From Lineus longissimus (Eukaryota > Nemertea > Pilidiophora > Heteronemertea > Lineidae), in assembly GCF_910592395.1 (NCBI RefSeq), contig NC_088324.1, positions 15,526,953 to 15,590,952 on the forward strand: a stretch of DNA of 64,000 nt, read 5' to 3'. Position 1 is the first letter of the stretch. The number at the start of each line of letters is the position of its first letter. This document shows, piece by piece, positions 1 to 64,000 of this stretch. Both the position numbers and the translations under genes were made by a program. The notes beneath the pieces are model-generated. The model was given only the letters and a program-made list of their open reading frames with translations, did no database searches and was not told where the DNA came from.

Positions 1-615
1 TAGAATCTGGAAATGCCACACGCCAAAGCCAGCTGAAATCATCATCATCGTCACTTCGTAATCTTGGCGGCATTGGGTGCTTTATTTCCTCACTTTCCTC
101 ACTATGGTCTTCCGCAATCGACGAACTAAACCAGCTGAATAAATCTCCACTGGCTTTGGGCGCCGCGGGCTTCTCTTCTTTGCTCTCCTCTTTCTGTCTC
201 AGCTGATTGTACCAACCGAAAGGCCCGTCTGCTTTCTTGCCAGGTGAAGGAGAAATGTCTTTTACACTGTCACTACTCCATTCGTATGGCTCAGGTAAAC
301 CAGATAGTTGTGACATTGGCGTAGGGGGTCCATCTTTGCTACTTTTTTCCTGCTCGCGTGTTTGCTGGTACCCACTGAATACCTCTTTCGATTCCGTGGG
401 TTGAGGAGCAGAACTGTCTTCAAGAGGTTCACTTTCGTCACTGCCTTTCCCTTGTTCTTTCCAAAAGGACGAAGCAACAGGTCCCGTCATCACAGCAGCC
501 AATGGCACACCCAAAAGCCTCTTCCTCGGTTTGCATGTACATTTCGGGCACCCTCGGCCAGGTCGGGAATAGCCATAATTGCAAAATACTCTACAGGTGG
601 TTACGCATGCAGTTT
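1..615 (-). CDS. Lipocalin-antistasin gene, exon 7 (partial): antistasin module and acidic tail
   Basis: After the acceptor CCCCTAAATTTCAG the frame stays open for 204 codons to the window edge. Residues 260-284 follow the antistasin pattern C-x3-C-x3-C-x10-C-x2-C-x-C with the internal Tyr-Gly and Gly-Cys. Arg265-Val266 falls where antistasin and hirustasin carry their reactive Arg-Val/Ile bond, so a trypsin-like target is predicted. A basic KPRKR (285-289) follows, then a short hydrophobic stretch and a Ser/Glu/Lys/Pro-rich tail. Aromatic islands FGW (389-391), FSW (416-418) and FSW (450-452) punctuate it, the last after five Asp. The tail looks disordered. The stop codon is outside the window. 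Other frames over this stretch are shadows. Confidence 0.82.
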
Positions 616-3600
616 CTGAAATTTAGGGGACATGCTGTTAGACACGCAAGTAGGTTTTGGCTTCAAGCTTAATTTCCTCACTCCTGTTGCTAGCTGTTCG
701 CGGCTAACAGCAAATCAGGCAGGATTTGCACCTACAACTAGTCGGGGATCATGAGGAGATGCCGACAAAGGACTTCTCTTTTAAGAAACCCTGCGCATGT
801 CTAGAACCACTCTTTGGAGCGGGTTCTCGTCTAGTGTGTAGAAACGTGAACATATATAGTGTTCTAGGGATGAAAGAGGAAGTACCATGCTGCATGCGAT
901 ATCTAAGTGTAATGCATATTTTAGCGATCAGCTTGCATGTATTTGTTGATTTACACACCTTCTGATGCTATTTGTTCGGGACGAAAAGAGATGAGGTCAT
1001 CTTCAGTCATTGCATCTAAACCAGCCTGAAATGAAGATGGCGAAGCTTTAAATCACTAACAACTGCACAAGATGGACATTTGCCAAATCTAGCACTTCTC
1101 AAGTTGAACGATCTCGATCAAGAGACGGTTATCAATCAAGACAGGCATCCACAAAACAAGTTTCAAGGTACTGTTACACGATCATTGCCGCAGTTGAACG
1201 CCACGTCGAGCTTTTCCTTTTAACTTGTGCGTGTGCTAATCCTCCTCTGGCGGCAACTCACAAACCAACCACACACTAAGTCACATCGTCTGATGGGCAA
1301 ACCCTTTTAAAGTGACAATGATGGCACAATCAACTCGAATTTCGTGTTATGGGTGAACGTGAAGTGACACTGTTAGCTCATTCAACTCCTTTTTCTTCTT
1401 CTTGAAGCACTACAGTTTCAGATTATAGTTGTATGGATATGAAGTCAACAGTACACTTACCCTAAGTTGAGTAGCCCAGTCATGAGCGGCCAAGTCTGCA
1501 GCACGTTCAATATCTGCGAAACGGAGCAGAGGAAATCACTTGACAGATAAACAATACGGTAGGGCTATCAGCAAGATATGCAAGGGGGGATCAAACCCTG
1601 GCCTCCATGATGAAAGCCACAAGTCCTAATCAATGTAGATTCTTGAGATTGTACTACTTGTTCTTTTATTTGGTAGAAGCACAGAAGAACCTGTCATATT
1701 GGTTACTTCTTAGTCGGTTCACGAACGTCTGGAATGATGTTTAGAGAGGCGAGAAGAAGGGTGTGTAGGATCTTTGCTCGAGTTGTTCATTCAAAGTTCA
1801 CACAGCGGCCGGCTGCCGACATGGAACAAGAGGGGAGTAGGATATTTGCTCGAGTTGTTCATTCAAAGTTCACACAGCGGCCGGCTGCCGACATGGAACA
1901 AGAGGGGAGTAGGATCTTTGCTCGAGTTGTTCATTCAAAGTTCACACAGCGGCCGGCTGCCGACATGGAACAAGAGGGGAGTAGGATCTTTGCTCGAGTT
2001 GGCCATTCACAGTACACACAGTTTCCGGCATGTCGATATGGTACAAATTCTTGCTCATCTCGTCGCAACATTTAGTCATCTGAGCGGACTTACCTCGTTT
2101 AAAAATGTGTGAAGTCTCCCTGACAACATCCATACACGAGACAGTCGTGTGCGACACAAGCTGAAGCTCATCTTCTTCAGTGCACAGGAACTGTTTGGCC
2201 ATGTGCTGCATCCTCTGAAGGTCATCAGAACTGACGTCACTCGATCTGCTCAGGATAGTTACAATGCCTGCGCTGCTCTGGCGACATATCTCGGGCTGGG
2301 CATAACACTCGAACACGAGGGTAAAGTTGTAGTCGGTCCACACGATGTTGTATGTGCCTGGAATTAATGGGGAAGATTAAGACCATGAGGCGCTTGTTTC
2401 TCTGAAAGGAATGTAAGGATGGAGAATAGAAGGGTATACGACCATTACCTGTGATTCCAATGCCTATCACCGTGGCCGTGTAAACACCATTTCGAGGGTC
2501 ATCCGTTACTCCGTCTAGCTGCCCTCGTACTGGTGGAATACACCCTGTTTTTCGCGTGTCTGGACTGAAATCGAGAAGGGTTGTACATATACGTAACTGT
2601 GTTGTTGTTTGGTGGTGTAAAGACTCTCGAGATGGTTTGCAATGGAAGCCATTTGTCTCTAAGTTTTCGTTATGTTTCTTTCCAACAACTTTATTTCTCA
2701 GCAGTATTGGTTGCTATCAGAACACTAGCTCGACCCTGAACGCATTGATCTGATGCAACGGTATACTCTCGAAAGTCACTAATGACAAATATCGTCATCT
2801 AGAATCCACTCGTTAATGTTACGGTCAATTTTAGCTCTAGTTTACTCCAACGATATCCATGGACGCTACTTTCTTAGAAAACGTAATTTGCCACCGGTTT
2901 TGAACTTACTTTTTGAAACTAAACAGGCCACTGACGGAGCCAGCCGCATTGCCCATCGACCCATAAGAGTAGACGCTGCCATCCCACGAGTATTGCCGCT
3001 CGTAGGGGCCATTCGTCCTCGCCAGCACATACCACTCGCCAAAAAACTGAAATGAAAAAAGAGAGGTTGATCCTACACCCAAAGATATGCGGCAGTTCCA
3101 TTGTGATTTTCTCGGCACCAGTGTGATGTGGTCACTAACGGCGAGTTATTTTGATAGTCAGTAGGTAGATCGGAAGAGAAGATTCCCCGAGCGTTTACAA
3201 AGTTACACTTCCATATTCAGAGAAATGGATCTTCAAGTCAACTATCAGTGATGTGGAGAAATCGCCTCCCGTGAGGTCTGAAAAGTTATCAAAACATTGA
3301 TGTTGATGTAACCATCTATACTGTGCTAAAAAGAGTTGTTTTCTCTCCGTCAGATCGTTTGATGATTAAATGGATAGGAACGTTCACCTCCTTGGGGGCG
3401 TATGCCAGTATGCAGTAGGCAATGCAGCAAGGTCTGCGAGAAATTATAAGAGTGAGCAATCTCTAGTCAAGTAGGACTGGGTGATTCTTACTAGAAATTA
3501 CGAATCGAACCACCAAAAGGTTTTGCTATTGAAAGTCCATACTCCAATGACCCATGATCAAGATGGTCCAGCTCTGTGCAGTAACAACAGTTACACAGCA

Positions 3601-6600
3601 ATGCGCAATTACTGTACATGCACATGTTCAGCAATGCACACTCACATGAACAAGGTAACATTGTATTCAATAATTTTTATGGACATATAGCGGAAGTATG
3701 TAAACTAAAACTCCATCCTAGCCCTGATTCATCAGTCATGTAGTGAACTAGAAACCCCGCCATTAGCCCCTGGAAACCCCGCCATCAGCACATCTGGCAA
3801 GGTTAATCAAAACAAGCGTGAACAAAGTTTATAGATAGCTAATTCCATGGTGATCATACTGGTGAGTAGGCTCCCTTTCTGTATCCAAGGTAAATAAATC
3901 GAAACAGGTCCGTATACTGTCTCATGGCTAAAATAGACAGTCACTGACTGCTCATCAGGAGGGGTGGGCACAATCATAGGGACTACATTGGTGATCATAC
4001 GGTCTATTACCATTTGACGACCTAGCAGGAACAATATTACACAGAAGCAGTCGGCTCAGAAATTGATTGAACCTTGAACGCATCTTTAGGATGACATTGC
4101 TTCGAAAGACACTTTCCAGTGGTCAACTGGGCAAAGGAACTAAGCGATCCCAGTCCCAATCATCCCAAGTATTCACTAGACAAACTCATGATTCCTCTAA
4201 TCAAAGTGATCATTCGGTTAATTAGGAGTACATTGCTAAAGGTCAGAGGAAATCGAGGCTTGGGGCAGACACGCGAGCTCAGCTGCTCGGGCAGGTTGCA
4301 TGAGTGCGCTTTGGTACCTGGATGTCCACACTGCATGAACTTTGGAAGGTCTTTACCGGTAAAATTTAAACTTTGAGGTGGAAAAGCGTTGTTTCAAAAG
4401 CTACATATACCTCATTGAGGTTGCGAGTGATTGGGCATAGCGGTTCAATCTATGCCCTTTAATACTAGGTTCAAACATCAAGAAGTGCATATCCAACTCA
4501 TCGCATATTGATTGTCCATTACGAACTTTTTTATGACACATCATACATATCAGTTCGGTAAATACCTTTCCACTCTTTTGCCTACTGAAACATTCCTTTC
4601 CTTAAAAAAGTGACTGTTGGTTTACCAAGTCTGATGCCGTTTACCGTGGCTACTGCGTATCCCCAATAAACTGCAAGGAGAGTCGATCTTTTTGTTTACC
4701 TCACAGTTGGACGGCGTGAGAAACGTAAAAGTTGAGCATTTTACGCTGGAATGTATCTACAACCCGTTTGTAAACAATTACATAAAGATGATGTTACTTT
4801 GAATTTCCTCGAGCCCTGTCTGAAGAATTCATGTTACCAGTACGATTGCAAGGAATTGCACTTTCTTGCCAACAATCTGGGGGGAATAGTAGTGATGGTT
4901 ACCATGAGCACAGACTGTAGAAAGAATATCAACATGGTAGAACACACATGTTTTAGGACACCTCCACGTCGATGCAGTCGCAATGAGTAGCCGGGGAATT
5001 ATAGAGTAACCCATTTAGCCTACTTGTCACTCTACTAATTTCACGATGAGTTGGTGAGGTTTACCTACAGACCTTTTGGCCTATCTGCCACTCTCATTCA
5101 GGATGAGTTGCAGGGTAAACTTGTCACTCTAATTTCACGACGAGTTGCTGAGGCCGTAACCGCTGCCACTCGCATCAGTTCACAATTTAAGAAGGTCTAA
5201 GTATGAGTTGCACCGGTTGAGGTAATGCAAGGTAAATGTTAATAGGCAAAGATTAGAACAAATCAAAGAGGTTACGTTATCAAGGAAGGAGATAGGTCGG
5301 GGTAATGGCTTGTAAAGGAATGCGCTAATGTTCAAGGAAAACGAACCACATTCTAGAAAACTATACTTGGGGAGCCAGTTTTTTTTTAATATGAAGAAAT
5401 GAACCATCGTTCAGATAGAAAGGTCATCGACACAATACCGGTAGCCCACTATATTTTGTTAAGACTGTTGGCATCTCGCGCTCCAACCAGAAACACAGCC
5501 ATCCAGAAATCGAGAAAAAAGCCTTCTCAACATCAATTTTAAACCTGTTCTCGTGAGAACAGTTTCTTCAGACTGTGAGAGATATTAAAACGAACAAACA
5601 AAGTGAGGTTTGAATGACATAACAGGTGGTAGGAAGAGTATAACCACGTAGAATATGACAAGGTGTTTACTATTGGATTCAAGGCAAGTTCGCCTACCTG
5701 GAAAAGCCGCAGTTAAAAAGAATCGTAAGATACAAAGACAGACGATGAGTTAGGATATCTCCTTTGGGAAGAAGGGAGAGAAACACGTTATATACTCTAT
5801 TGCTTTTACTGGAAATGACCATGGAGGTAAACATTCACAGAATTGAGTCTTTTTGATTAGATAGATTAATCTAGATTCGATATGACCAATCAAGTCCACT
5901 ACACCATATGGTTCCGATGTAGAGTGACCTCACGACCGATGCAACCTGTCAATTCGTTAGGTTGAAGAAACTCTCTGGGCAGACCTTGATTCTTGGTATG
6001 GCGCCCAAAGATTATTCTTCAGAGGCAGAACGATGCAGATGCACAAGTGCTAAGATAGGATAAACAAGAGAACTGCTGTCTTATTTCCCTGAACCTGGCA
6101 ATGTTTTTATCTGATGTCCACAATCAGCCATCAGATAGTGAAGCTCCCTTGCAATGTAATGTCCTTTTTTTCGCGATTTCATCGTATCATTCTTAACTAC
6201 GCAGAAGGGAGGTAATTTCACTCGTGTTGCCAGTAACTGCGTCGATACTAATTCTTTCGGGTCATCACAATATTGTTTCAATTTTTTTGTTATTGGCATT
6301 TAAAACGACCTTCTATCTAAAGCAGCACCGCGATTTTTTGTATTGTTTTTCCTGGCTCCAAGCTCAACATTTGTTTCTTTAGTATTCTTGAGTCTTTTCC
6401 AATGAAAACTTTCTCTCTTCGAAGTTGAGATTTTACTTCAAGACATCGTCTCTAAATGAAGTTAATAAGATCCATTTTAACCAGACTGTTAGAATCTTAT
6501 TGTCAACTTGAATTGATATCAGTATATATTATGATAAGCATTTCCCTAATTAGGGTGAATTCACGTCATCTTGAAACTGGTCTGAGAAACAGGTTTTTCC

Positions 6601-7681
6601 GGAATTGGTGACATATGCGTATATCAGCGTACAGAAAAATGTAAATTCCCTAGGAGTAGGCGCCATATGACTTGATGAGCGGAAATCGCCAATGAGACCG
6701 GAGACCACAGGAAGCTCAGTAGTTGAAATGTTGAGTAATATAGCTTAATTATATGTCCATCAAAGGCCTTACATATATCCTGGGGGTACTGTTGGGGGTA
6801 TACATATAGAGCCAGTAGAAATTATTGACAAAATAGCAAAGCTCTTGACATCCATTCCTTAATTATATTTATATGACGAATGGATGTCAAGCACACTGCA
6901 ATTCTGACAAGGACGTGTTGGCAGGGGAAGTTAGCCAATGGCTTTAGGAGCCTTACTCGATTTGATTGCTTCGCTGGCCTGATTTGATGGTCTCGATAAT
7001 CTAATTGGCAATTAGTGTCGTGTGCGACACTATTACAACAAGTTACGACAATACGCCCACCATCACCGGTTCAAGGATGCATACTTTTGCTTAGTGCTGT
7101 CTTAGAATTAACGAGGTCTATAGGGCAAGAAATCAAATGACATGCGAAATCTGAGGTTTGGACAGTGCTCAACAGTATCCCACCATGACAAATCACCGAC
7201 CAGGGCTGCAAGACCTAGTTGCGGCATTGCTTTTGCCCAATACTAAAGCAAGGACATGGACCAATATTTTCCTACGATGAAATGCCACGATTACAAGTCG
7301 CCGTTGTACCAGAGATGAAATACCTAGTTGTGTAATAAAATATCTTTTACGGTCGCAGTGGCACTCCAGTATAGGTCTCTGTTGCCATAAATTTCTAAAC
7401 ACGAGGTTATGAGCTGTTGATTTTCTTTGGAAAAACTGTTAATCTCAGTTGACTGGTATAGTGGGCAAGGCCATGAGTTAACCAACTTTGGCCGGACCGG
7501 CAAACGAATGCGAGAACAAGAATACGTACAAATATATTGTACAACTAACCTGCGTGATATCGACATCAACCCTGGGTGTCTCCGACACCTGGCAGTCCGA
7601 CCGTCTCTCCCTCAACTTGTATGACGGCGCAGCTACACAAAGTCCCAGCACAACTAGCACAGCGCCTAATTTTAACAACAT
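1..7681 (-). CDS. Secreted lipocalin-antistasin fusion protein (seven exons, 3' end outside window)
   Basis: Seven exons on the minus strand join without a phase conflict: 7550-7681, 2910-3046, 2449-2564, 2094-2357, 1461-1513, 959-1025 and 1-615. They give 461 residues and continue past the left edge. Order: signal peptide (1-18), R-E-R-R furin-type site (24-27), lipocalin domain (about 30-205) with G47-x-W49-Y50, T136-D137-Y138 and R166, linker (206-257), antistasin module with Cys 260, 264, 268, 279, 282, 284, then an acidic low-complexity tail with three F-x-W motifs (389-391, 416-418, 450-452). Lipocalins bind small hydrophobic ligands in a beta-barrel; antistasin modules inhibit serine proteases. 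The protein should be secreted. Domain identity comes from motif recognition and no search was run. The fusion rests on matching intron phases and GT-AG sites; a transcript would confirm it. No conventional promoter was placed; a weak TATACA lies about 100 nt upstream of the ATG. Confidence 0.8.
959..1025 (-). CDS. Lipocalin-antistasin gene, exon 6: linker
   Basis: A 67-nt exon between CATCTTCATTTCAG and GAAG|GTGTGT, phase 0 in and phase 1 out. It encodes residues 235-256, an acidic linker containing MTEDDL and ending IASE, and supplies the first base of Glu257. Its exit phase matches the antistasin exon, which starts with two bases of a split codon. Without exons 5 and 6, exon 4 (phase 1 out) could also splice straight to exon 7, so skipping both would keep the frame and remove a 40-residue linker. 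Confidence 0.72.
1461..1513 (-). CDS. Lipocalin-antistasin gene, exon 5: linker
   Basis: A 53-nt exon between TTTCGCAG and AGG|GTAAGT. It completes Asp217 and encodes residues 218-234, IERAADLAAHDWATQLR, an Ala-rich stretch with helical character. It enters in phase 1 and leaves in phase 0, which fits both neighbours exactly. Being short, it rests on the strength of its splice sites and phase compatibility rather than on homology. Confidence 0.7.
1583..1640 (-). repeat. Degenerate tRNA-Glu-like sequence or tRNA-derived SINE head
   Basis: Read on the minus strand, this stretch has an A-box-like TGATTAGGACTTGTGG, an anticodon-arm-like GGCTTTCATCATGG and a B-box GGGTTTGATCCC. The order and spacing copy the tRNA-Glu genes elsewhere in the window, with TTC in the anticodon position. 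The acceptor arms do not pair well. It lies in intron 4 of the lipocalin-antistasin gene. It is either a decayed tRNA-Glu or a SINE head. Confidence 0.5.
1767..2060 (+). repeat. 72-bp minisatellite, three near-identical copies plus one diverged
   Basis: Copies start at 1767, 1839 and 1911 and differ by single bases (for example AGGATC versus AGGATA). A fourth from 1983 decays after about 20 bp. The unit contains CGGCCGGCTGCCG. It fills the first half of intron 4 just after the exon 4 donor. Because 72 is a multiple of three, open frames persist across it in more than one frame; these are artefacts. Confidence 0.9.
2094..2357 (-). CDS. Lipocalin-antistasin gene, exon 4: T-D-Y and R motifs, C-terminal helix
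   Basis: 264 nt, acceptor TTAATTCCAG, donor CGAG|GTAAGT, phase 1 in and phase 1 out. It starts TYNIVWTDYNFTLVFEC, the second lipocalin conserved region (T136-D137-Y138) followed by the strand ending in Cys146. ILSRSS places the third-region Arg at 166. Residues 171-190 form the amphipathic helix expected after the barrel (SSDDLQRMQHMAKQF), with Cys187, and Cys203 lies where lipocalins pair a C-terminal Cys with the barrel. The arrangement (Gly-Ile-Val-Thr, Leu-x-x-Arg, a helix with Ala, then Glu-Asp and Cys) resembles apolipoprotein D and alpha-1-microglobulin. The frame stays open into the intron, across the minisatellite at 1767-2060, which is not coding. Confidence 0.88.
2449..2564 (-). 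CDS. Lipocalin-antistasin gene, exon 3: mid-barrel strands
   Basis: This 116-nt exon is too short to stand out as an open frame by itself. The acceptor is CTCGATTTCAG and the donor ACAG|GTAATG. It enters in phase 2, completing the Asn90 codon, and leaves in phase 1, matching both neighbours. It encodes residues 91-128, including Cys98, a Gly-Gln-Leu-Asp-Gly turn and the strand-like ending VYTATVIGIGIT, which suits alternating barrel strands. It gives the expected spacing between the G-x-W and T-D-Y motifs. The introns on either side are 345 bp and 91 bp. Confidence 0.8.
2910..3046 (-). CDS. Lipocalin-antistasin gene, exon 2: lipocalin G-x-W-Y motif
   Basis: The acceptor has a strong pyrimidine tract (CTCTCTTTTTTCATTTCAG) and the donor is AAAAA|GTAAGT. 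The exon is 137 nt, entering in phase 0 and leaving in phase 2. It begins FFGEWYVLARTNGPYERQ, the first structurally conserved lipocalin region: G47, W49 and the following Y close the floor of the barrel. The A1m-type free Cys that follows this motif in alpha-1-microglobulin is absent; Asn-Gly-Pro stands in the region. The remainder (Tyr/Ser/Gly-rich, ending SGLFSFK) fits barrel strands B-C. The 4.5-kb intron upstream separates it from exon 1. Confidence 0.85.
5020..5155 (+). repeat. Imperfect direct repeat, about 95-bp spacing
   Basis: CTTGTCACTCTACTAATTTCACGATGAGTTG near 5024 recurs as CTTGTCACTCTAATTTCACGACGAGTTG near 5119, each followed by TGAGG, and a weaker third echo (GCCACTCTCATTCAGGATGAGTTG) lies between them. 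It is a decayed small tandem duplication inside intron 1. Confidence 0.6.
6844..6891. repeat. Perfect 14-bp inverted repeat with 20-nt AT loop
   Basis: CTTGACATCCATTC (6844-6857) is the exact reverse complement of GAATGGATGTCAAG (6878-6891). The loop CTTAATTATATTTATATGAC is almost all A/T. It could be a small fold-back element or a cruciform-forming site; no function can be read from it. Confidence 0.85.
7550..7681 (-). CDS. Lipocalin-antistasin gene, exon 1: signal peptide and furin-type site
   Basis: The ATG at 7681 opens 44 codons that end in phase 0 at a donor reading CAG|GTTAGT. The first 18 residues, MLLKLGAVLVVLGLCVAA, are a textbook signal peptide: a Lys near the N-terminus, a Leu/Val core and Ala-Ala at the likely cleavage point. 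Residues 24-27 are R-E-R-R followed by Ser, which fits the furin consensus R-x-(K/R)-R, so a short propeptide may be removed. Cys30 follows directly, as in lipocalins whose N-terminal Cys forms a disulfide. The 3' end, VDVDITQ, joins in frame to FFGEWY of exon 2, placing the lipocalin G-x-W motif at the expected distance. The frame runs on past the donor into intron sequence, so the open frame alone overstates the exon. Confidence 0.8.
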
Positions 7682-9753
7682 CGTCCCTTCTTGCGTTGTC
7701 CTCTACGAAAATACGAGGAATATTAATCCAGTGTCGTCTTTCGTTATCAGAAAAGCATAATCCGCGATAGTTTTAGGCATTTACTGTATAGCCCTGGCCT
7801 TCTATCTCGTCAAGGCTTAATCAAGTTATCTGCAGTCGTGTTGTTTACTAGTCTTAATTGGTGCAAAGTCACACTCGAAATGACTTGTGTTTCCGGGAGT
7901 ATGACACAATCCTCGTTTATTTGCATTGACACGTGCAACACAACAGGAAATATTACTGTTGACGTTATCTTCTTTGCATCTGCTTAAAAAAGTTATGCAC
8001 AGTCGAAGTTAGAAAGTCACAATTTGGTTAAGATGTATAAAAACGTCTCCTTGCCCAGTTGCCTAGTATACAGCCTATAACTAGAAGTCACAATTTAAGA
8101 GAGTTATTCCCAATGCTGTTACCACTGCCTCACGATACGTTTCCGGGAGAGAGAATTAGCGCAATCCAGAACTTACAAATTGGCGGAATGTTTAACGCGT
8201 TATATCGTCTGTTATGCTATCTGAACACCTGGTACCATGTGTTATGATTCCCTCCTGTACCTTTCTTAAACAAACTGCAACACTAAAGGTACTTAGTTTG
8301 CACGTGTTGTTATGTTGCGCGATGTTACTTGTTAACCGCCAGAGCTGTCTAGTTTTATACTGACCAACTCGGACGTCACGTCCGGTGACTCAGAAACCAG
8401 AATGAGGCTAATTTGCGATGGTGACTTCTGGGAAACTATGGCCTGATTATGACAATACGTATTAAGATAACATTAAAAGAAATTGTTTTTTTTTATATGA
8501 CGACAAGCGTTGATTTTATACATATATGGACTACGGTAATGACTACACATTCCCACACATAAAAACTTACATTTTTTTATTTCAGCATCTTACGGGTGAT
8601 ATTTATGGACTAAATTGTAATTGAAATCTTGTGGAAAGTTATTTACTCAGATGCCAACCAAATGTCAACCACAGCATAATTGTTTTTAAGGTGGTTTCAT
8701 GACACTTACCAAGGAAAGAATGTCGCGAGAACGACTGGTAATCCTGGTAGTAAACTTTCATGTTTACTTTCCGCGGCGTATTTCAGTGAACAGTTTGGAT
8801 CAAAGGTTTGGATTCTGAACAAAAAGGATAGGTAACTTGGTACATGGTGGATCTGTCAGGGAAATTGTGCCGAACTTTATATCATCGTTATTAACAATAC
8901 ATGTATATGGCTGTATTATGACGCATGCATCCAGATGTATATCCACGAAAGGATGCCAAATTAGCTCTAACCGGCTACATGTATTGATAAGCCAACAACC
9001 TAAACATACCATTCGCTCATGCCGTGGGTCGCGTGATCAGAGGCGGCATTCGCCCCTGCCCCCTCCCACTAACTACGCCCTTGCTGTGATGCCACATTCC
9101 TTTCACCGCGCAAAAGCTCTTCATCGGCACATCAGCAATCCATCTGAGAACAAATATGGTTGTCACCATAACTGGGCCAAAACTTACATCACATGTCCTA
9201 TGTTTATGTCTGGCGACTTAATCTCTATTCAATATTTACGACAAGAGATGATGGAATATATCACATCACAAAACTTAGGCCTACTTCATGACCATGATGC
9301 CATTAACAAAAAACATCTTATGCTTGGAAATTGACATATGAAGTCTCAGTGTAGAAACTCAGCCACCGGACTACATATACGCCTACAACACCCGAAGAGA
9401 CTTTCTTTCTGATTATCATTTATGGGCAGCTGTCGTCTTAAGCTAAACTGCCGGAGAGAGTTTGAACGAAATACCAGACTCCAAATCCCGATATATGGAA
9501 TTGGGAACGAGCCTTCTCTGTTCTGGGGCCTTTCTCTGCGGCGATCACTGCTGAGAGATATTCGGAAGGTCAGACGGGAAGATCATTCAGATGAGTGTGT
9601 CCTTTCAGTGGTAAGCTTATATGGAATCCATATCAAAATCTCTTTACTTTTCTAAGCAGACAAACTCCAATTTTAAGAGCCGGAAAGCTATCCGTGTAAA
9701 ACTGACTACCCGGTGCAATCCAGTTGGGTCTGCGCAGCACATGAGAAGGCCTA
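7682..9753. other. Upstream region of the lipocalin-antistasin gene; no gene seen
   Basis: The first few hundred bases should hold the minus-strand promoter. Only a weak TATACA (7785-7790, read on minus) sits at a plausible distance. A TATAAAAA at 8036 is on the plus strand and leads to no recognisable coding exon. A 165-codon plus frame at 8837-9334 begins at a non-ATG codon and shows no domain, so I do not call it. The rest is AT-rich with no feature I can name. Confidence 0.5.
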
Positions 9754-9797
9754 ATGAGAAGGTCTAGTAAGAAATTGCTTAAATCGTTACCATGAAA

Positions 9798-9869
9798 TCC
9801 CATATGGTCTAGCGGTTAGGATTTCTGGCTCTCACCCAGGAGGCCCGGGTTCAATTCCCGGTGTGGGAA
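9798..9869 (+). tRNA. tRNA-Glu (CTC), array copy 1
   Basis: 72 nt. The acceptor arms TCCCATA and TGTGGGA pair over seven positions, with A as discriminator base. The D arm has GTCTAGCGGTTAGGAT, the anticodon loop is CTCTCAC (anticodon CTC) in a TCTGG/CCAGG stem, and the T arm is CCGGGTTCAATTCCCGG. A TTTT Pol III stop lies at 9877-9880. It differs from copies 2 and 3 by one D-loop base (AGCGG for AGTGG). No CCA is encoded, as expected for a eukaryote. Confidence 0.95.
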
Positions 9870-9964
9870 CGCAATATTTTATGCTGTGTCTCATTTTCTT
9901 GGCAAAAATTTTCATTTTTCATGAGAAGGCCTAGTAAGAAATTGCTTAAATCGTTTCCATGCAA

Positions 9965-10036
9965 TCCCATATGGTCTAGTGGTTAGGATTTCTGGCTCTC
10001 ACCCAGGAGGCCCGGGTTCAATTCCCGGTGTGGGAA
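9965..10036 (+). tRNA. tRNA-Glu (CTC), array copy 2
   Basis: Complete 72-nt cloverleaf with the same arms as copy 1 and AGTGG in the D loop, the usual form of this tRNA. A TTTT terminator follows at 10044-10047. It delivers glutamate at GAG codons. Confidence 0.95.
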
Positions 10037-10129
10037 CGCAATATTTTATGCTGTATCTCATTTTCTTGGCAAAAATTTTCATTTTTCATGAGAAGCCCTA
10101 GTAAGAAATTGCTGAACATTTCCATGCAA

Positions 10130-10201
10130 TCCCATATGGTCTAGTGGTTAGGATTTCTGGCTCTCACCCAGGAGGCCCGGGTTCAATTCCCGGTGTGGGA
10201 A
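10130..10201 (+). tRNA. tRNA-Glu (CTC), array copy 3
   Basis: Identical to copy 2 over all 72 nt. Its 5' flank lacks two bases relative to the other units and the base after the gene is C in a CACAATATTTT context. The TTTT stop is at 10209-10212. Confidence 0.95.
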
Positions 10202-10254
10202 CACAATATTTTATGCTGTATCTCATTGTTCTTCACAAAAATTTTCATTTTGAT

Positions 10255-10558
10255 CCTTGAATACGTGTTTTGAGTCTTCACAGTTATGGACAAATAATTT
10301 CATTCGCCTCTAACCTGATCTTGATATCGATATTTATAATTTGGAAATCGATGTTACCAAATCCTCTGTCGTAATTTCTGAGAACGGATTACCCAATATC
10401 CTGGCCACTAATGTCAGAGCTTAAGACGACGGATAAAAATATAGCACCAATTAAATTATTTAATTTGTTCTCCTGACACATGTATGTCCCTAATAATGTT
10501 GATGGGTCCCGGAGGGAATGTTGCACTTGCTGATCGAATTCACGAGTGGTTCCGCCCT
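10255..10558. other. No gene seen
   Basis: About 300 bases of AT-rich sequence between the tRNA array and the inverted repeat. No open frame, repeat or RNA motif stands out. Confidence 0.5.
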
Positions 10559-10667
10559 GATCCTGTGATCGAGCATTGCCCGAGCATCGCCCGAGTGAGG
10601 GCCTGCCCTCCCCGAAAGGCGAGGGTGCATGCTCTCACTCGGGCAATGCTCGTACGATCACAGGATC
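10559..10667. repeat. 109-bp GC-rich imperfect inverted repeat
   Basis: The ends GATCCTGTGATCG and CGATCACAGGATC are exact reverse complements. Inside them AGCATTGCCCGAG pairs with CTCGGGCAATGCT, and GTGAGGGC...CCTC pairs imperfectly with GAGGGTGCATGCTCTCAC. The left arm carries an extra CATCGCCCGAG and the right arm an extra TACG. The whole would fold into one long bulged hairpin. Its GC content is well above its surroundings, suggesting an inserted fold-back element. Confidence 0.85.
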
Positions 10668-11500
10668 GTTGTATTTCGCGTACGCTCGGATGAATCTGTC
10701 TCTCATCGGCTCATCATATTGTCTGCATGAGCTGACCTCCTCTTGTGCCATGAAACACGTATGATCCATTTTTCTTGCGGATTTACGACGTTTTTTGGTT
10801 GGCGCAGCTCTGAACAAGATACCCAGCGCCACCACGAAACAAACCGAGGAACTAGCATGTAGTTTCTTAATGAGGCCGTAATGCCCAAAGACATGAATGC
10901 TTCGCTAATGGTCTGCAAATATTGCGCGAAAAACAGCAGAGAGTTCGAGAAGAATGGAAAATAATTCGTGATTAGACATATTCATCTGATGAAGGTTCTT
11001 AATACTGTATTGAACCGGGAGAGAATATACCCCGTGATGGACAATGGCTGGTAATTGGGATTCGAGGGTCGGCCCACCCCTTTAATGAAGGGGGTCTCAG
11101 CCAGATTAGCTGTGGCTTCATGCTGGTAGCTTTGCTGGACGAAAACCAGCAAAAAAATTAAATGCGCTGGACATTTGGCTCATTTTAGGCTTGCTATCCA
11201 CACGAATAAGTCTGATAAGAGATTCATGCTAGTGGAATTAACATTTTTGAATAGAAACTGTCAGAAAAAGCAAGAAACTCGCACTCTCTCCCAAACATTC
11301 TTGGCCCGAAGAAGAGCTAAACAGTTCTGGATATACTTTAATGGTGACATCGTGTTTTTAGGTTGAAAGGACTTCGACGAGGCAGCAGAGTACGATTCAC
11401 AGAATACCTAAGGTAAGAACAGTTCAGTCAAATGCACATTTTCCTTCATCAGATACGGGGTGCATCTTTACACAAGACACAGAAGGACCCAGTCACTATA
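10668..11500. other. No gene seen
   Basis: Several short open frames overlap here but none has an exon signature or recognisable domain. No RNA gene or repeat was recognised. Confidence 0.5.
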
Positions 11501-11820
11501 ATAATAATAATATTTATTGCACCCCCATAATTGGGGAAAAGAAATATACAAGTACAGTACATTCAAAGACAGTACATAGTAGTTTAAACTTATCAGTACA
11601 TAGTATAGTAAATTAAAATCACTTGAGCAAAGGCCTGGTCAGGGCCATATACATAAAATATATATAATGAAATTTAAAAACTCTTCAGTAAGAGCCTGGT
11701 CAGGGCCAACTCAGTTCCCCCATTATTGTAAGTAGGGGAGCAGAGGAGAGATCGAAGAGAGTCCACGACTCCGTCTGACATGGGCGCGGGCTCTCCCGCT
11801 CTCTCCTCCCCACCCCTGTT
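11501..11820 (-). mobile_element. 3' tail of a non-LTR-type retroelement, reversed
   Basis: On the minus strand this reads like a retroelement 3' UTR. A C/G-rich segment leads into two copies of TGGCCCTGACCAGGC (near 11695-11709 and 11632-11646), then CCCCAATTATGGGGGTGCAATAAATATTATTATTATTAT. The end has a polyadenylation-type AATAAA and a simple (ATT)n tail, typical of non-LTR elements. No reverse transcriptase frame is present, so this is a 5'-truncated copy. The family is not identified. Confidence 0.5.
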
Positions 11821-11923
11821 AAACTATATATATAAACTATACTATAAACTATACAATAAACTATACTATAAACTATACTATAAACTATAAACTATACTAT
11901 AAACTATACTATAAACTATACCA
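11821..11923 (+). repeat. AT-rich microsatellite, TATAAACTATAC-type units
   Basis: Around eight units of TATAAACTATAC with occasional shortened units (TATAAACTA). It adjoins the retroelement tail on the side away from its (ATT)n end. Confidence 0.9.
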
Positions 11924-14900
11924 TAAGAAGGTGCTCTCAGTACACGTATATAACGGTTTGTATGAGGTGGCGAGCGACATTGACCGCTTCCACGATTCTT
12001 GTTATCAGCTAATATTTGTGAGGATACTCGTCCTCTATTAAATTGCTATAGTGACAGAGAGAACGATTATCTGTTTCTGTTTATTCAGTGTGATCCATGC
12101 ATTCATGTAAAAAAGCACGTGAAAGTGACATTTTTCGTAAATTTCTGTCAATTCTGTTTATCTATTTTGACGCAACATGCCACCTTTTGGCCGGCGGTAA
12201 CAAAGTTCGACTACATCTCCAAGTGACTTGGTTGACTCAAATCATCAGTTTTCATTTGATCACGATATGGCCATTATTTCCTATCGTAAATATTTCAGTT
12301 CAATCTTTACCTGATAGATGGCATGAACAAAGCTTCATACGGGTCCCGTCCTGCCTTCGTGACGATGGTCCGTCATGTCATCCAGTCCTGTGATAGGCCT
12401 AATTTATTTACCTGTAGGCCTACGCGATACTCGTGAATCATCGTGTATGTGTACTCTTTATTCAGTCCAAAAAGATGAACATCCATACAGATGAAATAAC
12501 CTGCCAGGGCTTGGGCAAGAAGCATTTAGTAGCCATATTATGGTCTTCGGAGTTTGATATGCCGCTCGATGAAGGGTGTATTGAGAAGTCAGAGCGCTGA
12601 TTGTGGGATCCAAGGACACACTTGCTGGTCCGTTTGTCCATTGGCGAAACACCTACCAACCTAAACCATGGCAACTTATTTCTATCAGGAGAGGTTTTCT
12701 ACACCTCCCTGTTTCAAATAGAGCTATAAAATGCCTCAACAAGCTCAACCCGCTGGGGGAACCACCTCATTGAAACATGTATATGCTCCTCTATTATCTT
12801 ATAAGGCCCATTGTGGTCTGATGAATCAATCATCATACCCTCGAGCAAACACAAGCACAGACCTGGAGCTTTTAGTACAAAAACACAAGAACTTATAATT
12901 AACAAAACAATACTAATTAATCATGTTCCCAATGAGCTGATCTACAGGCAGGACTAATCACGTTGTTTGTTAGTTTATACAGTGATATTGTGGCCAACAA
13001 AAGGCGCGCGAACATTTGGGGGAAATATGTACTTAGGTACTTCTTAATTGGTCTATTCTTATTTCAATTAAGGCTGTACTAATCAGGGTATTGTGGATAG
13101 CAAGGCGGGGGCGAGTGCAGGCGTTAAGTATACTCGAATCATGGTTTCCGCTGCCTGTAGTTTAAGAAGAAATAAGAAATGAAAAACCGGTTTCTGTGAG
13201 TAGTGTTTTTGGGACACACTGTAAGCCTTCTAATTTACCAATGAAATCTCTTGCCTATTGAACCTAATGTGACAAAATGTGCTCTAAAAAGTGCCGACTG
13301 AGGACCTCTGTAACGGATACCTTAAGTTACCTAACAATGGGTGTATCACATGGACCTCTCGTCTGCTCAGCTCGACAATAAGGTTATGATATGATACCAC
13401 CACAAAGACGCGAAGATAGGAACCTGATCACCGGATGACGAGATCGATACAGATAGGATGGTATGTTGAGAACAATGGGGTGAGACGCTGGGTTTGTGAT
13501 GACAAGATAGTGGAGCAGACGCTGTAACCTTCATGAGCCGCACGAACACTTTTGGAAATTTTTTTTGTGGAAAACCTAAAACCCTGATCATTTTTGAAGA
13601 CAAGTGGAGTCTTACGCATTGATTGACGAGTTTTCCTATTTGAGATTATCGAGGAAGCTGAGTGTAAAAGCCCGTGTGTCTTTCGCGATTTCACATACAT
13701 GTACTTAGTCCGAGTTTCAAGCAACTCCCAACATCCAAGATGGCGTCCTATCGTCTGCCCCCGTAATCAATTTACCAACGACGGTCTCCAACGTGTCAAG
13801 TTGTCACCGTAGCCTCCGGTAATGTCTGCTAATCTAATCGCACAGTTTTAGACAGATTATCCCAAACCATTGATCAACAATTTAACCATATTTATCAGCA
13901 ATATTCTCGCGAGACGGTCACGAGGTTAACTGTAGACTGTCATCTTGATACATTTACGGGGTTATCTGCAGTCCAGTTATTGGATCGACCGTGCTGAGGA
14001 TGACAAAGCTGTGAGGTAATGACTTGTCGTGAAGATATTGGTTTGAGATTGGTGATAATGTGATTTGGAACCGAGGCCAGGGCGTCTGTCAACAGTGCAG
14101 GGATCGATTTTAAAGGGTGGGTCAAGATATACATGTATCTTTCTGTAGAGAATGACTGCAGGAATTGAGCGAGGAAGCTGTTTGGTATGTTGGCAGAGTT
14201 GGTTTGTTATGGCGAGGGTAAGATTTCATCATCGAGAATGGCCTCACACATGCTTGAGTTGTCTGAGGCATCCTGTCAGAGTCATTTTGGCATTGTGAAG
14301 TTACAAAGGTTTCGGAGGTTTGTGATGCGGAGTAGAGATAAGTTAGCAATTCACACTCGTCACTCAGTCTACTTGTCATATGTGTTGTATCTAGTTGTCC
14401 CTTGATCCGACCAAGGCAGTAAAGCTGACGGCGTCCGTCTCCCCCTGTCTGGCTTAGGAGAAGGGAATGAGCCAAAAATCAGATCTTCCTTACCATGTGG
14501 CTGCAGTATGAAGAAGGTTATGCAGCGAAAGAGACAGTGAACTTAAACCGATGGAACACGATAGAGTGCACACATCGACCCAACACGCTACTCGCCCACT
14601 GCCCTTACTTTGCGTAACTGATACTCTCCGTAGCGGCATGACTAAATCGATTTCTGATGAAGATGCTGCACCCAGTCATTGATCATTCAATCACCACACA
14701 ATAGAACGCTGTCACACCCGAACCCTGGCTGACCACAAGCCCCAACCACGCGACAATATATCACAACCAGGCTAACTGATAACTAAGACCGTTTTACCAG
14801 ACAACAATGCGACACGAACGCCTTAACCGAAAGTTCGATATTCCTGACCAATGTCACACATCACTCGGACAATGCCGGAGGAGTTGACCACAGTATCATA

Positions 14901-15111
14901 TTAGCTGGCCTTCTGATATAAAGTTACTTATTGGCTGTATTGGGTCAGTATTGGTCTGAATGGGCGGTCAAAGGTTCCCGAACCATATCTTACCAGGCAT
15001 GCCAGGACCAGATCAAAGCCGAAATTGTCCAGATCTGTCTTTGAAAACGTTCAGTGTGACTGGACCTGGTATCAATTGTTCGCCGAATCTAAAGTAAACT
15101 TTCTGAAAAAA
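11924..15111. other. No gene seen
   Basis: Ordinary non-coding sequence. Open frames reach about 117 codons on the minus strand (14122-14475) but lack an exon context, codon bias or domain. No RNA gene or repeat was recognised. Confidence 0.5.
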
Positions 15112-15157
15112 GCTGTGGTGTTTTATGATTGTATCATAAAACAGCCTACACCACAGC
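15112..15157. repeat. Bulged perfect-arm hairpin
   Basis: GCTGTGGTG + TTTTATGAT (15112-15129) is complementary to ATCATAAAA (15133-15141) and CACCACAGC (15149-15157). A 3-nt TGT forms the loop and a 7-nt one-sided bulge (CAGCCTA) interrupts the right arm. All 18 paired positions match. It is too short for a canonical miRNA precursor without extra flanking pairing. Confidence 0.85.
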
Positions 15158-15432
15158 CTTTAGTCTATCATTTACATCAGCTTCAGCTCCATTATACCAA
15201 TCGCCTCTGACCCAGATCTGTAAAGACCAATTCATATTAATAATAAACGAATAAATATTTGCTGTATCACTAACACATAATGTCTGTGGTATTAGGCGTC
15301 CATTAAGGTTCAAAGAAGTATCATGCCATTCCTCTATAAGGCCAATATGAAATGCTGTAGCATAATGGACTGATACCGAATGGGAGGCTCATTCATCTCT
15401 AAAAAAATCCTTGTCTGTCTACGGTCATGACT

Positions 15433-15624
15433 GACACAGTATACACGTACAAATTAAAACAATATGCGTTCCCACACCGGGAATCGAACCCGGGCCTCCT
15501 GGGTGAGAGCCAGAAATCCTAACCACTAGACACAGTATACACGTACAAATTAAAACAATATGCGTTCCCACACCGGGAATCGAACCCGGGCCTCCTGGGT
15601 GAGAGCCAGAAATCCTAACCACTA
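15433..15624 (-). repeat. 96-bp tandem duplication cutting through a tRNA-Glu gene
   Basis: GACACAGTATACACGTACAA begins at 15433 and again at 15529, and the two 96-bp units match along their length. The junction lies inside the tRNA, so one copy keeps a full gene and the other lost its 5' end. Multiple-of-three length leaves a spurious minus-strand open frame across both. Confidence 0.93.
15469..15531 (-). pseudogene. 5'-truncated tRNA-Glu (CTC) copy
   Basis: 63 nt matching the intact neighbour from the D arm to the 3' end. The first nine bases, forming the 5' acceptor strand, are replaced by the start of the next repeat unit, so no acceptor stem can form. The internal A-box is partly and the B-box fully intact, so Pol III could still start here. 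Confidence 0.9.
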
Positions 15625-15636
15625 GACCATATGGGA
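15565..15636 (-). tRNA. tRNA-Glu (CTC), isolated minus-strand copy
   Basis: Complete 72-nt cloverleaf with anticodon CTC. The T loop has TTCGATTCC where the array copies have TTCAATTCC, making this the more canonical gene. A TTTT terminator is at 15552-15555 on the minus strand. It lies 5.4 kb from the array, in the opposite orientation and with unrelated flanks apart from the first bases after the gene. Confidence 0.95.
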
Positions 15637-18343
15637 TTGCTGGTGAAGTTCTGCATTCTGTTTTTGGTGATGAACCCGACCACCCGCGTTGGATGTTTTG
15701 GGTCTTTGGCCACTCGAATCATCTTGATCCAAACGCTCACGACTCCGAAATGGCAACCTCTCGCAAGTTGATGTGGGGATGTTGTCGGGTCCCTTGGTTT
15801 GAAATTGAGATCCAGATAATTAGTTCATATAATTAGTTTACCAATTAGCAGACTATGACGTGTATTAGTCTTTAATGAATATAAACACCATAAGTTGACT
15901 TTCAACATTCCCGTTATTAACTCTGCTATAATAATATTTGCTCCAATCTCTATTCCTAGGGTTTTGGTAGACGGTCAATGCCGTGACAGTGTGAACCAGA
16001 AAGTGCATGAAGCGTTTCGCTAGAACCTGTTAATTAGCTAAACAACGGTCAAACCTGATCAAAAGCGCTATGTGCTGTCGACGTGTGCTAGATTCACTCC
16101 GAAAATTAACAAAAACAAACGGAACTGATCAGCATGAGCCATTATTAGTAGAAATGCACAAGTGATCCCCGTATGCTATTGGAACTCGTCATAGACAGAC
16201 CAACTCCTCTTCTTATTTGTGAGGACCTGTGTACTGAGTAAAAAGTTGTACTTCTGAAATACCAGGTGCAACATCTGTGTGTGTGCCTTGTCTTTGCCCA
16301 TATATATACATGCATTTCAGCAATTCAATTCGATAGATAGCTGGAGAGGCCGCGACTGAAGAGGGAAAACAGACTCACAAAATGTGTCAATCTATCTTTC
16401 AGCTTACCCCAAAAATAAGGGGAGACTCAGAAACAGAAAGACACTCAAAAACGTTACACCTCTCTGCTCTGAGTGCGAACCGACTCTGTCGCCAGCTCAT
16501 AATTCTAACGATTGGCGTCGCCACTGTCACTTTTGCCCATTCAGTTGAAAAGATGTTCTCGATTAAAAAACATTTACAATTATGCTGATTAAATATTTAT
16601 CGAGCGATAGAAGAATTGTTTGTTTGTGCGTACACTGTAACAATGGGCCATTGTCATTTATCGTATTGTTATTTCAATACTTTAAAACTGCTGCTTGTAA
16701 TTACATGCACTTTTGATAATTATTTTCTTAACCTGATAAACAAACAATTGGATGAAAAGGGACTACTTTAATATCATCTATTTGATCGCACGCTGACTAT
16801 AATGTGAGGAGCCAAACAAAAAACTGAAGCTGAACAACTTGGATTGTAATATCTAGATCAGATTGTGGTGGATGAGGGGATCGGGGTCATAATTTTCATT
16901 GAAGTGAACTGGGACTGGCCCATCCGGAGCATTCATACATATATATTTCCACCTTCCTGCACATCCTCAGAAATGCCAGCTCAACAATGGACTTCTAGCG
17001 TAACAATGGTGCAGTAACGCAACAATGGAGCTTCTTCCTTGAGAGGAAATTGGCCAAACGAACGCTTTCAATAATCATTGCTGGCTCTTCATTAATTTCC
17101 TTTCTTGTTAAAACATTTGGTTAATCTTCATTTCCACAAAGATCCAACAAAGGGATGGCTTTACGTCAATAAACAGACTGCTCACATCAATGTGAGCAGC
17201 ACAGCAATTGCGGCCTCAACTTGTTCTTCGCCTAGTCTATCTTGATTCAACAGGGACTATAGTCACTGTGGGTCGACTCTTTCCAAGAAGCACCTCAACG
17301 ATAGAAGGACAGAACTGAACCATCGTAGTATACTATATGTTCCTTTTCTTCTGATGTTATAATCTTGAGGAGGATTGGGATTACTAATCAGTAAAAAATG
17401 ATATTTAGAAATCCTCATAAGTGACGATTTGGTCAGGTTGGTGATTCAGTTTTAGCATGCACCCGATTTAACATGACAGGCCAATCCAATTATCGCTAGA
17501 TTATTCATTTCTAATACCGTTTCCTTGTTTTCGTTTCGACCCATTGCCTCATGCACTGGTTGGCGCTACCAGTGGGTGGCGTTCATGTGTGCACTCCAAT
17601 TTGGCCAATCGCTCCATTTGTTTTGTTTTAAATACAACATCCCCCCTGTGTTTTTATTGCACTTTTATACTTATCACTCTTAGCAAAGTGAGCCTTGAAC
17701 GTGTGTTACTGGGCACTACAGCTCCTTTTTCTTAGACCATCGAAACAACTTGACAAGAAGGAAAACAAAATCGCAATTCTGGGGGTTGCAGCTCTTCAAT
17801 TTGTCCCGTCCGAGAGCGTCTTCGTCACACTGGAGCAGGGCGTTCCTTTAACGTGAGGGTTGCACAATGAAAACAGTCATTTATTTCCTGTATAAAACCT
17901 TGCAGTACATGAATATCAATAATACATCCACTAATTAAAAGCACTATCGATTAAACGTAAATCGGCAAATTTACACACGTCAATCAAATGATTAATTAAA
18001 TTATCCTTGGTTCGTGTCTTAATAATGTTGAAGCGGAGATGAAATACATGTAATGACAAAGGCCCGTCAAACACTCGAGAGAAAACCAAACAAGTCGCCA
18101 GAACTTGGTGACAGGTTGTATGGTTTGTGCGGCTGCCGTTGGCCCCTAATATAGCAACAAACAGCCCAGAAAAATACTGATGGAAGGTCATGGATGAACA
18201 AATAACAGCCGATTTTAGAGCTTTTAGACTTCAAAAAATTGGGTTTGTCTCAAAGCGCTTCAAAACAACTATCATGGGGTGATAGGGGATACCAAATACA
18301 GCGCAGGACCGCTGAACTGGACCCGTGAAGGACGAGGCAGCGG
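15637..18343. other. No supported gene
   Basis: A 68-codon frame starts with ATG at 16382, about 80 bases after a TATATATA, and has one hydrophobic stretch, but nothing else supports it. The rest is AT-rich non-coding sequence. Confidence 0.45.
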
Positions 18344-18395
18344 CAGGTTCGAACCCAAGACTCAACCGCGCTCTATGGCGAGATCACTAAGAAAG
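18344..18395 (-). repeat. tRNA-derived SINE head
   Basis: On the minus strand: TTAGTGATCTCGCCATAGAG (A-box side), then GCGGTTGAGTCTTGGGTTCGAACCTG with a near-consensus B-box. The spacing suits an internal Pol III promoter. No acceptor stem pairs. The body and 3' end were not delimited. Confidence 0.5.
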
Positions 18396-19569
18396 TAGCT
18401 ATTGATACAATATAGAAAGAGTCTGCCAAGAAGCAAGCAGAACACTGCATAGCCTCAAGCCTCAAGCAACCAAAAGAAAATACGATGTTTTCGTCAAGTA
18501 TCCTTAACTCTGCAGTGTCCTAGGTCATACATATCACACATTCTCATGTCTAGTCCCTAGGAAGGGCCTATCATTTATTCACACTTAAATTTGAGCTGAA
18601 GAATTTATGCCAGTTCAGATGATGATGCGTCAACTACAGAGACTGAACAAATTCTCCAATGTTTGCATCCATTATTCTTCACTTCGCCGAGCCTGGGGTC
18701 TCGCAGATTACTCAATCCTCTAATGACACTCTCATAACTTGTACCTAGATCTATAAAGGGCCTATTATTAATTCACAGCAGTAATGATCCCTTAAAGCGT
18801 CAATTAAGTTACAGCGAGTGCTCTGGAGAAACCCAGTAAAATCGATATAAGTTATACTCCCTTGCGCGCTAATGGTTGAGCCCAAATGCCTATTATCCGC
18901 GCTATGGTTCGTCCATTGCGAGGGGTGGATTTTCTGTTGGCTCCATTCATGAGTCACTGCAGAGAATGCACATGACAGTTGAGTGTATATCGGCAAAGTG
19001 AGAGGTCGTCTGTCTATGACCAAGTGAGATTGTCAACATCTCCTCTATTTGATAATCCTAAGGATAAATAGAAATACAATTAAGTCTATACCCATTCGGA
19101 TACAAATCTTCCCTTGACATTCAGATTGTCGTAGCCGGGTTTGGCTGATTTTTTTTGTGCTGGCCCGTTTAGGAATTTAACATCACTGACTTGGAGAGAG
19201 GGAGGGACGTAACTTTCAAGGTAATTAGTGTTTTTGTAATTAGAGTAGTCTAGAAGGTGGCAGTGTCTTGTTCACAGGGCAATAATGCTCATCTCTTGAT
19301 CAGTGGAAGGTGACCGTTGATTGGCAACTGATGCTGGTTGTCATAGAGATTTCAAATCGTGATGCCATGGCGATACATCGTTGACTTTGGGTTGTTTCTG
19401 ACATGCTTGAAACAGGGTCAGCCTAAGGCTTTCAATCCTTCTCACAATCGGTTGTATTGACTTTCACATCCTCGTCGCCTTTTAACGAAGGAAGCTTGGT
19501 ACCACGACGGATGGTGCAAGGAATGGGTCGTCCAGCAACAGTCAAATGCATCGTGTGGGATCCGTGAAC
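18396..19569. other. No gene seen
   Basis: AT-rich sequence with GCCTCAAGCCTCAAGC (short direct repeat near 18450) and nothing else recognisable. Confidence 0.45.
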
Positions 19570-19725
19570 ATGTTAAACACATTCCGGTCAATGGTAGAGT
19601 ATGCGCTGGTTCTATGCGTACTGTTCAGCTTGCATGCTGGCTGCGGCGGCATGGACCTGCGAGCTATATCCCGCTGGGTAGCACACTATGCAGGTTATCC
19701 GAGCCTCTTTGAACAGCTGAAGTAG
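19570..19725 (+). CDS. Candidate small secreted peptide ORF (51 codons)
   Basis: An ATG with A at position -3 opens 51 codons to TAG. The first part, MVEYALVLCVLFSLHAGCGG (residues 8-27), is a convincing signal-peptide core with small residues at its end. A second Met begins a 24-residue tail containing AISRWVAHYAGYPSLFEQLK. There is no dibasic processing site and no Cys pattern in the tail. A minus-strand frame overlaps its end. No promoter or polyadenylation signal was recognised. Signal-like hydrophobic runs occur by chance in AT-rich DNA, so this is only a candidate; it could also be the first exon of a larger gene. Confidence 0.25.
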   Translation: MLNTFRSMVEYALVLCVLFSLHAGCGGMDLRAISRWVAHYAGYPSLFEQLK

Positions 19726-19919
19726 TAAACAGCTTGCTCTATCAGCTCTTGGTTGGCAATGCTATCAAATTCAGCTTCTTCTTGTCCTTGGGATGTCAGG
19801 CTCAGGGTCATGCAGTAGCCTAATGCCAACAGTCGTCGAAGGCAGTCCTCGTTTGTCTCAATACAAAGGTTAGCCTCTGGAACAGGGGCATGGGCCTGCC
19901 GTGGGTGGATGGTCACTTG

Positions 19920-19932
19920 CCCCCCCCCCCCC
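19920..19932 (+). repeat. Poly-C run of 13
   Basis: Thirteen consecutive C. Such runs are prone to length errors in sequencing and assembly, so frames crossing it are unreliable. Confidence 0.9.
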
Positions 19933-22900
19933 GAGGTTAGACAACGAAGTCATGAGGTATTTGTTATCAAAGCTCCTGTAGGCTCAATTTGCCTGCTCAC
20001 TCGAAGTCATTCGTATGGACTGCAAAGAATGCCTTTTGTGTGGGACGCTCAAGGACTCCGGGATCAGGAACTACGTGATTATGAAGCCCTTTGCATCACG
20101 ACACCACTGAGGCCGACCGCGACTGTGCAACGATGTCGATGTTACTACTGTCCGGAGTGCAGCCATAGTATCTGCAGCCACTGCAGCATTGGAGCCAAAT
20201 CAGATAATAGTCTATGCCACGCATCTACGCTACACGAGCACACAGTCCATTGACGTGCCTGCATTCTCATTCAACGCTGTACAGTCTGAACCTGCAGCTG
20301 TCTTCCATTCAATCTCTGCTTTCAACAACCTGAGCACTTGGTCTGCTCTCCATGCAAGATGCACTGTCACTCCATATAACTGTTCATGTCCTATTGGCCT
20401 AAATAGCCCAATATTGTATTGCACTCCGTTAAAAATGTTCCCCCGATAAAAACTTGTCTCATTGACGACAGTAAATGCAACCTGATTGTCTATGTCCCAG
20501 ACATTGGCATGATTAAAACAAGTATTTTTTTCTTTTCTGTATGAAACATCCATCCCTAGCTAGGATCTGGATGGAGTGCCCTGAGCTGTCTCAGTGGAAG
20601 TTCTTAGAGCCTACCCCCTCCCAATCGGGTAGAACTGGCACCAGCTGAAAGGATAAAAACAGATAGACAAAGTGTGGATGCACTCGGTCACTCTTCACTG
20701 TCCCCGTCCCATTGACTTAGAAGGTCATCTATTCTTTGCAGACCGTTAAATTGGTTCCTTGCTGTGTTTGAACTCTCATTGCAATGTTGATTTGGGCCTA
20801 CGTGTGACATTTACACGACACATGCATTAGCAAGCAATCGCGCCATATCAAAGTATGAGTTTCCACGAAACCATTAGCAGTAATTGGCAATTTAGCTGAA
20901 AGTCCATGTTTCTTTTTCATAGAGGTGTACCGTTGCAAGGTTGGGCAAGTCATTGGTTGTCAGTGCTATGCACACTCACTATTACTTTTGTCCATGTTCT
21001 CGTTATCCCGCCCAATTAACGTGCTTCTGCTTTGAAGACGACACACAACTTGGTCAGAGCTACCTGAAGTCTATTCGTACAGACAATATTACGAAATTTG
21101 GAAGATATCTTGCTGGGGAATGTCGCCATTCTTTGAATAGTCGATTTAATCTCATCAGAAATGAGGTCTACAGATAAGTGCACTGAAATGCATGTTCAAA
21201 TTAAATGGATAACAGGAAAATATCAGTAAATGCTCTTCTTCGTTAATCAATTGGTGGTGTAAGCTCTGTTAATAGGGGAGAGAGCCACTGTTTCTTTAAC
21301 CAAACCATCGGAGCTCTCCGTCTCCCCTGGTTGGCTATGGATATATCTTACCATGATAGCCAACCTCCATGTCATGCTTCACTATAATGTGTGATCACAT
21401 GTTAAAATCCTTTTCCATGTTTTAAAGAACCAATGGACGGTTCATTTGCTGATAAACCTCTTGCTAAATAGTTTTGATGGACACTTGAGAGTGCTGATTT
21501 TGGTATTCACGTGTAAGGTAGCCCACCGTATCCAAGATAACGATGGTACACCCACGGGCTACTGTGGTTGCCCAGCTATCAATGGGTTAACTCTGTCTCT
21601 ATTCGACAATGTTCTAATAAGAACTGAATGGCTGGCACCTATTAGCGGCGACCGTGGGAGCAATAGATAAAACCAGAGGAAGTCAGGAAGCTAAATTGCC
21701 AATTAAGGCGGCCGAAGAGTCCTACGATTATTGTCAGCAAAATGACAGCCTTCTTTCAAAGGCGATGTCAGAGTGATTACATTGAGAGATGGAGCCAATC
21801 ACACCGTAGAGTAAAAGTCTTTATATTATTGAGATTGGCCTGGTTTTGTAGTCTCTCGTCAGTAGGCCTGAAAAAAGCCTCGGGATACGACGGACTAGTT
21901 GAGAGTTTATTCCAACAATGGTGGAAGAAGGATGTTTTCACAAATTGGTTATTAGCAAAGCCTTTCATCAGAGGTGTATGGAAAACTAATTGGACTTCTC
22001 CCTCAAACAACTCCGCGGATTGCCAATGCTCGTAGGCGAGTTATAATGACCTAGTCATACAGGACATTGACATGAGCACTGTCCGGTCATCTTTATGAAC
22101 TTGGCAGCTTATGATGAATTTATTAGTCAGCTTGTTTATCCAAGTTGATTGGAATTTTAAGGTGTGGTAGCACTGGGACTATTGTTCAGCGTCATGCTGG
22201 TGGCTCTAGAAGAAACCTTAAAGGAAAGCTATCACGAAACAATAAAAAAAAATTAGAATTTGAAATTACCCGTCGGAAACAACAGGCGAAACACACCCCC
22301 ATTCATAAATCTACGCTGTTTTGAGTACTCAAGACAGGTGGGCCACTACTCGACACAGCCTCGCCATTTAGCATTTTCAAGATGTATTGTACCAAGTAAT
22401 CTTAATCAGGCCATCAATGACGATCACGACTGGCGCCAAAAATTCCGTAGTATTTGTTACATAACATGTCGTTCTCAGCTTTCTGCATCATGTCAGGAGC
22501 TCATAGAGTAGACTCATATTCTGCAGGGTACAGTATTTCCTCCTCCTAAAAGTGTTAACACATCGACTGTGCTCTAATAGGTTTCACCAATTATTCTTAT
22601 TACATACCAAGGTAGTCTTAATGCATGGACTATACACACACCTGGCCCCATTAAGAAGTGCATTTTCCTAGACTAATATTTGGCAAATGTAAGCAAGTCA
22701 TTAGTGAGAGTGCTTTGGCTAAGTGAAGGCACTTTCTAAAAAGATTTGAACATGTCTAATGTACTGTAGCCTATTCAGTAAGAGATTGCATGGATAGGGA
22801 AAGAAAATGGGGGTTTGAAAGCATATTGAGCTGGTGGGGGTTTAGCAGGACAAGTGCTGAGATTGATGTTCGATTTGTTTTACATTTGCACGTATCTAAC

Positions 22901-25703
22901 AAGTAAATCTCGTCGCCACTTACAACTGGGACCCTACAATGATGCACTTAATCTGAGAGTTACTAAAATCAAATTGCATGAGTATCATGCATGATTGATG
23001 ACCAGGGTTTTTCACTGAAAGGGAGAAAACAATCGAACAAAACGTCTTAAGATGTCATTCGGAATGCCAGATAGTCGTTCTCTCAAACGAAATCGACTGT
23101 CCTAAAACGGGTCTGCTGCAGAGCACCAAACTTGTGTTGTCACAGTGGTATCCGTTGGTCAATAGGCATAGTCTCTCTCTTCTTCAGGGGCTGGTGAGAT
23201 ATGAGATAACTAATAGAGCTTTCACGGAAAAATTGAAGTTTTCTGTCTTATAACCTAGTTGATTCCTGAACACAGTATTCAGACTTGTAACACTGAGTGT
23301 TATTGGGTCAATTTCAGTGACTCGATGTACGCAGACCACGGTCAGCAAGGGGATATGGATGGGATAGATCAAGCGATGGGTAAGTAGGACCACGGTCCTT
23401 GCCATGCAACCCTCAAATCCTTCATTGGTCATGTCATCGTCCTTTCACTGTGAGTTTGTGTGTCTGATTGTATACGTCGTTTGAAGTTTGATGTTACCAA
23501 GCCTACTAGTACTGTATATCATTCGTCTCTTGAACTTTGCTGTTTCGTGTTTTGTTGTCACCAAGCCTCTCCCTCATATAATTCTCCTCCTGTAGGTACT
23601 AACAGCAGAGTTACCCAATGTCATCCTCCTATCATCGATTAACTACTTGTTTCTTATTCTGGACTACTTCTTGTGTTTCTTCGTCAAAATCTCTGTCATC
23701 TTTGGGCAGGTATATTGTCTTCCTGACGTCATGGTCATATCTTTGACCATTTGCGACTCGTATTTGTCTGCATGCAACATGGATCTTTCTGAGGACCTCT
23801 ATGGTGAGCAAATGGTATTATCACTAACCGGTGTTCGTAGACACAATATGACACAACATGTGATGCGCACCTCTAGTTAACCCCGCTTGGGTGGGGAGGG
23901 GGCCAGTCAGGTGAAACAACCTGATGCTCTGGGTACGTTTCACGAGGTAGGTCCTACCAGCTACAAATGCCATGAGTAAATATTACACACTCTTACACTG
24001 ATGTTGAGTGAATGGCTCTATCATAGAATTCAACGCAAACCTGTATTTCAAATCAATAGCAATTCCCATTCTATCTGGAATTCGAAGTTCCGCCATTAAG
24101 GGCTAATTGACCATTTACTCAATCTGCCCCAAGTATTTAAATGACGCTTAATGGGCTATAAACATACATAACTGTTGATAATTGCACTAAACATACACAA
24201 TAAAATCTGAAAAAAACCACACTCTCCTACAAACATCAATAAATGCATTAGTCTAATTTGAATGTCTCTGTCTGATAAGACGACATTACCATTACACCTT
24301 CCATTCAGATTTTTAAAATTGTGAATTAGCATGCTCTATGAAAGAAAGCACGGTCAGGCAAAGTTACAATCCAATTCAGTTTACTGCATCTTGTCCAATC
24401 AAGGATTCATACGGAGAGGGAATGTGCAATGGTCAAAGTGACCATGGTTTTTTTTTTAGTGCTTCAATCTCAGGGTACGTTTCAGGCGCGAGGTACAGTG
24501 GGTTGCCCGTGCCCTGGATGCCTTTGCTGTTACACATCTCCATGGGATGTGGTTCTGTCAAGGCCAACAACCAGGGAACACGGTGAGCGGAGGTCGGGCA
24601 CTGTGGACACGACCTGTATTTATCCTAGTATGCGATTAATCTGAGAACTCCAATTTCCATTTATGAAGGTGAACAGATTGGCTTCGTAGGCTGTAGGCTT
24701 TTCCCTTTCTCCTGTTGTTTGAAAGTACGAACTGCCCATCCAATAAAATAGCTGGCAACTAATTGCTGTCTTTTCTGCGCTGAAGGTCCTGATAATAAGA
24801 TGAGATGACACAGACCCAATAATCTGAAAGATTTAATTAAAAGCCTGGCCTATCTAGGGTTGTAATTATCTCGGGCCTAATAACATGGGGTGTATGAAAC
24901 GCGATATGCAACAATATTATCAACTGCTATGATGTCTGACTGTGGTAAATAAATGGTGGACACTGGACAAGGTATGCCAAAAAGTGTCTCAGTTACCTTG
25001 CTAGTGGAAATCGAACGGCGTTACACACGATGATACCAAAACGTGCCTTCTGTTTGTAATATTAATGGATATGATGGACCTACACTGCGACACTGGAAAC
25101 GATAATGTCAAGGGTGAAACAGTTGTCACTGGACACTGAACATGTCTAAAAGGTGAAAACAGCTGGAAGGTACACAGTCATGTGATCGTTATATTTGCCA
25201 GGTTCCTTGGCACTACACACAGCAATGCCATGCTACATCGGACAGCTCGACACACAACTGATCCCATCGCGATGCAACCGAACACCCAATACATTTCAAT
25301 GTGGCCCAATCCGAGAAGCAATGAAACGGTGCACAGTTGACATTCAATTACAGCATGATTGCCCGGGGCGGCTTGATAGCTTTCGATTGGCACAAAGCAG
25401 TGGCTGAATTACGTCCGATTTAATCAAGAATCAAAACTACCAATTACGGGCACACAGAAACCATCTAACATCTATTTACCATTGCTGTACCAGTTCTGCT
25501 CGGTTACAGCACGTTTTTGCATTCATTCTAAGCTGGTGACATTCCATTCCCTGTTATAGCTACAAGCTAAGCCCCTCTTCCCTTTTACCAATTCCCTTCT
25601 CAAATTCATTCCTCCTACAACTTTATCCTCTGAGTGTCTTGTTCTTATATCATGCAGTCTATATAGATCCATATTGAACCATGCTCCCATAATAATCTTA
25701 TTA
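19933..25703. other. No supported gene; some frame-dense sequence at 19.9-20.6 kb
   Basis: Between about 19933 and 20553 frames of 86 to 114 codons overlap on both strands, including a minus frame (20230-20553) whose composition looks protein-like. No start, splice pair or domain supports any of them; a decayed coding sequence is possible. From 20.6 to 25.7 kb I see only AT-rich non-coding sequence. Confidence 0.4.
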
Positions 25704-25723
25704 CTCAATTAAATTTAATTGAG
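25704..25723. promoter_or_regulatory. Perfect 20-bp AT palindrome, copy 1
   Basis: CTCAATTAAATTTAATTGAG is its own reverse complement. It contains two ATTAA/TTAAT half-sites of the kind homeodomain proteins bind. Function is inferred only from the motif. Confidence 0.5.
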
Positions 25724-25861
25724 GCCCGAGTGCATTATCGCGGGGCAGCAAATTAGGAAACTGGAGACGAAAAGAAAATGGCGGCGATAAGATCGTGTCG
25801 TGTAGAACTGGCTTAATTTAGCATCCTCGTATCGAGCATTCAGACTTACTTATTTAATTAG

Positions 25862-25880
25862 TCAATTAAATTTAATTGAG
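25862..25880. promoter_or_regulatory. Perfect AT palindrome, copy 2
   Basis: TCAATTAAATTTAATTGA (25862-25879) repeats the 18-bp core of the palindrome at 25705-25722, 157 bp away. Both are followed within a few bases by GAGTGCA, so the similarity extends slightly beyond the palindrome. Confidence 0.5.
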
Positions 25881-26475
25881 TGCACGTGATACTTGTTAGG
25901 GTAGTACATGGGGTTCCTTACTAAGTATAGCTGTCGAGGTTTGAATTACCATAGGCGTCAGTCTGGGGTAAAATGTGGCTTAGGATCAGACACATGCAGA
26001 ATCTGAGCACGTGAGAACATGTATAAAGCTAAACTGACAGTGCTTTGCATGTATTGCACACATGCCGTCTCTGCACCACATGTGCACGACATATTAGCAT
26101 ATATACTCAATTCTATGGACACAGATGTTGTTACAAAATAAATACATAATGGATATAAGTAGGGATGCGAAATGTTGGCTGTTTAAATGAAAATGTTTTG
26201 TAATGCTTTTTGGCAGGTTTCGCAACTCTGCTTTCTGGCTGTTACCTTATGGTGGATGAGTTCCCAATATCATAGTATTCATTTTGCCAAATGACATAAA
26301 TGCAATGTAGCCTGCAGCATGCACTCGTTATTATGACTGCAGCGTTACACATACACTGAATATGATGAATCACATCAGCTGCACATTATCTAACACTGAT
26401 TTTTGTATAAATACAGACTATAGCTAATTCATGTTCTACAGGAGTAGTCTTGTTGTATCCAAATGATTATGTGTT

Positions 26476-26515
26476 CATTAATTAATTAATCAGCGAGAAA
26501 TTCAATTAATTAATT
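26476..26515. promoter_or_regulatory. Inverted TAATTA cluster
   Basis: CATTAATTAATTAATC (26476-26491) and CAATTAATTAATTG (26503-26516) flank a 12-base spacer, giving several overlapping TAATTA homeodomain sites on both strands. It may equally be a simple ATTA microsatellite. Confidence 0.35.
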
Positions 26516-26516
26516 G

Positions 26517-29500
26517 TACGTGGCATTCGTTAATCTAAAAGCAATTTAAAATATTGGCTGGTATGAAGTAATTGCTTGACGGCAGAAAGGACGACAACAG
26601 TACAGTACATTGCATTCTGTTAGCATGGCATCGTTTTTGCTGGCTTGCATGTATGTGTTTTGTGTGGCCAACTCTCACATGTAATCTGTTTTTGTTTTGG
26701 GAAAGTAAGACTGAGGCGTTGACCTTTTGCGTAAAAGCATGACTGGTTATATAACTGTCCAAATTTCCTCACGAGATCAATAATTCGTAACCTCTTCATT
26801 AGCCATCGTCTGACTTCTCTGCTCTGGTCCTGTAAACCACGTTCTCAGCATGTACCAGGAGAGCACGCAATGCGGCTGTGGTTTTGATTGGTCGACATAT
26901 GTCCATCGAGGAGGCGTGAAATCTCGCCACATCACGCGAGATGCTGCTTCGTTGCTGAAACCAGTGTCAGGGGCAACTACTAGGGAATGAGATCCTTGGA
27001 CCCCGCTGTATAGCTTTAGCTTTGTAGAACGGATAATTACTTCCAAAAAATGTTGAGGGTTAAGTTGTTTACAAGTAATGTTTGGGGAAACCATAATCCC
27101 ACGACCAAGTAGGCCCAATATAGTTTACTAGTCCAACACTCAGTCAGCCAAAGATTGCTCATTAAAATCAAATTGAAGATAAACATTCAGCAAAAGCAAA
27201 TGTAATTAGGAAGGCCTGTTAGTTTTTCCATGTAGAGCTACACAATGCATGCCTCATTAAAACGAAAGAAAACCCATACAGTTCACGCATTCACTTAACT
27301 AATTGGTTGCCTTGTTAATTTCTGTGTGTCTTGTGAATAGACTTTCCCTAATTAGTTTAGGGGTAGATGGGTGGTACACATCGTTATTGAGTGTGCATTT
27401 GTGCAGTGTGTACAGTGTAAATATAATGCTTTTAGTGCATTTTAGCATTGGGCTGCTCTCTCTGTTGTTCCATTAAGTGGTTTGTAATGGAGGGACACTG
27501 ATGGTGATGGAGGGAGGTCATGTACCTAATGGTGACTGCCATTACACTAAATCGCATCAGCTAAATGGCACGGCTGATTGAGGAACTGGATTGGGATTAC
27601 AGAAAGTAGCAACGGCAGCAGTAGTTTAGCAAATCATGTGATCAAAATAGCGGCTAGTCCTTCATGGATTCACATGTTATCATATTTCGAGAGAGAAATA
27701 GGACGTGTTGTTTTGGCGGTCAACGAACCCCATATTCAGGATGGAGGGACTCTTGTTAGGCCATTGCAACGCAGCGGTAGAAGACAAGCATGAACATAAA
27801 CATGCTTCAAATGACTATCCACTTGAATAGCCAAATATCCCCTCTGCTTAGTTCCACTGAGGAGCAACCTACTTTTATCGCAACTCCTCCCTTACGCATG
27901 TATCGGCGTGGCAAACGCAGCGTTCCACAACACTATAGCGGAACTGGATCGATTCATTATCGGTTTCATATAACTCTTTGATGAAGGCAGATATCACTTT
28001 ATGTACAGATACTCATCAAGATCAATGCTGCCAAAACGGCTCCGTTCCGTTTGCACTCGTCTTTTACAACCACCCGAGTGACGACTGGCCGCAATGGCGA
28101 TTGTCTCCATGAGAGGAACGTTGATGATGAAGGAGAGTCCGAAGCTATCGTAGTTCTGAGAGTAAAAATACACATCTGGAAAACGAGACGATCAAAATGA
28201 TCTCGTGATTCCGCCACACCTTCTAAAATGGCCAGACCCAACAGCATAAACTGTCACGATCGATGTTTTCCTGTCCAAGCCTCCGCCTTCCACATCCATA
28301 TCATCATTATATCACAACCCGCCCAATTAGTACAAATGTTCTTCCCTCCAAGGCACAGGAGAGGCGGCCATTACTAGCTCGCGTTTTTGATATTTTCCCA
28401 GTCAGGACCGCTCATTAGTTTGACTTAAGTAAACAGGGCTCCCGTAGGCCCGGGGAATTCTAATTGGAGCTTGTCCCGCCTTTATGCCTCTGACAATCGC
28501 CACCTCATTAGCAAGGCATTTGTTGTCTGCACGGGCAATATATAAAGTACGCGTTAAGTACAAATGGGTCGTTTTGTTGTTTCGAGGCCAGGGTCGAAAA
28601 ACGGAGAATTTTGAATTAACTTTATTAAGAAATAAATACATTACATCCCACCGCATTATGAGGTAACTAAACCGTTGGTTGAATGTTACGCTGATTACGC
28701 TAGGCAAGGTGGAATATTTCTTCCTCGGACAAAAAAACACTCCCCAATCAAGAAACGACCACAGCATCAAACTGGACCTGACTGTCTTTGATTTTTCCTT
28801 GGAGACGAGGTCGATCTATTACATGTCGCCTGCGTCCATTAGGCGGCCATCTTTGTTGACGTTGTCGTGATCTACTATGACACATTCAATACGTTAATTG
28901 CCAATCCTGAAATCACTCCAGAGCCATTATGGCCACTTCCGGGTGCCAAAACCCCAGATCGAACACTGCGTCTGATTTTACAGCGTTCCAGAATCAGAGA
29001 ACCATTAGCGAGGGACGCACCATAGATCACTTGGTGTAATTACACATGCTATGGCTAATGTATTGAGATTTTCCATGCCGCGTCCATTCGCTGGCCATGG
29101 CACTCTAAGTAATTTTATACTAATATTGGAGAAGGTTGTGCGCCGTTATTGGAAGCCGTATGATGTATAGAGCGTCTAGGTGTCACTCCATTACATTGCT
29201 ACACCAGTTATTATTTTGTATAACATGAAGCAATATGTATCGGTGGCTATAAAATAGCAATCGCCTAGGAGTGGACTGCTGGTCAACGAAATCAAAATGG
29301 CCGTCATATCCAAACAAACTAGAAACGTAATAGTATATGTAATTAACCTTATATCATTGCTGACAAAACCTTGCAGAACATGAAGGAATTGACTGCAGTG
29401 AAAGCAATCTTGAGATCAGGTAACTGATATGACCAATACTAAGATGAGGGTGGCAAGACTAATTCGACATTGTGACAGTTTTACTACAACACACGCTCTC

Positions 29501-32500
29501 ACAGCGGTCAGTAGTATAGGATAACTACCCACATCACTTCAAATTATTCAACTGCCCCTTCCACACCAGCCCCTCCCTCAACCCAGAATGTACCCTTCAT
29601 CAATACAGGGTTAAATGATTGGCAATGTTCTCCGAGTCCATCACGATATCACGAACTGAAGCTATATGATTGCACAAACAACATCCCAGCAGAATCCATC
29701 TCCATAACATAAACCCTGCCGCCACTGCCATCATAATCTATAATGGTAAAAGCAATGTCTTAACCACCATGATCCACAAAAAGCATTTAAACAAAAAAGA
29801 ATAAATTAAAGTGTGCTTTTATCCAATCACGTTAAAAGCCTGACATCAGTTAAAGCTGTCAAGACCGGCTAGAACATTTACTTTCAAGCTGTATTATTTA
29901 GATGGTGTTTGCAGTCAAATACCCATTACGTTAATGCCTAGCGCTTAGATTCCATCGCCTCGAGCAGGTTATGTTCCGACGGCTAGAGTGTTGGCAACCA
30001 TTATCTAATGGATGGTACACAGGCGATTGGAGAAAGGCACCAAACAAGGTAGCTTTTAGCACTGACCTCAGAATAGGATATGCTTTGAGAAAACAATAAA
30101 AAAGCGGCTTGTGGCCGTGGTAGGATTCGCATCGGTTACGTCGGACATATTGTCGAATGGGAAGCAAGTGCTCGTACAGCTACAGTCGTGCATACGCCAG
30201 TTTGAGTGCCATGGTGCAACACGTGCCCGTTGTGAGTGTCCTGCTCTCAGCCACGGAAGACGAATCAGTCGACGGATTGTCAAAACTGTGCGACGGTATA
30301 CAACATACTTTCTTTGGTTGTGATTGGTATACCTTGAGTGCAACAGTAGGGTTGCTGGTGTAACGCATTTGGAAACGACAGATGAAGTAGGTCGAAGAGA
30401 CGTTCTGAGCATTCGCCTCCGTTAAATTGAATATAGCTGTAGTTGTTGTTAAAAAGTTAACATTAGGACAATTTTCGGGGTAGCCGAAGAGTTGAAAAGG
30501 TTAAAACTGCAGTCATGGCGCGAACAAAAGAAGAAGCGCCAACAGTGTCATTTATGGATAATCCCTGTAATTGTTTGAGATAGTTTTCAACATGTTCCGC
30601 GCGCCTTCTTCTAATAAATGTTCAAAGATCGCAATTTGTTGGTCATTATGGGTCGGGAGCTGGCAAGTAAATGTAGAACTGATGACAGGTTATAGGCTGC
30701 GACACGCAACCATTTACCCTCAAGTGTGCTGGGTGTGATTTAAGACAACGATGCGGCTATGATGAATAGTAAATTGTGGAATTTGTGAGGGGGGATTATC
30801 ACATGGTGCTTGGTAGGATTTCTATGGAAGAATGGCACGGGGTGGCCGTGATATTGTTCAGCAAATGTGGTGGTTGATGGCTTCAAGATTGTTAGAGATA
30901 GAGGGTAATAATTTTCTGCAACACTTCCTGGCAGAAAGGTGTCATTTAGACGATGAGCTCAGAACATGATGAATAGCAGTTGGTCAGGTGGTGAAATATT
31001 GCTTTCGTAATCTGTATTTGCGATGCTGTAGGGAGGCAACACGAAGGCAACTTGAAACATCAATAACTCGACCTACTTTAGCGTTGAATTTACCAATAAA
31101 GAGTATAAAATAGTAAACAAGAACCACTCATCACATTTTTTACTCTATCGAACTATTCCCGAGGCCCACATACTCCTTTGGATACGGAAGTCTTTGTGGA
31201 AAATTATCTTAAACGCTTAAGCATAGTACATGCACAAGAAAAGCCAACAAATATATGCTAGATTTGTAAAAATAACTGTGCCAAGTATTATACCGTGAAA
31301 GGTTTTGGGCCTAAGGCATATCTTCTTTACCCGATATCTGCATCACAGATATACTACAAACCTATATCCAATTACCAAGGATCTCTCTTCACAATGCATG
31401 GTTTACCGCGGCTTTGTCCTAAGTATCATCACACATCATTCAAAACAACAGGAAATTAAAGTGCCATTTTTTCGTTTAAATTCACTTTTAAAAAGCCTTT
31501 ATAAACTGATGACTTTAGGCATTATATTTTGCATAAATCTTGCTTTTCAGTACATATATTTATCCAAGAGCGAAATTTTAATCCATCTTTGTCTACATCA
31601 GATAATCAGTTGGCCTAAGGGAAAGAGAGATTCACGGAATTACACAGCATAAGCACACCAAAAAACAACTCAATGGCACTACGTCAATATTGGACGTCTC
31701 CTCGTGAAAATAAACATGTTGTCAGTAAATATCGCAACATTGTCCAAACCGCTGGAAAGTTTCAGGCCTGGGGCCACAGCCTTATTTTTATCCATGATCC
31801 AGTTTCATCGCTTTGCTTTCTTTCTCATTCTCCGCTTGCCAGGTTGCTTTGTTTTCACCCTGTCTCTTTGTTTGTGTATCTCGTTGCCATTTCGGCGGAT
31901 GTCTTTAGTCTTTAGTTCTTTAACGACACCACTAGTAGACTCTACCGACATATCTGTATGCGATCTACAGTTTAACCAGTCATACTTGTGATGAAGTGGA
32001 CACCAAACTCTGTATTGTCTGATTATCATGTTGCGTATGAGAACCCATTGTTTTGGAGACGTGCCTTTCGCTATTGCGACTCCTCCCTCCGGTTGCATCA
32101 GGCCTATCAAAAGATTGCGTTTTAGCCCTAGGCTTTTCGCAAGTACCCAAACATAAAGGCTTTTGTTTGGCAGAAAGCAGTGCTTCTGAACAACCACTCC
32201 AACCTCTACAAGTTGAGAAACTTCGGAAAGTTGCATGCCGTTTTACCAGCGTGATAGTGTTACTCCTAAAGTCTCCTCCTTCAGTGCGGTTCCAAACTCT
32301 TGGGAGGAACTTGCTTCTAACTTCTCTTCAATGCGTCCCTTCGCAAGATGTTCACAGGGATTGGACTCAGGCAAATGTTTTACGGAGTTCATTATTCAGA
32401 ATATTCCCTTTGCGCTTGGAAATCCAGGCGCTGGACATGCATTGAATAGGCCAGGGTTCAGACAATTGGAATTCCTTGTCTATTAATGCAAATCGATCTT

Positions 32501-32776
32501 TCACACTAAAGTCCTTTTTATGAGTTATCTAAAACAAAAAGGACAACTTTGTTCTGTTGGAGAATAGGCATTTAATTTTTAGTGTCATTGAGTAGTTCAC
32601 GTTAGTGCACTTGATTGTAAGTGTATCGCAAGTTGTCGTGAAAGCTTTAAAATGCTCTGAAACCAGGGTCGGCGATGTGTCTAAATCGATTCCTTGATAA
32701 AATGTCTATAAATGCTATTAACTTAATAGGAACTCATCAGTTCGTTCAATATTCCATTGAAAGCAAAGCTTGAAAG
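26517..32776. other. LMO4 upstream region; no supported gene
   Basis: No exon, RNA gene or repeat is convincing. A plus-strand ATG frame at 30157-30363 (68 codons) lies in a GC-richer island (about 30070-30420) where frames are open on both strands. A TATAAAAT at 29249 precedes an ATG 50 bp later, but that frame is only 37 codons. Position makes this a likely home for LMO4 control elements, but nothing in the sequence proves it. Confidence 0.45.
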
Positions 32777-32864
32777 CCAATTATAGACCTCCAGGCTGTA
32801 GAAATTAAAATGAAGCCTAGTGACGTCACGAAGTATAAAAACACGTGTGCTAACAACCTTATCC
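32777..32864 (+). promoter_or_regulatory. LMO4 core promoter: CCAAT, CRE, TATA and E-box
   Basis: CCAAT (32777-32781), a full palindromic cAMP-response element TGACGTCA (32821-32828), TATAAAA (32834-32840) and CACGTG (32842-32847) follow in canonical order. Transcription should begin near 32865, about 30 bases after the TATA box; this puts CCAAT near -85 and the CRE near -40. No ATG occurs between there and the proposed start codon at 33062. CREB/ATF-type and bHLH factors bind the CRE and E-box classes respectively; their use here is inferred. Confidence 0.6.
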
Positions 32865-33061
32865 TCACATCACCATTATACATTCTCATCACATTGTCAT
32901 CACGACACCATAACTCCCTATCAACGAGGTTTAACTGGCTCCTAGCAACCCCATCATCAGGCTTAGCTAAATATTGATTTGCAACATAGCTAGGCCTTTA
33001 GTTATTAGCGAGCGAGTGGGTTTAGCAATACTTCTTGGATTTTCGCCATCTCTCGTTTACA

Positions 33062-33092
33062 ATGCCGCGGATTCGTCAAGCCATGTATCATG
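33062..33092 (+). CDS. LMO4: LMO4 exon 1, coding part
   Basis: This ATG (A at -3) is the first one after the predicted transcription start near 32865; the roughly 200-nt leader has no upstream ATG. Ten codons, MPRIRQAMYH, and one base end at CATG|GTAAGT, a consensus donor. The phase-1 exit completes a Gly codon with the GC that opens the LIM exon. Vertebrate LMO4 also has a short N-terminus ahead of the LIM domain. A different first exon could exist elsewhere in the 20-kb intron, and the LIM exon has an in-frame ATG of its own (Met23) that could serve an alternative transcript. Confidence 0.6.
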
Positions 33093-36000
33093 GTAAGTTT
33101 TCGTATTCTTAGCGAGGTTTTTTTACTGGATTCAGGATATTTTCCCAATTTATCGATTCAGTCTTATAAAAGGTAGCCTTAGGCCTAAGTTAGCAGTAAA
33201 TACTATCTATACAGACTGTGGCATAACCAATGAGTCATTTTATTGTTCGTTGAACTATCTTATTTTTCGATGAGGATTTGCTGGAAAGTGTCTTGGCAGT
33301 TTGAAATCACCTCGATATAGATGTCGTAACGATACTTTGATCCTCCCGAGACCTGAGTTTTCTCAAATCTTCTCAGTTTTGTTTACCCGCCTCTTGTTAG
33401 TTGATTAGCTCTATTTTAAACATATACATGTTGTACGTTTTTTATTCACAAAAATTGGTATATTTCCCAAAGGTCATCGCACCGTTCTCGTCACATGCGG
33501 CATCTATCCACCTTAAAAAAAAAGGGTCATGTGGCGTAATCCTCAGCATCACACAGATTCCCCTATGAATCGCCAGGAAGCTCCGTTCATAGATTTTTAC
33601 TTTAGTCTGATTTTCTGCCCGCCATTCCAGTCATTCATAGTTTTACCACATCTACGTTTAAGCTCATGATTGCCCTTTTCTTCTTTACAATTACCAGCAA
33701 AGTTCTACTCTTCGACTTCGTTCCTTACTTCTCAATATAACAATGTTCTGACTAGTATCATACCTGCCCGATTCCTCTACCTCTCACACCAGATCATGAG
33801 CAGGCTTGACGTCGAGGCGGACACGTCCAACATCAGCATATTAACTAATTTTCTCAGCATTAATGGTTCCTTTAATTCTCTTCTTTATCATCTTCTGCAT
33901 TCAGCGTTCGTGTCCTGTGTACGATATCCAGTAGTGGTGAAGATGAAGGTGTTCTGAATCGTTATAGATACTTAATACATAATTAAATATCATATCGTCT
34001 ATCCTCGGACCTGTCATCAATACTCAAGACACCCTTCACACCAGATGACTTTACCACCAGACACGTCCACCACTTTCCTTCAGCAGTACATTAACATCTC
34101 CTCTCAGTATTATTGGCTATACTTTAATACTTAGTCAATTAGTCAAGCCGTTTTCCGCCATTACTCGCCATCTTTGATAAAAGCACGTGTTAATGGATCC
34201 GTGAGTGACACTTAGACTTAATGCATGCAATCAATGGGACATTCTCCTAACACCCCCTTGGCGGATATCACGCAGTCTCTTGGTGGTCCTTTGCCCTTTT
34301 CATGCCTAGGCCAGTCTCGAAGAAGAATGATACCTTCTGCTGTTTATAAATGGACCAAAAAGCTAGGGAAATGGTGGATCATGAAAAGCAGTACGCTTTT
34401 GGCTTATCCAGCCAAGAAAAGGTTGAATAAAGGCTTGTGGTTGGTGTTTGGCTGTGGCATACAACCAGTAGGCCCCTGAGAAAGGTGTTGTCTACTTGCA
34501 TCTCTATCAACATCAACCCCGTTTGAGTACATGCGAGTGGTGACAAAAAGTGGCATGACAGATATCATTGCTCGTTAGAACAGTGTCAACAAAATATGAA
34601 TTAGAACATAAAAGGCAGAAAGCTGGCAACTAGTTCATCACACTCTCGTCGGCTTTCTGCCCACGAGGTCTCGAGAAACCAAAAATAGATGTAAACATAT
34701 GGAAGATCTAAGGGTAGAGGAATCTGTTCGTTTTAATCAACTAAAATGTACAAAGTGTCCTACTCTCACTAAGATATACAGCTGACCATCAGACAAATTA
34801 CAACGTGACCAAGAGCGAGGAGTTTTATCTCTTCTTCAGATCCCACAACTCAATTATTATATGTCCCATTACATCCCTCTGTCAGCCCACCATTCCTCGG
34901 AAGCTAAGAATATCCAAAGTTGTCAATTACTGAATGTAGCACATCTAAGAATAAGGGAATCTGCAAGTTTCAATCTACTAAAAGGTTAAAGAAGTGGGCG
35001 CATTGTGATAAGCAGAAGTAAATGGATGTTGAGCTCGGGGGACTTTGCGCTGAGTAGTAACCGCAAGTTAGCTAACAGGCAGAGAAGATGCAGCATCGGG
35101 CTGACTGAATGTGGCCTATTTTTGGCCCATTCGTGCCCTTACACGGCGACATATGACCAACTTTTCCGAAGCGTATCTCGCAGAAAAGGAAGGTTCGAGT
35201 CAGTTATAGGTGACACATGTGCGTACGCTTCGTGCCGTGGTGAAGCCTTTTCATTATTCGGAAAGGTTAGCTTTGTTTTAGTTGGTCATTTAAAGGTTGC
35301 TGCACCTTATACATGCTTCCCGAAATTGGTGGCTTGCATTGGAACTAACTTTTTCCCCCGTGTCCGTCATCAAAGGCATTCAAGTGTGTTGGTCAACCAT
35401 GACTATCTCCTTTGTCCCTTCACCATAAGGCCTAGTTTCCTCTTATGACATCATTATTTCGGACACTCAGCGCCCCATTTCTGGAAAGGTGTATACAGGC
35501 CCTTGGCAAAATTTCAGGTGTTCGTTTTTAGACTGATCCGAACTCCTTCTCCTTGGTTGATTACAGCTTTCTAGGCTTATTCAGGTAAACTCTCGTGTAC
35601 CAGTCATGGCGAGCAGAATCATGAGAACAAATCAAGAGAGAAGGACAGCTAGCTGTCATCATCACAAACACAGCTTGCTTCCCAAAGCATTCAAATCTCC
35701 ATCTTATTCTTTTGTCCAAAATCCGCCAATTATTTCTCTAATGAATTTTAGTCAATGGGTAAATTGATGATTCTGAAGGTTCCTCTTAGATTCTCTATTA
35801 TCCTATAGTAATCAGAAAACCAATTAAGAGTGATTATAGCAGTTTCAGAGATCGTTAACAAATGGTTATAGTAGTGATTTCGTAATGTACAAAAGGAGAC
35901 CCTATGATTTGGCACCGCTCATTGTTGTTATGTTATGTCACGTATTTCACTAATTCAATGGGACGCTGATAGATTGTCATTTTACTGTTACCTAGACGTG

Positions 36001-39000
36001 TATGTCCTATATAGAGCAATGAATGTTGAGAGATTCGTCATTAGGCTAGATCCGCTTGTTGCAGACACCGTAATTTACGTGGCGTGGACTTTCGTGAAGA
36101 ACTGGTGGTGGTTGCCCTTGGTTGAGGCCACTCAGCCCGGTGATACTGGAACCGAGGCACCATTTACATTCACCAATAATTCCATACCAACAGGGCCAGA
36201 GAATGTACACATTAGAGTACGTAAGCTGAGTATACACCGGTGGTAGTTGAGCCTACTCCAGCTTGTTGATGCTTGTGCCCTGTCCAAGCCCTTTAATCCC
36301 ATCGCTGACCACTCAAACCCTTTCACAGTGATTGCCAAGAGAGAGCTCGAGAGAGCACTACGACAACATCTACCACTCAGCCTCTCCATTAACTCTTGAT
36401 GGCTAAACTAACACTGAACCACTTTGTTCACGTAATAGGTGCGTGCTTCTAATAGACATTACGGTTATGGATTGACATTGAAAATTGCCAGGTGTACATG
36501 GTGTCACAAAATGAACTTGAGAGGCTAAACCAAGAGGTTATACCAAAAGCATTGTTTATGTGATACAGAATGGCATTGAAGAAGGGTAAAGAGTTTCTCA
36601 AAAAGCGACACCCATTCGCAGACATTTGCCATCTCTGTTGTTAACCATTTGCTATTACACCCGGGTGCTTCTAATACTGAGACAAATGCTTATTGACTGA
36701 CCTTGAAGGAAGCCAGATACAGGATGCCTGAAATCACTAAACCGATCTCAACGCCAACACCCCAAGTTTATGTGTTAGTAGTACAGGTTCATTGTAACTG
36801 TAATACATTGACACTGGGAATGGCCAGGCATACAGGTTGTCCCAAAAGAAGCTGAGAGAGACCCACCATGCGTGACAGCGACTGCATATTTACATTCAGA
36901 ATAGCCAGTTCCTGTCAATGCATCGATTGGACCTCACCACGACCAGAAAGCCAACCTTCACGGTGGCACTCCTGGGAGTGTACCAAAGACAATCAGGTCT
37001 ATCATTATTTGGTTTCCGAGTGTATCGACAGTTATCGTATAGGGTCGGTAACTTATGTGTCAAAATGTTTTATAGCAGGTTTTCGCACCTCATAGTTATT
37101 GAATAGACTGATAAAGAGCAGGTGTTAGTTACATCTCTGTGATATCGTCTTTTATTGAGATAGCATCCTTTTTTGCTGCGCCTTTTAAAAACTTCTCGAT
37201 TAAATCACAAAAGTCACATTGTAGCTGAAAGGTCAACATGATAAAAGTTAAAAAATGCTCGGTTGCTGTTTGGTAGCATGGAGGCCTTTACCTTTTGCGC
37301 TTTCGAAAACAATGGCATTAGACAAAAGACTGGAAAAACTGGGGAAAGCTTTTTTGTGCATTCTATTAGCTATAGCTTTTAACTCCTGTAAAATCTAGAC
37401 AAAAACTCCACATTTTTTAAAGAGTATGTCCAACGCTAATGTACTTCCTTAAGCTAATGCATAAACTGTTTTTGTCAAAAGTTGCTGAATAAAATGCAAC
37501 AACAAATAAACTTATACCTTTTGCTCGACAAATATTTTTTGAGCTGAATGCTTTCGTTAGCTGTGTATTTATGAGTTTTAAAAACTCGCAGGCTTTCTGC
37601 TGTTGCTCAAAATACAAAAATATGGTTTTTGAGGGAAAGACTTTTCCATGGCATAGATCCATAATTGACTCAGAACCATTTGTGTTATTAACAAAGTGCT
37701 AATGCGTTGCAAGAAAAAAAATCACCTGGTATTTTAATATTGCGACAAAGTACTGAAAATGCATTAGCCGCATGCATTCATATTCAATTTGCACGGATAA
37801 GCTAGTAAATAATAGGATGACAATTACGTCCCAACTCAAATTGGACCAATGCACATGCATCGCGTACATTGAATGAAGTGCGTTATGTGCACTGAAATGT
37901 ATTGATTTTGCAAGCATGAAATACATTAGAAAACACATGTCACCTCGAAGTAAAACCTATACGCTATGTGCACTGAATGTACGTGGCGCACTGATCTTTT
38001 AACCATGGAATGCATAAGGGTTGGGACACGAAGAATTGTATTATGCGACTATAGACGATATGCTTAATATAAAATGTAACATTTATCTAATAAAATGGCT
38101 TCTCTAAGAGCATCCGCCTACATGTCAAATTTTAATTGTCTGCTAATGTTTACCTGTTCTATCCATTTGATAACAATGTACATTGTTTACTTTTAATGTC
38201 GATGGATGAATTATAATCTAATGCCATTACCGTCTGCGTGTTGTATAGAATTAGCTGATTGATTAATTGAATTTAAATTCACTCACTAGTTCTTCTCCCA
38301 AAGCAATTGAAATCATTGCACAGTACAACCATCCCAAGCTTTCAGAGAAATTTCCTTCAGCTCTGTCGGTTGAGTGCCTGTCGTGTCAACATCAGTGTCT
38401 TTGGTTCGAATCCTGTGTTCTCAGTCAGGAAAGGTGGTTTAAAGGATGGTTGTGATACTAAGTGAGCATAATCTGTATCTTCTTGACATCTAACCCCACT
38501 TCTAGACATCGTCGAGGTGTGAGGGCACAACACCCTCAAGCATAGAGAGTATGTGATGGTGAGCGAGCTTGTGGGGAAATCTAAAAGTCGGTGGAGTGCT
38601 TCTCGTGTCAAACCTTTAGGGTTTGGGGTCGAACCCCGAATGACTACACATGTAGTTTCATTCGACCTACGGCATCGAAAAACATCATTTAGGCAGATGA
38701 TATCTCTTTGTTGACCAAGTCGTAAATCATTATCTGTCACTTGGGTTGCCTTAAACTTGTCACTCAAAATCCATCACAAAAAAACTCAATTCAGAAATCA
38801 CCAAAATCTGCCGACATCTGACAAGTGACACCTGATGATAAATAATTTTTTCTCGATCACTTTGTTGTACAACCATCTGCCCTTGGCGTGCCGACGCTGT
38901 TTTTACGTTTGCCCGGGGCGACGGCTGCTGTGGCGGCACGTCGTCATGTTTACCGCCCCATCTTGGGTAAACAACGCGGTGCATCTAAAAAGAGAATCGT

Positions 39001-42000
39001 CTCTGATGACGCCACTTGCTTTCATTAAAAATACTATCTGAGGGACAATGTAAGCTTTTCTTCACATCCATTAAGGTCATCATACCCCATTCATACAGAC
39101 AATCGCAAATTTGCTTACTCAGAAAAGCCATTTTACATGAAATTACACTCAAATTAAATTGGCTTAGTTTTGCTTTTGGACGGTTCTTGTGTTTGTTCGC
39201 TGTCGTTTGTGGGCTATCCCCTTGTTGACTGACTTATTAGAACAACATCAATGCATTAAAGCTCGTTCTGACGATTCCAAACTAACTTGAGCGAAACAGG
39301 TGTGCATTTTCGACATGAAATAGCCATCAAAAGGCTCTCAAAAGAAAATGCATTTCATACCGACCAATATCAACAGATTTGTACTACACGAACTATACGA
39401 AATCGTAAGTGCACATTACTGTTTTTTGGTCAAGCAATGGTGAATTCAAAAGACGCATTTAATTTCATAAACACAAGGACTTTCAAAACAGTACATTATA
39501 TTTGTTATTTCATCAAAAGGTATGAAGTTTTTGGCTCTTCCTTAACTGAAAGACGGTGCCGTGTTTATAATGCAAGAATAATAGGAATACATTAGTAGTA
39601 GAAAGGAAGTGCATAAGATGTTTTTGGTATCTAAAGGATCTCAAAGTTCCCTAATGGTCTAATAAGGCTCTGTTTGATCAGCTAAAAGGGACAGAAAAAG
39701 GAAAGGTGTTTATTGACCCCTCTTGTCCTCGTTTACCCTCTCTTTCGATTAGTAGTCCAATTATTGTCGTAAATGATTCCGGCAAGTTTAGTTTGCACTT
39801 ATCCATCAGACCAACAGAGTGTCACATGAGGAAGAGGCACCGTCCAAAACGGTTTACAATCATTACTTCGACCGCTTTTGGATAGTCTCGTACTTGGATG
39901 GCGATATCATTCTATAAGGTAGGCGTTAAGGAAGATCCAAATTCAAACACGGACGAATGAAGAACGCCTCCTGCAAGCTCAGGATGCGAGGAATTAGGCT
40001 TTCTACCGCATCCAGGTACTTTCCCGAGTGAAGATGCTGTCTTGTTCAGTGTCTGGAACACTAGATGCAGCAGGTAGGACTGATAAAACCGAGGCTGTTC
40101 CTTTGCAGCTCTTCTCACAAATGACCACCTCCCCACTACTGCAATTTTCTCAGCGGCCAAAACACGTCTGCAACGAAAAATCAAAATATTGGTGTTTTTA
40201 AAGCATGTCAGTATTGATGTGATTTCCCCAAAACATACAATCGATCATCAAACACCCTTGAGAATGTGTATTAATTTGCCATTCTTCTGTGTTTGAGCCA
40301 GAATTCCAGAGGGGGTCGCCAGTTTGGATACGGCCCATCTCACCTTGTGTTGGCTTTTCCAAACCCTCATCAATCATTTCATGGGAACAGCGCACTTTTT
40401 CTGGCATATTCAACCTTATCCCTTGGGTCCTTTTCCATATGCTTTAACATTGATGGAATGCAACTGAAGGCTTCTGGGAACGGGCTGGCTGTAATTTAGG
40501 TCGTCAGGTTTTGAAGACTAGAAGCACGTGAAACTTGCGGAAACTGTTGATGCAGTGGCGAATCAAGAAAGAAAACGTCAGACAAAAAGCTCCCTTGAAT
40601 AAAATCGGGTCATTCTTTGTTTCAGCTGTTTCTGTGAGTTTGCTTTTTCCTTGCTTTTAGTCGTCTTTTCAATTTTTTCTGCGTTCGACATATTTTGGTC
40701 TGTTTACACGTCAACAGAATCCACATATCTAGCACATGTTATCGCTGTTGTGACCAACAAGAGAGCAACACCTGTTCCTGCTCAACTGGTCCACACTTAT
40801 CACTTCATGAAACCAGCCCTTTGCCGTACGTACCGATCGTCCGTCTTCAGCCGATTCCGGATCCTCATTTTGCGATCAGCCACTTATCTAATATTGATTA
40901 TCTGTATAGAGAAACACGTTATGAGATAATTACAATTTGTGCTTCCTCAATTTACAACCACCCGGACACAATTGCCGCTTGTTCGGCTGGTAATTCGTCG
41001 GCGTTCGCTGCTGCATACTAAACGGATGTCCTATCGTGTGGTCAGGCTCAATGAAAGTAGTCCGATAGCAATTGATCTTTTACCGCACTACTTTTGGATG
41101 TGATGACGCTGGTTCTGAATGTCTCAGGGTAACTCTTCTCATTGACCATCTGTAAACTGTTGTGATATACTCGCCATATTTTTAGGTCAGCGTTCCATAG
41201 CCTCGGGAGTGAAAATGCCCTTGGATTTCAGGTAGCATGAAACTTCTGCTCTCTCTGATGGATCACCATAGATGTTGTTGGATACCGTAACAACTTTAAT
41301 CATAAATGTACATCCACCCAACTTCTATAGCTCGAACTCTCTCACAGAGCACTTAGCATCAATTGTTTTCCAAACGTAATACGGTTTATTTTCAAGCTGT
41401 TCAGGGCCATTACTGGCATTGCTATCAACGGTAGGCCATTAATGTAATTGTTTACCAATGAGACTATAAATGCCATTGGGTCATAATCGATCTAGTTTAC
41501 AGAGAAGACAATTTTTTTTATACATATCACATAGTTTAGACATGTCAGATACAATGTGACCTATCCCTCCCTGCAAATCACAAAGTATTGGGGACGACTT
41601 GGCAATCGGTTGAATCACTTTCAAGTCTGTGATCATTCAATAAAATGCATTTTGCTGACTATGTTCAGCAGTTTAGTGATTGTAGGAAGCATCACCGTTT
41701 ATAGTGCTTGCGGCACCACAACTGTAAACAAACAATCATGCCTCTTCAGTGTCGACCATCTCAAACATATGAAACCGAAACCATGCGTATGTTTTGAAAA
41801 CGATAACACTTCCTCGTTTCTCGTTGCCTTAATGTGCCAGCTTTGGAACCAATGTAGGGGCATAGGCTACAGCACTAGGTTGCCAGTTATGCCCCCAGAA
41901 AGGAATTAAAATATATATTAATTGCCAATTTGGTACGATTATTTCAGTTGAGTAACGAACGCAAACAAACCTCCCAATTTGCGACCTGAGAGATAATAAG

Positions 42001-45000
42001 CCAGGAATGAAATTAGTCGCCATATTCCAATTAGGCCAAGCCAGATCAGCTCAGCTTAGTCGTGAGCCAAAACACCGACCGGGGGTCCCACTCAAAAATT
42101 GGCTAAAAACTGATCAAGAGTGATCATTAGCGACTTACTACTAATGAAAAAGTCGCCTAAATCCATCGGGTGTCCGCAATTAATTCACTGTGGCGAGATG
42201 GCACGTTCATTAATAAAGGCTTAGGCCTAGCGACTGCCAATCAGACTTAGATTGACCATTAGGACACCAGACACCACTAAGGGCCACTTTAGCTGGGTTT
42301 AATGGGCATTCTTTTGCATTTTTTCATGAATTTAGTGGATTTTGGTTTGTCATGTTGTGGTGAAGTGCCTAGATAAACACCGTAACTATAAATCTCGATT
42401 TTAGGTACCATTCAGGTTGTGTGAGTGTTCTCAAACAGCGATCCAAAGAACTATTGTGGGAGGATGATAATTAGCTCGAAAGGCCAAGATTTCCGATCTG
42501 TTGCAAGTTAGAAACATTGCTGGAGATAACACGGGGAGATACCAATTCACTGTTAACCATTAGCAAGTAAAAAAAGTAAAAAACACACAATCGTAACAAT
42601 GACTTCGATAGTTTTGGGACATTCACAAGCAAAATGTTGTTACAGCGGAAGTGTCTCGGTATACTAGAAACCTTATATTAGGCTATAAGCACCAATGATA
42701 ATACACATAGCTCACTCAATGGGAAAATGTCGTAAAAATTCCAGAGGTCCTCCTCAATTTGTGGACATGGATTTTAACTCCCGAAGTGGTGTCATTGGGT
42801 GCACGGAATCCAACTGTTCCTGCCCAGCAGACCAAATATCTTTTACCATACAATGGGACCATCAAGTTGAGGAAGCATTCAAGCTCAACAAACTCAAGCT
42901 TACCACATGACCGAAACAAATACCTCTGCTCTCACACAATTGCTATCAATTGGCATGCCAGAATTGAAATAAGCATACGATCAAAGTTTAAATCACCTTA
43001 CGTAATACATGAGATCACTGGCAGTGACTAAACTCTCTGTCAATACCTTACTCCATATAATATGCCACTGCTGTCAATACCATAATGTTACTTTTACTCC
43101 ATCAAAGAAACAACTTAGCTGATAAATTTTCTGTCTTATTTCGGTTTCTAAAACACCTCGCTTTTGATGGTTTGTATTGGCAGATGACTCACAAATAGCC
43201 ATAGAAATATGTCGAACACAAGTCACATTGTACATGCATTATGCACTTCTTAACTATAGTGATGGAACTGATAAAAAACTACTATGTAAGAGACGCAGCG
43301 TTCCTTTTAAGAGAAAGAGAGAAGAGTATTGAAAAATCCTCGCTAATGTCTCCTGGTGAGCAAGGAGGGTTAGAAATACGTCGGCACGTAAGTCTCGCTG
43401 CTAATGTAACACTTAGCTAGATCAAAGGCGGCAGGCTCTAAAAGGAAAACTAGCATTTAGCTTAGTGCCATGTATACTGGAGTCAAAACATTAGGGTATC
43501 ACCAGGAAGAACTGTGAAGTTGCTTGTCAAAAACCTTAAGGTATCACTAGGTACAGCAATGGGGCAGTTGGTCAATCAAGTACATTAGGGTATCACTAGG
43601 TACAGCAATGGGGCAGTTGGTCAAGTACATTAGGGTATCACTAGGTACAGCAATGGGGCAGTTGGTCAAGTACATTAGGGTATCACTAGGTACAGCAATG
43701 GGGCAGTTGGTCAAGTACATTAGGGTATCACTAGGTACAGCAATGGGGCAGTTGGTCAAGTACATTAGGGTATCACTAGGTACAGCAATGGGGCAGTTGG
43801 TCAAGTACATTAGGGTATCACTAGGTACAGCAATGGGGCAGTTGGTCAATCAAGTACATTAGGGTATCACTAGGTAGAGCCTCATCCAGAAAAAGGCCAA
43901 GCTCACATCCATCGCTTTATACACGTGTAACGCATTTAAGTTTCCATATCACATCCACATCCAGGTAACTATTTCCAACAATTAGTATTGAGTTTAATGA
44001 AATCGTTCTCTCTTTAAAACCTTTTGAAGTTATAACTCGTTAATTTCGCCAAGAACAAAAACACAAATTGAGAGACCATTAAAAAGTTTATAATGGGGAA
44101 TTCGAAATTCACCCACCCTCTCGAGTGCAATAGTAACTCCATTTAGTTCCAACGTTTTATGCCATTAATGCGGAATTTAATGAGGAAAATTGAAGGAAAT
44201 TAATGCAATGGACAGCGATCGTTACAGACGTGCTTTAACGCGCTAATTGCCGTCTTTTGTAAGTCGATATCAGGGTATTGAGATAGAAGCATTGACAGTG
44301 AAACACTTGTCAGAGGGGAAGGGACACTCTAAGATGAACGCCGTGTGTACAGCGTTAATGCCATTACTAGAGATTGATCTGGTCCAGTAAGAGGGGAAGG
44401 GAAGAAGAGGATTTAAGGTACACTTGTATCTCACTCACTAATCTAATTGGAGAGGTTCTGTATTACATGGAGGGACCATTAGTATGGTGATGTCGCACGG
44501 GAGGCTCGAGCCTGAGGCGATACCGAAACACTCCGTATAATACGAGCGACTCGGTGCTGGATTTGGTGCAGTTATCGACACTCTCAAAGCAGTTGCATCG
44601 TTCAAACTTATGTTGATATATCCTAGAATTGATAACATCGAGACTTCAGACTCGAGTGCAGTGGTCGTCTTGCTGTACTTATTTTCAAACTACGGCCAAT
44701 GCAAACTTTGCCTGAAAGTTTTCAGTTCTTTCTCATGAGAGGATATATGACCATAAACGACCTTTCCTCATCCCACAGATCACGACTATTGTCAACGATG
44801 CATGTATCGGACTACAAAGTACTATGATTGTGATAATGACGCTTCGGGTATCAACATCTCTTTATTTACGATCAAGGGCAGCGCTGAAACAATTGCAAAA
44901 ATACCACAGTGCCGAAGGCTTCGTCAGAAAGATCGAATCATTTCTAGCAAATTCTCTCCTGTGTAAGTCCCTGTAGTGAGGCAGAGGGTATCTGCTGGTA

Positions 45001-48000
45001 ACATAATGGTGATCCGAAACTTTCCACAGCAGAATTCTTTATCCGCCAAAACAATTAGCATCAAATCTGCTGGCACACCTTGTTTCAAATATGACACGTT
45101 TCTCAATGACATTTTCTTCAGGTATGGTTCCTATCACCAAATTGGCAGAATTACAATGAGAATATCATTATATGGACATTTCAGTATGCTTCAGTGGAGC
45201 TTTATTAAGTCTTTGTGAAGCCTAGAACCACCCTCACAAGACCAAAGCCAACAGTAACTCATCTACACCAAATGTCATCTATGTAAGTCTAAGTTTGGAT
45301 GAAGCGGTCTGAAGTCATATTCAAGTGGACTTGACCCGACCTCCTGTGCATTTTCTACACATATTCCACGAGCATCCTTGTTCAACTTTGGTTAGACCGA
45401 ACGCGAGAGATAACCGTGACGGAGAACATATTTTGGGCATTGTTTTGGGTGACCCGCCGTGGGTTTTAGCCAGCCCACAATAACTATCGAAAACGGTAAA
45501 TCAAATTCTTAAACGGTTATTACTTGAGATTGTGTGGGAGAAAGGAGTCTAGCCTGCTGTGCGGTGTTGTTAGCTCGTGTTTGGATGGGATGTCTTGGCT
45601 TTAGTGGTTTTAATTAGGTGTAAAGGTGAGTGAAAATAGGGTTAGCTGGGCTCGCTAATTGGGCAATGGTGAATAGAAATTCCGAGGAATAAGCCTAAAT
45701 ATCATTCTGTTTACCGCATTTTGCTCAATTTCTATTTACAAGTGAGGATGCATCTGAATGTACTTTTCTGTTACTAGTATTTCCAACTTCAATCGTGGTG
45801 GATTATCCCCTGGATATTTCACCGCCAAAAGTACAGTCACACATCCCCCCAACCTCAGGGTAACCTGCAGACAAGTATAACATTATTTCCTCAGGGTAAC
45901 AGACAGACATATCCGATCAATGGCTTCACCCGGTGTAAAAAAAGTCGGCATTAGCAAATTGGATCTCAGTGTTAAGAGACAGCATCAATTTGTGTAATGG
46001 ATTGCTATTTTGTAATTAGAACATTGTAGATTATGAAAGGCTGACCTTCAATTTGGAGCAGAGAACATTAATAAGCCCCTGACGCTCTGTCTACCCTTTC
46101 TTAGCTACTGCTGAAGTGTTAAGTCTGATGATAACCTCCACCATAATCAATATTATCAGACTATAAGAACTTTCTCTCGTATTCCTTGAAGAACAATGAC
46201 ATTGTGACAGCATTCCCTATCACACAGTCTCCATGCTCTCATGGTATCTTTTCTATTCTGGACATAAGACAGTATTTCCGACAGTTACATTGCTCGGTTA
46301 GGTAAAATTGCTATGAAATCATCACCTCGCCCACTTCAGATGGTTTCAGCTTTGAATGTGTAGGTTCCAATACTGATCAAGTGTTCGGGAGCTTGGGCTT
46401 AATGATGGAAGAGGAAGCCTACCATGGTAACAGCAATCGTGTCTTTCAAGTGATCACATTCCGACAGTCCTCACGCCATTGTTAAAGAATATTATGGTAA
46501 CGGAGTCACCATCGGTTCTGTTTATTTGGTACACTTTTCTATTTACGTCCCATGCTGAGCTCAAGATGGGCGTACTTGAATACAGCTTGACATTATTCTT
46601 CCAACAACAGATTTTATGTTCCAAAATCAGTTTTTATCACTAAAACACTTTGCTGTTGATATTATAGTTTCAGCGAGTTATTGCTTCTTGCTAATTATTG
46701 GTCTCTTAGCGCATGGTGATGGGATTTTTTTTCTATTTCTTCACTCGTCGTAGGACACCCGATTCGCGTGACATCCTTCTCATTAAGTTTTTTCCCTTTT
46801 TTGTTTGTATTCTGTTTAAATTTGCTGCGTGTCTGTTGGATATTTACTGCGAGCCTGTTGGATACTTGTGTTCAAACGTGAAAACGGATTATGTCACGTG
46901 ATAGACGCTGTGAGATCACGTGAGAAAGACGTGCTTCGACTTGGTGGCGAGATCTTGAGATAAGATGACCACGTCGGATGCCATGTTGTTGAAACTCTTT
47001 GTAGTGATGAGTGCCTCCTTTTGCTTGACATGTGGAAATGCTGAATCTACGGAAAACATTCCACATTACGTCATACTGTAAGTTTCAAGAAGGGACCACT
47101 TTTCCCAGCAACATGTCCTAATGACACAATTTTCACCTGCGCTTCGAAGCAAAATTTGTCAACCGCTCATCATCTTGGAACGGAAATAACACACAAGAGT
47201 TTAAATATAACCAACTCAATTATAAATTCTCCCAGAGTGAATTTGCCATAATGGCATAACCAAATTGAAACTGCTCACCTATTATGAGAGTTTAAGTGGT
47301 TCTCTAGTGAGAACTTGTACCCCTAATAAGACTAATGGGCTTGGGCTGCATTGTCATTCTACGTCTCATCCGCCTTAATTGGCTGGACGGGGCCAATAAG
47401 CAACTCTCGCATGTGCTATGGCGCTACGTCTAATTAAAGCGAAACCTCCCAGGATTAGCTGGTTGGACATGGAAGTGCATGTTCCCATCACGCACCTCAC
47501 TTCGTGTCGCTTACGTCAATGAAGACTTCCTGTGTTTTGTTGTCAGTGTTGCAGGGGACGGGGCGTCTGCTCGTGCTCCTATGTTGCCAAACAGACTGAT
47601 CAGTCACACTTATTCATGATGTGCAACAAATTAAGAAGTAGTCAAAGTTCAACGTAGTCTCCAGGCTCCCTTCCAGAAGCATCTTTGGTGCACTTAGAAT
47701 AAGACGGGGTGTCCCTGGTTGCGACTTTGCCAACAAGATGTTGTCATGATCGTCCGCCATGGTGCTCACCATCCGTTTCCGTTGTCCTGGCCATTAATGA
47801 GGAAACTTTCGCTGCCAAGTTCTATGAACCACAATAATGGCGGTGGTAGCGCCAAGGCAAATTTCCTCCTATTCTTGCTGACACGGAATCCTTCATTTCG
47901 CACACCATCCCACTGTCTTTACTGTGAGTCTATTTCACATAAGTTCGCACTGAATTTGCTATACATTTGCCTGCGCAGAATGTACGGGTGCTTTAACAAC

Positions 48001-51000
48001 TTAAAGATGAAACGTACTGACCCAAACCATCACGAATCGCACTGTCTTACTCGAACAAATCACCCAGCTCCCAATCAATCAGGCCTAACGAACTTACATA
48101 CTCCACGAATAACAATAATGGATTTTATAATAGGACTAATTATTTCACCATTAGTATTAATATATCATGAAGAATACATGCCACCCGTCCGACATCACGA
48201 AGAGACACAAATTCCGTATATTTTTTTTAGTTATTGTCCGTAATTGATATTGGGTCATCTTATTCTCTTTCGTGTGATAGACCGAGGATGACCGATTCAC
48301 TGGTTGTGATCCAGATACTTGTTCTATGCAGAACAAATACTTCATCCATGACGTGCATCTTTGATGGTTTATATCACTTTGCTGTATGCTCCCGATTCTG
48401 TCATCCTCATAGCGGTGTCTACCATCGTCTTCGATAGGTAAGATTCTTTGGTTCCTTCTACAGTAGGTATATGTCTCAGTTCGCATCACTGGAAGTCGGT
48501 ATCCTCAAAGTATCATACAAGTTTCTCTCATTGTATACTAGTTTATACACTGCTGTGCTGTGAAATTTCTTTGTTCTAGCATCTGACGCGTTTTGAGTTA
48601 CTAAACCTTAATTGAAAATGGTTGCTGCGAGATATCCGTGATCTACCTGCGATTACTGGGCAGTATTGTTCATACAAACCTTAGGGTCTCATTGGTAAAT
48701 GCCCCGAAAATTTGTCATCTGCATCAAGAGTACATTTTCGAAGATATTCTGATATCTGATGTATTCTAAGTTCACTCACAATCATACATATGGCACAGTG
48801 ATGATTTTAAATTCATTACCAGTAAATTGAAATGTCGTAAAATATCGAAACAAACTTGAATATTGAGATATACAGAGTGCTAACTAATTAAACTCCAGTT
48901 GGTCTCCATAGCTCATCTGCAAACCAAAATAGATGCATAGGAAGCTATGAGCTCATCATAAAAACTGTGAGTCATTTCATAAGGCCAAATTGATGATGTA
49001 AATTCATCAGGGGATATCCGTTTGAAGTGAACTTCGTCCGCGGAATAACATGGTTCCAGTGTTTCAATCCATGTGACGGCTCATACCAGCACCATCCTTT
49101 TAATTGTAGGGGTAAGTGTTGTCTTAGATGCATGTGGTGTTTCTTACAATCAAGGATATCTTCTGGCATGACAATCAGAAGTGTCCTTCTTTGGAACGGT
49201 TGTCATTAGACCAGTGGTGTAGAAAGCTTCATGGAATTAGTAAGAGTCGTTTTCGGCATATTTGTCTCCATTCTTTCACGAAGCCTTTGCGACAAATGTA
49301 GCCTAAAACTGGACTTCTAAAAAAACCTGAATTAAACATTAGGCTCAGTGTTTCATTATGTAGTGTCTCGTTATGTTTTAATAGCAAATGTTATGTTCTA
49401 TCCCTAATCTCACAAGTTGTATTACCCAGTGCTTAGGCTCGTTAGCGAACCTCACTCCTAAATCCCGTCAGAATTTGGCAGAAGTCACCTGTCCCTCAGA
49501 CTTACCCCTCCCTGTCAATCAAACCCAAATCTAATTGCAATTATCACTGGTTGAATGAAACTTCCGATTCCTGTGGTAGTGCTTAGGTATCAGTGATCGA
49601 CGATACTTGAACGATCAATCCACCAAAACACTGCCAAGAAAGATTGGCTTGTGTAAATAAAAGTCAGTCGCTCGATGCTATTACCTGCATGAGCCAATAT
49701 TCTTTCGTCTTAAAGCTGACATGCATGCACCCAAACGGCCAAGTTAGAAAACACAAACGCCCGACCACAAAACGACCACAAAACGACCACGTGCACTTGA
49801 AACATGATTGCACAAACAACACGAGGTCACACAGAGACGCTCTCGTGTAAAGACAAAAATATAAATATTCCTCGAGCGGGTTCGACCTCGGATCCCTCGC
49901 CACCTGATCCGTGCCATCCTACCCACTATGCCATGAAGCCATTGTTGTGAGTGAATATATTTTTCAGTTTATTATTTCACGTACAAGCTTGACGGAATGG
50001 CGCCTGTTGTGCCGTCTGTACCATTTCAGTTTCAAAGTGACCTTTAAAAAATTGCCCTTTCACAATATTGGCAAAGTGAATTCATAAGATACATAATCAG
50101 GAGCTAAACATGATACCATGTGATGATTATAGGAGCACACAGTTATTTTACGAGTTTTAAAGATGCAAAACAATTTACCGCTTTGCTAGTATTAAAACCA
50201 TGCGAGTATTGAGGAACTGTCTGATCAGGTGGCATTCGATTTCAGAGTAAGATCCATGAACTGCTCCACCTCCAGTGCTCTGTTGGTGAATACCGTAGCG
50301 CCACTGCGGCTTGCTGGTAGTCTTGCTGGTAGTCTATCTGAGGGCGTTTGAAACATGGGGACGGGTGTTGGTGTTTTCTAACTTGGCCGTTAGGGTGGTT
50401 TTTATGCGTGCATGTCAGCTTTCAAGGTCACATACCAAGCAATACGTCTATCGTGGGAAAAGAAGTAAACATTGAGGCCGACTTACGTCATTTTATAAAC
50501 ATGACTTAACCCCGATGGTGAGCTGGATACGTTGATCCCACACACCTAGAAAGAGTCCCTTGATGCATCACGGTAGTGACAAGATAGTTGTTGTGTTTGA
50601 ATGCTACGCCTGATGCTCATTTCATCGACATAGCACTGCATCCCACTCAGAAGTGTCTTCTTTCTCTTCTTCATCTCACTTTGATTAGCCATCTCATCAG
50701 ACTGATTGGGTAATTACCACATCTCGTAGCGTCACATGATCACACCTACCTCCAGTGTATGGGAAATAACCCCGACGCGGTCACATGATCGCTGTGTTAG
50801 CATGGTGTATGTTACATAGCGCCGTACTGGCAATAACGAAACCAATTAGCGTGATCCACAGAGGCAAGTGTCGCAATGGTCTTATCTACTAATGATATTG
50901 CTTATGGAGTGAATGTAAATGTATTGCCTGTGCATCTCAGGGGATTTATGTACAAACTTACATTTAACCCTAAAAAATATCGCTCTTTGCATCCACGATA

Positions 51001-53376
51001 TTGCCCACAGCACTGAGGCCAGAATAGCGACATGTCAGTTCAGTATCTAAGCTAGTCAAAGCACGCAACCTGGAAAGAAGTTTGAACCCAATGCAGTCGA
51101 ATCATTAAGATTGCAGTTGAAAGTAAAACATTTCGTGTCCGTGATTTCCACAAAGGGTTGCACAACACGACCCCCATGTTTAAGGATGGATTTAACCTAT
51201 TTAAGCTATCTTAAGCTTAACTTAAGATAAAACAGGAACATTTATCCAATTACGCCTACTTGTCATCCGAAATCCAGATACAGTCGATCAACTTCAAGAG
51301 ATATACCTAGTCTCCAAATAATACCCTTTAATTGGCCCCTTATAAACCCTTACCCAACCATCTACTGTTGTATTAAGAAGTTCTTATGCTCCTACACAGG
51401 GGGGTAACGAGGTCCTGCAGGACTGCAAGACCCTGAGGGATTTGACAGGCCAATTAGTCCCCGAAAGTCCTCCTCGACCGGACTGGCGCTACTTCGTCTC
51501 AACCTGTATAATTTTAATGTGCGATCATTATTGCTTGAAAGCTCAGTGGCTCCGGACTACTTCATTCCTCAGACTTGTTTATGTTGCAAACTCTGGAATA
51601 CAAGGATGGACAGCGAGGTATCGACGATTCTCACTCTTGAAGGTTGGTGTGTTCCCCCATCTTCGCCCCTGATCACTACCAAATCTCTTCTTCCCGTCTT
51701 TGTCTCTGAGCATCTTTACTGCTTAGGGTCTCCTCGGTGCCTGACATTCTTCTAGAAGCGAAGTGATCGGAGGATTCGCTGATCAGAGGTAACATGTTGG
51801 TATGTGGCCCTTTTCAACGCATTCTCTCGGTCCATATGGACTATAGCATAAAATATCAGTGGTATGGACCATCCGTTTGACTCGGAGGAAAAGGGAGGTC
51901 ACTTTCGTTGGTCGTGGTGGTTCCTAATTGAAGTCATACCGTATTTCGTCGATCTTCATTCCATGGCTGATAGTGTCAGTGCCATTGGTATGCGAACTCG
52001 ATTAAACCGTCCCGAATGAGACAAAATCAGACAGCGTGCAGAATAGAGTGTTGTATCATACAATCTCTTTGACAACATCATCATATTGACAGTTTACTCA
52101 TTCAAACCAAAAACAGCAAGTCTGATGAAATCTAAACACCACTGAGAGCGTTTGTGTATCCAATTCTTCAATTTATACATATTGTTCACATTCAATTTCA
52201 TTCCTAATACATTTCCTAACACCAGATATCACTCCAATGCGTTGACAAGGCCTCCCAAATGGTATAATGTTTCCCAAACTAACTTACAAATCAGATATAT
52301 TCTCTTTGAGCCAAACAGGAAAGGACAACTAACCCCTTGTGGTCATTTTCCTCGTTTCACATTCACCCAACCCTCAACGGTATAAATGTGAATAAAAGAC
52401 GCGTATGTAACACAAGAGAACACAAAGTATATAGATATTAGTCTCTTTACCCTTTGTTAGTTCTCGAAATCGAATTACAGCTTTCAGAGCTTCTTTCATA
52501 ATAGATGCCCTGAGTCATCGGACTCGGGCAGAGATGGTTGTGACATTGAAACCCGGCACTGGGACGACTGCCTACAGATGTCTCCGATTTCGCGGTTTGT
52601 CAGCCTAATGTTAAATTGATTTTGTTGAATCCGCAGATTGAGAATCAAATGTTTGATAGTGAGAGACTGGATTGCCAAGGGACATGATAAACTGGTGGGT
52701 TTCATCCGAGAGCCGGAGCTTGGTTCGCGACGGCTTCATATAAAATTCATCGATCAATATTTCAGTGTAATTGGACCAACCAGAATGCACAAATGACCAC
52801 TGATAACAATACTGAGTCGACGCTCTTACTGTAGATGAGCATACCCAGTGGTGATATTCATCTTCGAGGAGACGGTTACAACAATTGAACACACTCATTT
52901 TGTTTCAGGGTCGTCTTTGTATATCCTCTTCAAGACACGTTTCTGATCAGTAAGAGCTGTATTGCCGCTCTTCAAAATGGCATCTGCCGTCTATAATGTT
53001 AAAGCTTCCTTACATCATTTCTTCTTTGCAGTTATATCCGATCAAAGGTGGTGCCTTATGCAATTCTGACCGTCATTTTGTCTCTCTTTCTTGCAGGCAA
53101 TCCGGCCCTGAACACATCAACCGCCAACACAATGACGACAAACGCCACCAACAACAATAACAATAACAACAATAACAATAACAATCGTGAAGCAAACATG
53201 CGCAGTTGCGCAGGATGCGGCGCGCGGATATGTGACCGCTTCCTGTTACATGCTATGGATAGATACTGGCACACAGGTTGTTTGAAATGTTCCTGTTGTC
53301 AAGCACATCTTGGAGAAATAGGAACATCTTGTTTTGCGAAAGGAGGAATGATACTCTGTAAAAATGATTACATACG
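33062..53376 (+). CDS. LMO4: LMO4-type LIM-only protein (first two coding exons; 3' part outside window)
   Basis: Exons 33062-33092 and 53097-53376 join in phase 1 to give 103 complete codons plus the start of Arg104. LMO4 is a nuclear adaptor of two LIM zinc-binding domains and little else; it binds LDB/CLIM and other partners and does not bind DNA itself. Visible here: a short N-terminus, a run of 12 Asn (29-40), and LIM1 with ligands C48, C51, H69, C72, C75, C78, C98 and D101. Stretches such as DRFLLHAMDRYWH and LKCSCCQAHLGEIGTSC are close to vertebrate LMO4 and distinguish it from LMO1-3. LIM2 and the stop lie beyond 64000. The second exon is near certain; exon 1 is supported by phase, donor and promoter context rather than homology. 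Confidence 0.85.
33093..38354 (+). other. LMO4 intron 1, first part; no gene seen
   Basis: Starts at GTAAGT. The longest frame, 147 codons at 35005-35448, begins at a non-ATG codon and has no recognisable domain. No repeats or RNA genes recognised. Confidence 0.5.
38355..38420 (+). repeat. tRNA-derived SINE head, copy 1
   Basis: CTGTCGGTTGAGTGCCTG has A-box character and TTTGGTTCGAATCCTG contains a consensus B-box GGTTCGAATCC at tRNA spacing. No closed acceptor stem, so it is a SINE head or tRNA pseudogene rather than a working tRNA. Confidence 0.6.
38583..38640 (+). repeat. tRNA-derived SINE head, copy 2
   Basis: AAAGTCGGTGGAGTGCTTCT resembles the A-box of the copy 228 bp upstream, TCGTGTCAA is shared by both, and GGGGTCGAACCCCG is the B-box region. 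The two copies are related and in the same orientation. Confidence 0.55.
38641..43482 (+). other. LMO4 intron 1, middle part; no gene seen
   Basis: AT-rich sequence. From about 41.4 kb on, motifs such as CCATTAATG, CCATTAG and CTAATGA are frequent. Frames up to 117 codons (41556-41909) show no coding features. Confidence 0.45.
43483..43876 (+). repeat. 45-bp minisatellite, eight copies plus one diverged
   Basis: The unit begins TCAAGTACATTAGGGTATCA and continues through CTAGGTACAGCAATGGGGCAGTTGG. Its GGTATCACTAGG core starts at 43540, 43589, 43634, 43679, 43724, 43769, 43814 and 43863. Six inner copies are essentially identical. The first and last intervals are 49 bp because both carry an extra TCAA. 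A more diverged copy lies at 43483-43506. Multiple-of-three length creates spurious repetitive open frames on both strands. Confidence 0.93.
43877..49700 (+). other. LMO4 intron 1, third part; one long frame of doubtful status
   Basis: A 174-codon plus frame spans 47719-48243, with its first ATG at 47746. It has no domain, no repeats and no splice or promoter context, so it is not called as a gene. Elsewhere AT-rich sequence with no recognisable feature. Confidence 0.4.
49711..49938 (-). mobile_element. tRNA-derived SINE, minus orientation
   Basis: Minus-strand head: TTCATGGCATAGTGGGTAGG (A-box) and GATCCGAGGTCGAACCCGC (B-box) within about 60 bases (49875-49938). The body runs leftwards through a doubled TGGTCGTTTTG and ends near TTTTCTAACTTGGCCGTTTG and CATGCATGTCAGCTTTA. 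A second copy of this end lies at 50363-50422 on the other strand, showing the body is repetitive. Confidence 0.6.
50363..50422 (+). mobile_element. Partial SINE body, plus orientation
   Basis: TGTTTTCTAACTTGGCCGTT followed by TATGCGTGCATGTCAGCTTT matches the 3' part of the SINE at 49711-49764 in inverted orientation, with a short indel between the blocks. No tRNA-like head is found upstream, so it is 5'-truncated. Confidence 0.6.
50423..53096 (+). other. LMO4 intron 1, last part; no gene seen
   Basis: AT-rich. A minus frame of 95 codons at 52611-52898 has no coding support. The intron ends with a long pyrimidine tract before the LIM exon. Confidence 0.5.
53097..53376 (+). CDS. LMO4: LMO4 exon 2: poly-Asn tract and LIM domain 1
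   Basis: The acceptor is GTCTCTCTTTCTTGCAG and the donor ATACG|GTAGGT; 280 nt, phase 1 in, phase 2 out. Translation gives a Thr/Asn-rich lead, 12 Asn encoded by AAC/AAT, then the whole first LIM domain starting RSCAGCG and ending KNDYI with the Arg codon split at the donor. All eight zinc ligands are present (CCHC then CCCD). A splice right after the first LIM domain leaves LIM2 for a downstream exon, not found up to 64000. Confidence 0.95.
53148..53184 (+). repeat. (AAY)n trinucleotide repeat coding for 12 Asn
   Basis: Twelve AAC/AAT codons in a row just before the LIM domain. The mix of AAC and AAT makes the repeat interrupted. Read on the other strand it gives a poly-Leu shadow frame. Confidence 0.9.
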
Positions 53377-56300
53377 GTAGGTGGCGCTTTTCGATGTTAT
53401 CTAATTCTCATTTGTGTAAGCAATGTGTCGTGTTATCCGATCCTCGTCCGACATTTGAAAAGCTACCAGTAACGTCTTTTTATTATGGGATGTTGCGACC
53501 ACATGGTCACAGCAGTCTGCGCGCGCAATGATTGGCCGAGAGAATGACAGGGACGCTGCTATGCTACATGATTGTCGGTGCAGCGCAGATAATCGCGTGC
53601 GATGAGACGTCACATACTACAAGACGATACTGGTCGGTAAGCTCCAGGGCAGCGGACGGACGATCGGCAAAAATTTATAATTCAATTCGTACTTTGGTCA
53701 ATGAAACAATTTTGAACAACTTCCAGAAAACTTTGATCTTCTCAGTCTAAATGTTTCTCAACTTCGGATGTATGCTTGAAATCATAATGAACAGTATAAC
53801 TCGCCAAATCTCGTGATCCTAATGAGGCACTCTTTCGTGCAAACTTCCTTTCATTGACGTTACCGTTTTTTCCCCCAGCAGACGTACATAAGAAGCGCAT
53901 GCGCACAGTCTTAATTGGCCCAGTCCCTTTCTGATTGACGTGTATTACATGATTTTGATGATTGGTACATGACGTGCTTAATTGGCGGCCAGCATGCAAC
54001 AATCTCCGAATGAAACGACTCCGAAATTCCCAAAATATTTAAAATAAAACGGATCATTAGCACTTGCACATACATCATTAAGGGTCTAACACTGCGTGTA
54101 CCTTGCATCTCAATCGAGCTCCATTATAACCGGCTAATTAGTGTCCCTCCCCAAGCAGGGACGTCGGCTATTAGCTACAATGCATCTATCCGTATCCTAC
54201 ACATCGAGAATAAGTGCAGATCTCATTTTGGGATAATTAACCGGGATCTATAAAAGGCCAGCACAGACCACTGGCCAGTCATTAGAGAGCTTTGATGAAA
54301 CCCAAACTTGCCACATCAGCAAGTTGGACGTTGTTTGTCCAACCCGCTAATCACCTAATTAGTGCATATCTTCTAGTGGTGATTTTTTCCTTTGCATTGG
54401 AAGGGTTGTGAGAAAAAGTGACAGCACCTTGCACAGTCGTAATGAGCATGTTTGCTGCCGAGCATTGATGTCAGCACATACATGGCGATGTCTGTCCAGT
54501 CTTTGGTCTAATTGCATATTCCCCCGTTTGTCACCATTGGAAACAGAGAGTAGGCAAAGTTGACCACTCTCGTCAGGATCTGAAATCGAAGGGAAAAACT
54601 GAATGGTCCGTATTACTGAGCTGTTTGTACCCCGAAGTTCAGGCACTAGGATCAACATTTAAAGACTCCATTCCCGTTTGGTTACAATTCCTTTCTTATC
54701 GTATTGATATATTGAGCTTAAAAACAGGTCTAACAACAGGCCACCGATCCGTGGCGATGTTTCTTACCTTCAATATAAAGAGAGCGATACCCTGGTGAAA
54801 TTATCTTGCACTAAATCCAACATGGCTGCCCCTGTTCTTTCCTAAACCAGCGTTTCTTCTCTAAGCTTCTCTTAACGATCTCCTAATCATACCTAAGACG
54901 CTGAGACGCTTCACTTTGATGACAGCGCAGGACATGTGCCGCCTATTATTAATTAGTCTACTAAAACAAGAAGAAATATGGAGAAACAAAGCTTTGAAAC
55001 CTGCCCAATTACCGCGGCGTTCTAACAAGCAAATTTAATTGTTTTCCTTATTCCACCTGCGTAGGTTCCACGGTGCTCTTGATAATTTCTAAATAAGGCC
55101 TTGCTTTCTTACTGTATCTGGCTTAAATCCTTTGCCATCCCAAGAGTAGTTTCGGGACCTTTGTGATTCCCGAGTCTCATATTGTCTTTACCCTTTGTCG
55201 AAAGTTTAAAGAGAAAGTTCCAAAGGACATTGAGTTTTGAATTGGCGAGATTAAAGGTCGTGTTGTCTTCTAACCTCTACCAGTTGACGTCTTTGTCATG
55301 GGAGTTTAATCAGTTGAAATTGTGAAAAACGCCCGTTGTGAAATGTTCCGTGGCTTGAAGTGAACATGAGAGTGCATTATCTCACTTTGAATGACTTTCT
55401 CAGCATTTTTATCCAGAAGATAACTACGGAAGTATAAGACTTTGACAAGGTATACCCTCAATGGTAACCTTTGACCACAAATACAGCACAAAATGAGTCA
55501 ATCTCGTCAGGTTTGTCCGTGCAAAGTTCTCAAAGTTTAGAGCTCTTTTTAGTAAAACCTAGCACCCATTTGTTGTTGCTGTCGGTATCACATAACAGGA
55601 AGTGATGAATTTCTTGTTACCCGTGACAGAAACTCTCCCAACGTTTGCCTCGCCCAACTGTATTTTATCCAAAGAACGAAAAATTGCCACTTTCCAACGT
55701 GCAAACGCCATGAAAGACAAACACGTTAGACGCCCGTCTCTGTTGAAATTGGAGCGATTCAATTAATCTTCAATTCGAAATTTAAAAATAATCATTAATT
55801 TCATCACACTAATCAAAAAGTCGGATCGTAAAATAACTGAAACCAATTACATGATGAGCGCATTATTACAGTGTCGTCTGCGTTCGTAAATGGCTCATTA
55901 TAGAATAGGAACTCATTACTGGCGCGGATGGAGACTGCCGGACGAGTGATAAGGCATCCGAGAGCTTATTAGACAGAAATAATTAGAGAAATGTCTTTGT
56001 GGCAGAAATCTCTGGATCGTATTAGTAAGGGTTATAATTAGTGCTTGATGATGACGAGAATAATGAACGATTGCATTCTGTCGGAAAGACTTTGGTGGCC
56101 AGTGCGCATGCTCTCACGTGCAAACAACTTCTGTTTCACGTAATTATGGTGACCATTTTATTGTTTTTTATGCTTTAGAAGTAATGCATCCTGATACGGT
56201 GTTGCCTATTGAGTGCCCACGACTTCATCGTTTGGGACATGGCTCTGCCTGACCGATGAGGCAAATCGCCACTACATTCTGGGGGCCTCTGAAAACCCGA

Positions 56301-59300
56301 CGTGAACTGGAGTGCCCATGCCCCTAGCTACGGTCTACTTGGACCCCTTCATACATCTAATGTAAATGGATCCAGCAGTCAATAATTCAATCTCACTCCC
56401 AGTCCTAATTCAAATTTATTGACTGGAAAACCTACTCGATTATATTTACCAATAAGGGTGCAAAAACCACACTCCTCTCGCATCCCCTGTAACTAACTCA
56501 TACCTATCCAAGACTCGATATGTATGAAAAAAACTTCTGCCTAATTATGTTCGCTATAATTGCATCTGATGGCTGAGGCTGTAACAAGGTTGTCCGTATA
56601 ATAGGCACACCACACTCGGGGTCTCATTAGTGAGGCAAACTAACGAACGCAGGCCGGAAAGAAACCACTAGCTGAGACTGCGGGAACGCCGGCCATTAAT
56701 TGACCAAGTATAGCTACATGTAAGAATGATACGATCATTACATCGGATGCAGAACGCCCCCTTTAGTTCTGGCAGCGCGATTTCGTGTAATTTCCCAAAC
56801 GCTGAACACTCAGCTGGAGCATCATGTACTTCTTCATCCTTCTAACATTATCAAAACATCATTAGGCAAGGCCATCAAGTGCATTGCGTAAGAGGATGAA
56901 CTGCAAGCCACACCAAGCCATCTCGGGTTCGTTTTATAGAAATAATTGTCTTGGTTTCCCAATTATGTCCCAACAGGCTGTGCAAATTAATGGTGTCGAT
57001 TCCTGAGAAATTGGCTTTTTGCAGCTTGTTAGTGGAGACTGTTTGCCACCAGGGGTTAAAGAAAAACATGCCAGGGATCAGGTTCGACGGCAAATTGACG
57101 TGAGAAATTAGTACAGCCCTAATTGGCTGTGGTTAATATTACACCACCGATAGGGGGAGCATTGATTCATTACGACGCGTCAGGGTATGTTGTGATGACT
57201 GGTGACAAATTGGCGTAGAAAATAGTGCAGTGGGATTCATACTGTCACCTCTGACACCAATGTTTGTCATTCCGGGTTTGTTTTGGAACACTGACCTGAA
57301 TTGCTACCAAACATAGCATTGAAATGCATCGGTAACAGCCGATTGTACATTTCAGGAGAATAGTAAAGGAATGGCTGTATGTAAGCATCAGGCAACGATC
57401 GTTGAAAGACAGTAGAGTCAGTGAGTGTGTGGATAACAACCAAGCGATGCGAGATAATGATAACTCCTGGCTGAATGGCTTAATAAGCTTGGTTATAGCT
57501 AGAGCTCGGGAGATACCCAGCAGATGGGCTGTTTTTTGTGACTACTCTCGGGTTCAGTCATAAGATCCCGGATTGGTTAGCTTCTATTGAATACAGGGCC
57601 TCTGATTGGCAAATACCTGATTGTCCTCGAGTACCAGGGTCTTCAAATCCCGCTAAGACGAGTTTACCGCATTTCACAGAATCACCACTTTTGTTGGTAA
57701 AAAACCATCTGTGATATTAAGTTCAACATAAAAAAGCAATCTCAAGGCGTTGTACACATAAAATCTTAAAAATTACTAACTTGTCTTGGTGACCATTGTT
57801 TGCCCTAGCAACGCTGTATTTTGGTTAGATACCCCGCGGTTTCTGTCGATGTTTTTGTAGATTCCAAACCACAAAATCAAAATTTGTTCAAACGTGATCG
57901 GCCAAACTGAATGACCCTCTTGACGTCGATTCAGTTTGATCGTTAAAGGCTTATCTTCAGTAAGATCTTATTGGATCGAAACAAATAATGATTTAGGTTT
58001 TTGTTTCCCTTATAATTCCTGAAAATTATCTTTCCGTATTTTCGCTGATTTTAGGCCAAGTTCACATTAAAAAGAACTAAAATGTTTGTAGATGCTTAGA
58101 GTTAGTGTACTGAGTAGCATTGCCTACCTAACTTTAATCTTAGGACAATAAATATATTTAAGACAGTTCAAAACGTCAACTCAATTTCTCACTCATTAAC
58201 CAAAATATAAACAACTTCGCACGCTGTTTGTCTGTGTTTTGGCCTTACGAAAATCCGATCTAAACCTTCCTTTCAAATTCAAACATGCGTACTTTTTCAA
58301 GTGTATAACGAGCCCATTGAAAGTTTAAACTCGATCCTTTATACCACTTGAGGAGCAAAGCTAGGCTTTAAGAACAATAGAATGTTCATTGGAAGCTTCT
58401 TATTAGAAAAAGTATAGGTGAGCGAAAGTCTTAACATTTTGTTGCAAACTTTTTTTCATTTTGGCACATTTTTGGTTACAAAATATATTTTCCCGTAGAG
58501 TGGAAGGACGAAAACATAACACACAAAACACTATCAAGCACTGCTATAGTTATCTAATCTGTGATTTCTCGTGTTGTCATTCCGAAAACAGAATTTGGGA
58601 ACACTTCCGGTCGCATTGGCCAATTAGAAGTGCAACATTCTAAATCAACGGTATACACATACGAACCAATCGCAAGCTGTTATTTTGGGCAGATTTCAAT
58701 TACTTCGGGATAGGGCTAATTAGGCTATAAATGGACTTGTTGCATGATTTTTATCAAACATCCCTTCATTGACCATTCTCCTCCGACCTAATTGAACGGA
58801 CTGTATATTCTGCGCAGATCTGCTGCTGTGGCAGTGATCCTGCGGTTTATTCTATCATCATCTAGCATCATCATCACGCGGGTCATTGTAAAAGCTGGAC
58901 TCGTCTCGGCGAGTCTGATGAGTTGGTTATTAAACTGGCATTAGGCTTGTGGCCTCTCAATAAGTCTGATCGCGGTAATTAGCCCCTGATCCGATAAGGG
59001 AAGCCATAAATGATATTAAGTCAACAGGTTTTGACTCTCTGGCGATATACTGGACGGATTTCGTTAGGCATATCGTTCCCGGGAAAAGTAGGGGTGAAAG
59101 ATTCATTTTCATTTCGCCGGACTTCTCCTCAAGTTTGTCCTTTCTAGGGCCATTGCACGCTCATTGCTCAGAGTATCAGGTTACGTACAAGCCAATACTA
59201 TTGGAATGCAACACTTGTAGCATTATGGAGGGCGGACGAAAGGCTCCAAAGAATATAATCTTTTGAATGATTCTGTCATCAATATGATGCTGTTTCTCAC

Positions 59301-62300
59301 TTCATAACCAACGTCTTGAAACATCTACGTAGACACTTTACAGCGAGCTTGCCGAGTCCTCTCCTTTCAGCCAGCTCTGATGACAATTTGGTATTCAATA
59401 GATATCTAATTAATCCCGAGTTGTGAGGAATATTTGTGAGAGCTAAAGGTACATTTATCTCCAATCAAAAGTGACATATTGTCCTTGTTGAGACACATCT
59501 TGTTATAATCTCTCCCAACTTCATGAGCATCGACACTTTTCGCTCGAGCGGAAGTACTCAAACCTCCCAACAGGCAATGCACTAATTCAGAAAAATGCAT
59601 TTTGAATTAGGACGAGCGTTCGGTTGGAACAAACGCGTGGCGTGCAATTAGTGGGGTAATGTGATGAATTATGAAAAGGCACTTTACAGAATCAATTTTC
59701 ATAACTATCCTCATTAGATATTAATCATATTGATCAGATGAATGGCCCAGCCACTCTAGGTACGAACATAAACTCATGAAATATTTACTGCTTCGTGGCT
59801 CTTGGTTGTTACTAATGGAAGGTGGTGTAGTGCACCGTTGAAGCCGTGATGTTGTGGATTCATCCAACGCTTTAGAAATGGCTCATTAAAGAAAAAGGTA
59901 CGCTCCTTTTCGACCGAAACAGAGAACGACCTCTGAGGTTGGGTTGGCGGTTGATTCACGTTGTCACTTGCAACGTCCACTGTCACTGTCATGACCTTAC
60001 ATGTAGGCTTCCTGTCGGTCAGTTTCTGTCCAACAAGGACAAATGTTAGGCCCTCCTGGAAGCCACCAAAATAGCCCTGATAGAAGTCTTGGCCCCTGCA
60101 GCCGAATCATATAATACACCCAGTCAGTGAACGGGACACAGGCATTACAACATCAACAATTACTAATGGACTAATGGCCTCACTGTCCAACGTCATGGAC
60201 CAATACTCTGTAACTTTATTGACTAATACTAATTAATGCAAAATTCCTTGCGGCACCCATCAAGAAGTGTGGGCTGTCGGCTGCACGCACTTTGATAAAC
60301 ATGTAGCGACATAGGTTATCTTTGGTGAATTTCTCACTGTAGCTGAACCCTGTTCAGGCGTATCTCGGACTAAAGTTCTTTGCCGGCCATCGGCCCTCTG
60401 CCATATCTTAGACAGAATCTTCTATAAACCCTTCTGTTTGTTCTAGTGGCCCTGAAATCTTAGGAGTGACAGCGGCCACACTTTTATTATTACATGTATA
60501 TTTAGGTCAAGAAAGGTCGATAGTTTTTCTGTTGAGATTCTGGCTCAAGGAAGTCCTGAGACCTGAGCTCGGAGACGATGCATTAGTCGTAATTGGCTTG
60601 AAGTCAGAGGTGCCCAACTAGTAATTAGATGATGCGAAGGTAGATGAGTTTTTCTGCCTAAAAGTCATAGAAACCTTTCAAATTTGCCAACTGATGTGCT
60701 TATAAGAAGCTATCTTATAGCTGATAATTACCGACGGCATTGTCCAATATCCATCGGTACGCAATGTACGCCCAACCTAAATGCCTGTTTTCACGTTGTC
60801 GTCGTTTCTTTCTCACTTTGTTCCTCAAACATTTCATAATGGAAGGTATTTCTAGTTAGAAATGTTGGCTTTGGAACAATTAAGTTTGTATGTTAAAGGA
60901 TCCGCAGGCACAGACCTTGCGTCCATTCAGATTCCGAACGCAATGTTCGACAAAAGCTTCCGAATAATCAGATGAGAATGTCCAAGTTGCCGATATAATG
61001 GCAACTTCGTGTATCATCAAATTATACCCAAAAGTGGCTGCAACTCACCCAATATCTGTGATCTTAAGAAACATGGCAGAACGAGCACGTTGCACGATCA
61101 AGGCGTACTCTTGGCCGTTAATTCATTGCTCATGATATTTGCCGTGTAGCAGGCGATGATATAGGTTAATGGCCTGGCGAATAACAGCTAAAGGATCGTT
61201 ACGAAAGAGCCTCCATTACCAGATTATCATTAGCAAAGTCGATGGAGTTTTAGACATCAATTAAGGCTGCTTTTCAGGGCTGACTATGTTTACATATACT
61301 CGAGAGTGAATACAAATTAATTTTAGCGAAGTAATACATCTTTGCTGATGAAATGTATTAATTTTGATTCTATCAAGTACGTTGGATTATTTCAGAGTTT
61401 AACGCAAATTGGTTTTAATGAAAATCGTCAACGCCTTCCTATGCTGGCTTAATGGAGAGACCTACTTACTGTTTCATTTCGAAATTAATGATAGCTCTAT
61501 TCATTTCCGGTATTAGTAACATCAAAAACGGCACAGGAATGCGCATGCGCGGAGTATCATTCAGAGGAATGCAATTCATTAGATTCAAAGTCGAGTATCC
61601 ACCTATTTATATGTTTTTAAACCTCAATTAAAGCAGGGGAATCATGATTATAAAGGACGACGTAATGAGGCCAAAAGATATGGATGGAGATAAAACAATT
61701 TGTACCAGTACCAACAAGCGAAATGTACAGTACAGTACAGTAGCACGTTTCTTAACCACTTGACCCAGAAGGTTCATACTTGGTGTGTGGGTACCCCTAG
61801 GCAAGACCTTCTTTCAAAATGAAAATTAGAGCAATTTGACTGATTGTCTGCCATATAGGTGGCGTTCTTTGAAAACCTATTTTGGCTATAACTTATGAAC
61901 GCTGCTACCAATATGGCTTATAAGCAATATCTCACTTAAAAGTGATTTGTGATTTTACTAGCCCTAATTGATTCGTCAACACTGCTGTCACTGTACTGCA
62001 ATGACTAAACGACCTGCTTCTTCAGCCAGTCAACTTCTTCACATCTTATCCTTTATATCCACTTTGAATAAATACGACTCCAACCGTGATACAGACAGGG
62101 TTAAACTGTTCAAGTAAGTACCCATATAACCCAAGTATATTTTTGTGATTTACACCCCGAGGGCACTTGATAATGTAACATAAGGCTTTCTATTGACTTG
62201 ACACAAAATCAATTAATAACATCGATGTATGAAAGCAAAAGCATGAACATTTATATAAAATTCGTTGTTCTGAGTTTAGTCCATTAGCACATTTTAAGTT

Positions 62301-63203
62301 GCCTTTTTTACGGAAGTCTGGATGTAGATTTAATTGAGAACCATTTATATAAAGTGTGGAGTATCGACATAATAGATTGCAAGTAAAAGCGTAGTGGGAA
62401 AAGGTTGGATACAGTCTATGTCAGCTGCCTGATTTGAGAGTCAGCCTATCGAATGAAACTGATACCGACATTGAAACCCTCCCTCAGCCCCGGACTTTGT
62501 CGTTATTTGCATGCAGTATCAGCTTTGCATGTGATTTCTGGTCAGTGCACGTTCTTTTTCATGCCGCCAATTTCCAATAATGTAGCAATCTTCCTAATCA
62601 ATGTGATGACCAATTCTCTTACTAGGGCATTCTCAAGCCGCCAATTCACTTACAGTGTTCTTTAATGGAAGTCAGCATCAATGTTTCCTAACAGATCTTG
62701 AACTTTACCGAGGGCGATGTTTTCCGAGTAATCCCGATGTTACCGAACTCATACTGATGTTTGGTGATGGCATGTCAGAGATTTGGTGAAGAAATCCCGA
62801 GCGATCGAACCTCTCCATTAGCGTGCACCTCTTGCCGTTGAGTCCCGGTTAAGAATAATTAACCAATTAGCCAGAGTCAGCCAAGTGAGCCGTCGATTAT
62901 CGGATCTGTAGATCTCAATTTCTAATTACGACATCGATGCTTTTATAGATGCGGAGTGGCTTTCTGCAGTACGACAGTACCATCATTATGGTGTCGGCAT
63001 CAGTAAGTTCAAATCTAGTTGCCTGCTTGGTCGTCTCTGTATTACATCGCAATACCAGTCACATACCCAAAAACAATGACATCTCCTACAAGACTTGTTT
63101 GGTTTCTGGTCTCTTCTTTCTTCTACTGAAAAATGCCTCATCTAAAAAGTATGGTGAGATGAATATCATTCAGTGAGCAGGTTGGCATCTTAAATATATA
63201 TGT
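53377..63203 (+). other. LMO4 intron 2; no exon found
   Basis: No sequence resembling the second LIM domain (C-x2-C ... H-x2-C) was found on the plus strand. A consensus TATAAAAGG lies at 54250-54258, followed by two short adjoining hairpins (54305-54342). Many CATTAG, TAATTA and CCATTAAT motifs occur throughout. No RNA gene recognised. Confidence 0.5.
54250..54342 (+). promoter_or_regulatory. Intronic TATA box with adjoining hairpins
   Basis: TATAAAAGG is followed about 50 bases later by AACTTGC...GCAAGTT (54305-54325) and, sharing bases, TTGGAC...GTCCAA (54324-54342). This could be an alternative start, an unannotated RNA or chance; no coding exon follows closely. Confidence 0.25.
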
Positions 63204-63793
63204 GAGGCTTCTGCTTCCTCAAGCTTTGTCTGATCCGTCATACTTCCAGCACTGTACCTGATGTGACTAAATGCTTTTCGACCGAAAGTCAGATTTATAC
63301 TAAAACTGTCGAAAATGCTGCATTTGATCAAGGGACTCCTGAACTTTTTTCTGTCAAACGTTCTGTTCTAGGCATGTTGAATGTTCACGAGGCCTATGGT
63401 AACGGTTTATTCCTGCACTATGGCTTCCAGAACATCTTATGCTTTCAAGCAAGCTTGGTTGTAGAAATGAGTTCACCACTGTTCGATGGAAGGGGGTCGG
63501 TAGACACTCTCACCAGATGCAGAACACCAATTGCCCTACAATCCCCGCAACAAATACAGTTTGAAAATCGTGTTCTTCGTCACTTCACTTCGTCTATCCT
63601 TCATACCATCAATCTTAGCTCCAACTTCTCCTGCGAATTGATAGCAGATAATTACATTGCTTTTATCGCTGTGTCCTTATTTACCTTAATGGCATTAATG
63701 CCTTGTTTAAAAGTAGACCATTGTTATTATTGCCTTGCCGTTATTTCATATCCATTAGCCGTGTGTTCAATGGTCAGCAGGCAATGCCATTAA
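63204..63793 (+). CDS. Long open frame of unknown status in LMO4 intron 2
   Basis: The frame is open for 196 codons after a TGA; the first ATG is internal (63373, 140 codons before TAA). It is among the longest uninterrupted frames in the window outside the recognised exons. The C-terminal part contains two hydrophobic stretches (YIAFIAVSLFTLMALMPCL and a Cys/Val-rich one). No domain was recognised, and there is no clear promoter or splice context. It may be a chance frame, a decayed transposon gene or an unrecognised small membrane protein gene. Codon use is not obviously biased. Confidence 0.15.
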
Positions 63794-64000
63794 CGTGGTC
63801 TACGTTGACATTGCTATTTGAAGCTACATGAATGTACACAGCAATGTACAGCGTAACACATACAGAGGCACGAGTACAGCAAAGCCCTTCTCTTTCCAAA
63901 ATACCGATGTCTTTGATTTCTTGATACCCAATGGCGCAAAACAAAAAAAAGTGAAAAGTGTTATGTAATCTTTCAGTGATCAATCAGTAAAAACATGATT

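Follow-up and report, generated by a model that had tools for sequence, protein, structure and literature searches.

Introduction

The coupling of a lipocalin to a protease inhibitor is represented by vertebrate AMBP (alpha-1-microglobulin/bikunin precursor), which passages of one published account (PMC7965949) describe as a gene unique among lipocalins, with six exons for A1M and four for bikunin, the two parts being joined by VRR and cut apart before secretion, and with the reason for their joint making regarded there as largely unknown. Antistasin-like modules, for their part, occur in multidomain shell-matrix proteins of Lottia gigantea, in which, as far as the relevant passages go (PMC3374290), they are paired with WAP domains rather than with a lipocalin. 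A lipocalin-antistasin fusion is not described in passages from papers that name both families.

The window considered here, a stretch of 64,000 nucleotides of Lineus longissimus (NC_088324.1, positions 15,526,953 to 15,590,952), holds at one end of its minus strand a locus that is best read, with partial support from the sequence, as a single gene for a protein that combines a lipocalin with an antistasin-type module. At a rough probability of 0.7, this gene would encode a secreted precursor composed of lipocalin, antistasin-type inhibitor and tail, with basic sites between them.

Gene structure

All seven minus-strand exons of the first-pass annotation, together with their junctions, recur at the same positions and in consistent phase (Table 1). 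The six introns are all of the GT..AG type, with phases 0, 2, 1, 1, 0 and 1, and the spliced join runs without a stop for 461 residues, open-ended at the window edge. Of the 499 GTs in 8 kb of the minus strand, these introns use those ranked 1, 2, 4, 6, 8 and 9 as donors; among the 489 AGs of this stretch, their acceptors hold ranks 1, 2, 6, 13, 19 and 40.

Table 1. Features of the predicted gene, in window coordinates; splice-site ranks refer to 8 kb of the minus strand.
Feature	Position	Strand	Length and phase	Splice-site rank	Content
Exon 1	7550..7681	-	132 nt, phase-0 end	donor 8/499	signal-peptide-like start, RERR furin-type site, first lipocalin Cys
Exon 2	2910..3046	-	137 nt, phase 0 to 2	acceptor 1/489, donor 6/499	lipocalin GxW motif, FFGEWY
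Exon 3	2449..2564	-	116 nt, phase 2 to 1	acceptor 19/489, donor 9/499	mid-portion of lipocalin
Exon 4	2094..2357	-	264 nt, phase 1 to 1	acceptor 13/489, donor 1/499	lipocalin TDY and Arg motifs, C-terminal helix-like stretch, Cys; Lys-Arg at end
Intron 4	1514..2093	-			72-bp minisatellite (1765-2021), AATAAA at 1670
Exon 5	1461..1513	-	53 nt, phase 1 to 0	acceptor 6/489, donor 2/499	linker
Exon 6	959..1025	-	67 nt, phase 0 to 1	acceptor 2/489, donor 4/499	acidic linker
Exon 7	1..615	-	615 nt, phase-1 entry, continues past window edge	acceptor 40/489	antistasin-type module, then acidic Ser/Pro/Trp tail
Six-Cys antistasin-type module	533..610	-			ACVTTC...CTC, Arg at P1 position; Pfam Antistasin, poecistasin alignment
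Possible internal donor in exon 7	94	-	use would give symmetrical 1-1 exon

An untrained exon-chain program, whose weights are textbook values, yielded precisely these seven exons at exon penalties of 18 and 22, with a chain total of 54.2 at penalty 18; at penalty 14, six exons were unchanged, exon 1 became 7702-7550 and five weak exons were added. Shuffled controls reached at most 7.4 (n = 30, plus-strand-derived) and 12.7 (n = 200, minus-strand-derived), and the best of 12 other real 10-kb segments from the window scored 10.4. Codon-position asymmetry in exon 7 is moderately raised, with 42 of 1268 same-length windows equal or higher.

The linker exons 5 and 6 both stand in phase within the 1.5 kb separating exons 4 and 7. 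Chance internal exons of their quality arise at a mean of 0.6 (10 shuffles) to 0.9 (20 shuffles) per 64-kb strand, figures that understate the real background, since the real plus strand carries six internal-exon candidates scoring at least 5.4, including one that overlaps exon 4 in antisense. The fusion is independent of exons 5 and 6, because the frame survives skipping both, at a score of 43.6 versus 54.2.

Two other ways of reading the locus bear on where transcription units would end. The stronger, though unlikely, is that the gene has alternative ends and makes a lipocalin-only protein, besides or instead of the fusion, by reading past the donor of exon 4 as far as a stop codon at 1942, followed by polyadenylation after the AATAAA that lies downstream on the minus strand, at 1670. 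The unspliced reading of intron 4 is indeed open as far as 1942, and exon 4 scores locally as well unspliced (15.4) as spliced (14.5). Such an end would, however, bypass the top-ranking donor of all 499 GTs, and its read-through tail would enter the 72-bp minisatellite; if used alone, it would cut exons 5-7 off from any signal-peptide exon and lower the total from 54.2 to 27.4, or to approximately 43.2 with a second gene added.

Considerably less probable is a pair of neighbours: one gene would encode the lipocalin and terminate within intron 4, and the other would encode the antistasin-type protein from a first exon that either sits between 2093 and 616 or escaped recognition. A second gene can be assembled below 2093, where the best scores 15.8, but exon 7 accounts for all of this value (17.1, against -1.3 for the first exon of that gene), and the product would begin MTEDDLIS.., without a signal peptide, which is implausible for a disulfide-rich module. 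Exons 5 and 6, good linker exons that keep the phase across the interval, also oppose separate genes. The parse into two genes was examined and scored lower, the fusion standing approximately 11 units above it (54.2 versus 43.2, the sum of 27.4 and 15.8). A run intended to forbid the exon 4 donor removed just the exact exon 2357-2094, and it is uninformative on that donor because the program reused it with a shorter exon. As a gene model predicted from sequence, the exon chain of the first-pass annotation is confirmed.

Predicted lipocalin domain

The amino-terminal half of the predicted protein carries, in the expected order, the GxW, TDY and Arg motifs of lipocalins. The GxW motif, FFGEWY, lies near the domain start, at the beginning of exon 2, where positions 1-29 of the Lipocalin_2 profile are matched; exon 4 then presents VWTDYN (TDY), ILSRSS (Arg), the helix-like SSDDLQRMQHMAKQFL and HTTVSC (late Cys).

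Profile searches point in the same direction at sub-threshold scores. Lipocalin_2 (PF08212) matches the cut-out lipocalin part with E 8.5e-5 and 23.0 bits, below its curated cut-off of 24, which is a statistical threshold rather than a structural feature, and reaches 19.7 bits in the whole 461-residue protein. PF00061 is matched faintly by the cut-out domain (12.5 bits versus a cut-off of 23, E 0.17), and the NCBIfam model PRK10477 (Blc) weakly (E 0.017). The likeness to ApoD/Blc-type lipocalins (PF08212) consists of the Lipocalin_2 match to the GxW region and the weak Blc match; the differences are the scores below cut-offs and the extra modules attached here.

Structure prediction was applied to contiguous pieces of the window, namely exon 4 and the inhibitor module, each as a single sequence. 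For exon 4 alone, AlphaFold gave a strand-strand-helix-strand-helix-strand-strand model at pLDDT 55.7, and a fold search with this low-confidence model returned no match at E <= 0.001. Sequence searches of the PDB, run with the complete protein and with its lipocalin and inhibitor parts separately, found no significant relative; in one of them antibody chains outranked Fel d 4, a lipocalin (E 0.59).

Antistasin-type module

An LMO4-like exon marks the DNA as that of an animal, and the module would suit a lophotrochozoan, antistasin modules being common in that group. The 26-residue module of exon 7, searched alone, matches Pfam Antistasin with E 6.6e-4 and 20.6 bits, below the cut-off of 21.2, and with 13.7 bits in the context of the whole 461-residue protein; in reversed or shuffled controls (n = 10), neither the lipocalin nor the antistasin family was matched. 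The Pfam search of the spliced protein proposed in the first-pass annotation matches both families weakly, each under its curated cut-off.

The cysteine spacing, C-x3-C-x3-C-x10-C-x2-C-x-C, is that of the reactive half of the domain (Cys 5-10 of 10). This pattern, written only after the module had been seen, occurs once in the six frames of the window and in none of 40 Markov shuffles. The ten-Cys domain of one-domain leech inhibitors is incomplete here, with six Cys following the lipocalin within the window.

Alignment with the reactive half of poecistasin (sequence from PMC6265900) scores 57, a value reached by 5 of 5000 Cys-fixed shuffles and by 0 of 5000 full shuffles. It includes gaps of 3 and 1 residues and sets the module's first Cys on poecistasin Cys 4; pairing it with Cys 5 instead would require a shorter gap. 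The Arg after the module's second Cys aligns with Arg27, the inferred P1 of poecistasin, and is the putative P1 residue. With poecistasin, hirustasin and guamerin the module shares the reactive-half cysteine spacing and a Gly-Cys before the final Cys cluster, and its P1 Arg is as in the trypsin-inhibiting leech members, whereas P1 of guamerin is Met. Unlike these inhibitors, it has six of the ten Cys and lies inside a larger precursor, behind a lipocalin. Its low-confidence AlphaFold model (pLDDT 70.1; a helix at residues 2-13 and two short strands) does not support an antistasin fold but, being built from a single sequence, carries little weight.

That the exon chain is correct and one domain misnamed, being some other small disulfide module or a non-lipocalin calycin-like barrel, would agree with the two sub-threshold Pfam scores and the lack of PDB relatives, but is very improbable given the ordered GxW, TDY and Arg motifs, the matches to PF08212, PRK10477 (Blc) and, faintly, PF00061, the cysteine spacing and P1 Arg typical of antistasin-type inhibitors, and controls free of either family.

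Predicted processing of the precursor

In the single-gene reading, the precursor would open with a signal peptide and a brief propeptide that has the furin-type RERR at its end; the lipocalin and a Lys-Arg would come next, then a 40-residue linker, the six-Cys module with Arg at P1, a second Lys-Arg and, last, the acidic Ser/Pro/Trp tail. All three [K/R]R pairs fall at domain boundaries, as judged with test windows fixed after the sites were seen, and Lys-Arg 215-216 stands between the lipocalin and the inhibitor, which share a reading frame; Lys-ending basic pairs are also found at 94, within the lipocalin, and at 383, within the tail. Such placement at the boundaries suggests a precursor processed much as vertebrate AMBP is. 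Cuts at RERR, KR and KR would release the lipocalin as carrier, the inhibitor and the acidic tail, the inhibitor presumably acting in a substrate-like manner (standard mechanism) against a trypsin-like protease.

The tail extends over 173 residues within the window, with 33 acidic residues, 28 Ser, 19 Pro and 6 Trp, and contains the triplet S-x-E five times; that it is phosphorylated or mineral-binding is a guess only.

Relationship to AMBP and significance

Like AMBP, the predicted gene sets in one frame a secreted lipocalin, a basic cleavage site (with cleavage presumed here) and an inhibitor. The differences lie in the inhibitor, which is of the Kunitz type in AMBP and antistasin-type here, in the long acidic Ser/Pro/Trp tail, and in exon number. 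The gene is not AMBP, because no Kunitz domain was matched by Pfam in the 461 residues inside the window. The analogy drawn in the first-pass annotation consequently stands for the arrangement and fails for membership, and the suggestion of an ancestral version is without support, the inhibitor belonging to a different family.

The likely origin, as far as the predicted gene structure indicates, is exon shuffling that added an antistasin exon downstream of a lipocalin gene, since the modules meet at phase-1 introns. A broader and more tentative proposal is that the gene represents an independent counterpart of AMBP, made by exon shuffling and cut at RERR, KR and KR, in which case animals would have coupled a carrier to an inhibitor on two or more separate occasions. 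In that event the lipocalin may act as a folding partner of the inhibitor, in line with a proposal already made about A1M and bikunin.

Were the lipocalin part alone transcribed, the locus would be an ordinary lipocalin gene. If the fusion is true, the existence of another lipocalin-inhibitor precursor, unrelated to AMBP, would point to selection for the coupling itself and would offer an independent case for testing the chaperone proposal made for A1M and bikunin.

Gene model and statistical support

The seven minus-strand exons proposed in the first-pass annotation are confirmed as a gene model: joined with intron phases 0, 2, 1, 1, 0 and 1, they encode 461 residues without a stop, and an untrained exon-chain finder returns the same exons. 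Exon 7 runs open to the edge of the window, and the protein ends beyond it. G+C content is 50-55% in exons 1-5, 43% in exon 6 and 49% in exon 7, against 39-47% in the introns.

Splice sites were scored with generic matrices of textbook values. Within 8 kb, the six donors of the chain rank 1, 2, 4, 6, 8 and 9 among 499 GTs, that of exon 4 being first, and the six acceptors rank 1, 2, 6, 13, 19 and 40 among 489 AGs. Because these sites had originally been picked by consensus, the chain finder, whose only inputs are average amino-acid composition and splice consensus, was run as well. On 10 kb of the minus strand, it recovered this seven-exon chain exactly when the exon penalty was 18 or 22; lowering the penalty to 14 left exons 2-7 unchanged, lengthened exon 1 (7702-7550) and brought in five further, weak exons. 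Over the whole minus strand (penalty 20), exons 2-7 were again kept, with exon 1 at 7702-7550 and two weak upstream exons. The chain totals 54.2 at penalty 18, compared with maxima of 7.4 in 30 Markov shuffles derived from the plus strand, 12.7 in 200 derived from the minus strand, and 10.4 in 12 other real 10-kb stretches of the window (six per strand).

Exon 7 also contains a candidate donor at 94 (minus), with an AATAAA right behind it at 86 (minus); as an internal exon, 615-94 scores 23.0, versus 17.1 when left open. The gene may continue into further exons past the window edge. Elsewhere in the window, an Asn-rich run precedes the plus-strand LIM exon.

Features of the window
Feature	Position	Strand	Remarks
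Exons 1-7	7681-7550, 3046-2910, 2564-2449, 2357-2094, 1513-1461, 1025-959, 615-1	minus	in-phase join
Six-Cys antistasin-type module	533-610	minus	Pfam Antistasin and poecistasin alignment
72-bp minisatellite	1765-2021		intron 4; 3.6 copies, 96% match; open in several frames
Three tandem 167-bp units	9754-10251	plus	one tRNA-Glu(CTC) gene each
Further tRNA-Glu and partial copy	15433-15636	minus	within 96-bp duplication
Internal-exon candidate	17736-17852	plus	unassigned; score 11.0
Internal-exon candidate	23596-23803	plus	unassigned; score 7.3
45-bp tandem repeat	43536-43880		7.5 copies, 96% match
Exon with first LIM domain of LMO4-like protein	53097-53376	plus	60 residues; LMO4 is the top PDB hit (E 2e-29)

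Domain assignment

Searches against Pfam gave matches, below the cut-offs, to both families named at first pass, lipocalin and antistasin; neither family matched any of ten controls. The first part, cut out, matches Lipocalin_2 with 23.0 bits against a cut-off of 24 (E 8.5e-5), and Lipocalin faintly (E 0.17); the complete protein reaches 19.7 bits against Lipocalin_2 (E 8.6e-4). The 26-residue module alone matches Antistasin at E 6.6e-4 (20.6 bits, cut-off 21.2), and the complete protein at 13.7 bits (E 0.095). The controls comprised one reversed and three shuffled versions of the lipocalin part, and one reversed and five shuffled versions of the module with Cys fixed; one of the ten matched DUF4411 (E 0.044). 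The lipocalin motifs GxW (in FFGEWY), TDY and Arg (in ILSRS) come in that order, ahead of a helix-like segment and then a late Cys. PDB sequence searches returned no significant relative.

One-domain antistasin-type inhibitors are described, in the available passages of PMC6265900, as having ten Cys paired 1-3, 2-4, 5-8, 6-9 and 7-10, with Arg27 inferred as the P1 residue of the leech inhibitor poecistasin. The module's six Cys fit the second half of poecistasin, a half that forms its three disulfides entirely between its own Cys, and the module's Arg aligns with Arg27; judged from this P1 residue, the target would be a trypsin-like protease. The local alignment scores 57, a value reached by none of 5000 full shuffles and 5/5000 Cys-fixed shuffles; it pairs module Cys 1 with poecistasin Cys 4, whereas the disulfide scheme calls for Cys 5, needing a different gap.

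One gene or two

The lipocalin and the antistasin-type module probably belong to one gene. Of the two linking exons, exon 5 reaches 5.2 and exon 6 reaches 5.4; internal exons as good as these average 0.6 (n=10) to 0.9 (n=20) per shuffled 64-kb strand. On the real plus strand there are six candidates of at least 5.4, two of which are the same LMO4 exon and one of which lies antisense to exon 4, and the real background therefore exceeds the shuffled one. Exons 5 and 6 total 120 nt, so that exon 4 stays in frame with exon 7 without them; with both forbidden, this join scores 43.6.

The serious doubt comes from read-through of exon 4. Extended to a stop at 1942, exon 4 scores locally the same as when spliced (15.4 versus 14.5), and an AATAAA lies at 1670 within intron 4; a lipocalin-only transcript ending there is therefore kept as an alternative. 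A lipocalin gene stopping at 1942 totals 27.4. The read-through tail enters the 72-bp minisatellite. Two separate genes, the lipocalin ending inside intron 4 and a second gene starting below 2093, fare worse than the fusion: together they total 43.2, lower by 11, and the second (15.8) would start MTEDDLIS without a signal peptide.

Precursor processing

In the fusion protein, [K/R]R pairs occur at only three places: 26-27 (within RERR), between signal peptide and lipocalin; 215-216 (KR), between lipocalin and linker; and 288-289 (KR), after the antistasin module. Of the basic pairs that end in Lys, one falls within the lipocalin (94), one is at 287 and one belongs to the tail (383). All three boundary windows, chosen after the sites were seen, were hit in 5/20000 shuffles, and in 0/20000 without a pair elsewhere. 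The protein is proposed to be a precursor, and cleavage at the basic sites would separate the lipocalin from the inhibitor and the inhibitor from an acidic tail. In this tail (1-520, minus), short motifs with Trp recur (PYEW, PFGW, DLFSW, DDFSW), alongside S-x-E triplets.

Relation to AMBP and origin of the pairing

The order lipocalin, basic site, inhibitor is shared with AMBP, the vertebrate alpha-1-microglobulin/bikunin precursor, whose VRR linker is cut before secretion (PMC7965949, in part). The earlier AMBP-like reading is supported in part: for the arrangement, in what is probably one gene. With no Kunitz match among the 461 residues, the gene is distinct from AMBP itself. Passages of PMC8420045 treat AMBP as a lipocalin-inhibitor fusion and name no other; our literature search returned no paper on AMBP relatives in invertebrates, and a lipocalin-antistasin fusion is not described in the available portions of the three papers, out of 113 mentioning antistasin, that also name lipocalin (PMC6476756, PMC13368403, PMC6617849). 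The pairing may already be present in public protein predictions.

The intron after the lipocalin and that before the antistasin exon are both in phase 1, which suits exon shuffling, and exon 7 would be a symmetrical 1-1 exon if the donor at 94 is used. If the gene is real, its origin would be independent of AMBP.
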